Positions 1-64,000 of a stretch of 64,000 bases of DNA are shown here, one piece after another (positions within the stretch are counted from its first letter, which is position 1; every line of letters starts with the position of its first letter). The position numbers and the translations under genes were made by a program. Below the pieces are notes generated by a model. That model was not told the DNA's origin. It made no database searches and was given only the letters and a program-made list of their open reading frames with translations. The stretch covers positions 126,001-190,000 of the IMG/VR virus record IMGVR_UViG_3300028045_000001. One strand, 5' to 3'. This stretch comes from a virus.

Positions 1-108
1 TATCCGATATCGTACGCCGCAACCCATAAAGAAAAGCTTACAGAAGAGGCTGTCGATATATCGAGTGTACTTTATGCTACAGTGTATGAAAGATATGCAA
101 CCAAGTAA
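1..108 (+). CDS. C-terminal end of an unknown protein (partial)
   Basis: An open frame enters from the left edge and ends at TAA 106-108, giving 35 residues that end YATK. It is followed directly by a hairpin, so it is probably the real end of a gene. No family can be recognised from so short a piece. It shows no polymerase motif C, so nothing ties it to the polymerase fragment downstream. Confidence 0.6.
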   Translation, partial: YPISYAATHKEKLTEEAVDISSVLYATVYERYATK

Positions 109-121
109 AGAACCTCATTCC

Positions 122-149
122 GGGAGCTGTGTTTAGCAACACAGCTCCC
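122..149 (+). terminator. hairpin terminator after the first gene
   Basis: A 12-bp perfect stem (122-133 with 138-149) has a 4-base loop. The T-run lies about 20 bases further on (170-178), not directly against the stem. Confidence 0.6.
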
Positions 150-249
150 TCCGTTTAGAGTGTATTGTTTTTTTTTATTTAAGTGGGCTCAAGCAAATAA
201 TATACATCCAGAATTAACAAATCCTGTAAACTTTTAGGAGGAACCATAT

Positions 250-1977
250 ATGTCCAAACCATCCAGTGATAATGATTGGGCTGTCCTACATACGTTTAGA
301 TTTCACTTACCGAGATCTAAGGGTGGCGGGGAAGTAGTCAAGGTCTGCTTTCAGAATGTAATTACTAATGAGACTAAGATAGAGTACATTAAAAATCCAA
401 AAAGAAGTTTCTGGATAACTAAGCCAGAATTCCGCGATAAACGAAGCCCCAGATATTTTAATTATAATAAAGAGTGTGAAAAATTAAGTAATCTAGATGA
501 GTACAAATGCTATAATTATGAATTAAAACCGACCATACGTAAAGTACTGGGACTACCTCCTGTTTGGAACGAATGGAAGAGTGACCTATTTAAAAACCCA
601 CATGTGTTTGGGGCAGACATACCTATAGAAGTCCTAATAAAAAAATACTATAATGAAAAGTGTAGTGGACGAATATCAAAAATTGCATTTGGATCACTCG
701 ACCTCGAGACCTCAGTGTTACCCCAAACGTTCGAGCAAATAATAATCTTTTCGTTTGTAGACCATAATAAAAATCTTTATATTTCAGTGTATAGGCCATT
801 TATAAAGGATGCAATGGTCGACGATGAAGTTACTGCACATGTCAATAAGTTATTGGATAAATTAAAAACTAAAGAAATGAATATAAAAATATTCGTTAGT
901 TATTTTGACACAGAAGCGGAAGTTATAAAGGATGGGCTTAAAAATTTACATGAGAGTAAAGTGACTATATGTGGCATATGGAACATTGACTTCGATATAC
1001 CGAGGCTATTTAAACGCATGGGTGCGCTTGGATTAAACCCTACCGATCTATTCAATTCTCCGGATACTCCGAAAGAATATAGGACCTGGGAGTACGTCGG
1101 CAATGGTACAAAGATCATTATGGCGGATGACTTAAGCGTCAATATACGTAGGGACCAGACAAAGAAAAAGAAAAAGGGACACATAATGGATAAGTGGCGA
1201 CTGTTGTTGACTGGAAGTAGGGTGGCGTTTATTGACAGCGCATTACTATACGCCAGGGTCAGGAAAACATCAGAGCGCAAGGCATCGTATAAGTTAGGGT
1301 ACACCACGGAACAAGAATTAGATATGAGCAAATTGCAATTTCCACAGGGATTGGATCACTTTGAGATGCAAAGAGATAACTTCACGGATTACATCGCATA
1401 TGGTGGACTGGACCCTGTGTTAGTATTGTTGTTGGAATTAAAAAATAAAGATGTTCTCACTTTACTGGGCGATATCGGGAATAGCCGCCTACGCGATTAT
1501 GCATACCCAACCGTAACACTCAGGGACGACCTCCACGGGTATTATCTATCCAACGATCTGATTGGTGGATGTGCTGGTGGGGATATGTCGGGAAAATTTG
1601 ATGAGCACCTACATTCTAGGGGCGGTGCCGTGCTCCCAACAGATAGATTCAATGGTACCGGACTATGTGTTTTAGAGGAAGCCCCCGAAGTAGAGACCCT
1701 AATTCGTAGAGCAGTGGGCGACCTAGATGTGAAAGCAATGTACCCAACTATAGCTGATAAGTTTAATATTAGTAAGGGCACCAAAGTCTCAACATGTATA
1801 GGCATAGAAGGGTGTGGAAAAGATATCATTGTCCAAGAACAAACAATGGAGAAATGCTTTGGATGGATGACTTCCCCGAAAGCTAACGCGATCTTATTCT
1901 GTAACGAGTTCTTTAATCTTCCAAATACCACAGAGATGCATAGCGTGATCGATCAGCATTTAAATAAGATTCAATAA
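250..1977 (+). CDS. family B DNA polymerase, exonuclease plus palm motif A part only
   Basis: This 575-residue protein carries the 3'-5' exonuclease motifs of family B polymerases. Exo I is DLETS near residue 150, Exo II NIDFDIP near 245 and Exo III YGGLDP near 384. Polymerase motif A, DLDVKAMYPT, lies near 491-500. The chain stops about 75 residues later, so the expected motif B (K-x3-NSxYG) and motif C (DTDS) are absent. Downstream come a hairpin and a convergent gene, so the missing palm and thumb must be encoded elsewhere, or the protein is truncated. The start is set by AGGAGG 9 bases before ATG. Its role would be genome replication and proofreading. The family is clear; whether it is a naturally split polymerase is inference. 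Confidence 0.85.
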   Translation: MSKPSSDNDWAVLHTFRFHLPRSKGGGEVVKVCFQNVITNETKIEYIKNPKRSFWITKPEFRDKRSPRYFNYNKECEKLSNLDEYKCYNYELKPTIRKVLGLPPVWNEWKSDLFKNPHVFGADIPIEVLIKKYYNEKCSGRISKIAFGSLDLETSVLPQTFEQIIIFSFVDHNKNLYISVYRPFIKDAMVDDEVTAHVNKLLDKLKTKEMNIKIFVSYFDTEAEVIKDGLKNLHESKVTICGIWNIDFDIPRLFKRMGALGLNPTDLFNSPDTPKEYRTWEYVGNGTKIIMADDLSVNIRRDQTKKKKKGHIMDKWRLLLTGSRVAFIDSALLYARVRKTSERKASYKLGYTTEQELDMSKLQFPQGLDHFEMQRDNFTDYIAYGGLDPVLVLLLELKNKDVLTLLGDIGNSRLRDYAYPTVTLRDDLHGYYLSNDLIGGCAGGDMSGKFDEHLHSRGGAVLPTDRFNGTGLCVLEEAPEVETLIRRAVGDLDVKAMYPTIADKFNISKGTKVSTCIGIEGCGKDIIVQEQTMEKCFGWMTSPKANAILFCNEFFNLPNTTEMHSVIDQHLNKIQ

Positions 1978-1992
1978 GAGGTTAGTCACCTA

Positions 1993-2025
1993 CCAACATA
2001 GGCTGCGCAGCGCAGCCTATGTTGG
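1993..2025. terminator. bidirectional hairpin between convergent genes
   Basis: A 15-bp perfect GC-rich stem with a 3-base loop lies between the polymerase stop and the stop of the convergent minus-strand gene. It probably serves both. No strong T-run is adjacent on either side. Confidence 0.55.
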
Positions 2026-2065
2026 GTATAAATATTTTAGTCTATTATAGTATACAAGAATATGT

Positions 2066-3157
2066 TTATACCATGTTCTTTAGTGCCTCCTGTATCTCAT
2101 TTTTTAAACTTCGAACATTGTTGTTAGCCCATACTTTATTATTTCTGGCCTTGTGTAGGTATAGATCAAGCGCTTTCCTAAATTTAATGTTGAATCCCAT
2201 ATCAAATTGGGCTTCACCTAATCTACTCATAACCGATAACAGCGGTTCGAATATTAAAAACTCTATAGCCATATTTTGACGGGTATCGGCCATAGTCCAG
2301 TCTTCTATAAGATCGCCATATAAATCGATGTACGATTTCCCATTTATCCATTTAGTGGACAGCCAGTCGGAACTACTCCAACTATTTAAAAATACGCTAT
2401 CAATGGATTCATCTAAGAAATTTATTGCGGCATCGAAATTATTAACCAATGATGAACTTGGCTTTATAGGGGACTGATCATACACAATGGATTTAATGAG
2501 ATTCTTTAGATACACTTCAGTACTATCCTGTATTAGTCCTCGAAATTCTTCTCGTATAAACTGCTCCCTCATGATAGATAAGTCATACCGGTCACTGGCG
2601 TTATAAAATTTTATAAACTTCATACATAATACAAAAATATCTATGCCAATGATAATGTATGATGGAGTTTTATCGTTAGTGCCAAAATTAAGATTAAATC
2701 TAAATGACTTTGGAAGATGGTAGCTGTTGTGGGCAAGTATTTTTATTGAAGGGACTGTTTTCCATACATCATATCCATACCCTATAGGCAATGATATGAT
2801 GGGGTTTGTTCGGGAGGTTGGTACAAGATACTCCTGTACTAACTTATGTAACTTAACGAACTTACTTGCCTTTGGCTGTACATTAAAAGCATCAGAAAAT
2901 AGTTTGGTGAATTTATCATGGTTGCCAATAAAGTAACCAAAGTACTTGTCAATGTCGTCAGCCATGGGGAGTACTACATCTAGTTCTATGTTGGATAGTA
3001 TTAGATTCAAAAGATCATATGCCAAAGTTCTTTCCAAAGCACTTTTGTCATATCGCTTAGAAATAAGCTGCTCTGTTCTTAGGTTTAACGTGGCTATAAT
3101 CTCATCCCATTTGGTTATAGTTCTGGTTCTTCCTTTTTCGACAGGTAATTGAAACAT
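2066..3157 (-). CDS. unknown 363-residue protein
   Basis: A complete minus-strand gene with an ATG preceded by GAGGTAA. The protein is mostly helical in appearance, with many charged and aromatic residues, no signal peptide, no clear membrane segment and no motif I recognise. It is convergent with the polymerase gene and divergent from the strongly promoted 3391 gene. It is one of only six minus-strand genes in the window. Its promoter is not evident; none of the TATATTAC elements face this way. Confidence 0.75.
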   Translation of the reverse strand: MFQLPVEKGRTRTITKWDEIIATLNLRTEQLISKRYDKSALERTLAYDLLNLILSNIELDVVLPMADDIDKYFGYFIGNHDKFTKLFSDAFNVQPKASKFVKLHKLVQEYLVPTSRTNPIISLPIGYGYDVWKTVPSIKILAHNSYHLPKSFRFNLNFGTNDKTPSYIIIGIDIFVLCMKFIKFYNASDRYDLSIMREQFIREEFRGLIQDSTEVYLKNLIKSIVYDQSPIKPSSSLVNNFDAAINFLDESIDSVFLNSWSSSDWLSTKWINGKSYIDLYGDLIEDWTMADTRQNMAIEFLIFEPLLSVMSRLGEAQFDMGFNIKFRKALDLYLHKARNNKVWANNNVRSLKNEIQEALKNMV

Positions 3158-3294
3158 TATGGTTACCTCGTTAGGCTATTAGATTGTTGGTTATATTATT
3201 ACCAATAGTTTGGAGCTGTATAAAAAAAATAGGGCAGTGTGTCATTGAATAAAGGATTCAGTATGTCGTCCTTTTTGGTATGTGGCTGGCGTAA

Positions 3295-3313
3295 TTTATA
3301 TATTCTCATTAAT
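3295..3313 (+). promoter_or_regulatory. weak TATATATT element, first of a tandem pair
   Basis: TTTATATATT followed by CTCATTAAT. It matches the first half of the promoter family but lacks the AC and ATG. It lies 25 bases before the full element at 3320. Confidence 0.35.
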
Positions 3314-3319
3314 AAATTG

Positions 3320-3338
3320 TTTATATATTACGTCTATG
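3320..3338 (+). promoter_or_regulatory. TATATTAC-type early promoter of the 3391 gene
   Basis: TTTATATATTAC-N4-ATG, a full match to the element repeated through the window, 53 bases before the start codon. Confidence 0.75.
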
Positions 3339-3390
3339 AGATAACATCGATGTATTCTTATAAACTTAAAAATGGTAAAAGGTGAAATCT

Positions 3391-4992
3391 ATGATGAACA
3401 TGCATGGAATGAATGATGGTAAGAAACCCGCTTCATCTTCAGGTGGAGTAATTGAGCCGGAGATCCGTGGGCCAAAAATGAAAAGTGGCCTTACTGGGGA
3501 CGGTGGGATGTCCAGTGCTGCTGGATTGTCAGCACTTAAAAGTCAGTATAAGACAACCTCCTCACTGAATCCTGATGGGATGACTTTTAAAGAAAACTTA
3601 ATTAAGAAATTAAAGGAGAGTACGTACGAAGGTACAAGTGTTCCAGTCATGGGAAAGGAGCCAATAACTGCAACAATTCCGCAAGTCGGTGAAGTATTGT
3701 ATCTAACAGGAGACAATAACAACACTTTCGTTATTATCTTCAAGACAGGATTCAATCAATCCTTCGAGCCACCAACTCGACATTTAAACAAGGTGGCAGA
3801 AAAATTACACGAGTATCATCCAGAGTGTGTATTGTTCAACGTATTGTTGGTGGATCCAGACTCGTATAGTCGCCTTGAAAGCACGTACATGTACGTATAT
3901 AATTGTTTTGTTAACACAAAGAAGGGAGCTGTCAGACTAACTCTATCAAACGTTGCGTCTCAGCATGACTTTAAAGATAAGACAATAATTCTTGACACAA
4001 ACATTCACAGTGTAAGAAGAGCTCTTGATGAGATGAACTCTCCAACCACTGTATCTCCGAGAGTTGATTATGGATGTGTTATAAAATACGTTACAAAATC
4101 AAACCGATACGGTGAGGCAGATGATCTGGATAATGCAGATACTCTGGCGGTAATTGGAGCATTTACAGATTTTATTGAGCAGGGCAGTCCAACTCCAGGG
4201 AGACCCAGCATTATCCCAATGGTCACAATAACGACTATTGAAAGTCCATTTCTTCAAAGAGAACTGTTGGCGATGTACATCCCGATCGCAGTCCAGGAAT
4301 TTTTAAACCAGTACCAATGGTTGGGTCCGTATACAAAGTTCACTAACAGCGATGTGTCTCTTGCACCATTGGTAAATGATCCTACATTTACTGTACAGAG
4401 CATGACCGATGTACAGGAAATTGTACAGTATGTTCTAACAAAACCAGAACTTGCAATTGAGGTATCCATTGGTCGACCAATGTTGCCCGGTATTGCATCC
4501 CTCGTTTACGATGAACAAGGTCTGTACAAGGTGCTCACTGAATTCATAGGTGAAACAGATGTCGAAACAGCGAGACTGTGTACCAGAAAAGTAAGTGAAT
4601 TTACTGGAGTTCTTTTGACTCAGGGGGATCCACCAATGGATACAAAGTGCGTCGATTATCTCGCATTGGCACAGTCCATGAGAAATGAGGATACTTTGGA
4701 TCTGTTGAAGCGGTACACTGATCCACGTGTAAGGGTGAGTATGCTTCGTAAATTATATGGAGACGACGCAGTCGATATACGATACGACTCCACTATATGT
4801 ATTCTGGATCCAGTGGTTGTAAAGAATCTTGGTAGAATTGTATTGCCGGCGCTTGGGATCACAAGTATCGGTGGCGGTAAGAACAATCATCTTGGATTTG
4901 CAGGTTTAGGTCTTGGATCTTACGAAACGTTGCCGCATGCTGGGTCGCATCAGGTAGATATTCATAATACGTCCCTGCTATATAACTTCTAA
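3391..4992 (+). CDS. 533-residue early protein, candidate phage-nucleus shell (chimallin)
   Basis: Start ATG 3391 is chosen because AAAGGTGA lies five bases upstream; a GTG at 3382 overlaps that site. The first 60 or so residues are low-complexity (Gly, Ser, Lys, Met). A folded middle of roughly 420 residues follows, then a flexible Gly-rich end finishing SLLYNF. It has no membrane segment and no enzyme motif. Its own early promoter, preceded by a second weak element, suggests abundant early expression. Disordered tails around a two-domain core, early expression and a place beside an RNA polymerase subunit gene resemble the nuclear shell gene of phiKZ-type phages (phiKZ gp54 next to gp55). 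I could not confirm this by sequence. A structural or tail protein is the main alternative. Confidence 0.4.
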   Translation: MMNMHGMNDGKKPASSSGGVIEPEIRGPKMKSGLTGDGGMSSAAGLSALKSQYKTTSSLNPDGMTFKENLIKKLKESTYEGTSVPVMGKEPITATIPQVGEVLYLTGDNNNTFVIIFKTGFNQSFEPPTRHLNKVAEKLHEYHPECVLFNVLLVDPDSYSRLESTYMYVYNCFVNTKKGAVRLTLSNVASQHDFKDKTIILDTNIHSVRRALDEMNSPTTVSPRVDYGCVIKYVTKSNRYGEADDLDNADTLAVIGAFTDFIEQGSPTPGRPSIIPMVTITTIESPFLQRELLAMYIPIAVQEFLNQYQWLGPYTKFTNSDVSLAPLVNDPTFTVQSMTDVQEIVQYVLTKPELAIEVSIGRPMLPGIASLVYDEQGLYKVLTEFIGETDVETARLCTRKVSEFTGVLLTQGDPPMDTKCVDYLALAQSMRNEDTLDLLKRYTDPRVRVSMLRKLYGDDAVDIRYDSTICILDPVVVKNLGRIVLPALGITSIGGGKNNHLGFAGLGLGSYETLPHAGSHQVDIHNTSLLYNF

Positions 4993-5016
4993 CCTACATT
5001 TAAACACGAGAATACC

Positions 5017-5050
5017 GCTGTAGGGTAAGGCAATTGCCTTACCCTACAGC
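5017..5050 (+). terminator. 34-base perfect palindrome terminator
   Basis: A 17-bp stem with no unpaired loop beyond the hairpin turn. A run of T follows at 5057-5063. It separates the 3391 gene from the RNA polymerase gene. Confidence 0.7.
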
Positions 5051-5088
5051 ATAATTATTTTTTTAAATACACACATTGGAGCGCGCCA

Positions 5089-6546
5089 ATGCAGACTAAA
5101 GTATTCAATACGAATGCACAGTATAAGAGTGATCCGAATGCATCTAATCTGTTTACTGATTTAAATCTAGGGTCACATACAATAAGTGCAGTAGATCTAA
5201 TAGTAACCCTCTTTGGTCATAACAAAGAGGAGCTTGATTTCGAAGCCTCTTGCGTATGTGGTCACTTAGAAGGTAACTTCTTTACGGAACCGACTGAGTG
5301 TCCAAAATGTAAGAGTAAGGTAAAGACTCAATTTTGCGATGAGCTTAGCTTTAGAGGTTGGATAGATATAGAGGGTATATTGGGAACACCTGTACTACAT
5401 CCTGTTGCGTATAGTTGGCTAAGTGGTTGGATGGGTAATATTAAAAAGGTCCCAATCATAGACATGCTATTAGATGTTGATGCAGAATTACCAGAAGAAC
5501 TGTCTGAATTAAAACAAGGGTATAATTATTTTTATAATAACTTCTGGAAGATCATAGAATTTTTTGAAAATACGAAATCCAAAAGAAAGCCAGTATCTAT
5601 AAGGCCACATTTGAGTCTTCTTGGGGACGATGTATTCGTATCTAAATTACCGATTCTAAATGGGGCACTGCACATCATGACCCATTATGGAAAAATGCGA
5701 TTGGCGGACAATACAAGCAAGTCAATAGTATCGGCACTTACGGAATTATCAGATGTCGTGTATAAAAATTCTACTTCAATAGTTAAGGATTCATATATAG
5801 ATAGCAGACTATGGTCTATATATAAATTGTACCTGCAATATACCAAAGATGTAGCTAAAACAAAAATCTATCAGAAGGGGGGAATTAATAGAAAACACTT
5901 ATTGGGCGGGAGGCTCCATTTAACTTTTCGAGCAGTCATAACCCCTATAACAGTACAGCATTCCATGGACGAACTGCACCTCCCATGGAAGATAGGCGTC
6001 ACTGGGCTAAAGTTAGAGATTCTAAATATATTAACTAAACGCATGAAGTACTCTATGGAGGATGCGGTTAGAATACATGCCGAAGCTATAGTTTCTTATG
6101 ATCAACGGGTCTCGGATGCATTGGATATATTAATAGACGAATCTCCGTTTAGAACTATGACAGGCAAAAAGGGATTATTTGTACTATTTGGACGTAACCC
6201 AGTTTTACAGTACCTTTCAATAATGGCATTTGTTGTAACTACAATTAAGAAAGAAGTTAATGATGAAACTATTGGTGTTTCAACTACGGTGGCTAAGTAT
6301 CCGAACCTTGATTTCGATGGGGATGAATTGTTCGGATTGTTTATCAAAGAAGTTGACGAAGCACGGTTATTTGAAAATCTAAAACCATACAATGGGGTAG
6401 CAGATAAACAGAAGGGCGGCATAAGTGATATGTTGAGATCACCTCAACCGATAACTCATCACTTGAATGCATTCATTCGGTCTGACGTCTGCGATGCACG
6501 CTGGTTATCACTGCGCTCTGTGGAGACGGATGGGGTAAGTAAGTAG
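5089..6546 (+). CDS. phage RNA polymerase beta' subunit, N-terminal half
   Basis: This 485-residue protein is the N-terminal half of a split beta' subunit. It has a zinc site (CVC near residue 56, CPKC near 71), the lid/rudder-side region GRLHLTFRAVITP near 285, and the catalytic magnesium loop PNLDFDGDELF near 405. That loop corresponds to the cellular NADFDGD motif; the three aspartates are kept. Cellular beta' is over 1100 residues, so this is about the first third. The remaining beta' part is encoded at 51766. In phiKZ-type phages two such polymerases exist, one virion-borne and one made early; which one this belongs to cannot be decided here. ATG is preceded by TTGGAG. Confidence 0.9.
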   Translation: MQTKVFNTNAQYKSDPNASNLFTDLNLGSHTISAVDLIVTLFGHNKEELDFEASCVCGHLEGNFFTEPTECPKCKSKVKTQFCDELSFRGWIDIEGILGTPVLHPVAYSWLSGWMGNIKKVPIIDMLLDVDAELPEELSELKQGYNYFYNNFWKIIEFFENTKSKRKPVSIRPHLSLLGDDVFVSKLPILNGALHIMTHYGKMRLADNTSKSIVSALTELSDVVYKNSTSIVKDSYIDSRLWSIYKLYLQYTKDVAKTKIYQKGGINRKHLLGGRLHLTFRAVITPITVQHSMDELHLPWKIGVTGLKLEILNILTKRMKYSMEDAVRIHAEAIVSYDQRVSDALDILIDESPFRTMTGKKGLFVLFGRNPVLQYLSIMAFVVTTIKKEVNDETIGVSTTVAKYPNLDFDGDELFGLFIKEVDEARLFENLKPYNGVADKQKGGISDMLRSPQPITHHLNAFIRSDVCDARWLSLRSVETDGVSK

Positions 6547-6572
6547 GTAACTATCGGATACCGATGGGTTGT

Positions 6573-6604
6573 ATACGTGATTAGATATATGTCTAATCAC
6601 GTAT
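6573..6604 (+). terminator. hairpin after the beta' N-half gene
   Basis: A 13-bp perfect stem with a 6-base loop. No T-run is attached. It rules out the upstream ATG codons for the next gene, which would lie in or beside the stem. Confidence 0.5.
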
Positions 6605-6660
6605 GCTGCGAATACTTACGTATTGAATTCAAACTGTCAAATGAACGATTGGGGGGCATG

Positions 6661-6945
6661 ATGACAGCATTGTTATTTAATAGCATATTGAACGATGTAA
6701 TAGTCAATCTATTTATAGTGTACACACTATCAATGGCGGCGATAGCTATCAGAATAAGGATAATAAATAAGCTAATTGATAGGTATCCAATGCGGCTTGA
6801 GCGACATCTTGTATCAGACCTTAGTAGAGATCTGTTACTGCAGATTAAACTTGAGAAAATAAAATACTGTATCACTAAATCATTCTGTATAATTTCGGTA
6901 GTTCTTATAGCATTAAAACTTTATGTATTAAAACATCACCTGTGA
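6661..6945 (+). CDS. small membrane protein, two segments
   Basis: The start ATG 6661 is favoured because GGGGGG lies four bases upstream and the preceding hairpin ends at 6604. The 94-residue product has hydrophobic segments near residues 10-32 and 72-88. A charged, Arg-rich stretch between them probably faces the cytoplasm. There is no recognisable family. It is followed by another membrane protein gene 51 bases downstream, so the two may be co-transcribed. Confidence 0.6.
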   Translation: MTALLFNSILNDVIVNLFIVYTLSMAAIAIRIRIINKLIDRYPMRLERHLVSDLSRDLLLQIKLEKIKYCITKSFCIISVVLIALKLYVLKHHL

Positions 6946-6996
6946 TAACTTCATTATCCGTAAACTTAGACGTAACTAAGGAGACATGGTATTAAA

Positions 6997-7284
6997 ATGC
7001 AATTATATGTAATGTTGATGTACCTATTGACTTGTGTCGCAACGGCATCTTTTATGATAGGCTACACTGTGTGGTTTTATAGAATCAGAACGTATATAGA
7101 GGGTAACTTATATTTCATCGCTTCAAATTATAACTTGCCGGAGCAAGAGCGAGCTATGTACGATAGGATGGTAGGGATAGGTAAGGAATTAAAAATATCA
7201 CAAAATAAGATAGATCTATACATGTTCCTTTTTATAGGCACCTATAATTTACATTACTGGCAATTGGGAATAAGTCTGTCTTGA
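6997..7284 (+). CDS. small membrane protein, N-terminal anchor
   Basis: A 95-residue product with AAGGAG upstream. Residues 5-27 form a clear hydrophobic anchor, followed by a basic patch and a short charged domain; a second weaker hydrophobic stretch lies near 75-88. No family is recognised. It pairs with the membrane gene just upstream. Confidence 0.65.
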   Translation: MQLYVMLMYLLTCVATASFMIGYTVWFYRIRTYIEGNLYFIASNYNLPEQERAMYDRMVGIGKELKISQNKIDLYMFLFIGTYNLHYWQLGISLS

Positions 7285-7336
7285 TATTACTGCGCAATTG
7301 AAATGATTGCAAAATATAATTTTCATACAGTTTTTA

Positions 7337-7355
7337 TTTATATATTACCGTTATG
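7337..7355 (+). promoter_or_regulatory. TATATTAC-type early promoter of the 7386 gene
   Basis: Full TTTATATATTAC-N4-ATG match 31 bases before the start codon. Confidence 0.75.
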
Positions 7356-7385
7356 AAGTAATAGTATCAATCATAAGGGGGTGTA

Positions 7386-7883
7386 ATGTGGGTATCGCAC
7401 AATTGTCAAATATTAACATATGATCATAAATTAAATAAATGCAAAACATTTATTATAGATGATTTATATAACAAGGATAATTACCACGAAGTAATGATAC
7501 AGAGTGACAAAGGATGGGTCCAATTAGAAGAACTATTGTTCACTGGTTTAAAACTGTCCGTTGAAGCATCAACAATTAACGGCCACCGGATTACTATTCC
7601 AACCGATGGGTATTTGATAGATGCTGGATTTGATCCGATCTGCGCAAACAGAATGCGGGTCGGGTCACATGTAGTAATAGATAGCGGAAAATCTAATGGG
7701 TCGTTGTGCCAATCGTATGGGTTAGATGGAATTATATCAATCAAAAAACTGGGGTATATCCATACCTATTCGATCTGCATTGGGGGCATAACTCACGTAT
7801 CAATAAACGATTTTTTGATACCGTCTATGTCCATTGAAGTTAGAGATCTGTACAATATTGGCATGTATCAAATAATAGAATAA
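7386..7883 (+). CDS. stand-alone Hint-like (intein-fold) protein
   Basis: A 165-residue protein with its own early promoter and AAGGGGGTG before ATG. The order of segments resembles a Hint domain. An N-terminal Cys-containing strand (NCQILTYDHK) is followed by IIDDLY. A block B-like part (HRITIPTDGYLID, then ANRMRVGSHVVID) comes next, and finally a block F/G-like end (HTYSICIGG, then HVSINDFLIPS). The usual block B His and the terminal His-Asn-Cys are not in place, so protein splicing is unlikely. Three related proteins lie at 62601, 63096 and 63634. Fold assignment is by eye only; the function is unknown. Confidence 0.45.
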   Translation: MWVSHNCQILTYDHKLNKCKTFIIDDLYNKDNYHEVMIQSDKGWVQLEELLFTGLKLSVEASTINGHRITIPTDGYLIDAGFDPICANRMRVGSHVVIDSGKSNGSLCQSYGLDGIISIKKLGYIHTYSICIGGITHVSINDFLIPSMSIEVRDLYNIGMYQIIE

Positions 7884-8062
7884 GCACAGGTAGGAGTATG
7901 ATCCAAGTAAGGTAATTTTAATTACTACGCGTACATAAATGCATTATATTTATTGGGGGGTTTAGGTATCCAAATTAAAAAATAGGATGGTTGTACATTA
8001 TATGCGGATCCTAAGGAATGAGAAACGTTAATGTAATTTTAAACAGAGGGAAGGTTGTCAAA

Positions 8063-10321
8063 ATGAGGGATAACTACTACGAAGAAACTTTTAATGCGAA
8101 TATGATTGAATTGGAGAGGAGCGGGGATGGGAATGTCAAAGCTATACGAAACATTTTCAAGGTCATGCACGAAAAAATAATAGCTCTGGAGCGCCGGCCA
8201 CACGTGGAGACGTTAACTGCAACTGCTTGCTCAGATACGGCGGAAATAAATAAACGAGTTAGTAAGATAGAAGAGAGTACCTATGAAATACATGAAAAAT
8301 TAAATGACATATCCTCTGTACTAATCGAGCATTGCAATAAGCCTGAGGCCACTATCAGCGAGGAGGTCATAAATCAACAGACCACGGCTATCTTAGATAG
8401 AATAAACCAGAATGATTCCGAAATAATGCCAGGTTACCTTAAACAAATATCTGATTTAGTGTACGAGAGTTTTACAGTGATTTCAAATGAAATGAAACAA
8501 ACCAATCTTGCCACAATTGAGGTCATGTTAGACGCAGCGAAAGTTAGAATACCTCCGGAAACAATGACCATAGTTGATAAAAGATTAAAAGACCTTGCGG
8601 ACGCTGTCGCAAACATGTCCGGAGTATCAGATATGCTAAGGAAGGATAACTACGATTCACAGGCGCACCTCTCGCGTGTATTTTCAGAATTTACTAAGCG
8701 GTTATCCGAGGTCATTTGCAGTATACCAACGCAGGATACCGCAGCAGTCGAACTTGGAAGTGTGGTCGCTACTGAAGATAGTCGCAATGATACCGTCTAT
8801 GAAGTAACACCTTCAAGTAACAATGGTGATGGGGAATACAATCACTCTGTAGATGAATTACTTGAAGATGCGGAAGAGATCCTCGAAGTAGACAATAGTC
8901 CCAATTTGGAAGATACTATTGTAGAAATGGAGGACGCGGATGATGTGGATATCGAGGAGAATGAAGAGATTGACGCAGAGCCGGAACCAGAAAGAGTTTA
9001 TGATAATTTAACGGACACCGAGACAGCTTCGCTTATTTCTGGAGATGTGGAGGATGTAGAGGATATACGCATAATGGAGGAACGAGCTTCGCTGCAGCAG
9101 ACAATCAATGGAATAGATCGAGACATACGCTCGGTGAAAAACAACCTTACTGATATTGTATTTGCTGTCGGGAAGTCGAGCGACCCCTCAGCTATTTTCT
9201 CATTTATGAGGGAGACATTCGGGTATAAGGACAAAATTACAGATGTGTTCAGGAAGGCCAATGAGGTGTTCGCTTTAGTGGTCGAGTATATGAAATCGGC
9301 TGATGCTACTGTATCAGAGAACGTTATCTTTAATAAGGCAGTAGATAGATTAAACAGCGATGCAAGGTCGCTCGTTGCAAAGTATAATGAAAGTTTGCGA
9401 ACATGCAACAAAGCGTTCTCTACCTACATGGACACACAATCTTACATCGGCCCAAATGAAGCCGCTAATGTATTGAGCGAGATCTGTGATGAAATTCAAA
9501 TCATTATAAATGAGAATAATAAACAAACTGGTAACATCGACAGTAAAAAGGATTATAAAAACTGTATAGCTCATATAGCTAAGAGCGCCAATAATTATTA
9601 TAACCAAGTGCGACTCGGACTAAAAGGTATATCCGATGAAGAATTGGAAAATTCCAATATAGTTGTCCCATTGGAATACTTCCAGTACATGTACAAATTT
9701 TTCGTATCAGAGGTACAGGATCCTGGAGCGAATGATGCATTCATAAATTACGATGACGCCACAGGAACGTTCATGTATTCGGATAGACTCCCAATAGCTT
9801 CATATGAAGATGAAGATGCACTATACCTAGAAATAGTAGAAAACTTCAGTAATCTTGATCTTGATGATTCACAGATTCCTGGACAATTGCAGGGGTTGAA
9901 AGATGTTAACGAAGATTGGTTTCGTGTGCAAACTTTTCGTACCTTTGCTGATGAACTTAAATTCTTTGAACCTGAGGAACTTAGACGAAAACTCGCTGCT
10001 TATTCTGATAATTCTCCTACAGAGATTGACCATTCTAATTTCATACGCATATACGATGTAGCGGCAACTAACCGTAATGAAAATAAACTTAGTTATGAGT
10101 TGATCCCTTTGTTACTTGGCGACAATGTTCAACATGAGATAATGACGATAGCATATAGAACATATACGGAGTACAAAGAAGTATTGAAGGAGTTTGGGAA
10201 AAGGTTTGCCGCTGCCGTCCATGTTGCCCAATCCCAGAATCTTGAAGTATTGGATGAAATAGGACTAAGGGAACTATTGGAAGGGGTTGAACAAGAAATC
10301 GATGATTGTTTGGAGGGATGA
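8063..10321 (+). CDS. large acidic protein with coiled-coil regions, unknown
   Basis: Start ATG 8063 has AGAGGGAAGG nine bases upstream; an ATG at 8018 is only one base from its AAGGA and is less likely. The 752-residue product begins with heptad-like helices (residues 1-220). A very acidic linker follows near 255-330, rich in Glu and Asp, and then a long helical C-terminal part. It has no membrane segment, signal peptide or known motif. A large internal or scaffolding-type virion protein or an interaction hub would fit, but nothing proves it. No TATATTAC element lies upstream. Confidence 0.6.
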   Translation: MRDNYYEETFNANMIELERSGDGNVKAIRNIFKVMHEKIIALERRPHVETLTATACSDTAEINKRVSKIEESTYEIHEKLNDISSVLIEHCNKPEATISEEVINQQTTAILDRINQNDSEIMPGYLKQISDLVYESFTVISNEMKQTNLATIEVMLDAAKVRIPPETMTIVDKRLKDLADAVANMSGVSDMLRKDNYDSQAHLSRVFSEFTKRLSEVICSIPTQDTAAVELGSVVATEDSRNDTVYEVTPSSNNGDGEYNHSVDELLEDAEEILEVDNSPNLEDTIVEMEDADDVDIEENEEIDAEPEPERVYDNLTDTETASLISGDVEDVEDIRIMEERASLQQTINGIDRDIRSVKNNLTDIVFAVGKSSDPSAIFSFMRETFGYKDKITDVFRKANEVFALVVEYMKSADATVSENVIFNKAVDRLNSDARSLVAKYNESLRTCNKAFSTYMDTQSYIGPNEAANVLSEICDEIQIIINENNKQTGNIDSKKDYKNCIAHIAKSANNYYNQVRLGLKGISDEELENSNIVVPLEYFQYMYKFFVSEVQDPGANDAFINYDDATGTFMYSDRLPIASYEDEDALYLEIVENFSNLDLDDSQIPGQLQGLKDVNEDWFRVQTFRTFADELKFFEPEELRRKLAAYSDNSPTEIDHSNFIRIYDVAATNRNENKLSYELIPLLLGDNVQHEIMTIAYRTYTEYKEVLKEFGKRFAAAVHVAQSQNLEVLDEIGLRELLEGVEQEIDDCLEG

Positions 10322-10325
10322 TACA

Positions 10326-10610
10326 ATGGAACTTAAGGATATACTTGATATGGATTGTCCAAAACTTGTCACAGAAGTGACGGCCTTAATGTTTATTCAT
10401 GAGAGTTATTTCGTTGAGTTCCATTACACTTGTGACAGTTTTCTCAATCGTTCATTATATTTTCATATGTGGCCGAGAGACTGTAGTAAAAAAGATGGTC
10501 CCAAATTTTATATCTCTAATGGGAAGCTACATACACAATTTGAAGGATTTTGTGACCGATCCAAATTTTTAAGAATGAGGAGATTACTTAAAACACAACT
10601 ATCTAAATAA
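10326..10610 (+). CDS. unknown 94-residue protein
   Basis: ATG 10326 follows the stop of the large acidic gene by four bases, with GGAGGG overlapping that gene's end, so the two are translationally linked. The product is rich in aromatic residues and has no known motif. It leads into the NADAR gene 25 bases on. Confidence 0.65.
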   Translation: MELKDILDMDCPKLVTEVTALMFIHESYFVEFHYTCDSFLNRSLYFHMWPRDCSKKDGPKFYISNGKLHTQFEGFCDRSKFLRMRRLLKTQLSK

Positions 10611-10635
10611 AAATTAGAAGTTAGGAAGGAGTCTA

Positions 10636-11070
10636 ATGGAAACTATAAATGAGTTTAAGGGGAATTGGGCATTCCTAAGTAATTTCTACTATGCGCATTT
10701 TTATGTAGATGAGATTGGGTACGCCACTATGGAGCATTGGTATCAATCACATAAGACTGAATGTATGCTTGAAAGGGCAGCGATAGTGGCTGCCCTTTCA
10801 CCATATAAAGCCAAACAGTTTGGAAGAAAGGCAACACTGATTCCTAACTTCGATAGCGTAAAAGATGAAATAATGTTATCGGGCCTTTTGTATAAATTTA
10901 AAACCTTGTCAGAACTTAGCAAACGTTTGATTGATACTGGAGATACCAAGCTAATTGAAGGTAATTATTGGAATGACACTTACTGGGGAGTTTGCTTAAA
11001 AACTGGGAAAGGCGAAAATAAACTAGGTGAGCTACTAATGAAAGTTAGAGATACATTAAAATCTAATTAA
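10636..11070 (+). CDS. NADAR-family (DUF1768, YbiA-like) protein
   Basis: The 144-residue product follows the NADAR pattern closely. It has FKGNWAFLSNFY at the start, then TMEHWYQ.HK, AK.FGRK, LIDTGDTKLIEGN, WND.YWGVC and GENKLGELLM near the end. Length is normal for the family. NADAR enzymes act on ADP-ribosylated guanine or related N-glycosides and work as antitoxins to some DarT-type toxins. A phage copy could therefore undo a DNA-modifying host defence. It sits next to a Nudix fusion, which also acts on nucleotide derivatives. Family assignment is firm; the counter-defence role is inference. Confidence 0.88.
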   Translation: METINEFKGNWAFLSNFYYAHFYVDEIGYATMEHWYQSHKTECMLERAAIVAALSPYKAKQFGRKATLIPNFDSVKDEIMLSGLLYKFKTLSELSKRLIDTGDTKLIEGNYWNDTYWGVCLKTGKGENKLGELLMKVRDTLKSN

Positions 11071-11072
11071 TT

Positions 11073-11111
11073 TATACGATGGATACACAGGTTATGTGTA
11101 TCCATCGTATA
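11073..11111 (+). repeat. 17-bp perfect inverted repeat before the Nudix fusion
   Basis: Left arm 11073-11089, right arm 11095-11111, loop five bases. No T-run follows on the plus strand; instead AAAAAAAGGA, the ribosome site of the next gene, comes shortly after. It may terminate transcription or control access to that site. Confidence 0.55.
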
Positions 11112-11134
11112 GCACAAAAAAAGGATATGTAACT

Positions 11135-12412
11135 GTGGGCGATAATACGAAAGGAGTGATTATAGTTAAGGGTTCACCGACTTCTGGAAAAGATACTGTT
11201 GTACGTTTATTAAAGAATAGTTTACGCATCGATTCAACCACATCAATGCAGAGAGTCAATGACGAGGTTGAAGCGCAATTTGGATATGGTGCCGATGAAA
11301 GACATCCCGCAGTCCGTGAGTATAAGGCGGCTTTAAAGAGGATGCTCGTATACGTCAACGACTGGCCCACAAAAGACGCTATTGAATTTATCCAGAAGAG
11401 TGCAGCACAATATGTCACAGTTATGATACATGAGAAGACAGAGATACTTAAACTAATGTTGGAGTGTAGGACACTCGGCATCAAATGTATTTTTTTATAT
11501 GTAGATAATGTGATAGATTGGGACTCCAATAATGTTGACGAAACGAAAGCCATTGCGGACATTGTCATTGAGACCTCTGGAACTATGGAAGACTTGATAA
11601 ATTCTATTCCTCCTAAAGTAAAGGAGATAGAGGAGCTATTTGAAGATTCGACTGTATCTCGAGCTTACAACCAGTTGCCCATTCGGGACCTTATATCGCC
11701 ACATTACCAAATTAAAAAATCATATTCCCATAGACTTCCAAAATTTGGAGCTGTGCCAAAATATCCAGATGAGGATGTACTATGCATCCAAACTAAAGAT
11801 ATTGACGCCGTGCTACAACCCGATGTATGGCCAAACGAGTATGTCATCGGATCATACAACCTCTTGAACACAATAGACTCATTGCCACACTCATATATAA
11901 ACAGACAAATATGTGAAGAGGATTCCCATTGGACACAGGTAATACCGTACATATTAATCAAGAATAAGGATAATTATTTTTTCTCCTACGCACGTAATGG
12001 AAATGAAACAAGACTCACTGGGCAACGTGGGATAGGAGTAGGTGGACATGTTGCTAAAGAAGACGGCGGTATTATAGAGAGTATTCTTAGAGAAGTAACA
12101 GAGGAGTTGGGATATGTCCCGATGTTTAATGCGCTTCGATACTGTGGTTATGTTAAAGATAACCGAACCGAAGTTAGCTCTAAGCATTTAGGATTAATTT
12201 TTATTCTAACCTTGAGTGGTCCTTTAAATGCAACAAACATTTCTTCAGAGATATCTAATGAAATTGGTTGGATAAGAATTAAAGAGGCGCGGGATGAGAA
12301 GTATGAATCGTGGGCTAGGATCATCGCCTCCAATCTTGTTGTACTTGCCGACCACCCGGCTGTTCCAGAAGGAGGCTTTGGAAAAGACAGTTATTCTACG
12401 CCGATTGCATGA
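11135..12412 (+). CDS. P-loop nucleotide kinase-like domain fused to a Nudix hydrolase
   Basis: The likely start is GTG 11135, eight or so bases after AAAAGGA; upstream in-frame codons lie inside a hairpin. The N-terminal half has a Walker A loop GSPTSGKDT (residues 13-21) in a kinase-like domain of about 170 residues. After a linker, the C-terminal half is a Nudix domain. GVGGHVAKEDGG leads into REVTEELGY near residues 300-326, with one residue more than usual between the box's Gly and Arg-Glu. Nudix enzymes cleave nucleoside diphosphates linked to another group; the substrate here is unknown. Placed between NADAR and DUF488 genes, it may belong to a nucleotide or NAD-derivative module. Confidence 0.78.
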   Translation: MGDNTKGVIIVKGSPTSGKDTVVRLLKNSLRIDSTTSMQRVNDEVEAQFGYGADERHPAVREYKAALKRMLVYVNDWPTKDAIEFIQKSAAQYVTVMIHEKTEILKLMLECRTLGIKCIFLYVDNVIDWDSNNVDETKAIADIVIETSGTMEDLINSIPPKVKEIEELFEDSTVSRAYNQLPIRDLISPHYQIKKSYSHRLPKFGAVPKYPDEDVLCIQTKDIDAVLQPDVWPNEYVIGSYNLLNTIDSLPHSYINRQICEEDSHWTQVIPYILIKNKDNYFFSYARNGNETRLTGQRGIGVGGHVAKEDGGIIESILREVTEELGYVPMFNALRYCGYVKDNRTEVSSKHLGLIFILTLSGPLNATNISSEISNEIGWIRIKEARDEKYESWARIIASNLVVLADHPAVPEGGFGKDSYSTPIA

Positions 12413-12496
12413 GCTCGAAGCCCCACCATCATCAACGCATATTGAACAACATAGGCCGGGCCAATATAAAAAGATATAATTTTTAAACAATCTCTC

Positions 12497-12525
12497 CTAT
12501 GGCTGTGTTCTAAACACAGCCATAG
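12497..12525 (+). terminator. hairpin after the Nudix fusion
   Basis: 13-bp perfect stem with a 3-base loop, no clear T-run. Confidence 0.5.
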
Positions 12526-12545
12526 TTTATAACAATAGGATACAT

Positions 12546-12917
12546 ATGATACTTAGAACTTCCTACTTTGCTAATTTGAAAGTAATACAAAGTATACATG
12601 AAACTGTGCCATTATGTATAAGTATAATCAAGCCAAGGTGGTTAGATGGTTCAATATTACAATATAAGCAGCTGGCTCCTACATGGGAGTTAGTCAACGA
12701 TCTAAAGAATAATAGAATAACGGAAAAGGGGTACACTACTATATATGAGCAAATGTTGGACAAGTTAGATCCCCATGAAATCAGTAAGGAGTTCATGGAA
12801 ATGGGTAACGACATAACGCTATTGTGTTATGAAAAGTCTGGATTCTGTCACAGAAAAATAGCTGGTACTTTCTTGTTTGAAGGAAGTCCTTTAATAACAA
12901 AACTTATAAGGGGGTAG
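12546..12917 (+). CDS. DUF488-family protein
   Basis: A 123-residue product with the DUF488 layout. It has an N-terminal RTSYFANLK, a middle WLDG...YKQLAPTWELVNDL, and the typical C-terminal ITLLCYEKSGFCHR, in which the Cys-Glu and Cys-His-Arg elements are the family signature. The biochemical role of DUF488 is not settled. The upstream site is weak (AATAGGATAC), and the gene ends four bases before the endolysin start, so they are probably translated together. Confidence 0.72.
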   Translation: MILRTSYFANLKVIQSIHETVPLCISIIKPRWLDGSILQYKQLAPTWELVNDLKNNRITEKGYTTIYEQMLDKLDPHEISKEFMEMGNDITLLCYEKSGFCHRKIAGTFLFEGSPLITKLIRG

Positions 12918-12921
12918 GAAG

Positions 12922-13548
12922 ATGAACTCAATGCATTTCGTATTAATTATGGTTATTTGTATTTACACTTGTTTTCAAACTGTATACATTCGGGCTGATA
13001 TGGGGAACACGCAGCCAGCCATCACTCGTTCAGATGAAATTATATTTAAACTAGAACCCATCATAGAGTTTGAAAATTATTACAAAAGAGAGTACGATAA
13101 AAGAGCAATTTCTAAGTCAGTAAACTTTATAATGAAGGTTGAAGGATTTAGAAATAAACCCTATTACGATGTAGCTGGTTGGACAATAGGATATGGACAT
13201 CATAGAAAAAAGAAAACCGACTTACCAAATGAGATAACTGAGATAGAGGCACTTAAGTTATTACATCAAGATGTTTGGGATGTATACTTTTTTATTGATG
13301 GGTTAGTCAAAGTGCCACTTGAAATAGAACAGAAAGTTGCATTGGTTTCATTTGCTTTCAATGTAGGCAAGCACGGATTTAAACGTAGTAGTTTATTACA
13401 AAAAGTCAATGATATGAATTTTGAAGATATACCTGGACAATTAAGTAAGTGGGTACATATACGAGGGGAGAGTAACAAGAAAATTGTCTGCAAGGGGTTG
13501 GTCAATCGGCGAGATAAAGAAGGAGCTATGTGGGAGATGGCATTATAA
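12922..13548 (+). CDS. GH24 endolysin (T4 lysozyme-type) with N-terminal signal anchor
   Basis: A 208-residue muramidase. The catalytic core is KVEGFRNKPYYDVAGWTIGY, with Glu74, Asp83 and Thr88 matching the E-D-T triad of family 24, and the GYGH that follows is typical. Spacing between Asp and Thr is one residue shorter than in T4 lysozyme. Residues 4-25 are hydrophobic with few charges, like a signal-anchor-release or Sec signal, so the enzyme may reach the periplasm without a holin pore. The ribosome site GGGGGTAGGAAG is strong. No holin is obvious next to it. Confidence 0.88.
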   Translation: MNSMHFVLIMVICIYTCFQTVYIRADMGNTQPAITRSDEIIFKLEPIIEFENYYKREYDKRAISKSVNFIMKVEGFRNKPYYDVAGWTIGYGHHRKKKTDLPNEITEIEALKLLHQDVWDVYFFIDGLVKVPLEIEQKVALVSFAFNVGKHGFKRSSLLQKVNDMNFEDIPGQLSKWVHIRGESNKKIVCKGLVNRRDKEGAMWEMAL

Positions 13549-13599
13549 AAGGTGCGCAATACACATCATATATGTCAACTTATCTCATGGAAAATTTAG

Positions 13600-13615
13600 T
13601 TATATATTACCTATG
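13600..13615 (+). promoter_or_regulatory. TATATTAC element with shortened spacer
   Basis: TTATATATTAC followed by CTATG, two bases shorter than the usual N4-ATG. It lies 43 bases before the start at 13658. Confidence 0.55.
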
Positions 13616-13657
13616 AGAATAATGAAAAACTATAAACCAATTTTTGGAGGATGATAT

Positions 13658-14311
13658 ATGAAAGTAGCGAGTATGATCAAGTTAGCTAGCGGCATGCAAC
13701 CATCACTTGGTCAACTGATTAATTCTAACGCTGATCCGGAATTATTAAATAGAATTAATCAAGAGGCAAGTGCCAATGCGGGGGGAATAGTTTTCGGGGA
13801 TTCGTCTGACCCGTACGCGCACAAATACAATAGGTTCATGGAAAAGGTAATAATGCCAATGCAAGAAATAGGTGAGGCTATAAAAGGTACAGTAGAAAAC
13901 CTAGATGCCTACCAAACTAATTATGTTAGGGTAGCCTCAGCATTGAGTTTAAACAATATTCCAGATGAAACAAAAGAAGTTATATTGACCCATCCAACAA
14001 TATATAAGCAGTTTAAGGACGGGAAGATTTCTGATTGGGGGATCAAGAACCCTAAGAACCTACAAGCAGCAAGTGAAGTATACGATCGAGTATATAAGCG
14101 CAATCAGACACACATCATAATGAACGCAGAGGATGAGGTTGTAATAGAATGGGAGTGGCTTTCTACTGATCCGGAATTTAGTGATAAGGAAGAAGAGGCT
14201 ATAACCAAGACCAGGGAATTTGTCGATGAGTTTTTATGGGGCGAGTCCACAAAAAATATAGATATAACAAATTACCCGGAAGAGATAAATGAAGGGAAGT
14301 TAAAAGAATAG
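13658..14311 (+). CDS. unknown 217-residue protein
   Basis: Strong TTGGAGGATG before ATG and an early-type promoter upstream. The protein is helical and charged, with an acidic C-terminal third (DKEEEAITKTREFVDEFLW), no membrane segment and no known motif. It ends 12 bases before the ligase gene, with which it probably forms an operon. Confidence 0.65.
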   Translation: MKVASMIKLASGMQPSLGQLINSNADPELLNRINQEASANAGGIVFGDSSDPYAHKYNRFMEKVIMPMQEIGEAIKGTVENLDAYQTNYVRVASALSLNNIPDETKEVILTHPTIYKQFKDGKISDWGIKNPKNLQAASEVYDRVYKRNQTHIIMNAEDEVVIEWEWLSTDPEFSDKEEEAITKTREFVDEFLWGESTKNIDITNYPEEINEGKLKE

Positions 14312-14323
14312 AGGAGAGCCGAC

Positions 14324-16327
14324 ATGAAGACGAGGCGTAAGAAAGGTACTGGGAGAAATAAAACCCTTGTTAAGCGCAATAAAAAAACTGCGGCGCACTT
14401 GGCGGCAGCGAACGAGGCCGTCGAGCTTGCTAAAAAAGAACTCGATTCTCAACCAACCGACGAGGAAGTGTTCGAGAAATTGGTCGAACGCTTCCTGTCC
14501 AAATTTACTGAAGAACTACGTTTAGACGCAATTAAAGTGGACGGTGCCGCTGCGCTCGCACAATCCCTGCTTGATAAATTACCTGGCACGCTTTCAACAG
14601 ATCCCATTAGAGGCCAGCTCCCTAAAAAAGAAATTGATTCCCAGCCAACCGAGGATGAACTACTCGAAGGATTGGCCGAACGCATGATGCTCAAAATTGG
14701 GTTCGGTGCGAACGAACACGCGTATCTCGAATTGGTGGAAACCATGAAAGAAGGCTGGACATCAATGGTCGATAAAAGTATGAAAGAAGACCCGGAGCCA
14801 GTTCCCGACAGATCTACACACGTGCAATCCCTAATCAAGAGAACACATGATAGATTTGAACTCTCTACCGCTCACATTAGAAACGAGCATGCCAAACATA
14901 TCGATGCATCCGACGAGTATCCAAATCTTATTGCATTTATGACCCTGTGCGAGGTTGGGGGGATGCCCATCCCGTCTAAGCTTTATGCTTCAATAAAGCT
15001 TAGACTTAAAAACCGCACTGTAGGAGCACATCAATATGGACACGCTGACCATACGGTGAGTCTGTCCCCTGAATTAAAATCATTTCATAAATACCGCAGT
15101 AGTCGAATTTTACATGAGATTGATAAATACTTTGAATTATATACGCTTAGCCACATCTTGTATCATAAAGTAAGTGGAGTCAAAGTCCACCTTTATTACA
15201 AAGGAGGGGTCCTACAGAAGGCCTTAATACCAGATGTTCATGGCACGCCAAACCTCAAGTGTATGACCGAGAACGAATACAATGCATTCGATGTCACTCC
15301 AACCTTTCTGCGAACCGTCATTGGCTATCCTCTCACAATACCCGAATCGACCCGATCACTTGTGGTTGTCGGAATTGCAACATTGCCCAGACAAGAGGAT
15401 GAAGATGGCGAGTACGTTGCCCCCTTTTCGCATGCATCGTATTCAACAAGAACTAAGTATGTGAAAGATGTCTTACTTAGTGATGATTATGACAGCGAGG
15501 AGTTATGCTCGGATATGCATTTTATTCCATATAATTTTTATGTGGATGGACAGCCGCAAAATACACATGAATTTTGGTCAGTCAATCTTTTTGAGACGCT
15601 AGGGAGAGAATACAAGTTCCCATTTAGACCAATTGTGAAAATAGTTACCTCTAAAGGATGTATCGATATAACATTTACGGCAGACTCTTTACTGATCAAG
15701 GCTGCAGGGGACTGCAATGTAGTCGATCCAGGTTTTACACCCAAGCAACTATATAAGCGCATTATAGAAGAAATACATGATCTCGATGCGTGCCAATATG
15801 ATTGCGATGGGATCGTGTTAACATTAAATTCCTTTTCGCACAGAGATCATGTTAATGCTTCCGAGCTAGGTCTATGGCCTACTCCAGATTCTGGTCCTAT
15901 TCGAACACCCTCATATGAGATCGCCATAGAGGATGGTGGCCCAGTAAGAGATACATTTGTAAATGCTGTGTCATGGAAACGAGGAATATTAAATACAATA
16001 GTCCCAGTAGTTCATGTGAAGCCCGTTAAAATAGACAATGAAGTTGTGAGTGCGGTTCACTTTAAAACCATATTTAATTTTAAGTACGCCAATTTAACGA
16101 TAAACTCCAAGGTACAAATTTTCTTACCCGCATACGGGGAGCCAAGGTTACGGAGAGTATACGATACTGACTTCTTTAGTCCACCTAAGGAGGATAGAAA
16201 AATAGAACTACCGACCTCTTGTCCCAGGTGTCGGGGAAGCGTAAAGAATGATCCGCCTCTTTTACTGTGTGTAAATTACTGTAAATCAAAAATGAAAAGA
16301 TCTGATATCAAAGTCTGCAGGTTTTGA
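14324..16327 (+). CDS. divergent NAD-dependent DNA ligase (LigA-like)
   Basis: A 667-residue protein whose C-terminal two thirds follow bacterial LigA. The adenylation-site region HKVSGVKVHLYYKGGVL corresponds to K-x-D-G-x-A-x-x-L-x-Y; the lysine (about residue 282) is kept but Asp is replaced by Ser. Motif IV is CDGIVLTLNS. The OB-fold start VVHVKPVKIDNEVVSAVHF matches LTPVA..EPV....V.RATLHN. A four-Cys zinc finger begins at Cys633. The HhH and BRCT regions are absent. The N-terminus carries about 165 extra residues with an internal duplication (KKELDSQPTDEE and KKEIDSQPTEDE). It would seal nicks during replication, using NAD. The divergence raises doubt about full activity. Confidence 0.72.
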   Translation: MKTRRKKGTGRNKTLVKRNKKTAAHLAAANEAVELAKKELDSQPTDEEVFEKLVERFLSKFTEELRLDAIKVDGAAALAQSLLDKLPGTLSTDPIRGQLPKKEIDSQPTEDELLEGLAERMMLKIGFGANEHAYLELVETMKEGWTSMVDKSMKEDPEPVPDRSTHVQSLIKRTHDRFELSTAHIRNEHAKHIDASDEYPNLIAFMTLCEVGGMPIPSKLYASIKLRLKNRTVGAHQYGHADHTVSLSPELKSFHKYRSSRILHEIDKYFELYTLSHILYHKVSGVKVHLYYKGGVLQKALIPDVHGTPNLKCMTENEYNAFDVTPTFLRTVIGYPLTIPESTRSLVVVGIATLPRQEDEDGEYVAPFSHASYSTRTKYVKDVLLSDDYDSEELCSDMHFIPYNFYVDGQPQNTHEFWSVNLFETLGREYKFPFRPIVKIVTSKGCIDITFTADSLLIKAAGDCNVVDPGFTPKQLYKRIIEEIHDLDACQYDCDGIVLTLNSFSHRDHVNASELGLWPTPDSGPIRTPSYEIAIEDGGPVRDTFVNAVSWKRGILNTIVPVVHVKPVKIDNEVVSAVHFKTIFNFKYANLTINSKVQIFLPAYGEPRLRRVYDTDFFSPPKEDRKIELPTSCPRCRGSVKNDPPLLLCVNYCKSKMKRSDIKVCRF

Positions 16328-16341
16328 TTTAATGTATGGGC

Positions 16342-16366
16342 TGTGGGGTATCTATGATACCCCACA
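16342..16366 (+). terminator. hairpin with delayed T-run after the ligase gene
   Basis: 11-bp perfect stem with a 3-base loop. A nine-base T-run starts about 14 bases later and runs into the next ribosome site. Confidence 0.6.
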
Positions 16367-16398
16367 AACTTACCTTTATTTTTTTTTTGGAGAAGAGC

Positions 16399-16797
16399 AT
16401 GTCAAATGATACTATAGGTCTAACCTTACACGCTGAAACAAGCGCACAAATAATAGAAGATGATTCTCTTAAAATAGCATCCATGTTAAAGTGTATTTTT
16501 AAAAAACCGGGATTCGTGTCAATAAATAAAGATAGTAACGTATCATTTATTGACATGGTAACTCTATGCGGTCCAGACCATAACAAGTTAAGTAACATGT
16601 TACTTGAAGCACTATCCAAGATATGTACTAAACTGTTGCCAGACACTGGTGCCGAGGTCAGCGTCGATATAAAAGAAGCAGATGAATTAGACTCATTTAC
16701 TGTAATAATAAACATAAAAAACAACGCAGGAATGGATGTCGTAAAATCTGCAGATGTGGAGAACGTCAATGGAATATTTAAAGTAATTTATACCTAA
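16399..16797 (+). CDS. unknown 132-residue protein
   Basis: ATG 16399 has GGAGAAGAG upstream; an earlier ATG at 16336 lies in the terminator region and is rejected. The product is a mixed alpha/beta protein with no membrane segment and no motif I recognise. It is 11 bases from the next gene, suggesting one transcript with the 16809 gene and the nuclease. Confidence 0.6.
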   Translation: MSNDTIGLTLHAETSAQIIEDDSLKIASMLKCIFKKPGFVSINKDSNVSFIDMVTLCGPDHNKLSNMLLEALSKICTKLLPDTGAEVSVDIKEADELDSFTVIINIKNNAGMDVVKSADVENVNGIFKVIYT

Positions 16798-16808
16798 GGG
16801 GGAGCAAA

Positions 16809-17396
16809 ATGTCCGATGATACAAGTAACCAACCTGATCCGTCGCAAACAGATCCTATAGCAATAGAATCAAAAAAACAATATGATCTATTAATGGCGGA
16901 TACGAAAGTTCGCAACACTGTCGGCCTATTCGAGTTCTCAAGATACATAGGTTTGTTTAACGAGGGGTATGTGAAAAGTTTAACAACCAATCAACGATAC
17001 GAACTTGGGAGGGAATTCACTACTCGATTTTCTAGATTTCATCCAATCACAATCATCAATGATAATGATGAGTCTGACACTTACACCATCCCAGCGCAGT
17101 TCTGCTCTATACCGCTGTTGAATGAATCACAAGAGGCAGTAGATACAGATGTGATTGGTAGATTCGAGGTAGCTGCTGAATCCACCAATCAGTTTGGCAG
17201 TAACCTTGAGTCAGTTGTAGCTGAGCTACTACGAATGTATAGAGAGATTGGTGGGACCGCTAAAGTAGTTGAGGAAAATATGAATTACCATGAGCAAGTG
17301 GCCATGCTCAATAAATTGGCAAATGGAGAGAAAATCCCTGACCCAATTGTCAAAGAAAAAGAAAGTAAGGAGCCATCTATGCGGGACATGTTGTAG
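16809..17396 (+). CDS. unknown 195-residue protein preceding the SbcD-like nuclease
   Basis: Preceded by AAGGGGGAG. The first 25 residues are polar and probably disordered, and the C-terminus is Lys/Glu-rich. No motif is recognised. The stop codon is one base away from the start of the nuclease gene, so translation is coupled and a shared function in DNA metabolism is possible. Confidence 0.65.
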   Translation: MSDDTSNQPDPSQTDPIAIESKKQYDLLMADTKVRNTVGLFEFSRYIGLFNEGYVKSLTTNQRYELGREFTTRFSRFHPITIINDNDESDTYTIPAQFCSIPLLNESQEAVDTDVIGRFEVAAESTNQFGSNLESVVAELLRMYREIGGTAKVVEENMNYHEQVAMLNKLANGEKIPDPIVKEKESKEPSMRDML

Positions 17397-17397
17397 T

Positions 17398-18507
17398 ATG
17401 AAAATATTACACATTAGTGACATACATATGGGACATCCCAGGGTCCATGCGTCCATCACTTACAATAGCTTAAGGACGCATGTGTACCCATTGTTGAGTG
17501 ATGTCGATGTTTTAATTATAGGAGGGGATACTGCGGACAGGGGATTGGCATTGGATTCCTCTCCTAGTAGGATCATAGTGCAATTTTTAATGGACTTGTG
17601 CGATCTAATTAAAAAATACAACTTCCTTCTTAGGATCGTACGGGGCACGTGGAGCCATGATCGCGACTCCGTAAGAATTATAAATACTATAGCTAAGTCT
17701 AAGCGAGTTTCCAATAAGGTTAAATACTTTGACACTATTGAAATAGAATATATAAAAAAATTCAATAGATCCTTTATGTATGTCCCAGACGATGTGCCAT
17801 TTGATGATCTTGAACATAGGATTATAAACAAAATAAAAGATACTAAGACAGGTAAAGTAGATGTGATGGTGTTCCATGGCGCGATGAAGCATGCGTTGCC
17901 ATATATGCCAAAAGTGCCAGTCAATACAGTTAATGCAGACAATTGGAATGGCTATATAAATGAGGTGTGCTGCTGTGGCCATATACATCAAAGAAGTGTT
18001 TATAAAAATAAATTTATTTTTTCAGGATCGTTTGATCGATCGTGTCACGGAGATGAGGGGGCCAAAGGTTGCTTTCTAATAGACTTAAAGGACGATGGTA
18101 CTCGTAGAATAAAATTTATAGAGAACCCAAGCGCTGTTATTTTTAAGACACTTGACTTTAACAATATAAGTATGTCCGATGGTATCGATCTTATAGCAGA
18201 AACAATAGCCAAATGTAGCGAAGATAGATTGGATGTCGATATCCCCACGTATATCCGCATTCTTGTTAACGACATGATCACAAAAGCGGCCCTGTTGGGT
18301 CATACATCAAAGGCGTATGGAACGGTCAAAAATATCAAGATATCGTATAAGTCCGACAATGCCGATATAGTGGTCGATGTAGAGGAAGATGAAGAGGAAT
18401 CTGTATTTATCGTGACCCCTGATAACCTACCTCAAATAATAGCGGAACGTATCAATCAAAAACTATCTGTAGAAAGGATATCTGAAATATTGGATTGTAG
18501 TGGTTGA
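17398..18507 (+). CDS. SbcD/Mre11-type metallophosphoesterase nuclease
   Basis: ATG 17398 follows the previous stop by one base. The 369-residue product has the calcineurin-like phosphoesterase motifs in order: DIHMGH (residues 8-13), GGDTADRG (near 42), a modified motif III with RGTWSHD instead of GNHD, VFHGA near 161, and CGHIHQ near 193-198. This is the layout of SbcD, Mre11 and T4 gp47, which form end-processing nucleases with an SbcC/Rad50 ATPase. No such ATPase gene is in the window. The C-terminal 60 residues are acidic. The Asn-to-Trp/Ser change in motif III is unusual but known to vary. Confidence 0.82.
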   Translation: MKILHISDIHMGHPRVHASITYNSLRTHVYPLLSDVDVLIIGGDTADRGLALDSSPSRIIVQFLMDLCDLIKKYNFLLRIVRGTWSHDRDSVRIINTIAKSKRVSNKVKYFDTIEIEYIKKFNRSFMYVPDDVPFDDLEHRIINKIKDTKTGKVDVMVFHGAMKHALPYMPKVPVNTVNADNWNGYINEVCCCGHIHQRSVYKNKFIFSGSFDRSCHGDEGAKGCFLIDLKDDGTRRIKFIENPSAVIFKTLDFNNISMSDGIDLIAETIAKCSEDRLDVDIPTYIRILVNDMITKAALLGHTSKAYGTVKNIKISYKSDNADIVVDVEEDEEESVFIVTPDNLPQIIAERINQKLSVERISEILDCSG

Positions 18508-18521
18508 TGTAAGAGCGAGTT

Positions 18522-18555
18522 CACATGGATAGGTGGGAGACCACCTATCCATGTG
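18522..18555 (+). terminator. hairpin after the nuclease gene
   Basis: 15-bp perfect stem with a 4-base loop and no adjacent T-run. Confidence 0.55.
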
Positions 18556-18592
18556 TAAGTTGGCCTAAGTCTATATATCGTGGTTCAATTAG

Positions 18593-18686
18593 TTTCACTT
18601 ATATATTACTATAACGAATAGGATAAGTTATATCGCCTGATTCATCGAAGTAGGTGCGACATTGGCTTGGCTTCAGTCGGCAAGAG
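18593..18686 (+). repeat. conserved 94-base promoter-leader cassette, copy 1
   Basis: This block is nearly identical, and equal in length, to 45609-45702, and shares its first 65 or so bases with 44965-45045. It includes the TATATTAC promoter and a long conserved untranslated leader. Confidence 0.8.
18599..18616 (+). promoter_or_regulatory. TATATTAC-type early promoter, ACG variant
   Basis: TTATATATTAC-TATA-ACG. The ATG of the consensus is replaced by ACG, as in the two other copies of this cassette. Confidence 0.7.
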
Positions 18687-18726
18687 CAGAAGTATTTTTA
18701 AAACATTTAAAATAAGAGGTGCACTC

Positions 18727-19041
18727 ATGAAAACTTTCTTTTTAGGACTTTGGAATGTCGTTAAAGGGTTTATTTTTGGTGTTGTACTGGCCATCCCAGT
18801 TGCAGTTGCCGTGTATGTTATACTCCACTATAGCTTAGTGTGGAAGATAACTGCTGCTGTTCTATGTGGGCTTTATATATTCGTTGGTTCACGTATATAT
18901 TATTCTGTACATGCTCCAAATGAAGATGTGAGTAAATTAAAATCGCATTTAGACACTTTGAGCAAAGGAATGAATAGAGTAGAAGATTTGTTGGCCAAAG
19001 GTAAATCTGACCTAGATAAGTTTAGATCCGCTAACGCTTAA
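18727..19041 (+). CDS. small membrane protein, paralogue of the 45749 product
   Basis: ATG 18727 is preceded by AAGAGGTG; a TTG at 18667 lies in the conserved leader. The 104-residue product starts MKTFFLGLWN, has two hydrophobic segments (about 14-32 and 39-60), and ends in a charged helix. The 45749 product shares the opening MKNFFKGL and the WKI.AAVL core, so these are paralogues driven by the same leader. The family is unknown. Confidence 0.7.
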   Translation: MKTFFLGLWNVVKGFIFGVVLAIPVAVAVYVILHYSLVWKITAAVLCGLYIFVGSRIYYSVHAPNEDVSKLKSHLDTLSKGMNRVEDLLAKGKSDLDKFRSANA

Positions 19042-19127
19042 TGAAATTAAAAAGTGAGGGTTTGAATATATGGCAATTTCGCCAAAGTAACATATAAAGC
19101 TACGTAGCTATATAATAACTTTTATTA

Positions 19128-19155
19128 GATCGCTCGGGCAATCACCCGAGCGATC
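19128..19155. terminator. bidirectional hairpin between convergent genes
   Basis: 11-bp perfect stem with a 6-base loop. ATTTTAATAAT follows on the plus side. It lies between the membrane protein gene and the convergent lipoprotein gene. Confidence 0.55.
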
Positions 19156-19189
19156 ATTTTAATAATAAGGATATCAAAAGATAGTTAAA

Positions 19190-21250
19190 CTATCTCCCTT
19201 TATATGCGAGGACAGACACCCTGCGGAATCCTTGAGCAATGAAGATATTGGAGTCACTATCTATGCACATTTTAATTTTTGTATATTCTGAGTCAGTGGT
19301 AGTAATAATATGATGACTCCCAGGAACAAGCTGCCATCCATTTGTTGGATTATACTTCCAAGTACGATGTTGTACACGATGTCCTGGATATTCAAACATT
19401 TGAGTATTGAGATAATGCTTTCCATCTGCCCCAGTCACATATTGGACCTTGTCATAGTTCATATTTAACACAGAATCTATATTGTTCATAAGGGGGGATA
19501 TAAGCCCAGCTGAATCTAGGAATACTAATTTATTAGTGGTAGCTTCATAATCATAAAAAACAACATACCTTGCTGAAGCAGGTTCATTGACAAAGAAGTT
19601 TGCAACATTTCCGGAGGGGCACACTGTTTCTACTTTATGCCAAGCTGCACTATAGAAGCTATACGTATATCCATGGAAGGAGTGCACATCTATCAGAGGT
19701 GATTGCAAGGGCGCAGCTCCAGTATGAATTCCGTGCTCATCCACAACAATTTTTGTTGTATTTATTTGGGGACCATTGTTGACTATGCGGCTATCGGTCC
19801 AAGTGGTTTCGGATTTAGCTTTACTATAGACCACATGAGGTGAATAAGTGTATACATACGTTGTGGGATCCTCACTATCTACAATGTAGAAGTCGGAATT
19901 ATAAAGAGCGAAATTTTTAAAATCAAGGCGTTCAAATAATTCAAACGTCCTTGAGGATTTTATATACTTATAAATTCGGTTTTCACTGGAGCCATTGTTC
20001 ATGTATTCGCCACAAAAAATATAGATTTCGTTGTTTACAGCCTTTGCTTTAAACTGATGCCCTCTGCCCCCTAGTGCAAGTTCGTTAGCTTCGTCCACAG
20101 CATATTCCCAAGTTGTTCCGTTAAAAACTTTAAGCATGAGCTTTCCATTGTCTCTCATCTGCATAAAGTATGGAGCATCATCTTTGAGCACGAACTCCAT
20201 GTAGTTGAGTGCCAGATCTTTATCACTAATGTTTGTTCCGATAGTACTCCAAGATTTTTCTGAGATTGTATCTTGGACAACTTGATATTGAAATGATGTC
20301 CCTCCTTCGCGCTCTCCCTCCCCAATGGATACAATGCAATCTACGTTATAATCTCCAACTGTAGAAGTGTCCAGCTCAAACACCTCCCCATTTCCAGAAT
20401 GTACGCCGTTGACATACCAATTGACTATAGGGTCGGTTAACTGGTGGATGTCAGTTACATTTATTTCTGCAACCTCACCGACATTAAAAACAGTCTTGTC
20501 TGTATTTAAGGAGAACACTACCTCATCGTTGAAATCCTCATTAAGTACAATGGTAAAATTTCCTGAATTAACACCGGACCCATCATACTCAATAGTGGCG
20601 CTGGATGATAGGTTGCTGGCGATCCTCAATGATTTAGTGAACCCGTACTGGTTATTTTTAAGAGTGGTTATTGTAGCATTGACTCTATAGAATCCGGGAG
20701 ACAATGTCGTATACACCAGGATCCTTCCTTGATCACTATCTACCTGAGGCACTATAGGTACTTCTTTTTGTGCACGGTCAAATAGCTTTATATCCACGAC
20801 CGCATCAGGAAAGTTGGCAGTATTCCAAATAAAGACTAGGTTAAACCTACCTAATCCATCACTTTGCACAATAGTGATTGAGGTACTATTTGTTACACCA
20901 ACATCAACAGTCACGTCCGCCTCGCCTGCTCCAATGATACTCCCATATGTATTTTTAGCAAAGACTTTAACATTATACACGCCGACTGAATAATTTGATG
21001 CTGTGTATGTATCAGTGGCTGAGATTAACACTTCCTCCTCTACGCCATCCGGATCAGTAATTTTTAACTGATATTTATGCGTCACAATTGGTTCATTTGG
21101 AACGATTGTTTTACTCAGAACCTTTGGTTCATCGAAACTCAGCACAAACGAACCAGTGTCTTCCTTTGTACCCGAGTCACTGTTAGATGAGCATCCAATG
21201 CAACCAAGCATAAGAAATAGAACAAACAACATTGCGATAAATTTTTTCAC
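19190..21250 (-). CDS. large phage-encoded lipoprotein with Ig-like and repeat domains
   Basis: The start is taken as GTG at 21250, six bases after GAGGAG; a longer frame upstream has no ribosome site. The 686-residue product begins with a lysine pair and a hydrophobic stretch ending MLGCIGCSS, a bacterial lipoprotein signal with Cys17 or Cys20 as the acylated residue. A Ser/Asp/Gly linker follows. Residues 35-360 look like several Ig-like beta domains (one with GEVAEINV and VNWYVNG). The last 320 residues have repeated beta-rich segments with Trp, like a beta-propeller. It should be exported to the cell envelope. Superinfection exclusion or surface change is a plausible role, not shown. Confidence 0.72.
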   Translation of the reverse strand: MKKFIAMLFVLFLMLGCIGCSSNSDSGTKEDTGSFVLSFDEPKVLSKTIVPNEPIVTHKYQLKITDPDGVEEEVLISATDTYTASNYSVGVYNVKVFAKNTYGSIIGAGEADVTVDVGVTNSTSITIVQSDGLGRFNLVFIWNTANFPDAVVDIKLFDRAQKEVPIVPQVDSDQGRILVYTTLSPGFYRVNATITTLKNNQYGFTKSLRIASNLSSSATIEYDGSGVNSGNFTIVLNEDFNDEVVFSLNTDKTVFNVGEVAEINVTDIHQLTDPIVNWYVNGVHSGNGEVFELDTSTVGDYNVDCIVSIGEGEREGGTSFQYQVVQDTISEKSWSTIGTNISDKDLALNYMEFVLKDDAPYFMQMRDNGKLMLKVFNGTTWEYAVDEANELALGGRGHQFKAKAVNNEIYIFCGEYMNNGSSENRIYKYIKSSRTFELFERLDFKNFALYNSDFYIVDSEDPTTYVYTYSPHVVYSKAKSETTWTDSRIVNNGPQINTTKIVVDEHGIHTGAAPLQSPLIDVHSFHGYTYSFYSAAWHKVETVCPSGNVANFFVNEPASARYVVFYDYEATTNKLVFLDSAGLISPLMNNIDSVLNMNYDKVQYVTGADGKHYLNTQMFEYPGHRVQHRTWKYNPTNGWQLVPGSHHIITTTDSEYTKIKMCIDSDSNIFIAQGFRRVSVLAYKGR

Positions 21251-21388
21251 GTTACACTCCTCAATTAAAAAAGTTTTTGTTACGCCAACCAGACAGTGTC
21301 CCATACACATAAGCGGCCAGCCAATTAAAATATGATTTATAATATGGTTAAATGTATCAATTGTTTTTTTGTCTATCAGCACAATTTG

Positions 21389-21407
21389 TTTATATATAAC
21401 TGTATAG
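21389..21407 (+). promoter_or_regulatory. near-consensus early promoter in a divergent region
   Basis: TTTATATATAAC-TGTATAG. The core is close to palindromic (TTATATATAA), so it could also act leftward for the lipoprotein gene. Confidence 0.45.
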
Positions 21408-21467
21408 AATAGGAGAATCTCTACAATAAAAACAAACTATATAATTGTGAATAATATGGGGGCAGAG

Positions 21468-21623
21468 ATGGGAGAACTGATAGAAAAAATAAAAGGTAAA
21501 CTCAAAGTAGTTGCCATTGCAATCTACATTGAAGGTATGCCAAAGGATACATTGGTACAAAGGATCAAAATCTACTTTGTTTCTAAGTATCTTAAATGGA
21601 TCAAATGGAAGTTAAATAGATAA
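21468..21623 (+). CDS. small basic 51-residue protein
   Basis: ATG 21468 follows GGGGGCAGAG. The product MGELIEKIKGKLKVVAIAIY... is Lys-rich with alternating hydrophobic residues, like an amphipathic helix. It has a promoter upstream and a hairpin directly after its stop, so it looks like a complete small gene. No family is known. Confidence 0.6.
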   Translation: MGELIEKIKGKLKVVAIAIYIEGMPKDTLVQRIKIYFVSKYLKWIKWKLNR

Positions 21624-21626
21624 ATT

Positions 21627-21655
21627 CGCAAGTAGACTAATGTAGTCTACTTGCG
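21627..21655 (+). terminator. hairpin with delayed T-run
   Basis: 12-bp perfect stem with a 5-base loop. The T-run begins about 18 bases later (21673). Confidence 0.6.
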
Positions 21656-21716
21656 ACGTGAAGATCCATTGTATTTTTTTTAATCCAAGTGGTTCCCTAC
21701 CGTCAATGACTTTTTA

Positions 21717-21735
21717 TTTATATATAGCTATAATG
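21717..21735 (+). promoter_or_regulatory. TATATTAC-type early promoter, TATATAGC variant
   Basis: TTTATATATAGC-N4-ATG, 37 bases before the start at 21773. Confidence 0.6.
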
Positions 21736-21772
21736 ATACATACCATTAACCATAAAAGACGTGGAGGTAATC

Positions 21773-22198
21773 ATGAGCAAGTTAAATAACATTCGGTATT
21801 TTGAAGATCTTATGGACATCAAGGTCGGAAAGAAGACACTCCGAGATTATAAAAATAAACTAACGCTAATTGACTCAGTGCCTATGGCTATAGCTGGTTT
21901 GAAATTAAATACTATTGTTGATGTAATTGTGGGAGAGTACACTCTATGGGACACCATAGTCAAAGAGTATCCGGATAATATCGGATGGTGCTCTCCAAGT
22001 ATACCAAGTGTAGTATTAGGAAATGTGAGATTAGTATACCACACTGTCGATACACCAATCGGCCATACCCGCGAAACCGAGGAAATTGATGGGATGCAAG
22101 TGTGGACATTGGAGAGTACATTAAAGTGGAAGATTTTTATGGGGCGGGAAGAGGATAGAGAGGATATAGACAGACTAAAAGTATACCTTAATGTATGA
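21773..22198 (+). CDS. unknown 141-residue early protein, nucleotidyltransferase-like tail
   Basis: ATG 21773 is preceded by GGAGGTAATC. The C-terminal part (LESTLKWKIFMGREEDREDI followed by a short helix) resembles the end of nucleotidyltransferase-fold proteins, in which a lysine helix is followed by a G-R-x-K-D-x-x-D-I element. The catalytic GS-x-DxD motif of that fold is not visible, so the protein may be inactive or unrelated. Confidence 0.5.
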   Translation: MSKLNNIRYFEDLMDIKVGKKTLRDYKNKLTLIDSVPMAIAGLKLNTIVDVIVGEYTLWDTIVKEYPDNIGWCSPSIPSVVLGNVRLVYHTVDTPIGHTRETEEIDGMQVWTLESTLKWKIFMGREEDREDIDRLKVYLNV

Positions 22199-22248
22199 AA
22201 TCAATATAACCCCTTTATCTGTTTTACAGTGCACATCAATTCTTTTTA

Positions 22249-22267
22249 TTTATATATTACTATTATG
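22249..22267 (+). promoter_or_regulatory. TATATTAC-type early promoter, full consensus
   Basis: TTTATATATTAC-TATT-ATG, 51 bases before the 22318 start. Confidence 0.78.
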
Positions 22268-22317
22268 AACTTAATACAATCTTTTCAATGTAACACAAAC
22301 CATAGGAGTAAAAAAAA

Positions 22318-22623
22318 ATGAAAATAACACTACCGTTCGATTCCAAGGGTTCCCACTTTAATGCCGTGGACTTACTTGATCATTTTAAAACAGAGGATAT
22401 AGATGAGATGATCATTGGACAACAGCATACTCGATTGGCCCTGCATACGAAACAGTATTCCCTGGATTATTTATTACGTACAAAAGTTGCTACTAGAAAG
22501 GGTACGGCCCAAGCTACATCGCATGTAGTAAGGCAACTTATTGAGACCAACTTGTTTTATAAAAAAAGGATCTTCGACAGTAACACTAATCACATGTGCG
22601 CAGCCGTCTGTGTTAAAAAATAA
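22318..22623 (+). CDS. unknown 101-residue early protein
   Basis: ATG is preceded by AGGAG and a run of A. The product is basic and hydrophilic with a Cys pair near its end (MCAAVCV). No motif is recognised. It has its own promoter, and another promoter follows 42 bases after the stop. Confidence 0.65.
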   Translation: MKITLPFDSKGSHFNAVDLLDHFKTEDIDEMIIGQQHTRLALHTKQYSLDYLLRTKVATRKGTAQATSHVVRQLIETNLFYKKRIFDSNTNHMCAAVCVKK

Positions 22624-22664
22624 AACTGTAAGGTACTTTCACGATGTCTTTCGATCTCACTTAG

Positions 22665-22682
22665 TTATATATAACTATTATG
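22665..22682 (+). promoter_or_regulatory. TATATAAC variant of the early promoter
   Basis: TTATATATAAC-N4-ATG. It would drive the weakly supported 22745 gene or a short RNA. Confidence 0.6.
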
Positions 22683-22744
22683 AATACAAAACAATAGTTT
22701 TGAGTTCAACGGCAATGGGTCGGTAAACCATTGTACTTATTGTT

Positions 22745-22945
22745 GTGCTACGTTATTACAATGCATATCGTGGCGAATACTGTTATACAAATCAATCTAA
22801 GAATAAACTCGTGTTGGCTCCCGCTGATCCTAAGGATACAGAGCAATCCGAAATTGTAGTTAAATTGATTTTTCAAGTTATCACGAAAACAGAGAAAGGA
22901 ACATTACCGGCATTTATGGATCCTTTAAACTGGAACAGGAGATAG
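22745..22945 (+). CDS. possible 66-residue early protein
   Basis: A frame with a GTG start and no convincing ribosome site. It is placed after a promoter and ends in a coherent, charged sequence (EIVVKLIFQVITKTEKGTLP). The promoter and the lack of any competing frame support it; the start is uncertain. Confidence 0.4.
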   Translation: MLRYYNAYRGEYCYTNQSKNKLVLAPADPKDTEQSEIVVKLIFQVITKTEKGTLPAFMDPLNWNRR

Positions 22946-23000
22946 CGAGATGAGATACTGACGTAGAATAAAGGAACATCAGTGATGCCCAGGGTACATG

Positions 23001-23032
23001 TGTCAAGGGAGACTCCGGAGTCTCCCTTGACA
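23001..23032 (+). terminator. 32-base perfect palindrome terminator
   Basis: A 16-bp stem, followed about 13 bases later by a T-rich run that merges into the next promoter. Confidence 0.65.
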
Positions 23033-23052
23033 CAAACTTCATTATTTTTTTA

Positions 23053-23071
23053 TTTATATATTACTATTATG
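23053..23071 (+). promoter_or_regulatory. TATATTAC-type early promoter of the large BspA-like gene
   Basis: TTTATATATTAC-TATT-ATG, a full match 57 bases before the start at 23128. Confidence 0.78.
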
Positions 23072-23127
23072 ATGTAACACTTGACTTTTTAAGATCAGAG
23101 GGCGACTTAATTAAAAGGAGAAGTATC

Positions 23128-25377
23128 ATGAAAAAAGAAACTTCCCACTTTGTAACAAAGTGGGCAGGTAAACAGATCAAACTACCATTAGATCCAGATG
23201 GAGTGTATGACTTCACAGTAGATTGGGGAGATGGCGCGATTGACCAGATAGCTGTACACGATCAAAGTGAAACGATGCACACTTACAAAGACAAACAAAA
23301 GTCCCATACCGTAACTATATCTGGCACCATAGAAGGGTTTGGATTTTACAAGGATCTCGAAGCAATTAACGGAGGATTGCTCGATGTACTTCAATGGGGA
23401 AATGTTAAGTTACATAACAAGGGGTATCAGTTTGCAGAGTGTAAGAAATTAAAGGGGTTTAGTGCCAAAGATGTTCTATATTTATCTAACGTAACTCATA
23501 TGGGGTGTATGTTCTATGAAGCCATATCCTTCAATCAGGACTTATCCAATTGGGATGTAAGTAGTGTTATTGATATGAACGGCATGTTCTGCGGAGCTAT
23601 GTCATTCAATCAGGACATCTCCACATGGGATGTGAGTAATGTTACCCGTATGTATGGCGTGTTCTTTAAGGCCACTTCTTTCAACCAAGACCTATCCAAG
23701 TGGGATGTTAGTAGTGTTATTAATATGGATGGCATGTTCAGTAAGGCTACATCCTTCAACCAAAGCATATCCACATGGGATGTGAGTAATGTTACCCGTA
23801 TGTATGGCATGTTCTCCGAGGCCGCATCTTTTAATCAGGACATATCCAAATGGGATGTGGGTAGTGTTACTGATATGCACGATATGTTTCTCAAAGCTTC
23901 ATCCTTCAATCAAGACATTTCCACATGGGATGTGAGTAATGTTACCAATATGGGCGCTATGCTCTCTACCGCTACTTCCTTCGACCAGGACATATCTAAC
24001 TGGGACGTAAGTAATGTAACTGATATGGAGCTGATGTTGGCGGGAGCTACATCCTTCAATCAAGACATTTCCACATGGGATGTGAGTAATGTTACTAATA
24101 TGAGCTATATGTTCGCTAACGCTTCATCCTTCAACCAAGATATCTCCACATGGGATGTGGGTAAGGTTGGTAACATGAAACAGATGTTCTCGGGAGCTTT
24201 GGTATTTAATAAGAATATCTCAGACTGGAATATCGGCAACGTCACTGATATGGAAGGCATGTTCAATAAAGCTTCTTCTTTCAACCAAGATATCTCCAAC
24301 TGGGATGTGGGTAAGGTTGGTAACATGAAACGTATGTTCTCTGAAGCCAAAGCTTTTAATCGAAATATCTCAGACTGGAATACCGGCAATGTTGAAGATA
24401 TGGCAGGTATGTTCTGGAGAGCCTTAGCTTTTAACCAAGGCATACCTAACTGGGATGTAAGTAGTGTTACCGATATGGAGCAGATGTTTGCAGGTGCTTC
24501 ATCCTTCAATCAAGATATATCAAAGTGGGATGTCCGTAGTGTTATTAATATAGATGAGATGTTCCAGGAAGCTACCTGTTTCAACCAAGACATATCCAAA
24601 TGGGATGTTAGTAGTGTTACTGGTATGGAGCATATGTTCTATAATGCCGCATCATTCAACCAAGATATATCCAACTGGGACGTTAGTAATGTTACTACTA
24701 TGGCTGGCATGTTTACAGGTGCTTCATCCTTCAACCAAGATATATCTAAATGGGATGTGAGTAGTGTTACTAATATGAGGCTTATGTTCGGCGAGGCTAC
24801 ATCCTTCAACCAAGACTTATCTAATTGGGACGTTAGCAGTGTCACCGATACAGCTGGGATGTTTCTCAAAGCTTCCTCCTTCAACCAAGATATATCTAAA
24901 TGGGATGTGGGTAGTGTTACTAATATGGAACAGATGTTCTGTTACGCCATAGTCTTCAATCAAGACATATCCAACTGGGATGTGAGTAATGTTGCAAATA
25001 TGATGCATATGTTCACACATGCCATGTTCTTCAACCAAGATATATCCAAATGGGATGTAAGCAGTGTTACTAATATGAGAGGTGTGTTCATTGGTACTTT
25101 GTTCTTCGATCAAGATATCTCTAAATGGGATGTAAGCAGTGTTACTGATATGCAGGGTACGTTCTGGGAAGCTACATCGTTTAACCAAGATATATCCACA
25201 TGGGACGTAAGTAATGTAACTGATATGAAGAATATGTTCGCTAAAGCCACATCCTTCAATCAAGACTTATCTAACTGGAATGTCGACAGTGTTACTAATA
25301 TGAAGAGTATGTTCGCTGGAGCCACATCCTTCGATCAAGACATATCCAAATGGGACATCAGTAATGACGATCGATAA
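23128..25377 (+). CDS. BspA-like DUF285 repeat protein, 749 residues, no signal peptide
   Basis: AAAAGGAG precedes ATG. Residues 1-130 form a head with a PKD-like part (DFTVDWGDG, then HTYKDK and HTVTISG). From residue 134 there are 24 tandem 25-residue repeats with consensus SFNQDISxWDVSxVTxMxxM, then FxxA, and a partial 25th. This is the DUF285/BspA leucine-rich-like repeat, normally found on bacterial cell-surface proteins. No signal peptide, lipobox or anchor is present, so this copy should stay in the cytoplasm. It has its own early promoter. A shorter relative lies at 26697. The function is unknown; a binding scaffold is the natural reading. Confidence 0.88.
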   Translation: MKKETSHFVTKWAGKQIKLPLDPDGVYDFTVDWGDGAIDQIAVHDQSETMHTYKDKQKSHTVTISGTIEGFGFYKDLEAINGGLLDVLQWGNVKLHNKGYQFAECKKLKGFSAKDVLYLSNVTHMGCMFYEAISFNQDLSNWDVSSVIDMNGMFCGAMSFNQDISTWDVSNVTRMYGVFFKATSFNQDLSKWDVSSVINMDGMFSKATSFNQSISTWDVSNVTRMYGMFSEAASFNQDISKWDVGSVTDMHDMFLKASSFNQDISTWDVSNVTNMGAMLSTATSFDQDISNWDVSNVTDMELMLAGATSFNQDISTWDVSNVTNMSYMFANASSFNQDISTWDVGKVGNMKQMFSGALVFNKNISDWNIGNVTDMEGMFNKASSFNQDISNWDVGKVGNMKRMFSEAKAFNRNISDWNTGNVEDMAGMFWRALAFNQGIPNWDVSSVTDMEQMFAGASSFNQDISKWDVRSVINIDEMFQEATCFNQDISKWDVSSVTGMEHMFYNAASFNQDISNWDVSNVTTMAGMFTGASSFNQDISKWDVSSVTNMRLMFGEATSFNQDLSNWDVSSVTDTAGMFLKASSFNQDISKWDVGSVTNMEQMFCYAIVFNQDISNWDVSNVANMMHMFTHAMFFNQDISKWDVSSVTNMRGVFIGTLFFDQDISKWDVSSVTDMQGTFWEATSFNQDISTWDVSNVTDMKNMFAKATSFNQDLSNWNVDSVTNMKSMFAGATSFDQDISKWDISNDDR
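23527..25374 (+). repeat. 24 full plus one partial 75-base coding repeats
   Basis: The tandem DNA repeats encode the BspA-like units. Some neighbouring units are almost identical, so copy number may change by recombination. Confidence 0.85.
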
Positions 25378-25383
25378 TTATCA

Positions 25384-25402
25384 CTTATATATTACATACA
25401 TG
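25384..25402 (+). promoter_or_regulatory. TATATTAC-type early promoter of the 25460 gene
   Basis: CTTATATATTAC-ATAC-ATG, 58 bases before the start and only seven bases after the BspA-like stop codon. Confidence 0.7.
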
Positions 25403-25459
25403 AGTAGGCACTTGTTATTAATTTAATTGTATTAACTTTTAACTAATGGAGGATTAACC

Positions 25460-25636
25460 ATGGCCGAGTCACAAGAAAAATCAAAAGAACAAAAAACTCT
25501 CATAAGAGGGGCGGAGAGTGTAGTTCCTGTTAATGGAGAAATCAAATTTGATAAGGAGGAGTCTCTTAAAAAGATAGAAAAAACAACTAACGACATGATC
25601 GAATCTTTTAATAAGTACAAACGAGCAGAAAATTAA
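25460..25636 (+). CDS. small charged 58-residue protein
   Basis: AATGGAGGATTAACC before ATG is a strong ribosome site. The product (MAESQEKSKEQKTL...) is almost entirely Lys, Glu and polar residues, probably helical or disordered. It ends 21 bases before the 25658 gene, with which it shares a promoter. No family is known. Confidence 0.65.
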   Translation: MAESQEKSKEQKTLIRGAESVVPVNGEIKFDKEESLKKIEKTTNDMIESFNKYKRAEN

Positions 25637-25657
25637 ACTGTCGGAAAGGAATCACTC

Positions 25658-26107
25658 TTGCACCTCAAAATAAACTTCAAAAAAGACAATCGACTACGCA
25701 AACTGATAAAGGATTATGACAAGGAAGAAACTCTAAGTCGATCCACTGAATACAGCGAACTTTACACCACAGGTCTTATAAGAGAAACTTATAAGTACGA
25801 ATGTGGCAACGAAAAGTTCAGTGTTAGGTTGACATCTATCGGCAGTCTTAATGATAGGACCCCAACTGGATTCAAGGCACATCAATGCACTGTTGTGGTA
25901 ACTGATAAATATAACGCCATAAGCAATGATGTTCTTATGACGGCATTGGTCGTCGCCCTTTATGGGTACCAAACAGAAGAACTTAGAGTTGACAATACTG
26001 TCATCGAACACATAACAGATGTGTTTGATTACATTAAGCAAACATTTCGCTCTCTTAGAAAACACAGAGTCGAACTTGAAAGTGGCTTCGTTGTATTCAT
26101 AAGGTAA
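25658..26107 (+). CDS. unknown 149-residue protein, TTG start
   Basis: The frame opens at TTG with AAAGGA at the right distance; no in-frame ATG lies near. The product starts HLKINFKKDNRLRKLI after Met and is basic at its N-terminus. It has an alpha/beta pattern and no known motif. A hairpin follows 30 bases after the stop. Confidence 0.6.
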   Translation: MHLKINFKKDNRLRKLIKDYDKEETLSRSTEYSELYTTGLIRETYKYECGNEKFSVRLTSIGSLNDRTPTGFKAHQCTVVVTDKYNAISNDVLMTALVVALYGYQTEELRVDNTVIEHITDVFDYIKQTFRSLRKHRVELESGFVVFIR

Positions 26108-26137
26108 GTTTATGTCGTAAAAGGTCTTACGCATATA

Positions 26138-26167
26138 GCCACAGTGGGGATCATTCCCCACTGTGGC
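26138..26167. terminator. bidirectional hairpin between convergent genes
   Basis: 13-bp perfect stem with a 4-base loop, lying between the 25658 gene and the convergent DUF2493 gene. Confidence 0.55.
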
Positions 26168-26223
26168 GTAAGATTACTATAATTTAAAAATGGCTTTCAA
26201 TTTTTTTTTCTTTAGGAGGGGGC

Positions 26224-26568
26224 CTAAGGGAACTTAAAAACAACGACTTTTAATCCATGTGATTTCGCTATATCTATCATGTGAGAAGTTCCCTTGCTTT
26301 CCCCATCCCATAGAGCGATAAGTGCTTCAGCTACTTTAGCCATCTCCACATTTCGTTTGTACCCTGCAGAGTTACCGTACTTGTCCCAATCAGCTGGGTA
26401 CTTTTCAATGGGAACTCTATTTTTAAAAGCCCACTGTTCGCCCAGTCTATCGGCCCCTCTTGCGGTGCCACTTATTACTGTAGTGGGGACCCAAGGAAGT
26501 TGTTGCAGAGCAGCTAATAAATGTTGTGGGTCATCACATGTCCTACTCCCAGCAATTATTGTTCTCAT
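26224..26568 (-). CDS. DUF2493 SLOG-family protein (YspA-like)
   Basis: A 114-residue minus-strand gene with GGAGAATGAAAC before ATG. The sequence matches the family throughout: MRTIIAGSRTCDD at the start, VISGTARGADRLGEQWA in the nucleotide-binding loop, YPADWDKYGNSAGYKRN, and ALIALWDGESKGTSHMID near the end. SLOG proteins bind nucleotides or NAD-like ligands and include sensors in defence systems; the phage role is not known. It is a lone minus-strand gene among early plus-strand genes, as is the Acb2/Tad1-like gene 1.7 kb on, which suggests insertion of accessory genes. Confidence 0.88.
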   Translation of the reverse strand: MRTIIAGSRTCDDPQHLLAALQQLPWVPTTVISGTARGADRLGEQWAFKNRVPIEKYPADWDKYGNSAGYKRNVEMAKVAEALIALWDGESKGTSHMIDIAKSHGLKVVVFKFP

Positions 26569-26619
26569 GTTTCATTCTCCATAGTGTATGTTTATATGAT
26601 GCACCTATTGCTTTTTTTA

Positions 26620-26638
26620 TTTATATATTACTATCATG
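26620..26638 (+). promoter_or_regulatory. TATATTAC-type early promoter of the second BspA-like gene
   Basis: TTTATATATTAC-TATC-ATG, 59 bases before the start at 26697. Confidence 0.78.
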
Positions 26639-26696
26639 GTGTAAGAGACACCATTGTCTTAATTTTTAATAACTGAAAATAAAGGGTACAGAAATT

Positions 26697-27848
26697 ATGG
26701 AATCTGGACAATTATTTGTAACCGAGTGGCGTGGACATATGATAGTGTTACCGTTGAGTAAAAATGGAACATATGATTTTGTAGTAGATTGGGGAGATGG
26801 TACAACTATAAGTATAACGGAGTATAATCAGTCAGAAATCACGCATGCCTATAAGGACTCAAAGTTATTTCACATAGTAACTATATCCGGAATTATAGAA
26901 GGGTTTGGATTTGGATTTAATGGGGGAATTGGACCACAAGAATGTGAGTTGGTGGACGTTATTCAGTGGGGAAATGTCAAATTGAATAACGATGGATATC
27001 AATTTAATAATTGTATTGGGTTAAAGGGATTTAGTGCTAAAGACAGTCTCGACCTATCTAACATTACCAATATGAGTTATATGTTCTATGGGTCTATATC
27101 ATTCAATCAAGATATTTCTAACTGGGATGTGAGCATGGTTACGAGAATGGATAGTATGTTCCACTACGCTGTCTCTTTCAACCAAGATATATCCAAGTGG
27201 GAAGTTGATAATGTCACTGACATGAGATGTATGTTCTACGAGGCCATAGCATTCAATCAAGATACCTCTATGTGGAATGTTAGTAGTGTTACCGATATGC
27301 AATATATGTTCTGTGAAGCTGCTGCCTTCAACCAAGATATATCAAAGTGGGATGTAAGTAAGGTGATTGATATGAATCATATGCTCAATGGCATTTTATC
27401 CTTCGACCAGGACATATCTGATTGGGACGTTAGTAGTGTGACTAATATGAGTTATATGTTCTCTGACACTCTACGCTTCAACCAAGACATCTCTAATTGG
27501 GATGTGAGTAATGTTACTAATATGATGGGCATGTTTGCTGGTGCGAGTTCTTACAACCAAGATATATCTAATTGGAATGTTAGTAATGTTGCTAATATGG
27601 GGTTTATGTTTTATGGAGCTTCGTCCTTCAACCAAGATATCTCCAAATGGAATGTAAGTAATGTTACCGATATGAGGCACATGTTCAATAATGCCACATC
27701 ATTCGATCAGGACATCTCCACATGGGATGTGAGTAAGGTTGCTGAAATGGAGCATATGTTTTATGGAATCGAATCACACAATATTCCAACATTAAAATGG
27801 AGTATCATTAAAGCTGATGCCAACACACGTCAATCGGAAAGAACATAG
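26697..27848 (+). CDS. BspA-like DUF285 repeat protein, 383 residues, no signal peptide
   Basis: A paralogue of the 23128 product with the same head (DFVVDWGDG, ITHAYKD, IVTISG) and nine full 25-residue repeats of the FNQDISxWDVSxVTxM type starting near residue 135, then a unique 20-residue tail. It too has no signal peptide and its own early promoter. The two genes differ mainly in repeat number. The spacer between them holds three unrelated genes, so the pair arose by duplication and later insertion or rearrangement. Confidence 0.87.
   Translation: MESGQLFVTEWRGHMIVLPLSKNGTYDFVVDWGDGTTISITEYNQSEITHAYKDSKLFHIVTISGIIEGFGFGFNGGIGPQECELVDVIQWGNVKLNNDGYQFNNCIGLKGFSAKDSLDLSNITNMSYMFYGSISFNQDISNWDVSMVTRMDSMFHYAVSFNQDISKWEVDNVTDMRCMFYEAIAFNQDTSMWNVSSVTDMQYMFCEAAAFNQDISKWDVSKVIDMNHMLNGILSFDQDISDWDVSSVTNMSYMFSDTLRFNQDISNWDVSNVTNMMGMFAGASSYNQDISNWNVSNVANMGFMFYGASSFNQDISKWNVSNVTDMRHMFNNATSFDQDISTWDVSKVAEMEHMFYGIESHNIPTLKWSIIKADANTRQSERT
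27099..27773 (+). repeat. nine 75-base coding repeats
   Basis: Tandem repeats of the second BspA-like gene, same unit as 23527-25374. Confidence 0.82.
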
Positions 27849-27888
27849 TTAGATAATCTCTAATTAGTATAAATAGTAAGGAGAAAAA

Positions 27889-28158
27889 ATGACAGGGATT
27901 GGAATAAGCTTAGAAACATTGTTAAATGAAAAAGAAAATATGTCGGATAGATCAAAGCGAAGTGCGTCAGATAATCCGTTTTCATATAACTTAATTACTG
28001 AGTTGACAAAACTTGTCAATTCTTTAGCTACGAAGCGGAACAGGCCGCTAATACAACACAGTGTTGATAGGGTCATGGAATTATTCCAAAGACATAAGTT
28101 CCTTCCTGTGGGAGCTATCGTGAATAGGATCTTTGATACAGCAGATACTACAAAATAA
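27889..28158 (+). CDS. unknown 89-residue protein
   Basis: AAGGAGAAAAA before ATG. The product is polar at its N-terminus and helical afterwards, with no motif recognised. It lies 40 bases after the BspA-like gene without a promoter of its own, so it is probably on the same transcript, which ends at the hairpin 28182-28213. Confidence 0.65.
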   Translation: MTGIGISLETLLNEKENMSDRSKRSASDNPFSYNLITELTKLVNSLATKRNRPLIQHSVDRVMELFQRHKFLPVGAIVNRIFDTADTTK

Positions 28159-28181
28159 TAATTAAATCTAAACTCATTACG

Positions 28182-28213
28182 TAGACAGCTACTACAAATG
28201 TAGTAGCTGTCTA
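28182..28213. terminator. hairpin between convergent genes
   Basis: 15-bp perfect stem with a 2-base loop. TTTATTTTTT follows about ten bases on in the plus direction. Confidence 0.6.
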
Positions 28214-28221
28214 TAGTGTAT

Positions 28222-28590
28222 TTATTTTTTATGTGTTCCCTCAACGCCACGGTTCTTCCGATCCGATGTTCTGTGATTCAGCCAATGTAGGGCTTCCTCT
28301 AACTTTGTAATAGCCAAAGCGTTCTCTCTGCATTTAAAATCACTTGCTTGGAAACACATCAGCCTATCTACCACGATTGCTATCAAATCCTCAAGGTGAC
28401 AACCATTGATGCCATATTCCTTGATTGGCCCATTTTGAAACTTGACCTGACAAAATTCATTGGCTTCTGGATCTGTAGTATCAGTCTCACTACGCACGAC
28501 TCTATATTTATCACATGCGTTGTCCTGTCCGGGCTCAGCTAAAGCTTGTATTTCTGTAAATCGCGTTGTTCCAATTCCGAGTATTCTCAT
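28222..28590 (-). CDS. Acb2/Tad1-type hairpin protein, putative signalling-nucleotide sponge
   Basis: A 122-residue minus-strand gene with AAAGGAGAAGAA before ATG. After a beta-type N-terminal part (KYRVVRSETDTTDP), the protein has the conserved helical hairpin: FQNGPIKEYGINGC, EDLIAIVVDRL, CRENALAITKLEEALHWL, and the typical RGVEGTH close to the end. Acb2 and Tad1 proteins bind cyclic nucleotides or ADP-ribose cyclic products and so block CBASS or Thoeris defence. The extra N-terminal part makes it more like Tad1 than the short Acb2. Binding specificity cannot be read from sequence. Confidence 0.8.
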   Translation of the reverse strand: MRILGIGTTRFTEIQALAEPGQDNACDKYRVVRSETDTTDPEANEFCQVKFQNGPIKEYGINGCHLEDLIAIVVDRLMCFQASDFKCRENALAITKLEEALHWLNHRTSDRKNRGVEGTHKK

Positions 28591-28659
28591 TTCTTCTCCT
28601 TTAAATAATTGTAATCTATTAAATCATTTATATCATAATGTGTCGTTCGCGCTCTTTCA

Positions 28660-28678
28660 CTTATATATCACCTTTATG
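28660..28678 (+). promoter_or_regulatory. TATATCAC variant of the early promoter
   Basis: CTTATATATCAC-CTTT-ATG, 122 bases before the 28800 start; the leader is unusually long. Confidence 0.62.
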
Positions 28679-28799
28679 AAATGGAGATGTTGATAATTTG
28701 ATTTGCTAATAATGAGATGACAAGTATGAGATTTTTTGAAGAGTAGAAAAGACAGGAAGCCAATCAATAGAATTAGATAACGAAATAAGGAGATAGACG

Positions 28800-29093
28800 A
28801 TGATGCCTAAATCCATGCGTTTAGTTGGACTGTTGTTTAAGAAGCAAAGGACCGGGGCCTTGGTATCCTTATTAAAACTAAAAAAGATTATAGCTACAAA
28901 ACCAGCAGAGGTTGAAGGGATGCTCTGTAGCAACAGATTGTGTATTATGTATGCTGCTAAAATAAAGTCTTATACAAAAATTATTGAGGCAGCTATTCGG
29001 GTACAGCCCATAGATCATCAGAGAATGCTTTCGATAACCCCAAAGCTAAGTGTTCCAGAACTATACTCGATGCGGCACACTAAGTCAGATTGA
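28800..29093 (+). CDS. unknown 97-residue protein, possible N-terminal half of a shifted gene
   Basis: AAGGAGATAGACG before ATG is a good site. The product is basic and helical. It ends at TGA 29091-29093, inside a second frame (+1) that stays open to 29445. Joined, the two would give about 215 residues, similar in size and charge pattern to the 244-residue product at 29581. Either a real short gene, a gene split by mutation, or a +1 frameshift at GAT-TGA. Confidence 0.5.
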   Translation: MMPKSMRLVGLLFKKQRTGALVSLLKLKKIIATKPAEVEGMLCSNRLCIMYAAKIKSYTKIIEAAIRVQPIDHQRMLSITPKLSVPELYSMRHTKSD

Positions 29094-29445
29094 TCACAAT
29101 GTAACCCCACATTGTAGGGTTACCGATACTTTGCCCTCTCTTAAGAATTATCGACTAAGTACCCTCGGATACAAAGTAGACACGTTAATAGATTTATATG
29201 AATACACCATCCTAATAGACTTTGATGCGATGAAAAAGATCCAATTAAAGGTGGTCAAACGGTTTGAAAAAATGACCGATCGTTTAGACAGAGAGCCCGC
29301 CGTTGATGGGCTGGAGGACAAGGTCAATACCTTCGAACAGTGGCGTACATTATACTGTGACTATTACGAGGTACTTGTGCAGAGACAGAAATTATTGATC
29401 AATGGGATGGATCAAGTGGTGGCATTGGTAAATACTATAACGTAG
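29050..29445 (+). CDS. downstream frame, possible C-terminal half of the 28800 gene
   Basis: The frame overlaps the preceding gene by 44 bases in the +1 frame and has no ribosome site at its GTG. Its sequence is coding-like and ends just before a terminator. The part VDGLEDKVNTFEQWRTLYCD resembles LDGLEHINTLQQLTASRK in the 29581 product, which supports it being the C-terminal half of a paralogue. Confidence 0.5.
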   Translation: MFQNYTRCGTLSQIDHNVTPHCRVTDTLPSLKNYRLSTLGYKVDTLIDLYEYTILIDFDAMKKIQLKVVKRFEKMTDRLDREPAVDGLEDKVNTFEQWRTLYCDYYEVLVQRQKLLINGMDQVVALVNTIT

Positions 29446-29454
29446 CATTAGCCA

Positions 29455-29497
29455 CACATACCTACACGAATGCATAGTGTATTCGTGTAGGTATGTG
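29455..29497 (+). terminator. hairpin with delayed T-run
   Basis: 17-bp perfect stem with a 9-base loop. T-rich sequence begins about 17 bases later and leads into the next promoter. Confidence 0.65.
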
Positions 29498-29523
29498 AAA
29501 TTATATATGTCAATATTTTTTTA

Positions 29524-29542
29524 TTTATATATTACTATCATG
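29524..29542 (+). promoter_or_regulatory. TATATTAC-type early promoter of the 29581 gene
   Basis: TTTATATATTAC-TATC-ATG, 39 bases before the TTG start. Confidence 0.78.
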
Positions 29543-29580
29543 ATGTACCCAATACAATTTCAATTAAAAGGAGGAGACAG

Positions 29581-30315
29581 TTGTTTAAGGTAATTAAATT
29601 TTTTAAAATAAAGAGGTCTGAAAAAGATACAGCTAAGTACTGTATCAATGCTATTTTTAGCGATGGCAATGCGACCCCGATCTATCGCACTCTTGTTGAT
29701 AACTTAATAGAGAGGGCAGAAAAAAATATATCGAGTAACACAGTGCTTACATATAAGCCATTGGATGGCATGTCCAGACTTGATGGGTTGGAGCACATAA
29801 ATACCCTACAACAATTAACAGCGAGCCGTAAGCTTATAGTTTCAAAAACAGATAAGCTACTGATGCGTTTATACCAAGCAAAATGCTGTATTGGGGATAA
29901 AGAAGCAGTGCGTAAGCTATTGACTAAATTAACGAATAAGTACTTAAATGAGAAAACGTACCACGATATTTTGTTTGATGCTTTTGGGTACACAAGAGCG
30001 GGGGTAGTTCTCGCTTTAAAAAATAGTCAGGCGACTGGGAGCATCAATGAGTTTCTTTGGCTATTGGAGACGGCGATAGCGGACGAGTTGAAATCTGGCG
30101 ACCTTATAAAAAAATACAATGAGTTTCTTGTATCTTTTCTACAGGAGGTACACAACAATGTAGAGGAGATACTATACAAAAGGTTAGACGGCTCAAAGAG
30201 TTCAAGTTGGGCGGTGAAGCAAACTGTAAAGGCACTTGACATATTGGAGTATAGAATCAGACGTGATATAATGAGTGAAGTTAATGATGTATTGGAGAGC
30301 TGTACCACAGCGTGA
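29581..30315 (+). CDS. unknown 244-residue early protein, TTG start
   Basis: TTG 29581 is chosen because AAAAGGAGGAGACAG precedes it directly and no ATG is near. The product is helical and Lys-rich with no membrane segment or enzyme motif. Its middle part resembles the 29050 frame, so the two loci are probably paralogous. Confidence 0.62.
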   Translation: MFKVIKFFKIKRSEKDTAKYCINAIFSDGNATPIYRTLVDNLIERAEKNISSNTVLTYKPLDGMSRLDGLEHINTLQQLTASRKLIVSKTDKLLMRLYQAKCCIGDKEAVRKLLTKLTNKYLNEKTYHDILFDAFGYTRAGVVLALKNSQATGSINEFLWLLETAIADELKSGDLIKKYNEFLVSFLQEVHNNVEEILYKRLDGSKSSSWAVKQTVKALDILEYRIRRDIMSEVNDVLESCTTA

Positions 30316-30377
30316 TGACTAAGTACGACTTGCCTGGAGATGCTTCGACGAACGTTTTATGTGCTGTTTAAAAAACC

Positions 30378-30416
30378 ATAACTACTGGGGGGCCTATCTT
30401 GGTTCCCAGTAGTTAT
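30378..30416 (+). terminator. hairpin after the 29581 gene
   Basis: 12-bp stem with a 15-base loop and no T-run directly attached. Confidence 0.5.
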
Positions 30417-30456
30417 GCGTCAATCCTATGCCAACAGCGACTTTCAATTTTTATTA

Positions 30457-30475
30457 TTTATATATTGCTATAGCG
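30457..30475 (+). promoter_or_regulatory. TATATTGC variant of the early promoter
   Basis: TTTATATATTGC-TATA-GCG, followed by AATAGGA as in the 18599 group. It drives the 30524 gene. Confidence 0.6.
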
Positions 30476-30523
30476 AATAGGACAATTAAATTTATTTTTA
30501 TCTCACATAAAAAGGAGAGCATC

Positions 30524-30925
30524 ATGATCAATATGTCATTTAGTTACACAGTTGGAGTTGAAAAGGAATCCCAAGAAATAATACTTGCAGCCATTCGACT
30601 CTACTTCCCCGATTTTGCAGATGAGATGGATGTACAATTTGGTGAAAGTAGAGAGTCGGAGACAAAAAGAGTGGCGACTTCCTACACTATAACATTGAAG
30701 ATTAAAGATAGCTTGTTAGACAAGGGCTTAAAATTTGCGATTGGCATACAGCCAATCGTAGATCTCCTTGCCAAGGGAAGTTTTGAAAACTCTTCCATTG
30801 TTGATGACATTGGTGTTAACCTTGTGGAGATGCATGGGGATGAAGAGACTACCACTGTACTTGTACCAATGGACGAATGCGAAAAGATTGATCTTACCGA
30901 TGTAGAACAAAATGAACTACATTAG
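30524..30925 (+). CDS. unknown 133-residue early protein, paralogue of the 32734 product
   Basis: ATG 30524 follows AAAAGGAGAGCATC. The protein is the same length as the 32734 product and similar throughout: SYTVGVEKESQEIIL against NYTIEIEEESRVLLL, I..QPIVDLLAKGSF against L.KPVIDLITNGSF, and a common end in DVEQN or DVEQK. It is a beta/alpha protein with an acidic C-terminus. The family is unknown. Confidence 0.7.
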   Translation: MINMSFSYTVGVEKESQEIILAAIRLYFPDFADEMDVQFGESRESETKRVATSYTITLKIKDSLLDKGLKFAIGIQPIVDLLAKGSFENSSIVDDIGVNLVEMHGDEETTTVLVPMDECEKIDLTDVEQNELH

Positions 30926-30953
30926 CTAACTACTGTGGGCGAGTACCGCGATG

Positions 30954-30980
30954 TGTCTGATAACTAAATGCTATCAGACA
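30954..30980 (+). terminator. short hairpin after the 30524 gene
   Basis: 9-bp perfect stem with a 9-base loop. Weaker than its neighbours. Confidence 0.4.
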
Positions 30981-31065
30981 CAATGCCCCTTACTATTTGT
31001 CCCAAATGGCTTTTTAATTTTTATTACTTATAACTGATACAAAAGAAATATAAAGGAGAGCTATC

Positions 31066-31548
31066 GTGATTACTAAAGCATTGACTGGTCACATGTACTA
31101 TCGATCGCCATATGAGTGCGATGATGACTGTGATACCTGTGATGGGGCAAAGTGCGAGTGGTGTGAGGCTGAGTACAACGTACACGACCGGACGTTCAGC
31201 AAGCATGCTGATGCTGAGGCTTATGAGAAGGAAAATGAAATCAAGATGCTATCTTTAACTGGAATGCCGGACATCGATATTCACGATGCCACGTTCTACA
31301 TTAAAGATGGTGTATTATTAGCACGATTTTATGAACATGGGGATGTAGTCATCGACGTAAACAGCCCATTTTATCAAGACGTATATGATACAAAAAAATC
31401 AGACCACGATAAGTGGGACGAATGTACATGTACTGATAAGGAGGAGGAACACTATGGCAACACATGCTGTATAAGAGGTTGCGACGATGTTGATTGTTAC
31501 TATGAAATGAAGGTAAAAGGAAGAACCAAAAAGAAGTGGTATTGTTGA
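31066..31548 (+). CDS. Cys- and Asp-rich protein, probably zinc-binding, GTG start
   Basis: GTG 31066 has AAAGGAGAGCTATC upstream. The 160-residue product has Cys clusters at both ends: C-x3-C-x2-C-x4-C-x2-C near residues 18-32, and CTC, then CC, C and C near 133-152, ending WYC. Between them is a folded part containing ATFYIKDGVLLARFYEHGD. This looks like paired metal sites. No named family is recognised. A degenerate promoter (ACTTATAACTG) lies upstream. Confidence 0.6.
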   Translation: MITKALTGHMYYRSPYECDDDCDTCDGAKCEWCEAEYNVHDRTFSKHADAEAYEKENEIKMLSLTGMPDIDIHDATFYIKDGVLLARFYEHGDVVIDVNSPFYQDVYDTKKSDHDKWDECTCTDKEEEHYGNTCCIRGCDDVDCYYEMKVKGRTKKKWYC

Positions 31549-31594
31549 AGATACAGTATTATTACTGTTAGTTTATAAATAAGGAGAAGCGAGA

Positions 31595-32149
31595 ATGGTA
31601 ACTATAGAATTTCATAAAAGAGTTGTAAGCATTGGAATGGAGCATATGGGGGAACGCGGGTCGTCCATACCCCCGATGGTGTTCCTGAAAAATGAAGATG
31701 ACTCTTGTGTACTGTGGGCCATGGATGAGGGCAAATTAATTCAAAAATCCGATGACCTCGTAGGGGCATGGATAGAGGAAATCAGAAGTGTCATACATTC
31801 AAATAAGTTTAAACAATACTCTATTTTTATGGAGAACAAGGTATCCGAGTTTGTATGCATTACCGTAGAAAAAAATTACGAGAAATGTTTTACTAGTGTT
31901 CCCTTTTATATTTCTTCTAATGGGAAAGTCGTATTTTCAAATAAAGATCGCTATGACTTGAATACGATGGACTCAAACCCTTCTAAAATATTAGAAAGGA
32001 TTGTGGATCTGGTTACTTCTATTGGTAAAAAGAAACATAAAATAACGGGAAGAGTTGCCGATCTATTTGCTCCTCCTGCTGAAATAAACCACGCAGCGGT
32101 CGAGCAATTTAATGAAGGAACTGACTGTATAAGCAAAATAGAATTGTAA
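31595..32149 (+). CDS. unknown 184-residue protein
   Basis: AAGGAGAAGCGAG before ATG. A mixed alpha/beta protein with no motif recognised, 46 bases after the Cys-rich gene and probably on the same transcript, which ends at the hairpin 32161-32195. Confidence 0.65.
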   Translation: MVTIEFHKRVVSIGMEHMGERGSSIPPMVFLKNEDDSCVLWAMDEGKLIQKSDDLVGAWIEEIRSVIHSNKFKQYSIFMENKVSEFVCITVEKNYEKCFTSVPFYISSNGKVVFSNKDRYDLNTMDSNPSKILERIVDLVTSIGKKKHKITGRVADLFAPPAEINHAAVEQFNEGTDCISKIEL

Positions 32150-32160
32150 GTTATTACAAC

Positions 32161-32195
32161 ACCATACTTGATGACCAAGTGTCATCAAGTATGGT
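32161..32195 (+). terminator. hairpin with delayed T-run
   Basis: 14-bp perfect stem with a 7-base loop. A run of eight T begins about 13 bases after the stem. Confidence 0.68.
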
Positions 32196-32208
32196 ATGAT
32201 CGGGCATA

Positions 32209-32304
32209 TTTTTTTTATACTCAGAGCGTCTTTCAATTTTTATTACTTATATATGGCATCAATGAATCACAAGATTAGAATACTAATATAAAAATATAAA
32301 GGAG
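32209..32304 (+). repeat. duplicated promoter-leader cassette, copy A
   Basis: About 96 bases nearly identical to 33196-33292, from the T-run through the promoter and leader to the AAAGGAG ribosome site of the next gene. Confidence 0.8.
32246..32264 (+). promoter_or_regulatory. TATATGGC variant of the early promoter
   Basis: CTTATATATGGC-ATCA-ATG, in the duplicated cassette upstream of the 32312 gene. Confidence 0.55.
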
Positions 32305-32311
32305 TTTAATT

Positions 32312-32659
32312 ATGAAAGAAGTCACTATCGCCGATCAACATCCCGGCAAATACCACGATGGACAAAAATTAATATTATGTGAATACAAAACTGACGACGG
32401 AGACTCCGGTATAACTGGTGTTCGAAGGGATAGTTCCAAAGAATTTGGAATGTTTAATTCGGAAAGAGAATGTATTCAAGACATTGGCTTTCGTAATGAC
32501 GAATGGATATTCACTATGTTTAACATTACAGATGTCAATCGAACCCACATTGACAAATTATTAGAAGATGGAACTGTAGTGATCGAGCGTTATTTTAAAG
32601 GAGACAACAAGGAACAGTGTGAGCCTTATTATTCATTAGAACTGAAGGTGATTGAATAA
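32312..32659 (+). CDS. unknown 115-residue early protein
   Basis: AAAGGAGTTTAATT before ATG. The product is acidic, with several Asp/Gly turns (DDGDSGITGV), and ends in a beta-type stretch. No family is recognised. It is followed by the paralogue gene at 32734, whose leader is a shortened version of the same cassette. Confidence 0.62.
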   Translation: MKEVTIADQHPGKYHDGQKLILCEYKTDDGDSGITGVRRDSSKEFGMFNSERECIQDIGFRNDEWIFTMFNITDVNRTHIDKLLEDGTVVIERYFKGDNKEQCEPYYSLELKVIE

Positions 32660-32733
32660 CTTATGTGGGTCACAATGGTATAATTAGAAAGCACGTAAAT
32701 ACTAATACAAAAAATATAAAGGAGAAATTCATC

Positions 32734-33135
32734 ATGATCACTGTATCTTATAACTACACAATAGAAATTGAAGAAGAATCACGAGTATTGTTACTTAACG
32801 CCATTCGAGCATATTCCCCAGAAGTGGCGGATAAATTGGAAGCAGTATTCAAAGAGCAAGAGAACGATGAAACAAAGAATTTAAAAAGTTCGTACACTAT
32901 GACCATGAGTGTAAAATCTAATTTGTTGGAAAAAGTTTCAAATTTGGCAGTAGGCTTGAAACCAGTGATTGACCTTATCACAAATGGAAGTTTTAGTGAC
33001 TCCGAACTCATGAAAGATATTGGGATGTCTGTTACAGAAATACATGGCGATATAGAACGCACTACCGTGATAAATCCAATTGCTACTAATGAGAATACTA
33101 ATAATGTTGATGTAGAACAGAAGTACACACATTAG
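32734..33135 (+). CDS. unknown 133-residue protein, paralogue of the 30524 product
   Basis: ATG 32734 follows AAAGGAGAAATTCATC. It is aligned end to end with the 30524 product, with conserved EESR/KESQ, a C-terminal GDIERTTV against GDEETTTV, and a final DVEQ. Even the start context ATCATGATCA is shared. Two diverged copies kept in one locus suggest related but separate targets. The function is unknown. Confidence 0.7.
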   Translation: MITVSYNYTIEIEEESRVLLLNAIRAYSPEVADKLEAVFKEQENDETKNLKSSYTMTMSVKSNLLEKVSNLAVGLKPVIDLITNGSFSDSELMKDIGMSVTEIHGDIERTTVINPIATNENTNNVDVEQKYTH

Positions 33136-33154
33136 TTAGTGATATGTAATAACA

Positions 33155-33187
33155 CGTACACACTGTATCGACGATACAGTGTGTACG
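33155..33187 (+). terminator. hairpin with delayed T-run
   Basis: 16-bp perfect stem with a single-base centre. A T-run of nine follows about six bases after the stem. Confidence 0.7.
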
Positions 33188-33195
33188 GTTCTATT

Positions 33196-33292
33196 TTTTT
33201 TTTATACTCAGAGTGTCTTTCAATTTTTATTACTTATATATGACATCAATGAATCACAAGATTAGAATACTAATACAAAAAATATAAAGGAG
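33196..33292 (+). repeat. duplicated promoter-leader cassette, copy B
   Basis: Second copy of the 32209-32304 block, with only a few base differences. Confidence 0.8.
33233..33251 (+). promoter_or_regulatory. TATATGAC variant of the early promoter
   Basis: CTTATATATGAC-ATCA-ATG, upstream of the 33300 gene. Confidence 0.58.
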
Positions 33293-33299
33293 AATTATC

Positions 33300-33656
33300 A
33301 TGACAATTCAAATCAATATAGCAAAAATAGTATCAAATGTAGTATGTGTAGTTTTAGGAACAAAACGTTTCTGCCAAAAAGAAATCACAGAGCTTGCCAA
33401 ATCAAGAAAATCTGTTGAAGTACGTGCTTACCCATGTAACACTAAAGGTGACAATGTACATTCTGTTGTAGGCAAAGTTGTTAGAGTAAGTAAAGACTTT
33501 TTCGAAATTGAAGCAGTTGCAGAAACAGTATACGAAAATGGACGTGCACTTGTAAACTTAAGCAGAGTCGAACGATGTGAATTTGACAGTGTAGTTAACA
33601 TCAATGGCGTTCGTGTAAGTGACTTAGTAAAAGCTGGTCATAGCTACGCAATGTAA
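33300..33656 (+). CDS. unknown 118-residue early protein, possible small beta-barrel
   Basis: AAAGGAGAATTATC before ATG. The second half (SVVGKVVRVSKDFFEIEAVA, then ALVNLSRVERCEF) has the strand pattern of Sm-like or similar small barrels, but this is only a resemblance. The N-terminus is basic. Its leader is the same cassette as for the 32312 gene. Confidence 0.55.
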   Translation: MTIQINIAKIVSNVVCVVLGTKRFCQKEITELAKSRKSVEVRAYPCNTKGDNVHSVVGKVVRVSKDFFEIEAVAETVYENGRALVNLSRVERCEFDSVVNINGVRVSDLVKAGHSYAM

Positions 33657-33732
33657 GAGTATATTAAATTAATCTTTCAAGCAATAACTACAAGGCAGGA
33701 CTATGATCACGAAATATCAAGTTAGTTATATG

Positions 33733-33762
33733 TACTAAGCTGGGTTCGCACCCAGCTTAGTA
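33733..33762 (+). terminator. hairpin with T-rich tail
   Basis: 13-bp perfect stem with a 4-base loop. TTTTATTTTT begins about eight bases later. Confidence 0.65.
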
Positions 33763-33846
33763 TGAAACTTTTATTTTTACAGTGGTTGCTATAAGACAGA
33801 TTGTTTGTCACCATTCTTTTTAATTATTAACAAGGAGAACTTTGAT

Positions 33847-34314
33847 ATGAAGGAGAATTCTACTACGGACGCATTCATAAAGTTCGCACTCGAGGCAATG
33901 GATCCAGAAGTGAAGAATGCATTTGAGCAGGTAACTTTGAGACACAACAGAGCTCAATTAAAATTCGAGGACCTGTCCAATATGGACCCATCGGAAAAAC
34001 TATCGTTGTTTACTGAAATGAAGGAGATACAAAAAGAATTTGAGGAATTACATAAGAGCGCTCTATCTTTCGAGTGCCCTTTTCCTACTGATCCACAGGC
34101 TACGATATGTAGTGCCACTATAGATGACGGCACTGCAATGGGGTACCCTACCTCTGACATGTCGTTTGTATACATCGTGTGCGATAATGGTTTTAGCGGC
34201 CCAGCGCTCGTTATCCCACGCGACTTTATGCCCTACGATACGACCGACCTTATTGGCAAGACAGTGGAGCAAGCGGTAAAGGACCATCTAAATAAAATTG
34301 GCCCTGTTACCTAA
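33847..34314 (+). CDS. unknown 155-residue protein, shares C-terminal module with 34350
   Basis: ATG 33847 has AAGGAGAACTTTGAT upstream. The N-terminal half is helical. The C-terminal half ends LIGKTVEQAVKDHLNKIG, which matches FIGKTARQAIEYHWNRMG in the next gene's product. The preceding 30 residues also align (SFVYIVCDNG against SYVVARYENN). The shared module may be a binding domain. No promoter is clear. Confidence 0.62.
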   Translation: MKENSTTDAFIKFALEAMDPEVKNAFEQVTLRHNRAQLKFEDLSNMDPSEKLSLFTEMKEIQKEFEELHKSALSFECPFPTDPQATICSATIDDGTAMGYPTSDMSFVYIVCDNGFSGPALVIPRDFMPYDTTDLIGKTVEQAVKDHLNKIGPVT

Positions 34315-34349
34315 CCAAATAACTTCATTTTGAGGGGGGGATCCAAAGT

Positions 34350-34766
34350 ATGGAAAATATATTTTTAGACAAAGTAGAAAAGTTATACCTGAAAGCAAAT
34401 GAACTCAAAACAAAAGCACATTGCCTTTCATCAACAAGGTCCGCACGATCAAATGATGCAGCTAACGAACTAACGAAAATAAGTCTACGTATCAAAAAAC
34501 TAAACCAAGCTGCGTTAGAAGTAAACCTCGCTTCCATAAATGATGCTGAGTTAGTTATACGTGAGGTCGTAATAAACCCTATACGATCAGTCGGTCCAGA
34601 TGCCCAGGATACAAGTTATGTGGTTGCACGCTATGAGAACAACATCAACGAATTATTGTTCTTTTTTAAGACGAACATGTTGTCCTATAAAAAGACTGAG
34701 TTTATCGGTAAGACCGCAAGGCAGGCGATAGAGTACCATTGGAACAGGATGGGGTTTCTCATATGA
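34350..34766 (+). CDS. unknown 138-residue protein, shares C-terminal module with 33847
   Basis: GAGGGGGGG precedes ATG by several bases. The N-terminal half is a Lys- and Ala-rich helix pair, different from the neighbour's. The C-terminal 60 residues belong to the same module as in the 33847 product. It ends before a canonical terminator. Confidence 0.62.
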   Translation: MENIFLDKVEKLYLKANELKTKAHCLSSTRSARSNDAANELTKISLRIKKLNQAALEVNLASINDAELVIREVVINPIRSVGPDAQDTSYVVARYENNINELLFFFKTNMLSYKKTEFIGKTARQAIEYHWNRMGFLI

Positions 34767-34780
34767 CACCCTACAATTAC

Positions 34781-34817
34781 ACCTACCTTAGATGCACCGC
34801 TCGCATCTAAGGTAGGT
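34781..34817 (+). terminator. canonical rho-independent terminator
   Basis: 15-bp perfect stem with a 7-base loop. TATTTTTTTG follows directly after the stem, one of the few cases with the T-run in place. Confidence 0.8.
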
Positions 34818-34910
34818 TATTTTTTTGTAAAAAATACTTAATTTTTTATGAAGATACCACATAATATGTAAAGAATATCAATACTCAAATGTCGCTCAAG
34901 GAGCCACCAT

Positions 34911-35744
34911 ATGCCTACCAAACAACCAAATAAATACAGTAAGGAAGAGGGCTCTATTCCTATTTATAGTTATGGTACAACTCCAGTCTGGGATACAATA
35001 TCACACTACGGGGAGTTCAATAAATTTTATTACGATGTGATCATAATAGACGCAACGACCATCATACGAAACATTGCATCGGACCATAAAGATCTGCCTT
35101 ACTATAAATTAAAACCGCTGATCAATGAAGAGCTGGGGGCATTGATGCAAGCTATCGCATTCGCCACCAAAAACTCTGGGATGATCAATGTAAAAATAAT
35201 AATATACCTTGCTAACTATGTTCGGAACATTAAAGAGATTTATCTTAAAACGAAGTATGGTAAACTAAACTCCATAGTGCATGGACATACATTGCAAGAA
35301 CTAAAGAATCCAGATAAAAATAGGGACATGCAACTTGACGACAACACCATTCTTCAGCAACGTATGATACGACACGGTAACGTCATCCCAGAGCTAAGGA
35401 TGTTGGCACATAACGCCGGGAACAGGAGTAAGATATTGCTGTTGTCCCATATGCCCTATTCGTATCACCTTACTGGATTTTACCCAGACATGCATCTAAT
35501 ATACAGCCACACTGGAGAGATACATGACCGATCGGTGCTGCCTAAAAAAGTATTTAAACATGGAGACATTCCATTCTATAATAGTACACATTTATTTTTT
35601 GGAGACTCTATTTTTTTAAAGGGTATAGCAAGTAATAAGCAAAAAAAAATAGCCAAACAGAAGGCTATAGATGACTCCTGGATAACCCAGCAAGAAGCGT
35701 ATGTTATTTTTGAATTAGAAGAAATACTAAAGAATGTAACGTAA
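34911..35744 (+). CDS. unknown 277-residue protein, possible PIN-like fold
   Basis: CAAGGAGCCACCAT before ATG. After a polar start, the strand YDVIIIDATTIIRN near residues 41-54 resembles the first acidic strand of PIN or FEN-type nucleases. KILLLSHMPYSYHL near 180 looks like a later core strand. The other conserved acids of that fold are not evident to me, so the nuclease reading is weak. The C-terminus is basic. It lies directly before the SSB-like gene, consistent with a role in DNA metabolism. Confidence 0.45.
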   Translation: MPTKQPNKYSKEEGSIPIYSYGTTPVWDTISHYGEFNKFYYDVIIIDATTIIRNIASDHKDLPYYKLKPLINEELGALMQAIAFATKNSGMINVKIIIYLANYVRNIKEIYLKTKYGKLNSIVHGHTLQELKNPDKNRDMQLDDNTILQQRMIRHGNVIPELRMLAHNAGNRSKILLLSHMPYSYHLTGFYPDMHLIYSHTGEIHDRSVLPKKVFKHGDIPFYNSTHLFFGDSIFLKGIASNKQKKIAKQKAIDDSWITQQEAYVIFELEEILKNVT

Positions 35745-35778
35745 GATAATATTATTAATTGTTAATGGAGGTACAAGG

Positions 35779-36348
35779 ATGACGATCGCAATTTTAGGTC
35801 CTGAGGACAGAGTAAATTATAACTCTTTATTTAGATACCAGTTATACAACGGCAAGACCAAACAAAATGTTGTACTGAATGCTTGGCAAGGGTTTCTATC
35901 ATTCCAAGTATTTTCAAACAAACAACCTGCAGCAAGGGTGCCACTCAATATAAATTTGCTTCATACCTTGATATATCAAATTAAAAAGGTACGTGCCATG
36001 GGCCCCAACAGTGCGGTAACAGTCACTTCTACAAAATGGGATCCTAATACAAAATCGAATCTTCCAGTGGGAAGGATCATCGTAGGAAAAAATGATGAAA
36101 ATGTAATGACCTTGACCCTTAAGACACCCGACTCGGACAATCATTCCTTTGAAGTTACTATACCAGCCTCCGTAGCCTTTGATGATGACAACAAACAAGT
36201 GCGAGCTGAGATAGGTGTCAATACACTTATCAGTGTACTTGAACAGAGTATGGGTACGATGATAACTTCTAAGCGAGTTGATAAATTTAACAATCAGCAG
36301 TCTACAAACAACAATCAAAATATAAAAAATAACGACATTCCGTTTTAA
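35779..36348 (+). CDS. putative single-stranded DNA-binding protein with DIPF tail
   Basis: AATGGAGGTACAAGG before ATG. The 189-residue product has a beta-rich first 155 residues, then a Gln/Asn-rich linker (about 165-184) and the last residues NNDIPF. A beta-barrel core, a polar disordered linker and a terminal D-I-P-F are the layout of bacterial SSB, whose tip DDIPF recruits repair proteins. The core has no obvious sequence match to cellular SSB, so the tail could also be a mimic that captures host SSB partners. Confidence 0.6.
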   Translation: MTIAILGPEDRVNYNSLFRYQLYNGKTKQNVVLNAWQGFLSFQVFSNKQPAARVPLNINLLHTLIYQIKKVRAMGPNSAVTVTSTKWDPNTKSNLPVGRIIVGKNDENVMTLTLKTPDSDNHSFEVTIPASVAFDDDNKQVRAEIGVNTLISVLEQSMGTMITSKRVDKFNNQQSTNNNQNIKNNDIPF

Positions 36349-36373
36349 GTACGTACAAGTTAAATACCAATCA

Positions 36374-36401
36374 TAGTCCCCTCAACTAGTTGAGGGGACT
36401 A
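36374..36401 (+). terminator. 28-base perfect palindrome
   Basis: A 14-bp stem without T-run, between the SSB-like gene and the next gene. Confidence 0.5.
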
Positions 36402-36439
36402 TAAACTAATATGTATATAAGACGACAAGGAGCAAGTCT

Positions 36440-37249
36440 ATGTTGCGGATAGTTGCAAAACCTAATGCAATACTAAGTGAGTTGGTTGGGATATGTGTAG
36501 TCACAGATCGTAGGTATGACGATACTCTGTTGTTATCGGATACTCAAACGAATAGAACGGTTTTTAGTGAGCTGTTTATTTCAGAAGAACACCCATGGGC
36601 AAATGGCACTGTGTCCAAATCATTAGAAATAGTAAATGAGTATTTTGCAACTATGAGCGAATTTGAAGAACAACAGTTTGTGCAACTGACGTGCGATATC
36701 GTCAATATATTGCTGTATTCTATGGGAGCTGAAGATATAAATATTAGGGACATGATGGAGTCTATAGGTGACGCAAAGTCGTACTATGAGAAACAAACTG
36801 GAATGTATGATAAATTATGTAGATTCATCAAAAGCAAAAAATATCCATATGAGCCAGATGTGCATAATACATCATCGTTTAAGCGAACAGACGTTGTCGT
36901 ACTGACGGCGTTTATTTTACACACTAAACTATTCCTACCTGTATTGCATATCCTCAATAATTTATGTCGAATGACATCCCAACCAAACAATACGATCGTA
37001 TTACTATCATGTAGGTTTTATACCAATTTTTTTTACAAGCACGGAGCAGCCACGCAAGATAAAATGATCGATTATATTAAAGGGGTATGTGACACAAAAA
37101 AAGAAACTGACGTTGTGTACGAGGTCATGTGTACATTAATTGCGATTCACTTCCCGACCATTTCTATAGATACTTTTGCTACCAACGCCGGGACAATCTT
37201 AAGGACACTAATTAAACTACAAGCAAACAAACTATCGATGAGGGCATGA
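36440..37249 (+). CDS. unknown 269-residue protein
   Basis: CAAGGAGCAAGTCT before ATG. The protein is largely helical with several Cys and aromatic residues; one hydrophobic stretch (TAFILHTKLFLPVLHI) is probably buried rather than membrane-spanning. No motif is recognised. It is followed by an early-type promoter for the next gene. Confidence 0.6.
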   Translation: MLRIVAKPNAILSELVGICVVTDRRYDDTLLLSDTQTNRTVFSELFISEEHPWANGTVSKSLEIVNEYFATMSEFEEQQFVQLTCDIVNILLYSMGAEDINIRDMMESIGDAKSYYEKQTGMYDKLCRFIKSKKYPYEPDVHNTSSFKRTDVVVLTAFILHTKLFLPVLHILNNLCRMTSQPNNTIVLLSCRFYTNFFYKHGAATQDKMIDYIKGVCDTKKETDVVYEVMCTLIAIHFPTISIDTFATNAGTILRTLIKLQANKLSMRA

Positions 37250-37267
37250 GTTTTCAATCAAATCTTA

Positions 37268-37286
37268 TTTACATATTACAACTATG
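37268..37286 (+). promoter_or_regulatory. CATATTAC variant of the early promoter
   Basis: TTTACATATTAC-AACT-ATG, 55 bases before the 37341 start. Confidence 0.6.
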
Positions 37287-37340
37287 AAAAAAGTTTAGAT
37301 ATATACGAAAATATAATTATTTCTAAGGGAGAAAAAAGAG

Positions 37341-38909
37341 ATGCGATATACACATCGTAAATTAATAACTGGGAAGGTGCTTGCATTTATCGATGTCAGT
37401 CCAGAATTAAATATGGAAGATTTTGGTGGCGAGGATGTTCTCACATTTCAAATATCCACATATGGGAACATTAACAAATCAAAGATAAATGAAGCCGCGT
37501 GGAATAATGTATGCTACCCACCAAACAAATTTTTTGAAACATTCGATGTAGATGATTGTAGGAAATTCATCAGTGCTGTGGTTGATGTTAAATTAAACAT
37601 TATGACTTTCTTTGGGGAAGTGGATAACGGCGTAACTGATTTATCGCAACTACCCAAGTTCACTAAGAAATTATCTAACATGCTATTAAAGTTAGACGAA
37701 GAGATAAACTTATGTAAGCGCATACGACAGTTTGTTGACGATGAAGATATTCAAACTGGACTGGCAGAAAAGGTGGAGCTGCGGCCGCAAGATACCAAGG
37801 GACTGACAATAACCCAATTAGAAGCAAAGGACATAATATCTATAATAATACTGTGCAAGATATTATTCCCTATTATGGGCGAAATAATTGGAAGGTTAAA
37901 GCCCAATAATCTTGGAAAGCACCAAGACCCACATTGCAAAGCCATTACGATAGGTATGGTCTCCAAACACTGGAAAAAATTACATATCAAAATAGATGAT
38001 TACATTACTTACTTTGTTGCAAAGGAAACAAACCAAGCCAGGCTACACCATATCTATAATGGTATGAATGAATTAAGTTTGAGCATATTCATCATGTCAA
38101 GTTTATTTGTACGGAATTTTATTAACTACAATTTATTCGACACGAAGGAGAGATCAGTTCCTGGATACGTGCATTCCATCATAAATCATGTAGTAGGAAC
38201 ACAGTCCTCTCAGAGCTATAACAATCGGGTGGCCGAACGAAAGCCGCTCGTGTCCTCGGATGAAGATCCAAACAATGTAGCCGATCTAGAAGTGCACAGT
38301 GTATCAACTAAGGCACAGTTCGATACCTTGGCCATAATAGAGGCATGTATTCCTGACGTATCGAACAAAGCAATGTTGATGTATGAGATAGATACCGAGG
38401 AGGTTGACTCGGCATGTGCGTATCATCTAAAGAACCCAATTGAACCGAACATACTGACCACTTCATTACTGGCCGGGTTTTATAAATCATGGATGTCTGG
38501 TAAAAATATTAAATATTTAAATAATATCTCGTATACCCGTTTGGCGATCATACTTCAGTTTATCCTGATAGAGCAGAATAAATTCGAATTAGCTACGATG
38601 CTGACTTCTTTGACAACAGGGGTTATAAAGCCAATCGAGGGTATACCGATGCAGCAACTTAGGGCACACAATCAGAATTATAATTTGATAGAGCAGGAGT
38701 TCAGTACGAAGCAAGGGGCGACAGCAGAAAAGATGTGGAGAGATCACGTTACAAAAATAATAGAAACCCTTACGACAAGGGAATTCTTAATGAACATGTA
38801 CTATAAACTGTATGATACAATGAAGATGGAGAATTTAAATGGGCGCAAAATTTCTATAAAGAAGGACATCATGTTTCAATTTTATGAATTTATATCAGAG
38901 ATGCTGTAA
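37341..38909 (+). CDS. unknown 522-residue helical protein
   Basis: AAGGGAGAAAAAAGAG before ATG. A long, mostly helical protein without recognisable catalytic motifs or membrane segments. An acidic linker (SSDEDPNNVADLEVH) near residue 310 separates two halves. With its early-type promoter and the 38925 gene 15 bases downstream, it forms a two-gene unit. I cannot name a function. Confidence 0.6.
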   Translation: MRYTHRKLITGKVLAFIDVSPELNMEDFGGEDVLTFQISTYGNINKSKINEAAWNNVCYPPNKFFETFDVDDCRKFISAVVDVKLNIMTFFGEVDNGVTDLSQLPKFTKKLSNMLLKLDEEINLCKRIRQFVDDEDIQTGLAEKVELRPQDTKGLTITQLEAKDIISIIILCKILFPIMGEIIGRLKPNNLGKHQDPHCKAITIGMVSKHWKKLHIKIDDYITYFVAKETNQARLHHIYNGMNELSLSIFIMSSLFVRNFINYNLFDTKERSVPGYVHSIINHVVGTQSSQSYNNRVAERKPLVSSDEDPNNVADLEVHSVSTKAQFDTLAIIEACIPDVSNKAMLMYEIDTEEVDSACAYHLKNPIEPNILTTSLLAGFYKSWMSGKNIKYLNNISYTRLAIILQFILIEQNKFELATMLTSLTTGVIKPIEGIPMQQLRAHNQNYNLIEQEFSTKQGATAEKMWRDHVTKIIETLTTREFLMNMYYKLYDTMKMENLNGRKISIKKDIMFQFYEFISEML

Positions 38910-38924
38910 ACACGAGGGGTCTAT

Positions 38925-40058
38925 ATGGACATAATCGGGTACATAAGTAAAGTTAAAAATGCTTGCATATCCTCCTATAGAGAAATGTGGCTGAGCGACG
39001 ATTTTACTTGCAGAGGACATGACGTGCACGTACCAGAATTATTTAAATTTAAATCTATAGGAGTATTATATGGCGTTATTGTAGAACGCACCTTCCTGTC
39101 ACTACAAAATCCTTTCTGTAAAAAGAAAGTACCGATATTCCCAATAGAAGCAGTGTACCATTATCCACATGATTCAGATACTGTGCGGATACTATACATA
39201 GGGCACATTGGTAGACTATTGGATATGCTGGACGACAATAGTGGCGAGTTGTATAAATCCTTGAATGAACTCATATTCGACTTTATAGGTCAGTATGACC
39301 AAGAAGATAATAGTCCAACTGTAATCGATTTAGAAAAATACTATAGGTCAGATACATTGGATAATGTATCTTACCATATTGACAATTTGTATACAGCGGT
39401 GACGCATTCATTTAAATCCAACTATAAGCCAGAAGGCTTCAATATAAGGAGTATGGGAGATAGGCAAGTAATTCCGGAAATATTAGAAGAGTGTATGGTT
39501 GAGTTGCCAATTAACGATAGGGTTGGCTCTACGCTATCTGTGATGGACCGTGTTACAAATAAAACCAGATGCTTGGGTCACATATTTTGTGGCCGTAGTG
39601 AAAGTAAGTTTAGATCCTTCATGCGGCCCCATGCATTACTTAATGCCGGAGATAACGATGTTATCCAAGACATATCATCGAACGAGGATGTGGATTTATA
39701 CGCTATAGCACAGTACATCCATGTCCATTATTATACGGATATATATGTCGTCATATCGAATAACTATGTCGATGTAAAGAGTCTCTATTCTTATATATTC
39801 GATACTGAGTTTATGGGGGAGTATGGAAAGAAACATTATAAGGCAGATCGTTTCCGAAGAGGGCTGTGGGAGACTATTGCACATAACACCTCATCGGCCA
39901 TTTCTCGTGATACTAAAATAACAATCCATAAAAATTCATATGATGAGCAATCATATGTTTTTAAGTTCTTAAATAAGTACGGAAATGTGGTTGAGCAAAA
40001 GTATTTTATAGATGGCCATCTCCTACAGCTGACATCACGCTCAATCATGCACATATAA
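38925..40058 (+). CDS. unknown 377-residue protein
   Basis: ACGAGGGGTCTAT before ATG. The protein is mixed alpha/beta with many Tyr, His and Asp, and no clear motif. It is co-transcribed with the 37341 gene. The next gene has its own promoter element. Confidence 0.6.
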   Translation: MDIIGYISKVKNACISSYREMWLSDDFTCRGHDVHVPELFKFKSIGVLYGVIVERTFLSLQNPFCKKKVPIFPIEAVYHYPHDSDTVRILYIGHIGRLLDMLDDNSGELYKSLNELIFDFIGQYDQEDNSPTVIDLEKYYRSDTLDNVSYHIDNLYTAVTHSFKSNYKPEGFNIRSMGDRQVIPEILEECMVELPINDRVGSTLSVMDRVTNKTRCLGHIFCGRSESKFRSFMRPHALLNAGDNDVIQDISSNEDVDLYAIAQYIHVHYYTDIYVVISNNYVDVKSLYSYIFDTEFMGEYGKKHYKADRFRRGLWETIAHNTSSAISRDTKITIHKNSYDEQSYVFKFLNKYGNVVEQKYFIDGHLLQLTSRSIMHI

Positions 40059-40078
40059 ATAAATTCAATGAGTTATTA

Positions 40079-40097
40079 TTTATATATTACATACAAA
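40079..40097 (+). promoter_or_regulatory. TATATTAC element without the ATG
   Basis: TTTATATATTAC followed by ATACAAAG. The core is perfect but the downstream ATG is lost. 53 bases before the 40151 start. Confidence 0.58.
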
Positions 40098-40150
40098 GAC
40101 AACCATATAAAACTTCGTATGTTTACAACAAGAATCAAAAGGAGGGAATT

Positions 40151-41920
40151 ATGAGTAGTGGCATGCCTAGAGCCCCAATAACTGTGGCACCTATACCTGT
40201 TGCGGGAGAGATGTCTAATCACATGCAGACAGATATACGTACCCTAAATGCAACATTAATGGTGACTTCGCCAAGTAGCCATGGCGATATTATTGTCAGG
40301 CCCATACAATACGATTTTGGAGAAAAAGTTATAAATAGTATACACAATGCTATGGATGCCAATGCGGATTTAAGTAGGGCAACGCTTTCTGGGAGAGATC
40401 CAGTTATAGCGTCCGCCATACTTCCATCAAGTAATGGTATAGAGATGAACGCATCGCAGATCGCGGATCTGTGGTCATTTACACTCATGATCGATAATCC
40501 ACGAGAAGGATTCCGGGTACCCGGTAGTGACTCGAATGCGCCAACTGGCCAACGATCGACTTATACTGGATATGTTATCGGCGAACCGTTAAGTCTCGCA
40601 ACAAACGTAAGAAATCCGGATGCGATCTATATATCCACACATCTGAATAAAATATCCATATCCGAAAGCATTCTAAATGTTGGACATGCTGTAACAACAC
40701 ATATAACGACAGATGATGATATCATCCCAAACATGACGCAGCAGTATTACAAGGATGATTTAATGTTGTTATCTCCGGGCGATATGTATAGAGCATCTTA
40801 TATAGATGAAGATACTATGACTGGAGGCAACATCAATAATGCTGCTGTAAGTACGAATACTCCGAGTTGCTCAATAGGAATGACCTCCCTGCAATCTGCG
40901 CCGACATTTCATATGGATGGCATAGTCTCATCTGTCCATAGAACAATGTCCGACATAAATCACAGTCACAGTATGGAGAGTTCTATATTGCACCATAACA
41001 TTATGTCACCGCAGGACTCATTCAGGCAAGGTTTTTCTGACCAACTGTATTCTGCAGGTATTGGCAATCGTGTAAGACCGGGGGTTATCAATGGGATAGA
41101 TCACACTAAGCCCATCACTATGCGCGAGCTTGAGGCCGCCTATCCGCACATGGTGGTTATTCCAATAGTGAGGGATAGCGAGGTTCAGGAAGATGTTCGA
41201 TCGCAGGCGGGGGCCTCGCCACAAAATGTATTCTCTTCGATGGTTTCAACAACCATATCTGCAATTTGTGGACACCTCGGCATATCAAATGTTTCATTTA
41301 CATATGGATCTTGGATAGCTAACCTGCGGAGTTTAGGTGAAAATGGCATGTGGGAAATGCTTTCTTTCGGAACAATTGTTCCGAAAGCTGGTCAGGAACT
41401 TGAAGCATTACTGGGTACATTTAAAAGTCAATTAAATTCTGCCCTGTTCCAAGTACTGCTACACCAAAATGGGGATTTCTGGATTTCTGTTCAGTACTCA
41501 TCCATAGGAGACATAATCATTGACTTACAATTCAACGATTATAACGTGATATCTGGCCTATATGTAACATCTGCCAATCTTGGCGGCCTAAGTAAAGCAG
41601 CTATGGGCAACATAAATTCATTCGATCACAATGCCACATACTTAAGTATGCTCGCAGGCGCAATGGGCGGTATGTCTTCAGAGGTACCTCCGATGGAGGA
41701 CAGCTATCAAAGTCAGATATTCCAATCAAGTGGCCAGGTAGCTCCAGTCTCCCCACAGATCGCATCTGCTCACGTACATCCAGATTACAGAGTCACCCAA
41801 CAAGCACCAATAGTGTCGGATCACCATATTCCACATAACAATCAACAGGAGGCTCCTCCAGTAACGGGCAGGCGTTCACTGTTAGGTGGTAACGTATTAA
41901 GGTCTCCGTTGTTAAAATAA
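40151..41920 (+). CDS. 589-residue protein, possibly a virion or assembly protein
   Basis: AAGGAGGGAATT before ATG. The protein is Ser/Met/His-rich with few charged runs. It has a beta-type N-terminal domain (residues 1-200), a flexible His/Met-rich middle, a folded region around 340-490, and a Pro/Gln-rich tail. Composition and size fit a phage structural protein, but no family match is visible. The 41950 gene, 29 bases on, encodes another protein with a Pro-rich tail and is probably a partner. Confidence 0.5.
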   Translation: MSSGMPRAPITVAPIPVAGEMSNHMQTDIRTLNATLMVTSPSSHGDIIVRPIQYDFGEKVINSIHNAMDANADLSRATLSGRDPVIASAILPSSNGIEMNASQIADLWSFTLMIDNPREGFRVPGSDSNAPTGQRSTYTGYVIGEPLSLATNVRNPDAIYISTHLNKISISESILNVGHAVTTHITTDDDIIPNMTQQYYKDDLMLLSPGDMYRASYIDEDTMTGGNINNAAVSTNTPSCSIGMTSLQSAPTFHMDGIVSSVHRTMSDINHSHSMESSILHHNIMSPQDSFRQGFSDQLYSAGIGNRVRPGVINGIDHTKPITMRELEAAYPHMVVIPIVRDSEVQEDVRSQAGASPQNVFSSMVSTTISAICGHLGISNVSFTYGSWIANLRSLGENGMWEMLSFGTIVPKAGQELEALLGTFKSQLNSALFQVLLHQNGDFWISVQYSSIGDIIIDLQFNDYNVISGLYVTSANLGGLSKAAMGNINSFDHNATYLSMLAGAMGGMSSEVPPMEDSYQSQIFQSSGQVAPVSPQIASAHVHPDYRVTQQAPIVSDHHIPHNNQQEAPPVTGRRSLLGGNVLRSPLLK

Positions 41921-41949
41921 AATTACTTAATTTAAAAGGAGTGTGTTGT

Positions 41950-43020
41950 ATGAAAAAGAAAATAGATGACGCCGATGTCACCAGTTATATAGAGCATCTG
42001 GTCAGTATAAGTGGGGCAGCCAGTGTCAGCGAGGACTTCACCGTTTTAGATCACCACGGACAAGAAATGCTATTTGATAAGAAACCAGCAAAGATATTTA
42101 GTACTCAGTTAGTAGCTGGCGACTATCACTTATTAAATCCATTTAAAGAGACGGCCATAATCACAGCGCCTCAAAAGTGGCTAACCAATATGTTGACCTC
42201 TACGCTTGAGGAACACATCAAAGCCATTATCCTTGACGTCATTGCTACCATATCGGATACAGATGCAGAGGTGCCAACTGAAAAATTAAAATTGACTTCT
42301 AAATTCGTAAAGGATGTCACCAAGAATTCATTGGCCCAAGCTAAAAAGATTCTTGGGGTGAGGGGAGCCACAGTATCTGCGTACTTTGAAAATAAGGCAA
42401 AGACTGGCCAGCTCCAAACGAGATTGTTTGATGAGGGGTTCAGAGTAGAGTTTAGTAAAACCGTTTCAAATAAAAACTGGGAATTGGTCCAGGGTTTATT
42501 TTGTGAGATCGTTGGAACAAATGATTTCCACAAAGTGTACCAAGAAAAATCTACTGTAGTAGGCATGGCAAAATTTGAAACATTTATTAAGTTATTTGCA
42601 AGACTCATGGAAAGAATAGATCCATTTATAATTGAATGGATCGATACTAGCATGCAGCCAGCATTGCTAAATGAGATTTGTTCAAATCTGACACTTTGCC
42701 AAAAGCTGTCGGCATACATGGTCATACCGACGCCAAAGGATTCCAAAGAAAAGCCAAGTAATGCAGCTCCCTGGAATCGATTACCGGTCTCCAAACCATC
42801 ATCCGTTAGATCACTCATGGGGCGCACGACAATCCCTGCAGTAGCGACCCCAGCACCCAGGCCTACAATTGCTGTCGGTGGTAACACAACGCGTCAAGTC
42901 GCTACTGATCAACCAAAACTGATACTCAGTTCAGGTACAGGAGAGGCTCACCGTCCTATGCCTCCATTGCCACCGCATGTAAGGAAGAATATATCTGGGG
43001 TTACTAACATTCTAAGGTAG
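41950..43020 (+). CDS. unknown 356-residue protein with Pro-rich tail
   Basis: ATG 41950 is chosen over a GTG at 41941, because AAAAGGAG runs into that codon and sits eight bases before the ATG. Residues 1-260 look folded and mostly helical. The last 95 residues are Pro, Ala, Thr and Arg-rich and probably disordered. No motif is recognised. A hairpin follows the stop directly. Confidence 0.62.
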   Translation: MKKKIDDADVTSYIEHLVSISGAASVSEDFTVLDHHGQEMLFDKKPAKIFSTQLVAGDYHLLNPFKETAIITAPQKWLTNMLTSTLEEHIKAIILDVIATISDTDAEVPTEKLKLTSKFVKDVTKNSLAQAKKILGVRGATVSAYFENKAKTGQLQTRLFDEGFRVEFSKTVSNKNWELVQGLFCEIVGTNDFHKVYQEKSTVVGMAKFETFIKLFARLMERIDPFIIEWIDTSMQPALLNEICSNLTLCQKLSAYMVIPTPKDSKEKPSNAAPWNRLPVSKPSSVRSLMGRTTIPAVATPAPRPTIAVGGNTTRQVATDQPKLILSSGTGEAHRPMPPLPPHVRKNISGVTNILR

Positions 43021-43026
43021 CCCTAT

Positions 43027-43058
43027 CCCACCATAGATGGTTGGTCATCTATGGTGGG
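43027..43058 (+). terminator. hairpin with T-run
   Basis: 13-bp perfect stem with a 6-base loop, then GTATTTTTA. Confidence 0.72.
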
Positions 43059-43155
43059 GTATTTTTATAGACAGTAACATCTCATAGCCGTATATCGATT
43101 TTAAAGGGGGTCGTTCGATTAGCAAGTGAGCACACATTACTGCGGAGGTGGTATA

Positions 43156-43800
43156 ATGCTAATACTTAAAGGTTGCAATTTAACAAATTTATTTAATACA
43201 ATGTTACACTGTAAGGTTATAACTACACAGTTAAACTCAGTGTGCCACACACCTAGACTTGCTGAACTATGGCAATCTACTGATCAGTGTAAGGCGATTA
43301 ATTCTGGTCACCATAGAAGGCGCTTTAGGGGGTGTATAGTTGGGTATAACTCTGTGGATCACGAGTATATATTTGTCAATATGTGGGATAACAATGGACA
43401 CCCAGTGGTAAGATATAATCTGATTGGGGCATCCAGTAACTGTAGTGAACTCATACCGTTAACTGATAAATTTATTGGGGCCATCATGCAATATGGTATA
43501 GGTACTTGCCCAGTAAAGACGTTGTTGTTTAAGACTGATAAGGGAGGATATTACATTAAAGAATTGAATGTTAAGCAGACCTTTCATAAGATCACTACAC
43601 ATAAAATCCTATACCCAAATACAAACAATCCATTGCGTCTACTTGATAATAAGTGGGCGGTTAAGAACACATCAAATCCAGATGTTAGACTTATTGTGTG
43701 CAAGGATTGGAAAGTCTTTTATGTAAGAAGAATGAATGGCGGGACATATAAGGTCTCATATAAATGTGTAGTTCAAAAGGAACGCAGTAGTCGTAGATAA
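43156..43800 (+). CDS. unknown 214-residue protein
   Basis: GGAGGTGGTATA places the start at ATG 43156; an upstream in-frame GTG at 43126 lacks a site. The protein is basic and Cys-containing with a beta pattern and an Arg-rich end. No family is recognised. Confidence 0.6.
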   Translation: MLILKGCNLTNLFNTMLHCKVITTQLNSVCHTPRLAELWQSTDQCKAINSGHHRRRFRGCIVGYNSVDHEYIFVNMWDNNGHPVVRYNLIGASSNCSELIPLTDKFIGAIMQYGIGTCPVKTLLFKTDKGGYYIKELNVKQTFHKITTHKILYPNTNNPLRLLDNKWAVKNTSNPDVRLIVCKDWKVFYVRRMNGGTYKVSYKCVVQKERSSRR

Positions 43801-43883
43801 TGTAGTTGACCAAGATACCAAGTTTAAAGATTGCGGATTTAAATTATTTTTTTTTCTGCAGCGTGTACCGAAGGAGATCGTAT

Positions 43884-44111
43884 ATGAAAAATATTACTTA
43901 CATTCCAAAAGAAGATACAAGTGATAGTGGAGAAATAGACCCAATGGATTTAATGTCTCCACATAGTAATCATAATGTGGATAGTATAAAAAAAATAATC
44001 CGTGACACTGAGATATGTCCAAATTGTGGAGGAGTGGTTCGAGATAAAAATATCGCTGCTAACAATAGAGATGCCGTCAAGGCTGAGTGGGGAGGATGTC
44101 CAAACTATTAA
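43884..44111 (+). CDS. small zinc-ribbon-like protein, 75 residues
   Basis: ATG 43884 follows GAAGGAGATCGTAT. The N-terminal part is acidic. Near residue 51 comes CPNCGG and at the end CPNY, giving three Cys; a full four-Cys ribbon is not present. The function is unknown. Confidence 0.6.
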   Translation: MKNITYIPKEDTSDSGEIDPMDLMSPHSNHNVDSIKKIIRDTEICPNCGGVVRDKNIAANNRDAVKAEWGGCPNY

Positions 44112-44131
44112 TCGCCTGTCAATTATTTTGA

Positions 44132-44150
44132 TTTATATATTACTTTTATG
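44132..44150 (+). promoter_or_regulatory. TATATTAC-type early promoter of the 44185 gene
   Basis: TTTATATATTAC-TTTT-ATG, 35 bases before the start. Confidence 0.76.
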
Positions 44151-44184
44151 AAGACTAAAACTATTCTTTTAATAAAGGGAGAAA

Positions 44185-44391
44185 ATGTATATTTTGGATA
44201 ATTTAAAACGAAACTATTTGATATGTATCGTTCTTGTCGCAATAACAATTGTAGGTGTCTTTGCATTGGTTGGATTTGTACCTGGACTGTTGGTTTCAAT
44301 ACTCTCAGGAGCGGTAACGCTGGTGATATACGCGCTCTCACAGATGCACTCTATCAACAAGCGGCTGTTAAGCGGTGCCGCAGAAGATTAA
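44185..44391 (+). CDS. small two-segment membrane protein, 68 residues
   Basis: AAAGGGAGAAA before ATG. Hydrophobic residues 11-31 and 34-52 form a likely helical hairpin in the inner membrane, with short charged ends. It could act as a holin-like protein by topology, but its early promoter and distance from the endolysin argue against that. Confidence 0.68.
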   Translation: MYILDNLKRNYLICIVLVAITIVGVFALVGFVPGLLVSILSGAVTLVIYALSQMHSINKRLLSGAAED

Positions 44392-44417
44392 GGGAAGCAT
44401 ATTGGTAATCCATAACT

Positions 44418-44449
44418 CATACTACTCTGCTCACATGCAGAGTAGTATG
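44418..44449 (+). terminator. hairpin after the 44185 gene
   Basis: 13-bp perfect stem with a 6-base loop, no T-run. Confidence 0.52.
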
Positions 44450-44484
44450 TAGTTGCGGTATCCACTGTTTATCAATACGTTTCA

Positions 44485-44503
44485 GTTATATATTACTATT
44501 ATG
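44485..44503 (+). promoter_or_regulatory. TATATTAC-type early promoter of the 44603 gene
   Basis: GTTATATATTAC-TATT-ATG, about 100 bases before the start, so the leader is long. Confidence 0.72.
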
Positions 44504-44602
44504 TAATATCGGGTACTGATCTTCTTAACGTTTGCTTTAACAAGAAACCTAAGGTAGATCTTATTTTTTGTTTGTTTTAATAAATTAGGAGAAAATTTAA
44601 AT

Positions 44603-44881
44603 ATGCTTACGAGAGTAGTTAACTTTTATTTGAGGGCATTTACTTTTTATGCTGCAGGACCAGAGAAACTATTTGAATCGATAAGGCGTTGGTGTCGGTC
44701 AGAACACTGGTCATATAAATTCGTAGGATTAGGACAGATGGTCTCTATGGCCTTCACAATTATCATGCTCATTTCAAATGTTATACAGCCAACATTAAAT
44801 AGTGTTTTATTCATGTTCTTTTACATAATAATTTACTATAGTTATCTGTTTTTTCTTATTGAACAATACCAACAAACGTAG
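44603..44881 (+). CDS. small membrane protein, 92 residues
   Basis: TTAGGAGAAAATTTAAAT before ATG. A basic N-terminal half is followed by two hydrophobic segments (about 42-60 and 65-85). The part YKFVGLGQMVSMAFTI resembles EQFVGGFHGISMVTMI in the 45106 product, so the two are probably related. Confidence 0.66.
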   Translation: MLTRVVNFYLRAFTFYAAGPEKLFESIRRWCRSEHWSYKFVGLGQMVSMAFTIIMLISNVIQPTLNSVLFMFFYIIIYYSYLFFLIEQYQQT

Positions 44882-44890
44882 CATGTAAAT

Positions 44891-44922
44891 AATAGGGGTA
44901 GCTCATTTGAGCTACCCCTATT
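44891..44922 (+). terminator. hairpin with delayed T-rich tail
   Basis: 15-bp perfect stem with a 2-base loop. TATTTTATTTTTT starts about eight bases after it. Confidence 0.68.
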
Positions 44923-44964
44923 TACTTGCCTATTTTATTTTTTAACCTAATGCGTTTCAATTAG

Positions 44965-45045
44965 TTTCACTTATATATTACTAAAACGAATAGGATAAGT
45001 TATATCGCCTGATTCATCGAGTGGGTGCACGACTGACTTGACTTA
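44965..45045 (+). repeat. conserved promoter-leader cassette, copy 2 (partial)
   Basis: Shares the first 65 or so bases with 18593-18686 and 45609-45702, then diverges near the downstream end. Confidence 0.75.
44970..44988 (+). promoter_or_regulatory. TATATTAC-type early promoter, ACG variant
   Basis: CTTATATATTAC-TAAA-ACG, part of the conserved leader cassette upstream of the 45106 gene. Confidence 0.68.
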
Positions 45046-45105
45046 TTGTAAATAAACCCAAAACTTTAAATTTACCTTATATCTACATAATGGGAGGAAC
45101 TAATT

Positions 45106-45516
45106 ATGTTTGATAAAATAAAAGAATTATTAAGAACGATTTATAAGTACGTGGTTATTTTGCCATCTACAATTGCGTTTTTGATGATTAAGTCGTGCGC
45201 ACAAGCAACCATTCTATTTATGAATACTCTATATGGGTTCATTACGTCTACACGTATATCAGAACAGTTCGTTGGTGGCTTTCATGGCATTTCTATGGTC
45301 ACCATGATTGTTGGAGTAGGCATATGGACAATTACTGGCACATTACCGCCGCTGGCACTGGGTCTTATAATTGGCTACGTTCAAGTGATCGTTGTTTATG
45401 CGATATTAATTTACGCTGTCCCGGCATTGAGGCGAATGTATTACTATAGAGGTAGGTCAGCTACTAACAAAGCCAAACCGGCTGCTAACCGAACAACGCC
45501 AGCATTTGCATACTAA
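45106..45516 (+). CDS. membrane protein, 136 residues
   Basis: TGGGAGGAACTAATT before ATG. Hydrophobic segments lie near residues 15-35, 63-80 and 84-106, and the C-terminal 25 residues are basic and Pro/Thr-rich. Its middle resembles the 44603 product. It has its own early promoter. Confidence 0.68.
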   Translation: MFDKIKELLRTIYKYVVILPSTIAFLMIKSCAQATILFMNTLYGFITSTRISEQFVGGFHGISMVTMIVGVGIWTITGTLPPLALGLIIGYVQVIVVYAILIYAVPALRRMYYYRGRSATNKAKPAANRTTPAFAY

Positions 45517-45527
45517 ATGCCACATCA

Positions 45528-45559
45528 CCAGCTATCTTGTACATGTACAAGATAGCTGG
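45528..45559 (+). terminator. 32-base perfect palindrome with delayed T-run
   Basis: 16-bp stem. A run of eight T begins about 13 bases later. Confidence 0.7.
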
Positions 45560-45608
45560 TGGGCATATTTAGTTTTTTTTATTCTTAACCAGGTTGTCGT
45601 TCGAACTG

Positions 45609-45702
45609 TTTCACTTATATATTACTATAACGAATAGGATAAGTTATATCGCCTGATTCATCGAAGTAGGTGCAGTATTGACTTGGCTTCAGTCGACAAG
45701 AG
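45609..45702 (+). repeat. conserved 94-base promoter-leader cassette, copy 3
   Basis: Nearly identical to 18593-18686. Both precede paralogous membrane protein genes. Confidence 0.82.
45614..45632 (+). promoter_or_regulatory. TATATTAC-type early promoter, ACG variant
   Basis: CTTATATATTAC-TATA-ACG within the conserved cassette. Confidence 0.7.
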
Positions 45703-45748
45703 TGGAATTATGTTTAAACAAAATATTTACAGAGAGAGAGGTGAGCCA

Positions 45749-46075
45749 ATGAAAAACTTTTTTAAAGGACTTTTGAAATACCTAAAAAGTTTACTTGGAA
45801 GCACTCTATTTTTCGCGCCGCTTGTATGTGCTACATATGCAGTAGTTATTTGTGAGCCAACCTGGAAAATAGTTGCTGCCGTATTAGCCGTCGCCTACGT
45901 CATGTCTGTTGCCTATCTTTGGCAAATGGATGTAGTAGGAGATAGCGTCATTGTATCCGCTCCAGATTATGTTGAAGACGACATGGCCGATGACAAATAC
46001 CCAATCAATAAGTCAGCCAAGTCACCTAAGACTAAAAAATCAGGAACTAAAACAAATAGTAAGGCTACTAAGTAA
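45749..46075 (+). CDS. small membrane protein, paralogue of the 18727 product
   Basis: ATG 45749 has GAGAGGTGAG upstream. The 108-residue product starts MKNFFKGLLK, has two hydrophobic segments (about 13-32 and 38-58), then an acidic stretch and a Lys/Ser-rich basic tail. The start and the WKI.AAVL element are shared with the 18727 product, but the tails differ. Confidence 0.7.
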   Translation: MKNFFKGLLKYLKSLLGSTLFFAPLVCATYAVVICEPTWKIVAAVLAVAYVMSVAYLWQMDVVGDSVIVSAPDYVEDDMADDKYPINKSAKSPKTKKSGTKTNSKATK

Positions 46076-46096
46076 CCTTACTAAAAAATAGTTATT

Positions 46097-46131
46097 CGGC
46101 CGACGGGGTATTAACCTATCTCCGTCGGCCG
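46097..46131 (+). terminator. GC-rich hairpin
   Basis: 10-bp perfect stem with a 15-base loop and no T-run. Confidence 0.42.
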
Positions 46132-46157
46132 CGTCACTTACGAAGGGGGGACTTTAA

Positions 46158-46262
46158 ATGGAAAATATATTATACCATTTAGAAGAGATGGCCAAGTTGA
46201 TGACACATGTGGCTAAAGAAGCAGTAGCTATCATAGTCGCATTTAATTGGCATCAACATTAA
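46158..46262 (+). CDS. very small 34-residue protein
   Basis: AAGGGGGGACTTTAA before ATG is a strong ribosome site. The product MENILYHLEEMAKLMTHVAK... is one amphipathic to hydrophobic helix ending NWHQH. It lies between two membrane protein genes and could be a membrane-associated peptide. Too short to classify. Confidence 0.5.
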   Translation: MENILYHLEEMAKLMTHVAKEAVAIIVAFNWHQH

Positions 46263-46343
46263 CCGGTGCGTAGGACTATTCTTTTGTTGAATGTTTGATT
46301 TTTGGTAACAGCTCTGTAGATACAAAATGAGAGGAGGTATATC

Positions 46344-46778
46344 ATGAGATATACTAAATCATCAAATGCTTCTGGTAAGGGTTTCTTTAGTAAAATAAAG
46401 GGTTTCTTTAGTGGTATATGGGAAATCATTTTCGTTAAACCAAAGAACTTTATCGTAGGTAACATAATGAAAGTTTATAACAAACTGCCAAAAATGATTA
46501 GGTTCATTATTTCATACCCAATCATTGTAACAATAGTGTATGTTCGCTCTATCTTGTTTGTAATGTCGGCAATCATGAAGAAATTGATGTCGAAGAAATT
46601 AGTTGAGACAATGGAAGGGCTACTATACGCAGTTGGACTTGGCGCAGTTGGTTATCTATTTGTTATGGTGCCAATGGAACTTATACATTTTGCGATTGTA
46701 TATGCTGTCTATATGACAATATACTTATATTTACAGTATGCGTATTCAATTACTACTATTCCAAAAAGTTATTTTTGA
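46344..46778 (+). CDS. membrane protein, 144 residues
   Basis: GAGGAGGTATATC before ATG. A basic N-terminal part with a short duplication (GFFSKIKGFFSGI) is followed by hydrophobic segments near 52-75 and 94-132. Overall layout is like the 45106 product, suggesting one diverged family of early membrane proteins. No promoter element is seen directly upstream. Confidence 0.66.
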   Translation: MRYTKSSNASGKGFFSKIKGFFSGIWEIIFVKPKNFIVGNIMKVYNKLPKMIRFIISYPIIVTIVYVRSILFVMSAIMKKLMSKKLVETMEGLLYAVGLGAVGYLFVMVPMELIHFAIVYAVYMTIYLYLQYAYSITTIPKSYF

Positions 46779-46806
46779 TCCATACCTACTTAATATTGTT
46801 TCCTGG

Positions 46807-46845
46807 TGAGTTTGACACAGCCTCACATTGTTAGTGTCAAACTCA
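46807..46845 (+). terminator. hairpin after the 46344 gene
   Basis: 12-bp perfect stem with a 15-base loop, no strong T-run. Confidence 0.5.
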
Positions 46846-46881
46846 CTGAAGTAATTTTCAACAAAAGTGAGGAGTGTTATA

Positions 46882-47169
46882 ATGTTTCCAAATTTATATT
46901 ATTGTCAAAGCATGAAAATATATGTTGAGGTTAATTCAGACTTTAGTAAAAACAAACATATAGATAACACTAGTTTATTTGTTACTGTGTTTCATTCTGA
47001 TAACGATGGTGTATGGTGGATACATCCGAAAATAATGGGGAAATCAATTGTACCTGTTGGTGGATCAAAAGTTGAATGTACTTGGCCAGAGCTTGTATCT
47101 AAGGTGTTAAGCAACAAAGCTGTATTCCACGAATCATGCAAAGGACTACGATATGTACAAAATTCATAA
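46882..47169 (+). CDS. unknown 95-residue protein
   Basis: ATG 46882 follows GTGAGGAGTGTTATA; an in-frame GTG at 46867 is part of that site. The product is a beta-rich, Trp-containing soluble protein with no known motif. Confidence 0.6.
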   Translation: MFPNLYYCQSMKIYVEVNSDFSKNKHIDNTSLFVTVFHSDNDGVWWIHPKIMGKSIVPVGGSKVECTWPELVSKVLSNKAVFHESCKGLRYVQNS

Positions 47170-47181
47170 CGTGGTAACTAT

Positions 47182-47208
47182 GGGACTCTCTTGTTGAAAG
47201 AGAGTCCC
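47182..47208 (+). terminator. canonical rho-independent terminator
   Basis: 11-bp perfect stem with a 5-base loop, followed by TGTTATTTTTTTTTT. Confidence 0.8.
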
Positions 47209-47289
47209 TGTTATTTTTTTTTTACTTTCTTATGCCCTATTCTATAACTATTTAACTAATTGGATCCGATGAAAGGAGTATAGTGAAAA

Positions 47290-48447
47290 ATGAAATCATT
47301 CAAAATGATGATCGGCACTGTTATAGAGGTCATTGATATAAGTGAACCATACGCTACTAAAATTAAGGCGTATGTGTCAGAAATATTGCCAATGAACACG
47401 AATTCCGATACAGAACCAGCAGAGTACAAATTTTCAATAAAAAATGAAAATGGAGAAAAGGAAGAAGTTATAATTAAGAATAAGGGCTACGTCGTATGTG
47501 ACTATTTCAATCAAATCTCTAACAGGCCACATCCTCCGGTTGTTCATCCATCTGAGGAGGTGTACGTATTTCAAATAGGCGACCCAGATGTCTGGTGGTG
47601 GATGCCAATAAACAGAAAACATAACGCACGCTCAACTGAACACTTGAAGATAGTTATAGCTGACCGACCTATGGACCAAGTTGGAGAACCTCTAACTGAT
47701 GATAATACATGGTTTTTTGAAGTGGATACCCGCAATAAAAAACTTATCCATATTCATACGAGTGTCAGCGATGAGGAGTTAGTTGGATATGATATAACGA
47801 TAAATCCAAGCGATGGAGTGCTATCAATAACCGATACCAAACAGAACAGCTTAATATGGGAAAGTGCCACTCCGAGGATATATATCAAAAACAATAAGGG
47901 GTCCATTGTAGATATCAATAAAGAGCACATCATTATTGATGCCCCAAAAGATATATGGATGAAAGCCGGGAGACAAATGGTCGTCGATACACCAGTGATC
48001 ACTTTTGATACCCCAACTGCCAAATTTAATTCTAAGAATTTTGGTGTCGATGCATCAACTCTATTTAGCGTAGTTTCCCCATCTGTTGGCGTAGATGGAC
48101 CACTTATGGCGAGTGGACCAGTCATGACCGGAGCTATGTTTATGGGCATGGGTATAACCCCAGGTACAGGTCCAACCCTCCCTCCAGTTAAGACATCTCC
48201 AGGCAACTCCCCGGAAGATAACAAAGGTGGGGAGGACGAAACCTCTGCTCCCCCACCTACCCCGACCCCATCCCTTGCAAATAGATTCGCAGCTGACTGG
48301 GCCAATATGAAAGCTGCTATCGATATGATAGCTATATACTGTGCTGGAATAACAATTGACCCAGCTTCATTTGGAGGGCTTTCAGCAGTCCAGAAGCTCA
48401 CCTCGGCCGGTAAATTACCGAACATAACTGATGAACTATCGGAGTAA
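47290..48447 (+). CDS. probable baseplate central spike (OB-fold plus beta-helix)
   Basis: AAAGGAGTATAGTG before ATG. The 385-residue product opens with a strand pattern typical of an OB-fold (MIGTVIEVIDISEPYATKIK). A middle of short regular beta strands follows (IYIKNNKGSIVDINKEHII, then FDTPTAKFNSKNF), like the trimeric beta-helix of phage and type VI spike proteins. A Pro/Gly-rich linker near 290-320 and a helical end come last. No lysozyme or peptidase domain is fused. It would pierce the outer membrane. Assignment is by pattern; the next gene overlaps closely and probably shares the baseplate role. Confidence 0.55.
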   Translation: MKSFKMMIGTVIEVIDISEPYATKIKAYVSEILPMNTNSDTEPAEYKFSIKNENGEKEEVIIKNKGYVVCDYFNQISNRPHPPVVHPSEEVYVFQIGDPDVWWWMPINRKHNARSTEHLKIVIADRPMDQVGEPLTDDNTWFFEVDTRNKKLIHIHTSVSDEELVGYDITINPSDGVLSITDTKQNSLIWESATPRIYIKNNKGSIVDINKEHIIIDAPKDIWMKAGRQMVVDTPVITFDTPTAKFNSKNFGVDASTLFSVVSPSVGVDGPLMASGPVMTGAMFMGMGITPGTGPTLPPVKTSPGNSPEDNKGGEDETSAPPPTPTPSLANRFAADWANMKAAIDMIAIYCAGITIDPASFGGLSAVQKLTSAGKLPNITDELSE

Positions 48448-48449
48448 AT

Positions 48450-48974
48450 ATGCCTATATTCAAAAAAAATAAAAAACAAACTGAGTTACCGCAGGTCATT
48501 TATATCAATGATACGCTGTACCCATTGTATCATCCAAAAAATGAACACGCCATCACCAAAGATGTTCTCAGGATACGCGACCTGATGGTTCCATTCCTAT
48601 TAGAAGGTATGAAAAAGGATCGCGCCAGAGCGCGCAAGATATCAGAAATCGAGGGTTCCAATTTTTTGGCTTTTATTCAAGCCTCAGTAGTCAATATACT
48701 ACTATCTGATAAGTATCTTAAATCATACATTTTGATTAATGAGCCGAGAGAAAATTACTTTCTTCCCAATAGAATAAATAATATGTTTTTAACTATAGAT
48801 TCTATAATTTCGCCAGCAGTACTTAGGGTTCTAAAGGGCAGGTTCATATATGGAGTAACTACCAATCAAGGGGTACCATTGGAGGCGATAGAAAAAATAG
48901 ACAGCTCGTTTCCGCACTTCTTTTTACATCCATTACTACACAGCACTTATAGTACTATAGGTATAAATAAATAA
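48450..48974 (+). CDS. unknown 174-residue protein, probably baseplate-associated
   Basis: ATG 48450 lies two bases after the spike stop, so translation is coupled. The start is basic (MPIFKKNKKQ) and the rest is mainly helical. No family is recognised; context with the spike candidate suggests a tail or baseplate role. Confidence 0.55.
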   Translation: MPIFKKNKKQTELPQVIYINDTLYPLYHPKNEHAITKDVLRIRDLMVPFLLEGMKKDRARARKISEIEGSNFLAFIQASVVNILLSDKYLKSYILINEPRENYFLPNRINNMFLTIDSIISPAVLRVLKGRFIYGVTTNQGVPLEAIEKIDSSFPHFFLHPLLHSTYSTIGINK

Positions 48975-48984
48975 ACGCCACTAA

Positions 48985-49012
48985 CAACAGGCTGGGTACA
49001 CCCAGCCTGTTG
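48985..49012. terminator. bidirectional hairpin between convergent genes
   Basis: 13-bp perfect stem with a 2-base loop, between the 48450 and 49020 genes. Confidence 0.58.
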
Positions 49013-49019
49013 TTGTAGA

Positions 49020-49355
49020 CTACAATATATTTGATTTATGGTCAGATATAAGTTTCAGCATATAATTGATATCGGGCACATATAGGTGTCTAACATTAAT
49101 AAAATTCTGTGGTCCATTAATGTTGTTAATAAACAATATGATCCAACACAAGCTAATTGGAATCTGTCTATCCTTTAAATATGCCTCTGGGAAATATCTA
49201 TATCTTCTTGTCTCAGCTGGGGCCAATTGATGCTTTATAGAGTTCTTTAGTATAGAGGTCCTATGATCTATTATCGTCCTTATCATAGAATCATTCTCAG
49301 GCATGAATGCATCTTCTATATTCTCTACCTCATCTGCTAATGGACAACTATCCAT
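49020..49355 (-). CDS. 111-residue protein, possibly gp53-like baseplate wedge
   Basis: AAGGGGATATC before ATG on the minus strand. The middle (FPEAYLKDR...CWIILFINNINGPQNF, then RHLYVPD) resembles the T4 gp53 or LysM-like wedge pattern of a Tyr/Phe-rich segment, W-x-I-L-x-x-N-N-I-x-x-P and a final L-x-x-P. It sits convergent to the spike operon. The match is short and the call tentative. Confidence 0.42.
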   Translation of the reverse strand: MDSCPLADEVENIEDAFMPENDSMIRTIIDHRTSILKNSIKHQLAPAETRRYRYFPEAYLKDRQIPISLCWIILFINNINGPQNFINVRHLYVPDINYMLKLISDHKSNIL

Positions 49356-49441
49356 GATATCCCCTTCATAAAATGGTTTATTTTTTTTTATTGCTCACCA
49401 TATATCCTATATGTGTGGCAGTTAATTTCATTTACTATTTG

Positions 49442-49460
49442 CTTATATATTACTTATATG
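49442..49460 (+). promoter_or_regulatory. TATATTAC-type early promoter of the beta C-half gene
   Basis: CTTATATATTAC-TTAT-ATG, 46 bases before the TTG start. Confidence 0.72.
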
Positions 49461-49505
49461 ATGTAAAGTAAAAAAATAAATTAATAAACGATGGAGGTAC
49501 CCCAA

Positions 49506-51605
49506 TTGAAGAAACGAACCCGAGCCTCAAATTTAAAGCAGTACCAGGAAGATTACCCGTACTTAGACAATTGCAACATAGACCATAGGTTACTTGGAAC
49601 CACTTTGTTTACTTCTGGATGTGAGCACAATTCCAGCGCGAGGATGGCCATGATGCATTCTCAAATAACGCAGGCCCTCAATATATTTGGTGGGGAACGC
49701 CAAAGAGTCTTTACTGGGTTTGACGATCAACTAAAGAACTATGGGTTCAATGATACCAAACAAACTGAGGACATAACTATAATTGCAGTCATACCAAAAA
49801 TTCGTAATATTGGGTCTGCCGGAAGTATTAAGTCTAATCCTAAGTCTACAGTAATATACGTAAATAAAGATAACACTGCGGGATATTTCAATGTAAATAG
49901 TTATGAAGAATTGGGGGACGGATTTGGGTATGAGACAAGGAGAATAAATTCTCATTTATTAGCTCCTAATACGCTTGTTAAAGCGAACACACCATTTACG
50001 GAACCACCTGGCGGTGGGGAGTTGGGTTGCAATGCAATGGTGGCAATGATGCGGTCCATATATACTTCAGAAGATGCTTTCGCTATAAGTGAATCATTTG
50101 CTAAAAGGAATCAAACTTATGGTATGTCGAAAGCATTCGTAGAAATCAACAAAAATCAAATACCCGCTAACATAATGGGCGATGAAGAAGAATATAAATT
50201 CATGCCCGATATAGGAGAGCAAGTTGGCGACGATGGGATACTGTGCGCCATAAAGACACCAAAGGTAGATGTGATACTCAATGAGCTCTCCGATAATTCA
50301 ACGAGGCCAGACTATCTACATGACGCATTGTACAAAGTCCCACCTGGAGCAACGATAGTTAACATCGAAGTATATTGTGATCCAAAATTTAATAAAAACA
50401 AATCAAAATATTTTGATCAGTTAAGGAAATACAGAGATCAAAGTAAACGTTACTGGACGGAATTAATTGAAGTATATAAAAAATTAAAATCAGATAGGGT
50501 CAAACTCTCGCCAACGCTACATGCACTGTTCGCTAGAGCTTTGTCCTTTGCTCCTATCCATACTAAGAAACAAGGTAACTTAATGGTCGAGGGTGGTGTC
50601 CAGGTCAAGTTCATTTATATTGAAGTGACCTACTCATGGATACAATCGGTACAGCGGGGATTTAAGTTCACTGGGACAGAAGGTGGGAAAGGAACTATTT
50701 GCGAGATACTGCCGGACGAATTTATGCCTACAAATGAGTACGGAGAGACAGCAGATGTTATAATCGATCCTATCACTGTTTTAAATAGAATGAATCTGGG
50801 GCAAGATTATGTAATGTTTTTAAATAGAACCTCCGATACAATAATGCGCTTTATGAACATAGGTATAGATGCAGATGATTTAAACAAGACCTCCCGCACA
50901 ATTGTAAGCGACATAAATAACGGACACATCGCAGACCCGTATGAGTATATATTAAAATATTTGACAATGGTAAACGAAAACTACGCCAATCTTATAAGAG
51001 GATTGTACGATAATGATCGGGATACTTTTGTGGGCATGTGTGTGGCGGACGGGATACATATAAATTATCCCCCATATCTAAATACACTCACTAAGGAGCG
51101 CATTATAGAAATAGCAGATACCTTTTGTGTAAGGAACACTCCTGTCTCTTTCTGTATTAGAAAGAGGGATGGTACCATCAAACGGGTGACCACTGAGAAT
51201 CCAGTACCCATGGGAAGGAAGTATATGATGGTACTATGTAAGGTGCCACATGTGAATAGTGCTGGCGTTGGGAGGGTATCTCAATTCTTGGTACCTATAA
51301 AGCCAAATTCTACGGACAAAGTATTGAAGAAAAGAACTGCAGTACGTTCAACTGCAATCAGGTTCGGTGAAGATGAGATTAGAAACTTACATATGTCCGC
51401 TGGGGTTGAAGCAACTGCAAGATTACTGTGTGTGTATGGATGTACTCCAGATGCAACATATATGCTAATGCAAGAAATATTGAATGCAGCCAAACCGAGT
51501 CATATAAATAGGATACCAATGAAAACTTCAGAGTGTATAAAAAAGAACAGGTACATAAGTATTCAAAAAAGCATGATGGCTATAGCTGGAATAGAGGTTG
51601 AGTAA
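49506..51605 (+). CDS. phage RNA polymerase beta subunit, C-terminal half
   Basis: Start TTG 49506 is chosen because GGAGGT lies six bases upstream; the ATG at 49491 overlaps this site and is rejected. The 699-residue product has the conserved beta C-terminal blocks. FTGTEGGKGTICEILPDEFM near residue 388 matches the cellular GRHGNKGV...EDMP region. VIIDPITVLNRMNLGQ follows, and RFGEDEIRNL near 619 matches RFGEMEVWAL. It must pair with a beta N-half not in this window. An early promoter suggests it belongs to the polymerase made during infection (non-virion), by analogy with phiKZ. It is followed by a hairpin and the beta' C-half. Confidence 0.9.
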   Translation: MKKRTRASNLKQYQEDYPYLDNCNIDHRLLGTTLFTSGCEHNSSARMAMMHSQITQALNIFGGERQRVFTGFDDQLKNYGFNDTKQTEDITIIAVIPKIRNIGSAGSIKSNPKSTVIYVNKDNTAGYFNVNSYEELGDGFGYETRRINSHLLAPNTLVKANTPFTEPPGGGELGCNAMVAMMRSIYTSEDAFAISESFAKRNQTYGMSKAFVEINKNQIPANIMGDEEEYKFMPDIGEQVGDDGILCAIKTPKVDVILNELSDNSTRPDYLHDALYKVPPGATIVNIEVYCDPKFNKNKSKYFDQLRKYRDQSKRYWTELIEVYKKLKSDRVKLSPTLHALFARALSFAPIHTKKQGNLMVEGGVQVKFIYIEVTYSWIQSVQRGFKFTGTEGGKGTICEILPDEFMPTNEYGETADVIIDPITVLNRMNLGQDYVMFLNRTSDTIMRFMNIGIDADDLNKTSRTIVSDINNGHIADPYEYILKYLTMVNENYANLIRGLYDNDRDTFVGMCVADGIHINYPPYLNTLTKERIIEIADTFCVRNTPVSFCIRKRDGTIKRVTTENPVPMGRKYMMVLCKVPHVNSAGVGRVSQFLVPIKPNSTDKVLKKRTAVRSTAIRFGEDEIRNLHMSAGVEATARLLCVYGCTPDATYMLMQEILNAAKPSHINRIPMKTSECIKKNRYISIQKSMMAIAGIEVE

Positions 51606-51608
51606 TAG

Positions 51609-51644
51609 CATAAGTAGTTGAGGGAAGTCCCTCAACTACTTATG
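51609..51644 (+). terminator. hairpin after the beta C-half gene
   Basis: 17-bp perfect stem with a 2-base loop and no T-run. Confidence 0.55.
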
Positions 51645-51711
51645 TAACACGTGAATAGAATTCGGCAATATGCCGTCCGGTACACTAACAATAAATTTCA
51701 ATCACACTTTA

Positions 51712-51730
51712 TTTATATGTTACATGTATG
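51712..51730 (+). promoter_or_regulatory. TATGTTAC variant of the early promoter
   Basis: TTTATATGTTAC-ATGT-ATG, 36 bases before the chosen start at 51766. Confidence 0.66.
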
Positions 51731-51765
51731 GAATCTTGACTATGGACATAACTAACGGGGTACAC

Positions 51766-53883
51766 ATGAAGATAACTTTAAAGAACATATCAAATCCGGA
51801 TTTTGTGGATGAGCAATTAGAAAATGAACCAAGGGGAATGGCCACAATGGAACTAACTGATGGCTCATTTGAGGTCCCTATTCGACGGGCATTATTGACA
51901 GCGCATCTAATGAAGCCGATGATCGGTAGAGTCCCTATAACAAGTGAATTTATTTATACTGAGGAAAAATTTAACACAAAGGGGATAACGAAATTATATA
52001 ATAGAATAGCCGACGCATGGTCAGTTCGTTCACCAAGAAAATCCAAGGTGGAGAAGGAGCTGAGAGCGTTTCAAATAGATATTGCAATGAACATTGATGG
52101 ACTCAACAACCTTGCACTTGAACATATGCAAGGGTACCAAGACTCATTTGACCTAGTGGACATCTGCAGAATGATGGAACAGAAGCCGTTAAAAGAGCTG
52201 TGTGACAATTTAAAATTAGATAACAACGAGGGTACAAAAGTAGCAGAAAAGAAAATAGCAATGGCTGGAAAAGAGCTCGGTCGTATACTTCGCGCAGGAA
52301 CAGATGTGATCGATTTTAATCCACTGTATCCACACATAGAATATATTAATATGAATCAATTAATACAAATATTAATATCATATGGTCCGAGGTCAGATAT
52401 CGATGATAGTATGCTATCGCATGTTGTAAAAGGAAATGCATTGGACGGCCTAATGGATTTTGATGATTTCTATACCGAGGCACACTCAGCTAAAAAGTCA
52501 GCATGGGTATCTAAAGGAGCTATAAAGGAGGCACAGTATAATTCAAGAAAAGTTCAGTTGGCTTGTTTTGAATTAATACATATGGTAGCTGGAGATTGTA
52601 ACACTACTGTCACAATCCAAATGATAATAGCGCCAGAAATAAAGCATAACTTTATAGGTAAGTTTGTAGATACTGGCGATAGCGGCCGAGGCATCCTATT
52701 GACAGAGGACAATATAGATGATTTTTTAAATAAGCCGATTAAGCTATACTCAGCATTCGGCTGTAAAGTAAAAAATGGAGTATGCGAGCACTGCTTCGGC
52801 AAAGCCGGTCAGGCTATTCAAAAAGCTATACATATTGGCATCCTATGCGCGAGCATAGTGCTTTCCGCTATAACTCAGAAAATACTATCAGCCAAGCATC
52901 TTGTGCGAACCGCATCTCAAATGTACAAACTTCCAAATGAATTGAAGTCTTTATTTATAACCAATTACTCCAAGGAACAAGGAACCTATAAGTATACTGA
53001 CGAAGAATTAAAAGAACAGATAACTGCATTCGCAAAAGTCGAGGGATCAGACGATGAGGATGAGGACGGTATCGATGAGTTGGTCCGTGGTGAGATGGAC
53101 GTAGACACCTATCGCTCTCTTATAGAGAACGAGGTGATCAATGACACTGAAGTATTTTGGAGGCCAGCACACGAGCGGTATCTACAAAGTGGACTAAAAT
53201 TAATAATCCCTTTGGATGTGTTTAATGGAGTATTGTCCGACATCGCTTTGGATCCTGTGGCTAAATCATTCACAACTATACGAGAACTCGCTATACACAA
53301 CGATTCCATGCGCTCCCCACTTCCACTAAAATTTATAGGCGACGACAAAGATAACTCAGTATATTTTTCAAAGTATACATTGGAGTTTATACACGATAGG
53401 GTAACAAGAGAATTGGTTACCATACCTAATAATAAAGTCATCCATGTTCCTTTGGCTGGATTCGATATAACAAAAGCATTCGTTATAAGTCCTACCATAA
53501 ATATCGATGTTGTAAAATTTGTAGCACATGTTAATAGTTTCTTACAGTCTAAGCTTCCAAAATACACATCAGCGACAGAAGGGCTAACTGATTTCTTAAA
53601 TCTAGTATACAGGGAATCCACAGTTCCTGTGTCTCATGTTGAGGTAGTGTTAAAAGCATTTACTATTACAAGCAGTGAGGATAAACGGATACCGGTAATA
53701 ACGGATCCAAACAATATGGTGTTTGCTAACACAAATGATACCATTTCAAGAACTGCATCTGGGAAGATGTCATATGAGGATCTAAATAGATACTATGCAC
53801 GTCCGGATACATATTTAGCTGAACCTGCAGTGGGCCTAGTGGATCCATTGTTCGGCTCAATTGAACGCATTGTGGATAAATAA
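51766..53883 (+). CDS. phage RNA polymerase beta' subunit, C-terminal half
   Basis: The longer open frame starts before the promoter. ATG 51766, after AACGGGGTACAC, is the first sensible start downstream of it. The 705-residue product has a zinc knuckle CEHCFGK near residue 340. Directly after comes HIGILCASIVLSAITQKILS and HLVRT, the equivalent of the [20 protein letters not shown] segment before the trigger loop. An acidic insert (GSDDEDEDGIDE) lies near 428. With the 5089 product it would make up beta', and with 49506 part of beta. Confidence 0.88.
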   Translation: MKITLKNISNPDFVDEQLENEPRGMATMELTDGSFEVPIRRALLTAHLMKPMIGRVPITSEFIYTEEKFNTKGITKLYNRIADAWSVRSPRKSKVEKELRAFQIDIAMNIDGLNNLALEHMQGYQDSFDLVDICRMMEQKPLKELCDNLKLDNNEGTKVAEKKIAMAGKELGRILRAGTDVIDFNPLYPHIEYINMNQLIQILISYGPRSDIDDSMLSHVVKGNALDGLMDFDDFYTEAHSAKKSAWVSKGAIKEAQYNSRKVQLACFELIHMVAGDCNTTVTIQMIIAPEIKHNFIGKFVDTGDSGRGILLTEDNIDDFLNKPIKLYSAFGCKVKNGVCEHCFGKAGQAIQKAIHIGILCASIVLSAITQKILSAKHLVRTASQMYKLPNELKSLFITNYSKEQGTYKYTDEELKEQITAFAKVEGSDDEDEDGIDELVRGEMDVDTYRSLIENEVINDTEVFWRPAHERYLQSGLKLIIPLDVFNGVLSDIALDPVAKSFTTIRELAIHNDSMRSPLPLKFIGDDKDNSVYFSKYTLEFIHDRVTRELVTIPNNKVIHVPLAGFDITKAFVISPTINIDVVKFVAHVNSFLQSKLPKYTSATEGLTDFLNLVYRESTVPVSHVEVVLKAFTITSSEDKRIPVITDPNNMVFANTNDTISRTASGKMSYEDLNRYYARPDTYLAEPAVGLVDPLFGSIERIVDK

Positions 53884-53894
53884 GTAAGTTTGCT

Positions 53895-53917
53895 GGTAGG
53901 GGCACTGTCCCCTATCA
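53895..53917 (+). terminator. imperfect hairpin after the beta' C-half gene
   Basis: GGTAGGGG pairs with CCCCTATC with one G-T or mismatch pair. Weaker than the others in the window. Confidence 0.35.
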
Positions 53918-53988
53918 ACATCATTTATATTGGGCCTATCGAGTATTGGTAGGAAAGCACATATTCTTTTTAAATAAGAAGGTAACGT

Positions 53989-55500
53989 ATGTATAACAAT
54001 AGTGATTATAAATTGTCGTTATTAAAACACTCCACGTATTTCACTATAGACTTTAATAACGCACTTAGAGATAGACACCTTCGAATAAATAATATAATTA
54101 GGAGCTTTTTAAAGCAGGAACTAACGGCTCTAAAGTATCATGCAAGGTATAGGAGATGGATACCTCAGTATATGTATTATTTAGTGACCTCAGATTGGTA
54201 CAGGCTACCTATAGCTTACTTTCCAAAGCTTTGTAGAGCTTTGGACTCCAACCAGATAAAATACGTTGCAACAGAAATGGCTCCAGTTGAACATAGTACA
54301 ATGGGAGCATTGCCCGATTTGAGGTGGAGTCCCAGAGAGATACAACTTGTCCCGTTAGATTTTTTAAGCGAGGGTAGTCGGCCGCAATCAGCGCTGTCCT
54401 TGGCTACAGGGAATGGTAAAACTTTTACAGCTATAAGAAGCGCATTGAACTTAAATCAGACTACATTGATTCTTTGTACTGGATTAATAGAAGTTTGGTA
54501 TAATTCAATACTGGCACAGACTAACTGTTCGAAAGATGATGTTTGGATCATGCAGGGATATGCCACAGTGCATAGTTTAAATAGTATGGTAGACAATGGA
54601 TACAAACCGAAATTCGTTATAGCCTCCATACCTACAGTGTATAACTTTATTCTAAGAAAAAACAAATATGAGTACATCGATTATACTTTTTCCGAGTTAG
54701 TAGAAAAGATAGGGTTCGGTACAAAAATAATCGACGAGTGTCATCAGCGATTAAGTCAACTAGTGACGATTGATCTTGTCGCCAATATTAAAAATAACAT
54801 TTATTTATCCGCAACCTATCTCGCCACAAATAAGATCATAAGTAGGATATTTAATACTATCTTTAACAAAGCTATTAAACTTGTCGGAGCTGAGGGGATC
54901 AGACATTGCAATATAGAAAGATACACTTATCATGTTCTAGTGTCCGAGAGGAAATGTAAAACTTCCCAGGGATATAATCATGCTAAGTATGAGCAATATA
55001 TTCTCAAACGAAAAACTCTATGGGCGGCATTTGAGGAGTCCGTGTTACGTCCAATAGTAATATCGAGATTCATCAGGGATAGGAGATCTTTCCATAGAGG
55101 ATTAATATTTTGTAGTACCTTTGACATGGCGGACAGGATCATCGAATCTATAAGGAAAGCTTTTCCAGAGATTCGTGTAGCGAGATACTTTTCATCCAAG
55201 GGGGATAAGATAGATGATACGCTATATAACAAAGCTGTGGATCTATGTGTCACAACACCTGGATCATCTGGTACCGGGAAAGATATTCCCGATCTATGGT
55301 TCATATTGAACACTATTTCATTTTCTTCCGAACTAATGGCTATACAAATGATAGGTCGACTGCGGCCATTGGATGGATTTGAAACTAGATTTATTGACAT
55401 ATCAAATGATTTTGTCGAATCCCACAAGAGGCATCTAAGAGATAGGAATTCCATATGGAATTATCTTGGATTATCCTGTGTAGATTACAACATACCATAA
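53989..55500 (+). CDS. SF2 DNA/RNA helicase (UvsW-like)
   Basis: AAGAAGGTAACGT before ATG. The 503-residue product has the superfamily 2 motifs in order: Q-like SPREIQLVPLDFL near 117, Walker A LATGNGKTF near 138-146, DECH near 248, SAT near 273, GLIFCSTFDMADRI near 378, GTGKDIPDL near 426, and QMIGRLRPL near 452. Size and motif spacing fit UvsW-type branch-migration helicases. The Walker A loop has Asn in place of Ser or Thr before GKT. It would act in recombination and replication restart. Confidence 0.88.
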   Translation: MYNNSDYKLSLLKHSTYFTIDFNNALRDRHLRINNIIRSFLKQELTALKYHARYRRWIPQYMYYLVTSDWYRLPIAYFPKLCRALDSNQIKYVATEMAPVEHSTMGALPDLRWSPREIQLVPLDFLSEGSRPQSALSLATGNGKTFTAIRSALNLNQTTLILCTGLIEVWYNSILAQTNCSKDDVWIMQGYATVHSLNSMVDNGYKPKFVIASIPTVYNFILRKNKYEYIDYTFSELVEKIGFGTKIIDECHQRLSQLVTIDLVANIKNNIYLSATYLATNKIISRIFNTIFNKAIKLVGAEGIRHCNIERYTYHVLVSERKCKTSQGYNHAKYEQYILKRKTLWAAFEESVLRPIVISRFIRDRRSFHRGLIFCSTFDMADRIIESIRKAFPEIRVARYFSSKGDKIDDTLYNKAVDLCVTTPGSSGTGKDIPDLWFILNTISFSSELMAIQMIGRLRPLDGFETRFIDISNDFVESHKRHLRDRNSIWNYLGLSCVDYNIP

Positions 55501-55508
55501 TGTAATAC

Positions 55509-55538
55509 TTGGTATGGCATCCATGGATGCCATACCAA
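55509..55538 (+). terminator. 30-base perfect palindrome
   Basis: 15-bp stem, followed by TATTATATA without a T-run. Confidence 0.55.
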
Positions 55539-55591
55539 TATTATATACACAACTTAATTTTTTCAAATAATTGTCACTAAAGGAGTTTCCT

Positions 55592-56950
55592 ATGTCTAAG
55601 GAAATCATATGTGGGTATATCGTCGATGAGGCTATGTTCAAGGAACGCAATTTATTGCCGGGTACGCCTGATCAAACATCGCCAGGTATCCTCAACACTA
55701 ATATCCATTCATTTTTTGCGGACCCAGTTATAACGACTGCCTTACACAGCGATAGGTATACGAATCTTCCTGACTATGAGACAGGAAAAGGCGACATGGG
55801 AATAATATTTGATACACCTTATTCTCCCCTATTTGCCAATAAGGTCGATAATAATCCAAGATCTTCCGACATCATAAATATTTTTAATATCGTCGAATAT
55901 TTATTACGGTCTAATTGTTTAACCACATCTAAACAAGCAGAGCTTGAAGAATACCTTGTGACAAATACAGGCAACATATTTACTGGATATGTTCAAAATA
56001 CAATGTCTGTAAGTAAGACGCACATAGAAGGGGAATGGAATAGTGTACAGTCAGGCCCTGGGAAGTTCGATTTCGAAACGAGCATAACATTTGAATTTAA
56101 TGATGGGACAAACACCTATGTGTTTAAGTTATATGTCGATCCGGAAACATTTGTAAACGAATATTTATACAGTACTATCGGTCAGGTAATCCCGCCGTGC
56201 GATCCAATCAATATCATAAATACAAATTTTCAAAGTAACTTGGATGCCATTATTGTCTCCAGTACCTACATTAACAAACAAATAAAACTTGCATCTGTTA
56301 ATAAAAACTATACCAGCAACGTTGTCTTTAAAACGGATTATAATAAAGATGCCGCAACCAACCCTGGGTTTCCATTTGGTATTCTGTACCATGGAAAAGA
56401 GCCGACGGTTGCCCAACAAAGGGGAGCTATACGAACATTCCTAACGGACACCGGAATAGTGACTGATGAGGAATGGTTAGCCATATTCCCAGAGATCTAT
56501 ACGGATAACCGATATCTGATCATCCCTGCTTGGGACAACGTATATGCGCTACCTGGGTTCGACCTTTTAAAGTGCTCAATACATTCAAGTAAGACATCAT
56601 CGCTCAAGTCGTTACTTCCAGAAATAGATCCTATTTTAATAGATACCTATACAGATATTCTTGTAGAGCCAAATGGGTCGCTATTTTTATTTGCTATTCC
56701 CGATGGGTCGGTGAGTGCACATATCTCTGACTTACATCCAACATACCAAAGTTGCGATGCAACCGGGACCATGTATGCATTCCAAACAGAAGAGACAAAG
56801 AATTTCAATGAACGACTGTCTGCATGCTTAGCACAACTAAAGGGGACGTATAACACTTATGTGTTCAATGATACCGAATTCTATGGCATAGAGTTTAAAA
56901 CATTTTATGTGAACACTGTAGAATATTGTGTGATGAAGAAACCAGACTAA
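55592..56950 (+). CDS. 452-residue protein, probable virion or tail component
   Basis: ATG 55592 has AAAGGAGTTTCC upstream; a TTG at 55571 precedes that site. The protein is rich in Thr, Asn, Asp and Tyr with a beta-strand pattern throughout, few Lys runs and no enzyme motif. It begins a three-gene unit (55592, 56971, 57596) with spacings of about 20 bases, followed by one terminator. Composition and grouping suggest tail or baseplate proteins; there is no direct match. Confidence 0.55.
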   Translation: MSKEIICGYIVDEAMFKERNLLPGTPDQTSPGILNTNIHSFFADPVITTALHSDRYTNLPDYETGKGDMGIIFDTPYSPLFANKVDNNPRSSDIINIFNIVEYLLRSNCLTTSKQAELEEYLVTNTGNIFTGYVQNTMSVSKTHIEGEWNSVQSGPGKFDFETSITFEFNDGTNTYVFKLYVDPETFVNEYLYSTIGQVIPPCDPINIINTNFQSNLDAIIVSSTYINKQIKLASVNKNYTSNVVFKTDYNKDAATNPGFPFGILYHGKEPTVAQQRGAIRTFLTDTGIVTDEEWLAIFPEIYTDNRYLIIPAWDNVYALPGFDLLKCSIHSSKTSSLKSLLPEIDPILIDTYTDILVEPNGSLFLFAIPDGSVSAHISDLHPTYQSCDATGTMYAFQTEETKNFNERLSACLAQLKGTYNTYVFNDTEFYGIEFKTFYVNTVEYCVMKKPD

Positions 56951-56970
56951 TCAAATAAAAAGAGGTCGAT

Positions 56971-57576
56971 ATGTTAGTACCTGGAAGCACATATAAGTTT
57001 GAATTTGTTCCGGTATTAGCTGGCATAAATGGCATATATGAAGTTACATCTATAGTTTCGTATAATCAGTATGTCTTAGATGGGGGAGATACGCTAAAAG
57101 ATCTATTTGAAACAAACAGTTTAACGGAGGCAGAATATGCAACACACGCTGAAGAAATTGTTGGTTCAAAAGTAGCATATCTGTTATCTAAGACCACTGT
57201 CCAGCCAGCCATTCCGGTACCACTGTGTCTATTTCCAAAACATCCAGACACTAATCTGAAACCGTATGGAAGATTAATTGTAACCTTAGATCTTGGGATA
57301 TTTGGAGACCAGACAAGACTTGAGGCATTGATGAGTGCAATGAAGGATATAGCGCTCACATCTGTTGGAATTGATAATGATCCAGTGTTGATGAATATAG
57401 ACACCAAATGGTTAACCGATGCTGAGTATGCTGCCATAAGACAAACCCGCGAAGATCTAATAACAAATGAGGTCACGTATTATAGTGAATTCAAACGAGT
57501 ACAGGAAGCACTGAATAGAGCCAATGATAAAATATCAGCTTACGAGGCAGGACTCATCGCACTACAAAATCCATAA
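56971..57576 (+). CDS. 201-residue protein of the same probable structural unit
   Basis: AAAAGAGGTCGAT before ATG. The N-terminal half is beta-type (YKFEFVPVLAGINGIYEVTS), and the C-terminal end is a long charged helix (FKRVQEALNRANDKISAYEA), a layout seen in small tail completion or connector proteins. No family is recognised. Confidence 0.58.
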   Translation: MLVPGSTYKFEFVPVLAGINGIYEVTSIVSYNQYVLDGGDTLKDLFETNSLTEAEYATHAEEIVGSKVAYLLSKTTVQPAIPVPLCLFPKHPDTNLKPYGRLIVTLDLGIFGDQTRLEALMSAMKDIALTSVGIDNDPVLMNIDTKWLTDAEYAAIRQTREDLITNEVTYYSEFKRVQEALNRANDKISAYEAGLIALQNP

Positions 57577-57595
57577 TTTATTAGGAGAATAGTAA

Positions 57596-59488
57596 ATGAT
57601 AGAAATTGATCCAACTGGAGAGAATCCTGAATTTTTCGTAGCTGATAAAAGATTCATGGTCCACCAGCCAGCACAAATAATAGACCTTGGTGGGATCTAC
57701 TTCGAGAAAGGGTTTACGCTATATCAAGTAGAGAATGCATTAAAGATCGAACTCATTGAAGATCAGGACTACCGAATAACCGATTCTGATTTAGCCGAAC
57801 AAGCTTTGGGTAAGCTATTGTTGACCTACGATGATTTCAATGAGGTTATAATCAAATCGATCACAATTTTAAAGCCATCCAATGTTAGGTACATGGTGTC
57901 CTGGGCAGGGAATGTGCTTAACAAAACATCAATCAGTGACCCCATAACCTTAACCGATGAACTTATGGATATTCTTATATCGCAAGAATCTGACATCGAT
58001 GATATCAAGAAGTCTATGATAAGCAATATCGGTGGAGTAGATCCATACACTTCGCCCTATATGTTAGAGAACGATATACACGGCGCTAATCCAGATAATC
58101 TTATTACCGGCGAAGTGCATAAAGTTGACGGGACAAAGGCGTACAATCAACTCATCTCTCCTGCCGCTGGACCATTCTTTGGGGATACATTAGAAGTTAT
58201 AATGGTAGCAACTGGACAGCCAGTACTGCCATCAGAGTATAGTCCGATCTCCATCGATCTTGAACTGTCAGGTGAAAGTAATTATAAGGCACCTATATTC
58301 AAGTATATCTTTTTCAAGAACACTATCGTTGGCGATGTTGCTATAAACTACCATGCCGTTGGTGGGAGAGTAACTGTAGAAAACATGCGTTCGCTGGATC
58401 TTGAATTCAGGAACCTAACTTCATTTATGGGTGGAGGCAATATCATAACCTCCAATAATTTAAACAAGGCACCTACCTTTTTATCGTTAATTGAACGACT
58501 GGTTAAGATGGAGGATACTGTGAGAAGATTATTAGTTCAAAATTTGGCTGATTACTCAGACGTTAGCGATGGCCAATCAATATTACTTCAAGTAACATCT
58601 CCTGATGCAGACATGCATTGGTATGACATAGCAACTTTATATAAAGTTTCTGGATCAGATGATATAACTGAAGTTGATCAGTGTGTACTTAAGATTGGAA
58701 CTGGCCAATCTAGAATGATATGCACCACTGTCATCACAACTAACTTACATGCGCAGAAGGGCAACCAGTTTTCTTTATCTGTACACGATGCATCTGTCCC
58801 GCAAAAATATAAAGATTTTGTGGACTATGTTTCAGTCGATGATCGCGTTATACCAATGTTCAGGATTGTATGGTCTAAGGATCCAAGTGACGGCATTGGC
58901 TCTGGCGTCGTGCTGCAGATGGGACTGAGATTAAAATTGTTTTCTTCAGAACAAATTGCCGTTGAGAGTATGTCCGGGGTTGAGTCCTGCTGGAAGCTGC
59001 TCCCACAACCAGCTGTGGCCATGGGGCCAAATGATGACCTTATCCAACTTCCGGACGGAAGAGTATGGGCATCGGGAGATTCAGTAGGCGCAATGCCAAC
59101 ATGCTTTGTTGAAGCGCTTCCTTTGCCCTTGCCAAATGGTATACTTGGATACGGTGGTGGGATACCTGCAGCTACACTTGTTGGTTGGACTATCATAGCC
59201 AACATCATGCCTCCGGAAGTGGACCTTTCAAAAACAAAGAAGGTCCGGATAGATATAACGGACAGCATCACTTCAGAGGTATCTTCATCAACCATAGAGT
59301 TCGCCAGGAATCAAAGTGTCCTTATGGGATCTGGTAATATAACAGGGGATACAACTGGTAGGCAAGTATTGATTAAGATCGATAATTCGCTTCCTCCAGA
59401 ATCTCGTGTGGCTATAAGAGTTGATGTAGCGGCAGAAGATAATATTGCGGATAAATTTTTAGTAAATCAAATATTGTTTTATTTTTAA
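57596..59488 (+). CDS. 630-residue protein, probable baseplate or tail-fibre-related virion protein
   Basis: TTAGGAGAATAGTAA before ATG. A beta-rich protein with helical linker regions (near residues 120-150 and 290-320) and a C-terminal jelly-roll-like part (GYGGGIPAATLVGWTIIANI, then a Ser/Thr-rich beta region). No catalytic motif. As last gene of the structural unit, it ends 11 bases before a strong hairpin. The specific role is unknown. Confidence 0.55.
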   Translation: MIEIDPTGENPEFFVADKRFMVHQPAQIIDLGGIYFEKGFTLYQVENALKIELIEDQDYRITDSDLAEQALGKLLLTYDDFNEVIIKSITILKPSNVRYMVSWAGNVLNKTSISDPITLTDELMDILISQESDIDDIKKSMISNIGGVDPYTSPYMLENDIHGANPDNLITGEVHKVDGTKAYNQLISPAAGPFFGDTLEVIMVATGQPVLPSEYSPISIDLELSGESNYKAPIFKYIFFKNTIVGDVAINYHAVGGRVTVENMRSLDLEFRNLTSFMGGGNIITSNNLNKAPTFLSLIERLVKMEDTVRRLLVQNLADYSDVSDGQSILLQVTSPDADMHWYDIATLYKVSGSDDITEVDQCVLKIGTGQSRMICTTVITTNLHAQKGNQFSLSVHDASVPQKYKDFVDYVSVDDRVIPMFRIVWSKDPSDGIGSGVVLQMGLRLKLFSSEQIAVESMSGVESCWKLLPQPAVAMGPNDDLIQLPDGRVWASGDSVGAMPTCFVEALPLPLPNGILGYGGGIPAATLVGWTIIANIMPPEVDLSKTKKVRIDITDSITSEVSSSTIEFARNQSVLMGSGNITGDTTGRQVLIKIDNSLPPESRVAIRVDVAAEDNIADKFLVNQILFYF

Positions 59489-59498
59489 TGTTTAATTA

Positions 59499-59530
59499 TA
59501 ACAGCAGGTGGGAAATCCCACCTGCTGTTA
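59499..59530 (+). terminator. hairpin ending the structural unit
   Basis: 15-bp perfect stem with a 2-base loop, no direct T-run; TTTTTATTTA belongs to the next promoter. Confidence 0.58.
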
Positions 59531-59566
59531 TATGTATGTAATAAAAACATTTTCATCCCCTTTTTA

Positions 59567-59585
59567 TTTATATATTACAGTAATG
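59567..59585 (+). promoter_or_regulatory. TATATTAC-type early promoter of the 59635 gene
   Basis: TTTATATATTAC-AGTA-ATG, 50 bases before the first small start codon. Confidence 0.75.
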
Positions 59586-59634
59586 ATATTAGAAATTACA
59601 TTTTAAACAACTGTTCAAATGGAGAAAACTATTT

Positions 59635-59715
59635 ATGGAGATTACAACTGAACTACACGACTATGTAAATGAATCACTTAGTCATATTGGAAAAGGGAAA
59701 TTCATACAAGGTTAA
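59635..59715 (+). CDS. very small 26-residue protein or leader peptide
   Basis: AAATGGAGAAAACTATTT before ATG. The product MEITTELHDYVNESLSHIGK... ends after 26 residues. It is the first frame after the promoter and has a usable ribosome site, so it may be a leader peptide for the 59772 gene. Confidence 0.4.
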   Translation: MEITTELHDYVNESLSHIGKGKFIQG

Positions 59716-59771
59716 AATAACTTCAAGTGTCACATTGAATTTACTATTAGTAACGAGGAGGTGCTTTAAGA

Positions 59772-60233
59772 ATGGATGCAATGGTGAATACTGTAAAAGA
59801 ACTTTTGAAGGAGGCATTTGGCGACGATGTAAAATATAGCTTGCTGGTTATTGAGTCGGCGACTAAAAGAAAACTATCTGTAATTTCCAATTTATCCTCT
59901 ACTTTTGAACTATCGACATTTAAAGGATTGATAAAGTTTATAGAAAGTAATACAGATGCATGGGTAGACCATGTCAAATATATTAGAGGGATTGTAGCTC
60001 GCCCGGATACCGAGGACGCCATAGTCATGGGTCTATTAAAAACTGTGTTTAAAGGCAATAGCATTATATTAAATATATCGTCTTCGAAAAGTCCAAGCCG
60101 GACCATGTCTTATATGATCCCCGCACACACCGGGACCACAGTCCCACTGGAGGCAATATACATTAGGGTACATGACCTAGAAGTAAGAGAGGCCGTTAGA
60201 AAAATAGAGAGCGGATCTGTCCCCATACATTAA
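59772..60233 (+). CDS. unknown 153-residue early protein
   Basis: GAGGAGGTGCTTTAAGA before ATG. A basic, mixed alpha/beta protein with no membrane segment and no recognised motif. It is transcribed with the 60250 gene 16 bases downstream. Confidence 0.62.
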   Translation: MDAMVNTVKELLKEAFGDDVKYSLLVIESATKRKLSVISNLSSTFELSTFKGLIKFIESNTDAWVDHVKYIRGIVARPDTEDAIVMGLLKTVFKGNSIILNISSSKSPSRTMSYMIPAHTGTTVPLEAIYIRVHDLEVREAVRKIESGSVPIH

Positions 60234-60249
60234 AAAAGGAGAATTCGAT

Positions 60250-60687
60250 ATGCAAGTGGTAGTGATAACTGGCGAAATAAAAGAACGAATAGAAAAAGCT
60301 ATAGAACTCGCATCTAACAACCCAAGAACAGTAGACGCTCTAACCAAGCTGATGGAATCAACTGATGAGTTGCCAGATGATTTTCATGCAGAGTACACCG
60401 TACTTATACCAATGGGTATCTCGGTTACATATACCCACGATGAAGCGATGGAAGGGTTGATGTGTAGACATATTTCAATTTGTGGTAACGTAAAAGAAAA
60501 AGTAGTTGATCCCCATACTGTAAAAATGATAATGGAGGAGTATGGATTCATCAATACCCATGTAAACGACCCAGAGCACGAAAAACGCCCGATAGTTCGC
60601 TTGGAGTATAATGACTCTGGAGCTGGGATCATCCATGCCCTCGAACCATTAGATGGAGATATGAGTAAACTGCGAAAACAGGCGTAG
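60250..60687 (+). CDS. unknown 145-residue protein
   Basis: AAAAAGGAGAATTCGAT before ATG. The N-terminal part is an amphipathic helix (IKERIEKAIELA), and the rest is beta-type with several His and Asp. No family is recognised. A 20-bp hairpin follows. Confidence 0.62.
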   Translation: MQVVVITGEIKERIEKAIELASNNPRTVDALTKLMESTDELPDDFHAEYTVLIPMGISVTYTHDEAMEGLMCRHISICGNVKEKVVDPHTVKMIMEEYGFINTHVNDPEHEKRPIVRLEYNDSGAGIIHALEPLDGDMSKLRKQA

Positions 60688-60700
60688 TATACATAGTCCA

Positions 60701-60743
60701 GTGCCTAACAAGTACATAGCAATGCTATGTACTTGTTAGGCAC
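60701..60743 (+). terminator. 20-bp perfect hairpin
   Basis: The longest stem in the window, with a 3-base loop and no T-run. Confidence 0.6.
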
Positions 60744-60774
60744 AACTGATTTATAAATTATAGGACGGTGATAA

Positions 60775-61008
60775 ATGGATAGTTCATACAACGATGGATT
60801 CAAAGCTGGAGTTTTAAATGGAAGGGAACAAGTGCTTGAAAACATGAGAGAGATCGCCGCCACAATTGATGTCTGTAGGGCTTCCTCAAACTACATAGAA
60901 AAACAATTACACATTGGGCATTCGACTATGTACGACATATATGAATATAAATCAAATCTATTGGATACCTTATTAAATAAAATAGATGGGATGATGGTGG
61001 ACGACTAA
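60775..61008 (+). CDS. unknown 77-residue protein
   Basis: ATAGGACGGTGATAA before ATG. A short helical, polar protein without motif, between a hairpin and the zinc-finger operon's promoter. Confidence 0.55.
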   Translation: MDSSYNDGFKAGVLNGREQVLENMREIAATIDVCRASSNYIEKQLHIGHSTMYDIYEYKSNLLDTLLNKIDGMMVDD

Positions 61009-61061
61009 AATAGATGGGGGCAAGTGCCAAGTTATTGATTAGCGCTTATTAGATCTTTTCA

Positions 61062-61080
61062 TTTATATATTACTACTATG
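61062..61080 (+). promoter_or_regulatory. TATATTAC-type early promoter of the zinc-finger genes
   Basis: TTTATATATTAC-TACT-ATG, 42 bases before the 61122 start. Confidence 0.78.
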
Positions 61081-61121
61081 TGTAAGGTATATGTATGTAG
61101 TTTTTAATATAGGAGAATAAT

Positions 61122-61313
61122 ATGGAAATATGTCAAGTCGATGGATGTAATAGAAAACACTATGTCAAGGGCCATTGTGAAAAACACAATAAAGAAATGC
61201 AGATATGCGGCAGGATACTCCCAGTTATAAAGTGTAAGTTCGAAGGATGCGATGAAGAGCGTTTTAAGGAGGGGTACTGTCATGGATGCTACATGCGGAT
61301 GTATAAACCATGA
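61122..61313 (+). CDS. zinc-finger-array protein, two units (63 residues)
   Basis: AGGAGAATAAT before ATG. Unit 1 (CQVDGCNRKHYVKGHCEKH) has C-x4-C-x9-C-x2-H. Unit 2 has the same Cys positions but ends in C-x2-C (CHGC). This is the first of three adjacent genes built only from such units. Confidence 0.72.
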   Translation: MEICQVDGCNRKHYVKGHCEKHNKEMQICGRILPVIKCKFEGCDEERFKEGYCHGCYMRMYKP

Positions 61314-62554
61314 CAGAATAACATCATAGGAGAATAATATGAAAATATGTAAGGTTGATGGATGTGATAGAAAACACCATGCTAAAGGTTACTGTCACAA
61401 ACATTATCTACAAATACAAAAATATGGCAAGATCCTGCCAGATAGAGTTATAACTGTTGGATGTAAAGTCGATAGATGCGATGAAAAGCACCATGCTAAA
61501 GGATACTGTAGGAAACACTATCTACAAGTGCAACAACATGGCAAGACCATGTCTGATAGAGTTAAGCCAGTTGGATGTAAAGTCGATAGATGTGATGGAA
61601 AACGCTATGCTAAAGGGTATTGTAGTAGACACTATCGACAAGTGCATAAGCGTGACAAGATCCTGCCAGATAGAGTTAAGCCCGTTGGATGTAAAGTCGA
61701 TAGATGTGACGGAAAACACTATGCTAAAGGGTATTGTAGCAAACATTATCGCCGGATGAGAAGACATGGTAAGATTCTGCCAGATAGAGTCAAACCCGTT
61801 GGATGTACAGTCGATAGATGTAATGAAGAGCGTGTAGCTAAGGGGTATTGTCACAAACACTATCATCAGATGCAGAGGAAGGGCAAGCTCCTGCCAGATA
61901 GAGTTGTTGGATGTAAAGTTGATGGATGTAAGGGAAAACACTATGCTAAAGGCCACTGTAGGAAACATTATCTACAAATGCATAGGTACGGTAAGATCCT
62001 ACCAGATAAAGTCAAACACGTTGGATGTAAATTCAAAGGATGTGATGAAAAATACAAAGCCAAGGGCTATTGTAATACACATTACAATCAAATATGGCGA
62101 CTTGGCAAGATCATAGGAGAATGATATGAAAATATGTAAAGTTAGCTGGTGTGATAGGGGGCGTGTAGCTAAGGGGTATTGCATTACACACTACCAACAA
62201 ATGCGGAGGAAGGGGAAGCTCCTACCAGACGGACCCGCAGTATGTAAAGTCGATGGGTGCGATGGAAAGCACTATGCTAAAGGCTACTGTCAAAAACACT
62301 ATCTACAAATGCATAAGCGTGGCAAGACCATGCCAGATAGAGTTGCTGAATGTCAAGTCGATGGGTGTGATAGAAAACACCATGCTAAAGGGTATTGTAG
62401 TAGACACTATCGACAAGTGCAAAAACATGGCAAGACCATGTCTGATAGAGTTATAACTGTTGGATGTAAAGTTGATGGATGTAAGAGAAAATACTATGCT
62501 AAAGGCCACTGTAGTAAACACTATCTACAAATATGGAAGCATGGTGAGATCATA
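61131..62554 (+). repeat. 13 tandem zinc-finger coding repeats over three genes
   Basis: Units of about 108-114 bases, 2 + 7 + 4 in the three genes. The ribosome site and start AGGAGAAT(A)AT before the first two genes are also repeated, pointing to gene multiplication by unequal crossing over. Confidence 0.78.
61339..62124 (+). CDS. zinc-finger-array protein, seven units (261 residues)
   Basis: AGGAGAATAAT before ATG. Seven units of 36-38 residues with consensus CKVDxCDxKHxAKGYCxKHY, then a basic stretch and GKILPDRV linker. Each has C-x4-C-x9-C-x2-H, a probable zinc site. Single copies of this finger are familiar as add-ons of phage and bacterial HNH-type proteins, but no HNH or other catalytic domain is present here. 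The very basic surface suggests nucleic acid binding. It has an early promoter upstream of the first gene. Confidence 0.78.
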   Translation: MKICKVDGCDRKHHAKGYCHKHYLQIQKYGKILPDRVITVGCKVDRCDEKHHAKGYCRKHYLQVQQHGKTMSDRVKPVGCKVDRCDGKRYAKGYCSRHYRQVHKRDKILPDRVKPVGCKVDRCDGKHYAKGYCSKHYRRMRRHGKILPDRVKPVGCTVDRCNEERVAKGYCHKHYHQMQRKGKLLPDRVVGCKVDGCKGKHYAKGHCRKHYLQMHRYGKILPDKVKHVGCKFKGCDEKYKAKGYCNTHYNQIWRLGKIIGE

Positions 62555-62560
62555 AAATAA
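62126..62560 (+). CDS. zinc-finger-array protein, four units (144 residues)
   Basis: ATG 62126 lies one base after the stop of the seven-unit gene, with AGGAGAATGAT overlapping its end. Four units of the same C-x4-C-x9-C-x2-H type. Except for the start, its units are close copies of those in the seven-unit protein. Confidence 0.76.
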   Translation: MKICKVSWCDRGRVAKGYCITHYQQMRRKGKLLPDGPAVCKVDGCDGKHYAKGYCQKHYLQMHKRGKTMPDRVAECQVDGCDRKHHAKGYCSRHYRQVQKHGKTMSDRVITVGCKVDGCKRKYYAKGHCSKHYLQIWKHGEIIK

Positions 62561-62600
62561 AAGTGTGCACTTAATCACACGCGATAGGAGGTAGTTGGAC

Positions 62601-63080
62601 ATGCACGAATGCATAGGTTCGTCTGTAATCCATGCGATGATGGCAGATGATGACTCGTATATAGCGCAGGAATTGTACGACTATTGCGCCTATAGTTTCG
62701 ACAGAGATATTTATTTAGAAAGTGTCAATGAAAACTTCGAGATTATTCCTGGACTATTAAGAACCACTATGCGATCTGATACAGCCACCAATATGTATGT
62801 ACTGACGGTGCACACTCTATGTGGATATGTGCTCACTATCCATACATCCAATAATTCGGGGTTACTTGATGCTTCTGGTGGGATCCTACAATTTAAAGAC
62901 GTGTATATAGGTAAACACATATTGACATATTCTGGTGGATATGTTGGACCCGGTAGAATCCTCGACATCAAATGGGCTTGTTGCGCCATACCTTACTATG
63001 TGGACCTATACATGGACTACGGGATAAACTACCCCATTATTGATGGGGCAATAGTGCCACCGATTAAATCAATTCTATAA
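62601..63080 (+). CDS. Hint-like paralogue, 159 residues
   Basis: ATG 62601 is favoured, nine bases after GGAGG; a TTG at 62595 is too close. The C-terminal half follows the same plan as the 63096 and 63634 products: GYVLTIHTSNNSGLLDASGG, then a VYIGKHIL strand, GRILDIKW, and an end IPYYVDLYMDYG...IIDGAIVPP. In intein terms these would be blocks B, F and G without the catalytic residues. The N-terminal half has the helix YIAQELYDYC shared with its neighbours (YTLEDLFEYY). The function is unknown. Confidence 0.5.
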   Translation: MHECIGSSVIHAMMADDDSYIAQELYDYCAYSFDRDIYLESVNENFEIIPGLLRTTMRSDTATNMYVLTVHTLCGYVLTIHTSNNSGLLDASGGILQFKDVYIGKHILTYSGGYVGPGRILDIKWACCAIPYYVDLYMDYGINYPIIDGAIVPPIKSIL

Positions 63081-63095
63081 GGGAGGACGAATAAC

Positions 63096-63617
63096 GTGAC
63101 TCACTATGGTACAAAAGAGTCCAAAGTATATGGAACATTATTCGGCGAGAACGAGTACACTCTTGAAGATCTATTCGAATACTACTACGTGAGTATGTAT
63201 GAGACCGATGAGCTCCCATATGCATTCGAGGAACTCGATGTCCCGACGTACATAGACAGTGTTGACAACAGAGGCTATTTAGTGCCAGCAGCGCTGATGG
63301 ATATGTACTATGTTGGCGATCACCACTTATGCTACAGGATAACTACACAAGCTAATAATTACAATTGTAATATTATTTCAACTAAAACTTCCAGGGACAG
63401 TTATTTTGTAGGGGTAGGAGGAGAGCTATTGCACGTGAGCCAATTGCAACAAGGTACTTCGATATTGGTATGCCCATTCCCTCCAGATGGAAATTTGTCC
63501 ATAGGAGTGATAAGCGATGTAACTATATTGCCTCCAGAAGAAATATATGGGATAGTATTAGAGGCCGATGTACAATACTACATCAAGGATGGGTTTGTAG
63601 TCCCATCGAACACATAA
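63096..63617 (+). CDS. Hint-like paralogue, 173 residues, GTG start
   Basis: GTG 63096 with GGGAGGACGAATAAC upstream. The part STKTSRDSYFVGVGGELLHV, then LQQGTSILV, aligns without gaps to the 63634 product (ATRTSSDSYFVKLGGELVAV, LKEGATILM). The end YYIKDGFVVPSN has the shape of an intein C-terminus but lacks His before Asn, and Asn is not followed by Cys, Ser or Thr in a host protein sequence. It is part of a tandem row of three related genes that continues past the window. Confidence 0.52.
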   Translation: MTHYGTKESKVYGTLFGENEYTLEDLFEYYYVSMYETDELPYAFEELDVPTYIDSVDNRGYLVPAALMDMYYVGDHHLCYRITTQANNYNCNIISTKTSRDSYFVGVGGELLHVSQLQQGTSILVCPFPPDGNLSIGVISDVTILPPEEIYGIVLEADVQYYIKDGFVVPSNT

Positions 63618-63633
63618 TAGTTGGAGAATAAAT

Positions 63634-64000
63634 ATGCACTATTGTACCATATGCGCAGAAGCAACATATGAAAATAGATGGTTATACACCATGTTTGATA
63701 TAATTGAGATGCTTAAGCAACCGGACAGCTTATTAGTAGATGGAATAAATGCGAACGGAGAAACTATACTGACACCAGTACTCGGACTTAGTCCTGCTAA
63801 AGAAGCATCGTGCTACACCGTGGTAGCCAGAGTAGTACGTGGACTCACATATTCAATGGCGACGCGCACTTCTTCGGATAGTTATTTTGTTAAACTAGGT
63901 GGCGAACTAGTGGCAGTGACCCAACTTAAAGAAGGAGCAACTATATTGATGCATCCATACATGAATGCTTTGACGCCAGGGGTGGTCTTGAGTATTAGCG
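63634..64000 (+). CDS. Hint-like paralogue, partial at the right edge
   Basis: TTGGAGAATAAAT before ATG. The first 122 residues are present and the frame is open at the edge. A CTIC pair at residues 4-7, the helix YTMFDIIEML, and the block aligned with the 63096 product identify it as the third member of the row. Confidence 0.5.
   Translation, partial: MHYCTICAEATYENRWLYTMFDIIEMLKQPDSLLVDGINANGETILTPVLGLSPAKEASCYTVVARVVRGLTYSMATRTSSDSYFVKLGGELVAVTQLKEGATILMHPYMNALTPGVVLSIS

Follow-up and report, generated by a model that had tools for sequence, protein, structure and literature searches.

Three adjacent genes in what appears to be a very divergent phiKZ-like jumbo phage code for a NADAR protein, a fusion of a P-loop domain to a Nudix domain, and a DUF488-N3a protein (Table 1). 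Our tentative reading, with a probability of about 45%, is that they form a loose island of accessory genes whose products process ADP-ribose compounds in counter-defense. The observations behind this reading are the domains themselves, their intact catalytic residues, the adjacency of the genes, the other members of the ADP-ribose kit in the same genome, and the occurrence of DUF488-N3a beside NADAR and Macro domains in three viruses; from these we infer the substrates, the order of the reactions and the counter-defence purpose.

Table 1. Features of the three-gene region, its surroundings and the comparable viral contigs (window positions unless another record is named)
Feature	Position	Strand	Description or basis
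phiKZ-type DNA polymerase	250-1977		phrog_3011, E=8e-89
RNA-polymerase beta-type subunits	5089-6546, 49491-51605, 51670-53883
ORF opening the interval	10326-10610	+	94 aa; no family match in family searches
NADAR protein	10636-11070	+	144 aa, YbiA-like, without N-terminal extension; PF08719, TIGR02464, residues
Inverted repeat between NADAR and Nudix gene	11073-11111	.	perfect, 17 bp, 5-base loop
P-loop (NMP-kinase-like) + Nudix fusion	11135-12412	+	425 aa from GTG 11135
Walker A motif GSPTSGKDT	11171-11197	+	NMP-kinase type, in N-terminal P-loop domain; sequence, weak family matches
Nudix domain	11858-12340	+	TM1382/phrog_8902 type; family and structure-database matches; confident part of model
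Inverted repeat between Nudix gene and DUF488	12497-12525	.	perfect, 13 bp, then TTTAT
DUF488-N3a protein	12546-12917	+	123 aa, bacterial-type clade, FCHR motif; C101 at 12846-12848
YspA-type SLOG (YAcAr)	26224-26568	-	PF10686, 2.9e-16
Macro domain gene, same record, outside window	G000:C1:24741-25070		PF01661, 2e-6
Viral contig L077	NADAR 9998-10423, DUF488 10786-11199, Macro 11199-11615
Viral contig L064	SLOG 7832-8395, DUF488-Macro fusion 8361-9200, NADAR 9929-10474
Viral contig L133	TARG1-like Macro 7579-7995, DUF488 7995-8342, NADAR 8600-9043		found via DUF488 search

Genomic setting

The stretch of DNA analyzed here (the window) covers 64,000 nucleotides (126001-190000) of a virus record 239,960 bases long, in a genome of about 240 genes; most of the window genes, those for NADAR, Nudix and DUF488 included, share one direction. 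Its DNA polymerase is approximately 23-26% identical to the best matches in a phage collection, all of which come from jumbo phages, mostly phiKZ-like, and a search of the viral_contigs set with this polymerase recovered no relative. The identity of about 25% and the lack of a relative in that set thus indicate, at the level of sequence, that this phiKZ-like jumbo phage is highly divergent and has no close relatives in which the linkage of the three genes could be followed directly.

Several other window genes show unusual architectures. The resemblance of a 667-aa protein (14324-16327) to NAD-dependent DNA ligases (phrog_3869, 4e-11) is restricted to its C-terminal part. Two adjoining ORFs at 61339-62560 are built from repeats of the type CKVDGCDxKHHAKGYCxKHYLQ, which probably bind zinc, and the ORFs at 23128-25377 and 26697-27848 have N-termini of the same kind; the former consists of repeats matching the large, functionally uncharacterized phage families phrog_17273 and phrog_22899. 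The ORFs at 30428-30925 and 32665-33135 are alike in sequence (SYTVGVEKESQEIILAAIRLYFPD and NYTIEIEEESRVLLLNAIRAYSPE), likely reflecting a local duplication.

Domains encoded by the three genes

On sequence, the identity of the NADAR protein is unambiguous, and the active-site residues located in it are intact. It was recovered in a family profile search with PF08719 (E=1.5e-26; 94 bits against a cut-off of 35.1), matches phrog_1017 at 9e-43, and in structure-database searches it retrieves E. coli YbiA (2b3w, 3e-15) and the NADAR structure 8bau (3e-7). E33, K40, D114 and W117 are all present, and the same residues are invariant in an alignment of 82 phage NADARs; in the reference proteins these positions are the catalytic Glu/Lys (E88 and K95 of E. 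coli C7) and the D/W pair that binds ADP-ribose (PMC11543638). The protein also exceeds the NCBIfam cut-off of TIGR02464, named as a riboflavin-intermediate N-glycosidase, but this name does not discriminate the substrate because the model describes the YbiA fold, to which enzymes that take ADP-ribose off guanine belong as well (PMC11543638, PMC11125620). NADARs act on DNA and RNA, stripping ADP-ribose from guanine (PMC11543638, PMC11125620, PMC11833690), and a phage NADAR has been found to split guanine-ADP-ribose in both nucleic acids in vitro (PMC11125620, PMC11833690). Yet rescue of cells from DarT1 was seen only with the C7 and EPEC proteins and not with an E. coli phage NADAR that was active in vitro (PMC11125620), and it is therefore doubtful that the window NADAR would confer such rescue. 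With the NADAR antitoxins associated with DarT1 (DarG1; PMC11543638) it shares the fold and the equal spacing of the catalytic Glu and Lys, but it is YbiA-like, lacks an N-terminal extension and has no adjoining DarT toxin, a search of the record with PF14487 having found no DarT homolog. Like gp30.3 of T4 and the phrog_1017 proteins it is a stand-alone phage NADAR, lying far nearer to phrog_1017 than to Pfam Phage_30_3 (0.0036, under the cut-off). As a separate observation, a single ORF of Pseudomonas phage CL (L009:6004-6969) combines a NADAR with a following, weakly scoring YspA-type SLOG domain.

The second gene most likely starts at a GTG nine bases past AAAAAAAGGA; an alternative GTG at 11096, which would yield a 438-aa product, sits within a hairpin arm. 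Its C-terminal part is a genuine Nudix domain, as judged from matches to phrog_8902 (4.5e-23), the TM1382 structure (3e57, 6.5e-10) and, just above the cut-off, PF00293 (2.3e-4; 21.6 bits against 21.1). The catalytic REVTEE lies at 12089-12106, and by eye the Nudix box has one residue more than usual ahead of REXXEE. The GGE-RL, GGH and REXXEE motifs are shared with the TM1382-like proteins and phrog_8902, TM1382 itself being described as uncharacterized (PDB 3e57); however, among the relatives examined only the window protein carries an N-terminal P-loop domain. This half was modeled poorly, in contrast to the confident Nudix part, and gave weak matches only (AAA_18, 0.094; phrog_2071 'ATPase', 0.004; uridine kinase, 0.02), including 29% identity at E 0.2 to a Rhizobium phage gene annotated as a dNMP kinase. 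The Walker A motif, combined with this weak similarity to nucleotide kinases, makes 'kinase-like' a fair label for the predicted domain.

The third gene encodes a protein that Pfam places in the 'active DUF488-N3 subclade' (PF22751 DUF488-N3a, 1e-6; 29.5 bits against a cut-off of 27; phrog_2450, 3.3e-22). C94 and the C101-H-R motif are intact, the latter being invariant in our alignments. The structure model has a pLDDT of 90, and a fold search with it returned no significant match (best E 0.08). The sequence-only reading of adjoining NADAR, kinase-Nudix and DUF488 genes is thus borne out by family and structure matches, with the 'kinase' half represented by a Walker A motif and weak matches only. 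DUF488 reportedly belongs to a rhodanese-phosphatase clade, for which Burroughs and Aravind in 2023 (NAR Genomics and Bioinformatics) are said to have predicted action on NAD derivatives and nucleic-acid ends. A related prediction has been made for DUF4326 (PMC9503650).

Among 50,697 phage records the window DUF488 (E up to 1) matched mostly phiKZ-like phages and Lak megaphages, and a second DUF488 query matched 198 phage records of similar host spread, PHIKZ151 included. A protein of Acinetobacter phage Ab1-TPeters that at first looked like a DUF488 was found to be a DUF4326. PHIKZ151 (L225:5977-6327) is annotated as hypothetical, and DUF488-N3a appears to be widespread in phiKZ-like jumbo phages; a different architecture is seen in a viral contig (L134:7290-8420) where a DUF5131 protein carries DUF488-N3a as a C-terminal fusion. 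In Psa21 and Noxifer the DUF488 gene directly follows a UvsX-like gene, and in phiKZ it occupies the matching place after PHIKZ152. The window protein belongs to the same Pfam subfamily and has the same FCHR motif as these proteins, but its gene does not adjoin a UvsX-like gene. In a tree of 59 sequences over 104 columns, many of whose forks are unresolved, it groups with bacterial-type proteins away from the PHIKZ151 side (supports 98/91 and 96/89), which suggests that it was probably acquired independently of the phiKZ-core PHIKZ151 clade. A single DUF488 copy was found in the whole record; this and the tree are consistent with the core gene having been replaced by a bacterial-type one.

Hairpins between the genes

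The three genes lie side by side, with perfect hairpins behind both the NADAR and the Nudix gene. Across the window as a whole there are 32 perfect inverted repeats (arms >= 11 bp counted, 11-20 bp observed, loops short), against 0-1 in a shuffled-sequence control, and 29 of these lie outside the ORFs as called; further examples are found at 22999-23034 and 60701-60743. These repeats resemble gene-end hairpins without a T run and are perhaps recognized by the phage's own RNA polymerase. It is on account of the missing T run that a simple terminator scan of the window scored neither of the two hairpins in question. Should such hairpins terminate or process transcripts, each of the three genes would be a unit of its own, and the presence of two perfect ones makes a single plain operon appear unlikely.

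Gene neighborhoods in other viruses and bacteria

We gathered DUF488-N3a homologs with several alignments and surveyed flanks of up to 8 kb per side. None of the 46 viral loci with a window-type DUF488 (some of them duplicates) has a NADAR, Macro or window-type Nudix gene within this distance, and NADAR is likewise absent from the vicinity of all 11 bacterial loci; a SLOG-like gene occurs at one of the viral loci and a SLOG gene at one of the bacterial loci. The commonest neighbors in the viral contigs are genes for phage DAM-like methylases, GNAT, ParB and RadC. Similarly, no NADAR, DUF488 or Macro gene was found in the flanking stretches examined of 14 viral relatives of the Nudix protein, and searches starting from Nudix, DUF488 or NADAR did not recover the triplet elsewhere. 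A PF08719 search identified NADAR in 2 of 10 phiKZ-like records, pEa_SNUABM_54 and FLC9, and the block is absent from the phiKZ-like relatives examined, NADAR and DUF488 lying about 30 kb apart in pEa_SNUABM_54. In pEa_SNUABM_54 gene 251, beside DUF488, was considered as a relative of the window Nudix (7.6e-4 in a tiny database) and dropped as Pfam finds no Nudix domain in it. pPa_SNUABM_DT01 has been published as carrying YspA, Nudix, NADAR and Macro genes; contrary to that report, its record gave no NADAR match in the PF08719 search. These results speak against the block as a conserved unit, and the expectation that it would be kept together in related phages was not upheld.

The absence of conserved linkage, however, applies to the triplet and does not extend to the NADAR-DUF488 pair. 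DUF488-N3a is present in 4 of 50 viral NADAR records, and in two of these (L077 and L064) the NADAR gene is on the same strand and no more than 1.4 kb away. With L133, there are three unrelated viral contigs in which NADAR, DUF488-N3a and Macro occur in consecutive or near-consecutive genes, a count that represents a biased rate, as L077 and L064 were found through NADAR and the query that retrieved L133 was partly built from both. The Macro domain of L133 matches PDB 4j5r (8e-23), and those of L077 and L064 match 2fg1 (BT1257) and 5m3i/5m31, the last two being entries for Thermus aquaticus DarG. In view of these arrangements, it is plausible that DUF488-N3a forms part of viral ADP-ribose modules.

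Proposed function and its alternatives

In addition to the three genes, the record encodes a SLOG and a Macro domain protein (Table 1); a PF04095 search detected in it no gene for a NAPRT/NadV-type phosphoribosyltransferase, as used in NAD+ resynthesis. NADAR, Nudix, Macro and SLOG proteins of jumbo phages have been interpreted as counters to ADP-ribose/NAD-based host defenses (PMC9503650, PMC7824862), and the survey of Iyer et al. 2022 (PMC9503650) offers the best frame for the present case as one of counters to ADP-ribose-based host defense. The window phage shares these four components with the published NAD+-ADP-ribose kit, but differs in that its NADAR, Nudix and DUF488 genes are adjacent and its Nudix bears a P-loop domain; DUF488 is named in the main text of neither survey, the related DUF4326 holding that place. 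The sequence-only reading had proposed a counter-defense module: its ADP-ribose theme is supported by the NADAR residues, the SLOG and Macro genes, the published kit and the three contigs; the fixed three-gene unit is not supported, in view of the missing linkage and the intervening hairpins.

Under the island reading, the accessory enzymes would process NAD-derived ADP-ribose compounds during infection. NADAR would most likely hydrolyze the N-glycosidic bond joining ADP-ribose to guanine in DNA or RNA, or that of a soluble relative, the Nudix domain would split a nucleoside-diphosphate bond, for instance within ADP-ribose, and DUF488-N3a, as a predicted Cys-based enzyme of the rhodanese-phosphatase type, may act on a phosphorylated sugar product. 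Along with the SLOG and Macro proteins encoded elsewhere in the genome, they would blunt host defenses that work by ADP-ribosylating nucleic acids or by producing ADP-ribose signals. Points against this reading, besides the missing linkage and the hairpins, are the usual phage neighbors of window-type DUF488 and the lack of DarT and NAPRT/NadV-type matches in the record. A more specific proposal, which we regard as rather unlikely, would have DUF488-N3a as a dedicated extra enzyme: NADAR or Macro would free or open the ADP-ribose adduct and the Cys-based DUF488 would process the phosphoribosyl end, Nudix in this phage replacing Macro beside DUF488. The outcome would be the destruction, beyond reuse, of ADP-ribose signals of the host or of DNA/RNA adducts.

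It is quite possible that the genes were acquired separately and that gene turnover in this region made them neighbors by accident, without their cooperating, in which case NADAR alone might still serve counter-defense. The non-conserved three-gene linkage, the hairpins and the probable independent acquisition of a bacterial-type DUF488 all favor such an accident. Three consecutive genes with one theme are nevertheless unlikely to arise by chance in a genome of this size (a post hoc count gives about 1e-4 for the three named genes and about 1e-3 if any three of the five genes of this kind are allowed), and NADAR lies beside DUF488-N3a in three unrelated viruses, with a Macro domain every time.

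Care of metabolite or nucleotide pools, with NADAR as a riboflavin-intermediate N-glycosidase and the kinase-like/Nudix protein sanitizing or phosphorylating nucleotides in aid of phage DNA synthesis, appears improbable to us. The TIGR02464 score, the NMP-kinase type of the P-loop and the location of NADAR near nucleotide-metabolism genes in a T5-like phage are in line with it; against these, the TIGR02464 fold includes guanine-ADP-ribose removal, the block adjoins no riboflavin or nucleotide-synthesis gene, and DUF488, SLOG and Macro would be left unexplained. More improbable still is a role of DUF488 in DNA modification or DNA-end processing, which would confine the ADP-ribose function to the NADAR and Nudix genes. 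Its commonest neighbors in viral contigs, and the UvsX-like and structural genes that it adjoins in phiKZ-like phages, would fit such a role, but three viruses encode DUF488-N3a beside NADAR and Macro, and in one of them it is fused to the latter.

Implications

The counter-defense claim for this phage alone was mostly anticipated by the earlier surveys. What is new is modest, namely the fusion of a kinase-like P-loop domain to a Nudix domain, the presence in a phiKZ-like genome of a DUF488 of bacterial type, and the recurrence of NADAR, DUF488 and Macro together. If the island reading is true, the fusion would be an unusual addition to the phage ADP-ribose toolkit. More generally, the recurrence of DUF488-N3a beside NADAR and Macro, and its fusion to Macro, would give this uncharacterized family a testable role in ADP-ribose chemistry, which may have relevance beyond the present phage because DUF488-N3a proteins like PHIKZ151 appear to be widespread in phiKZ-like jumbo phages.
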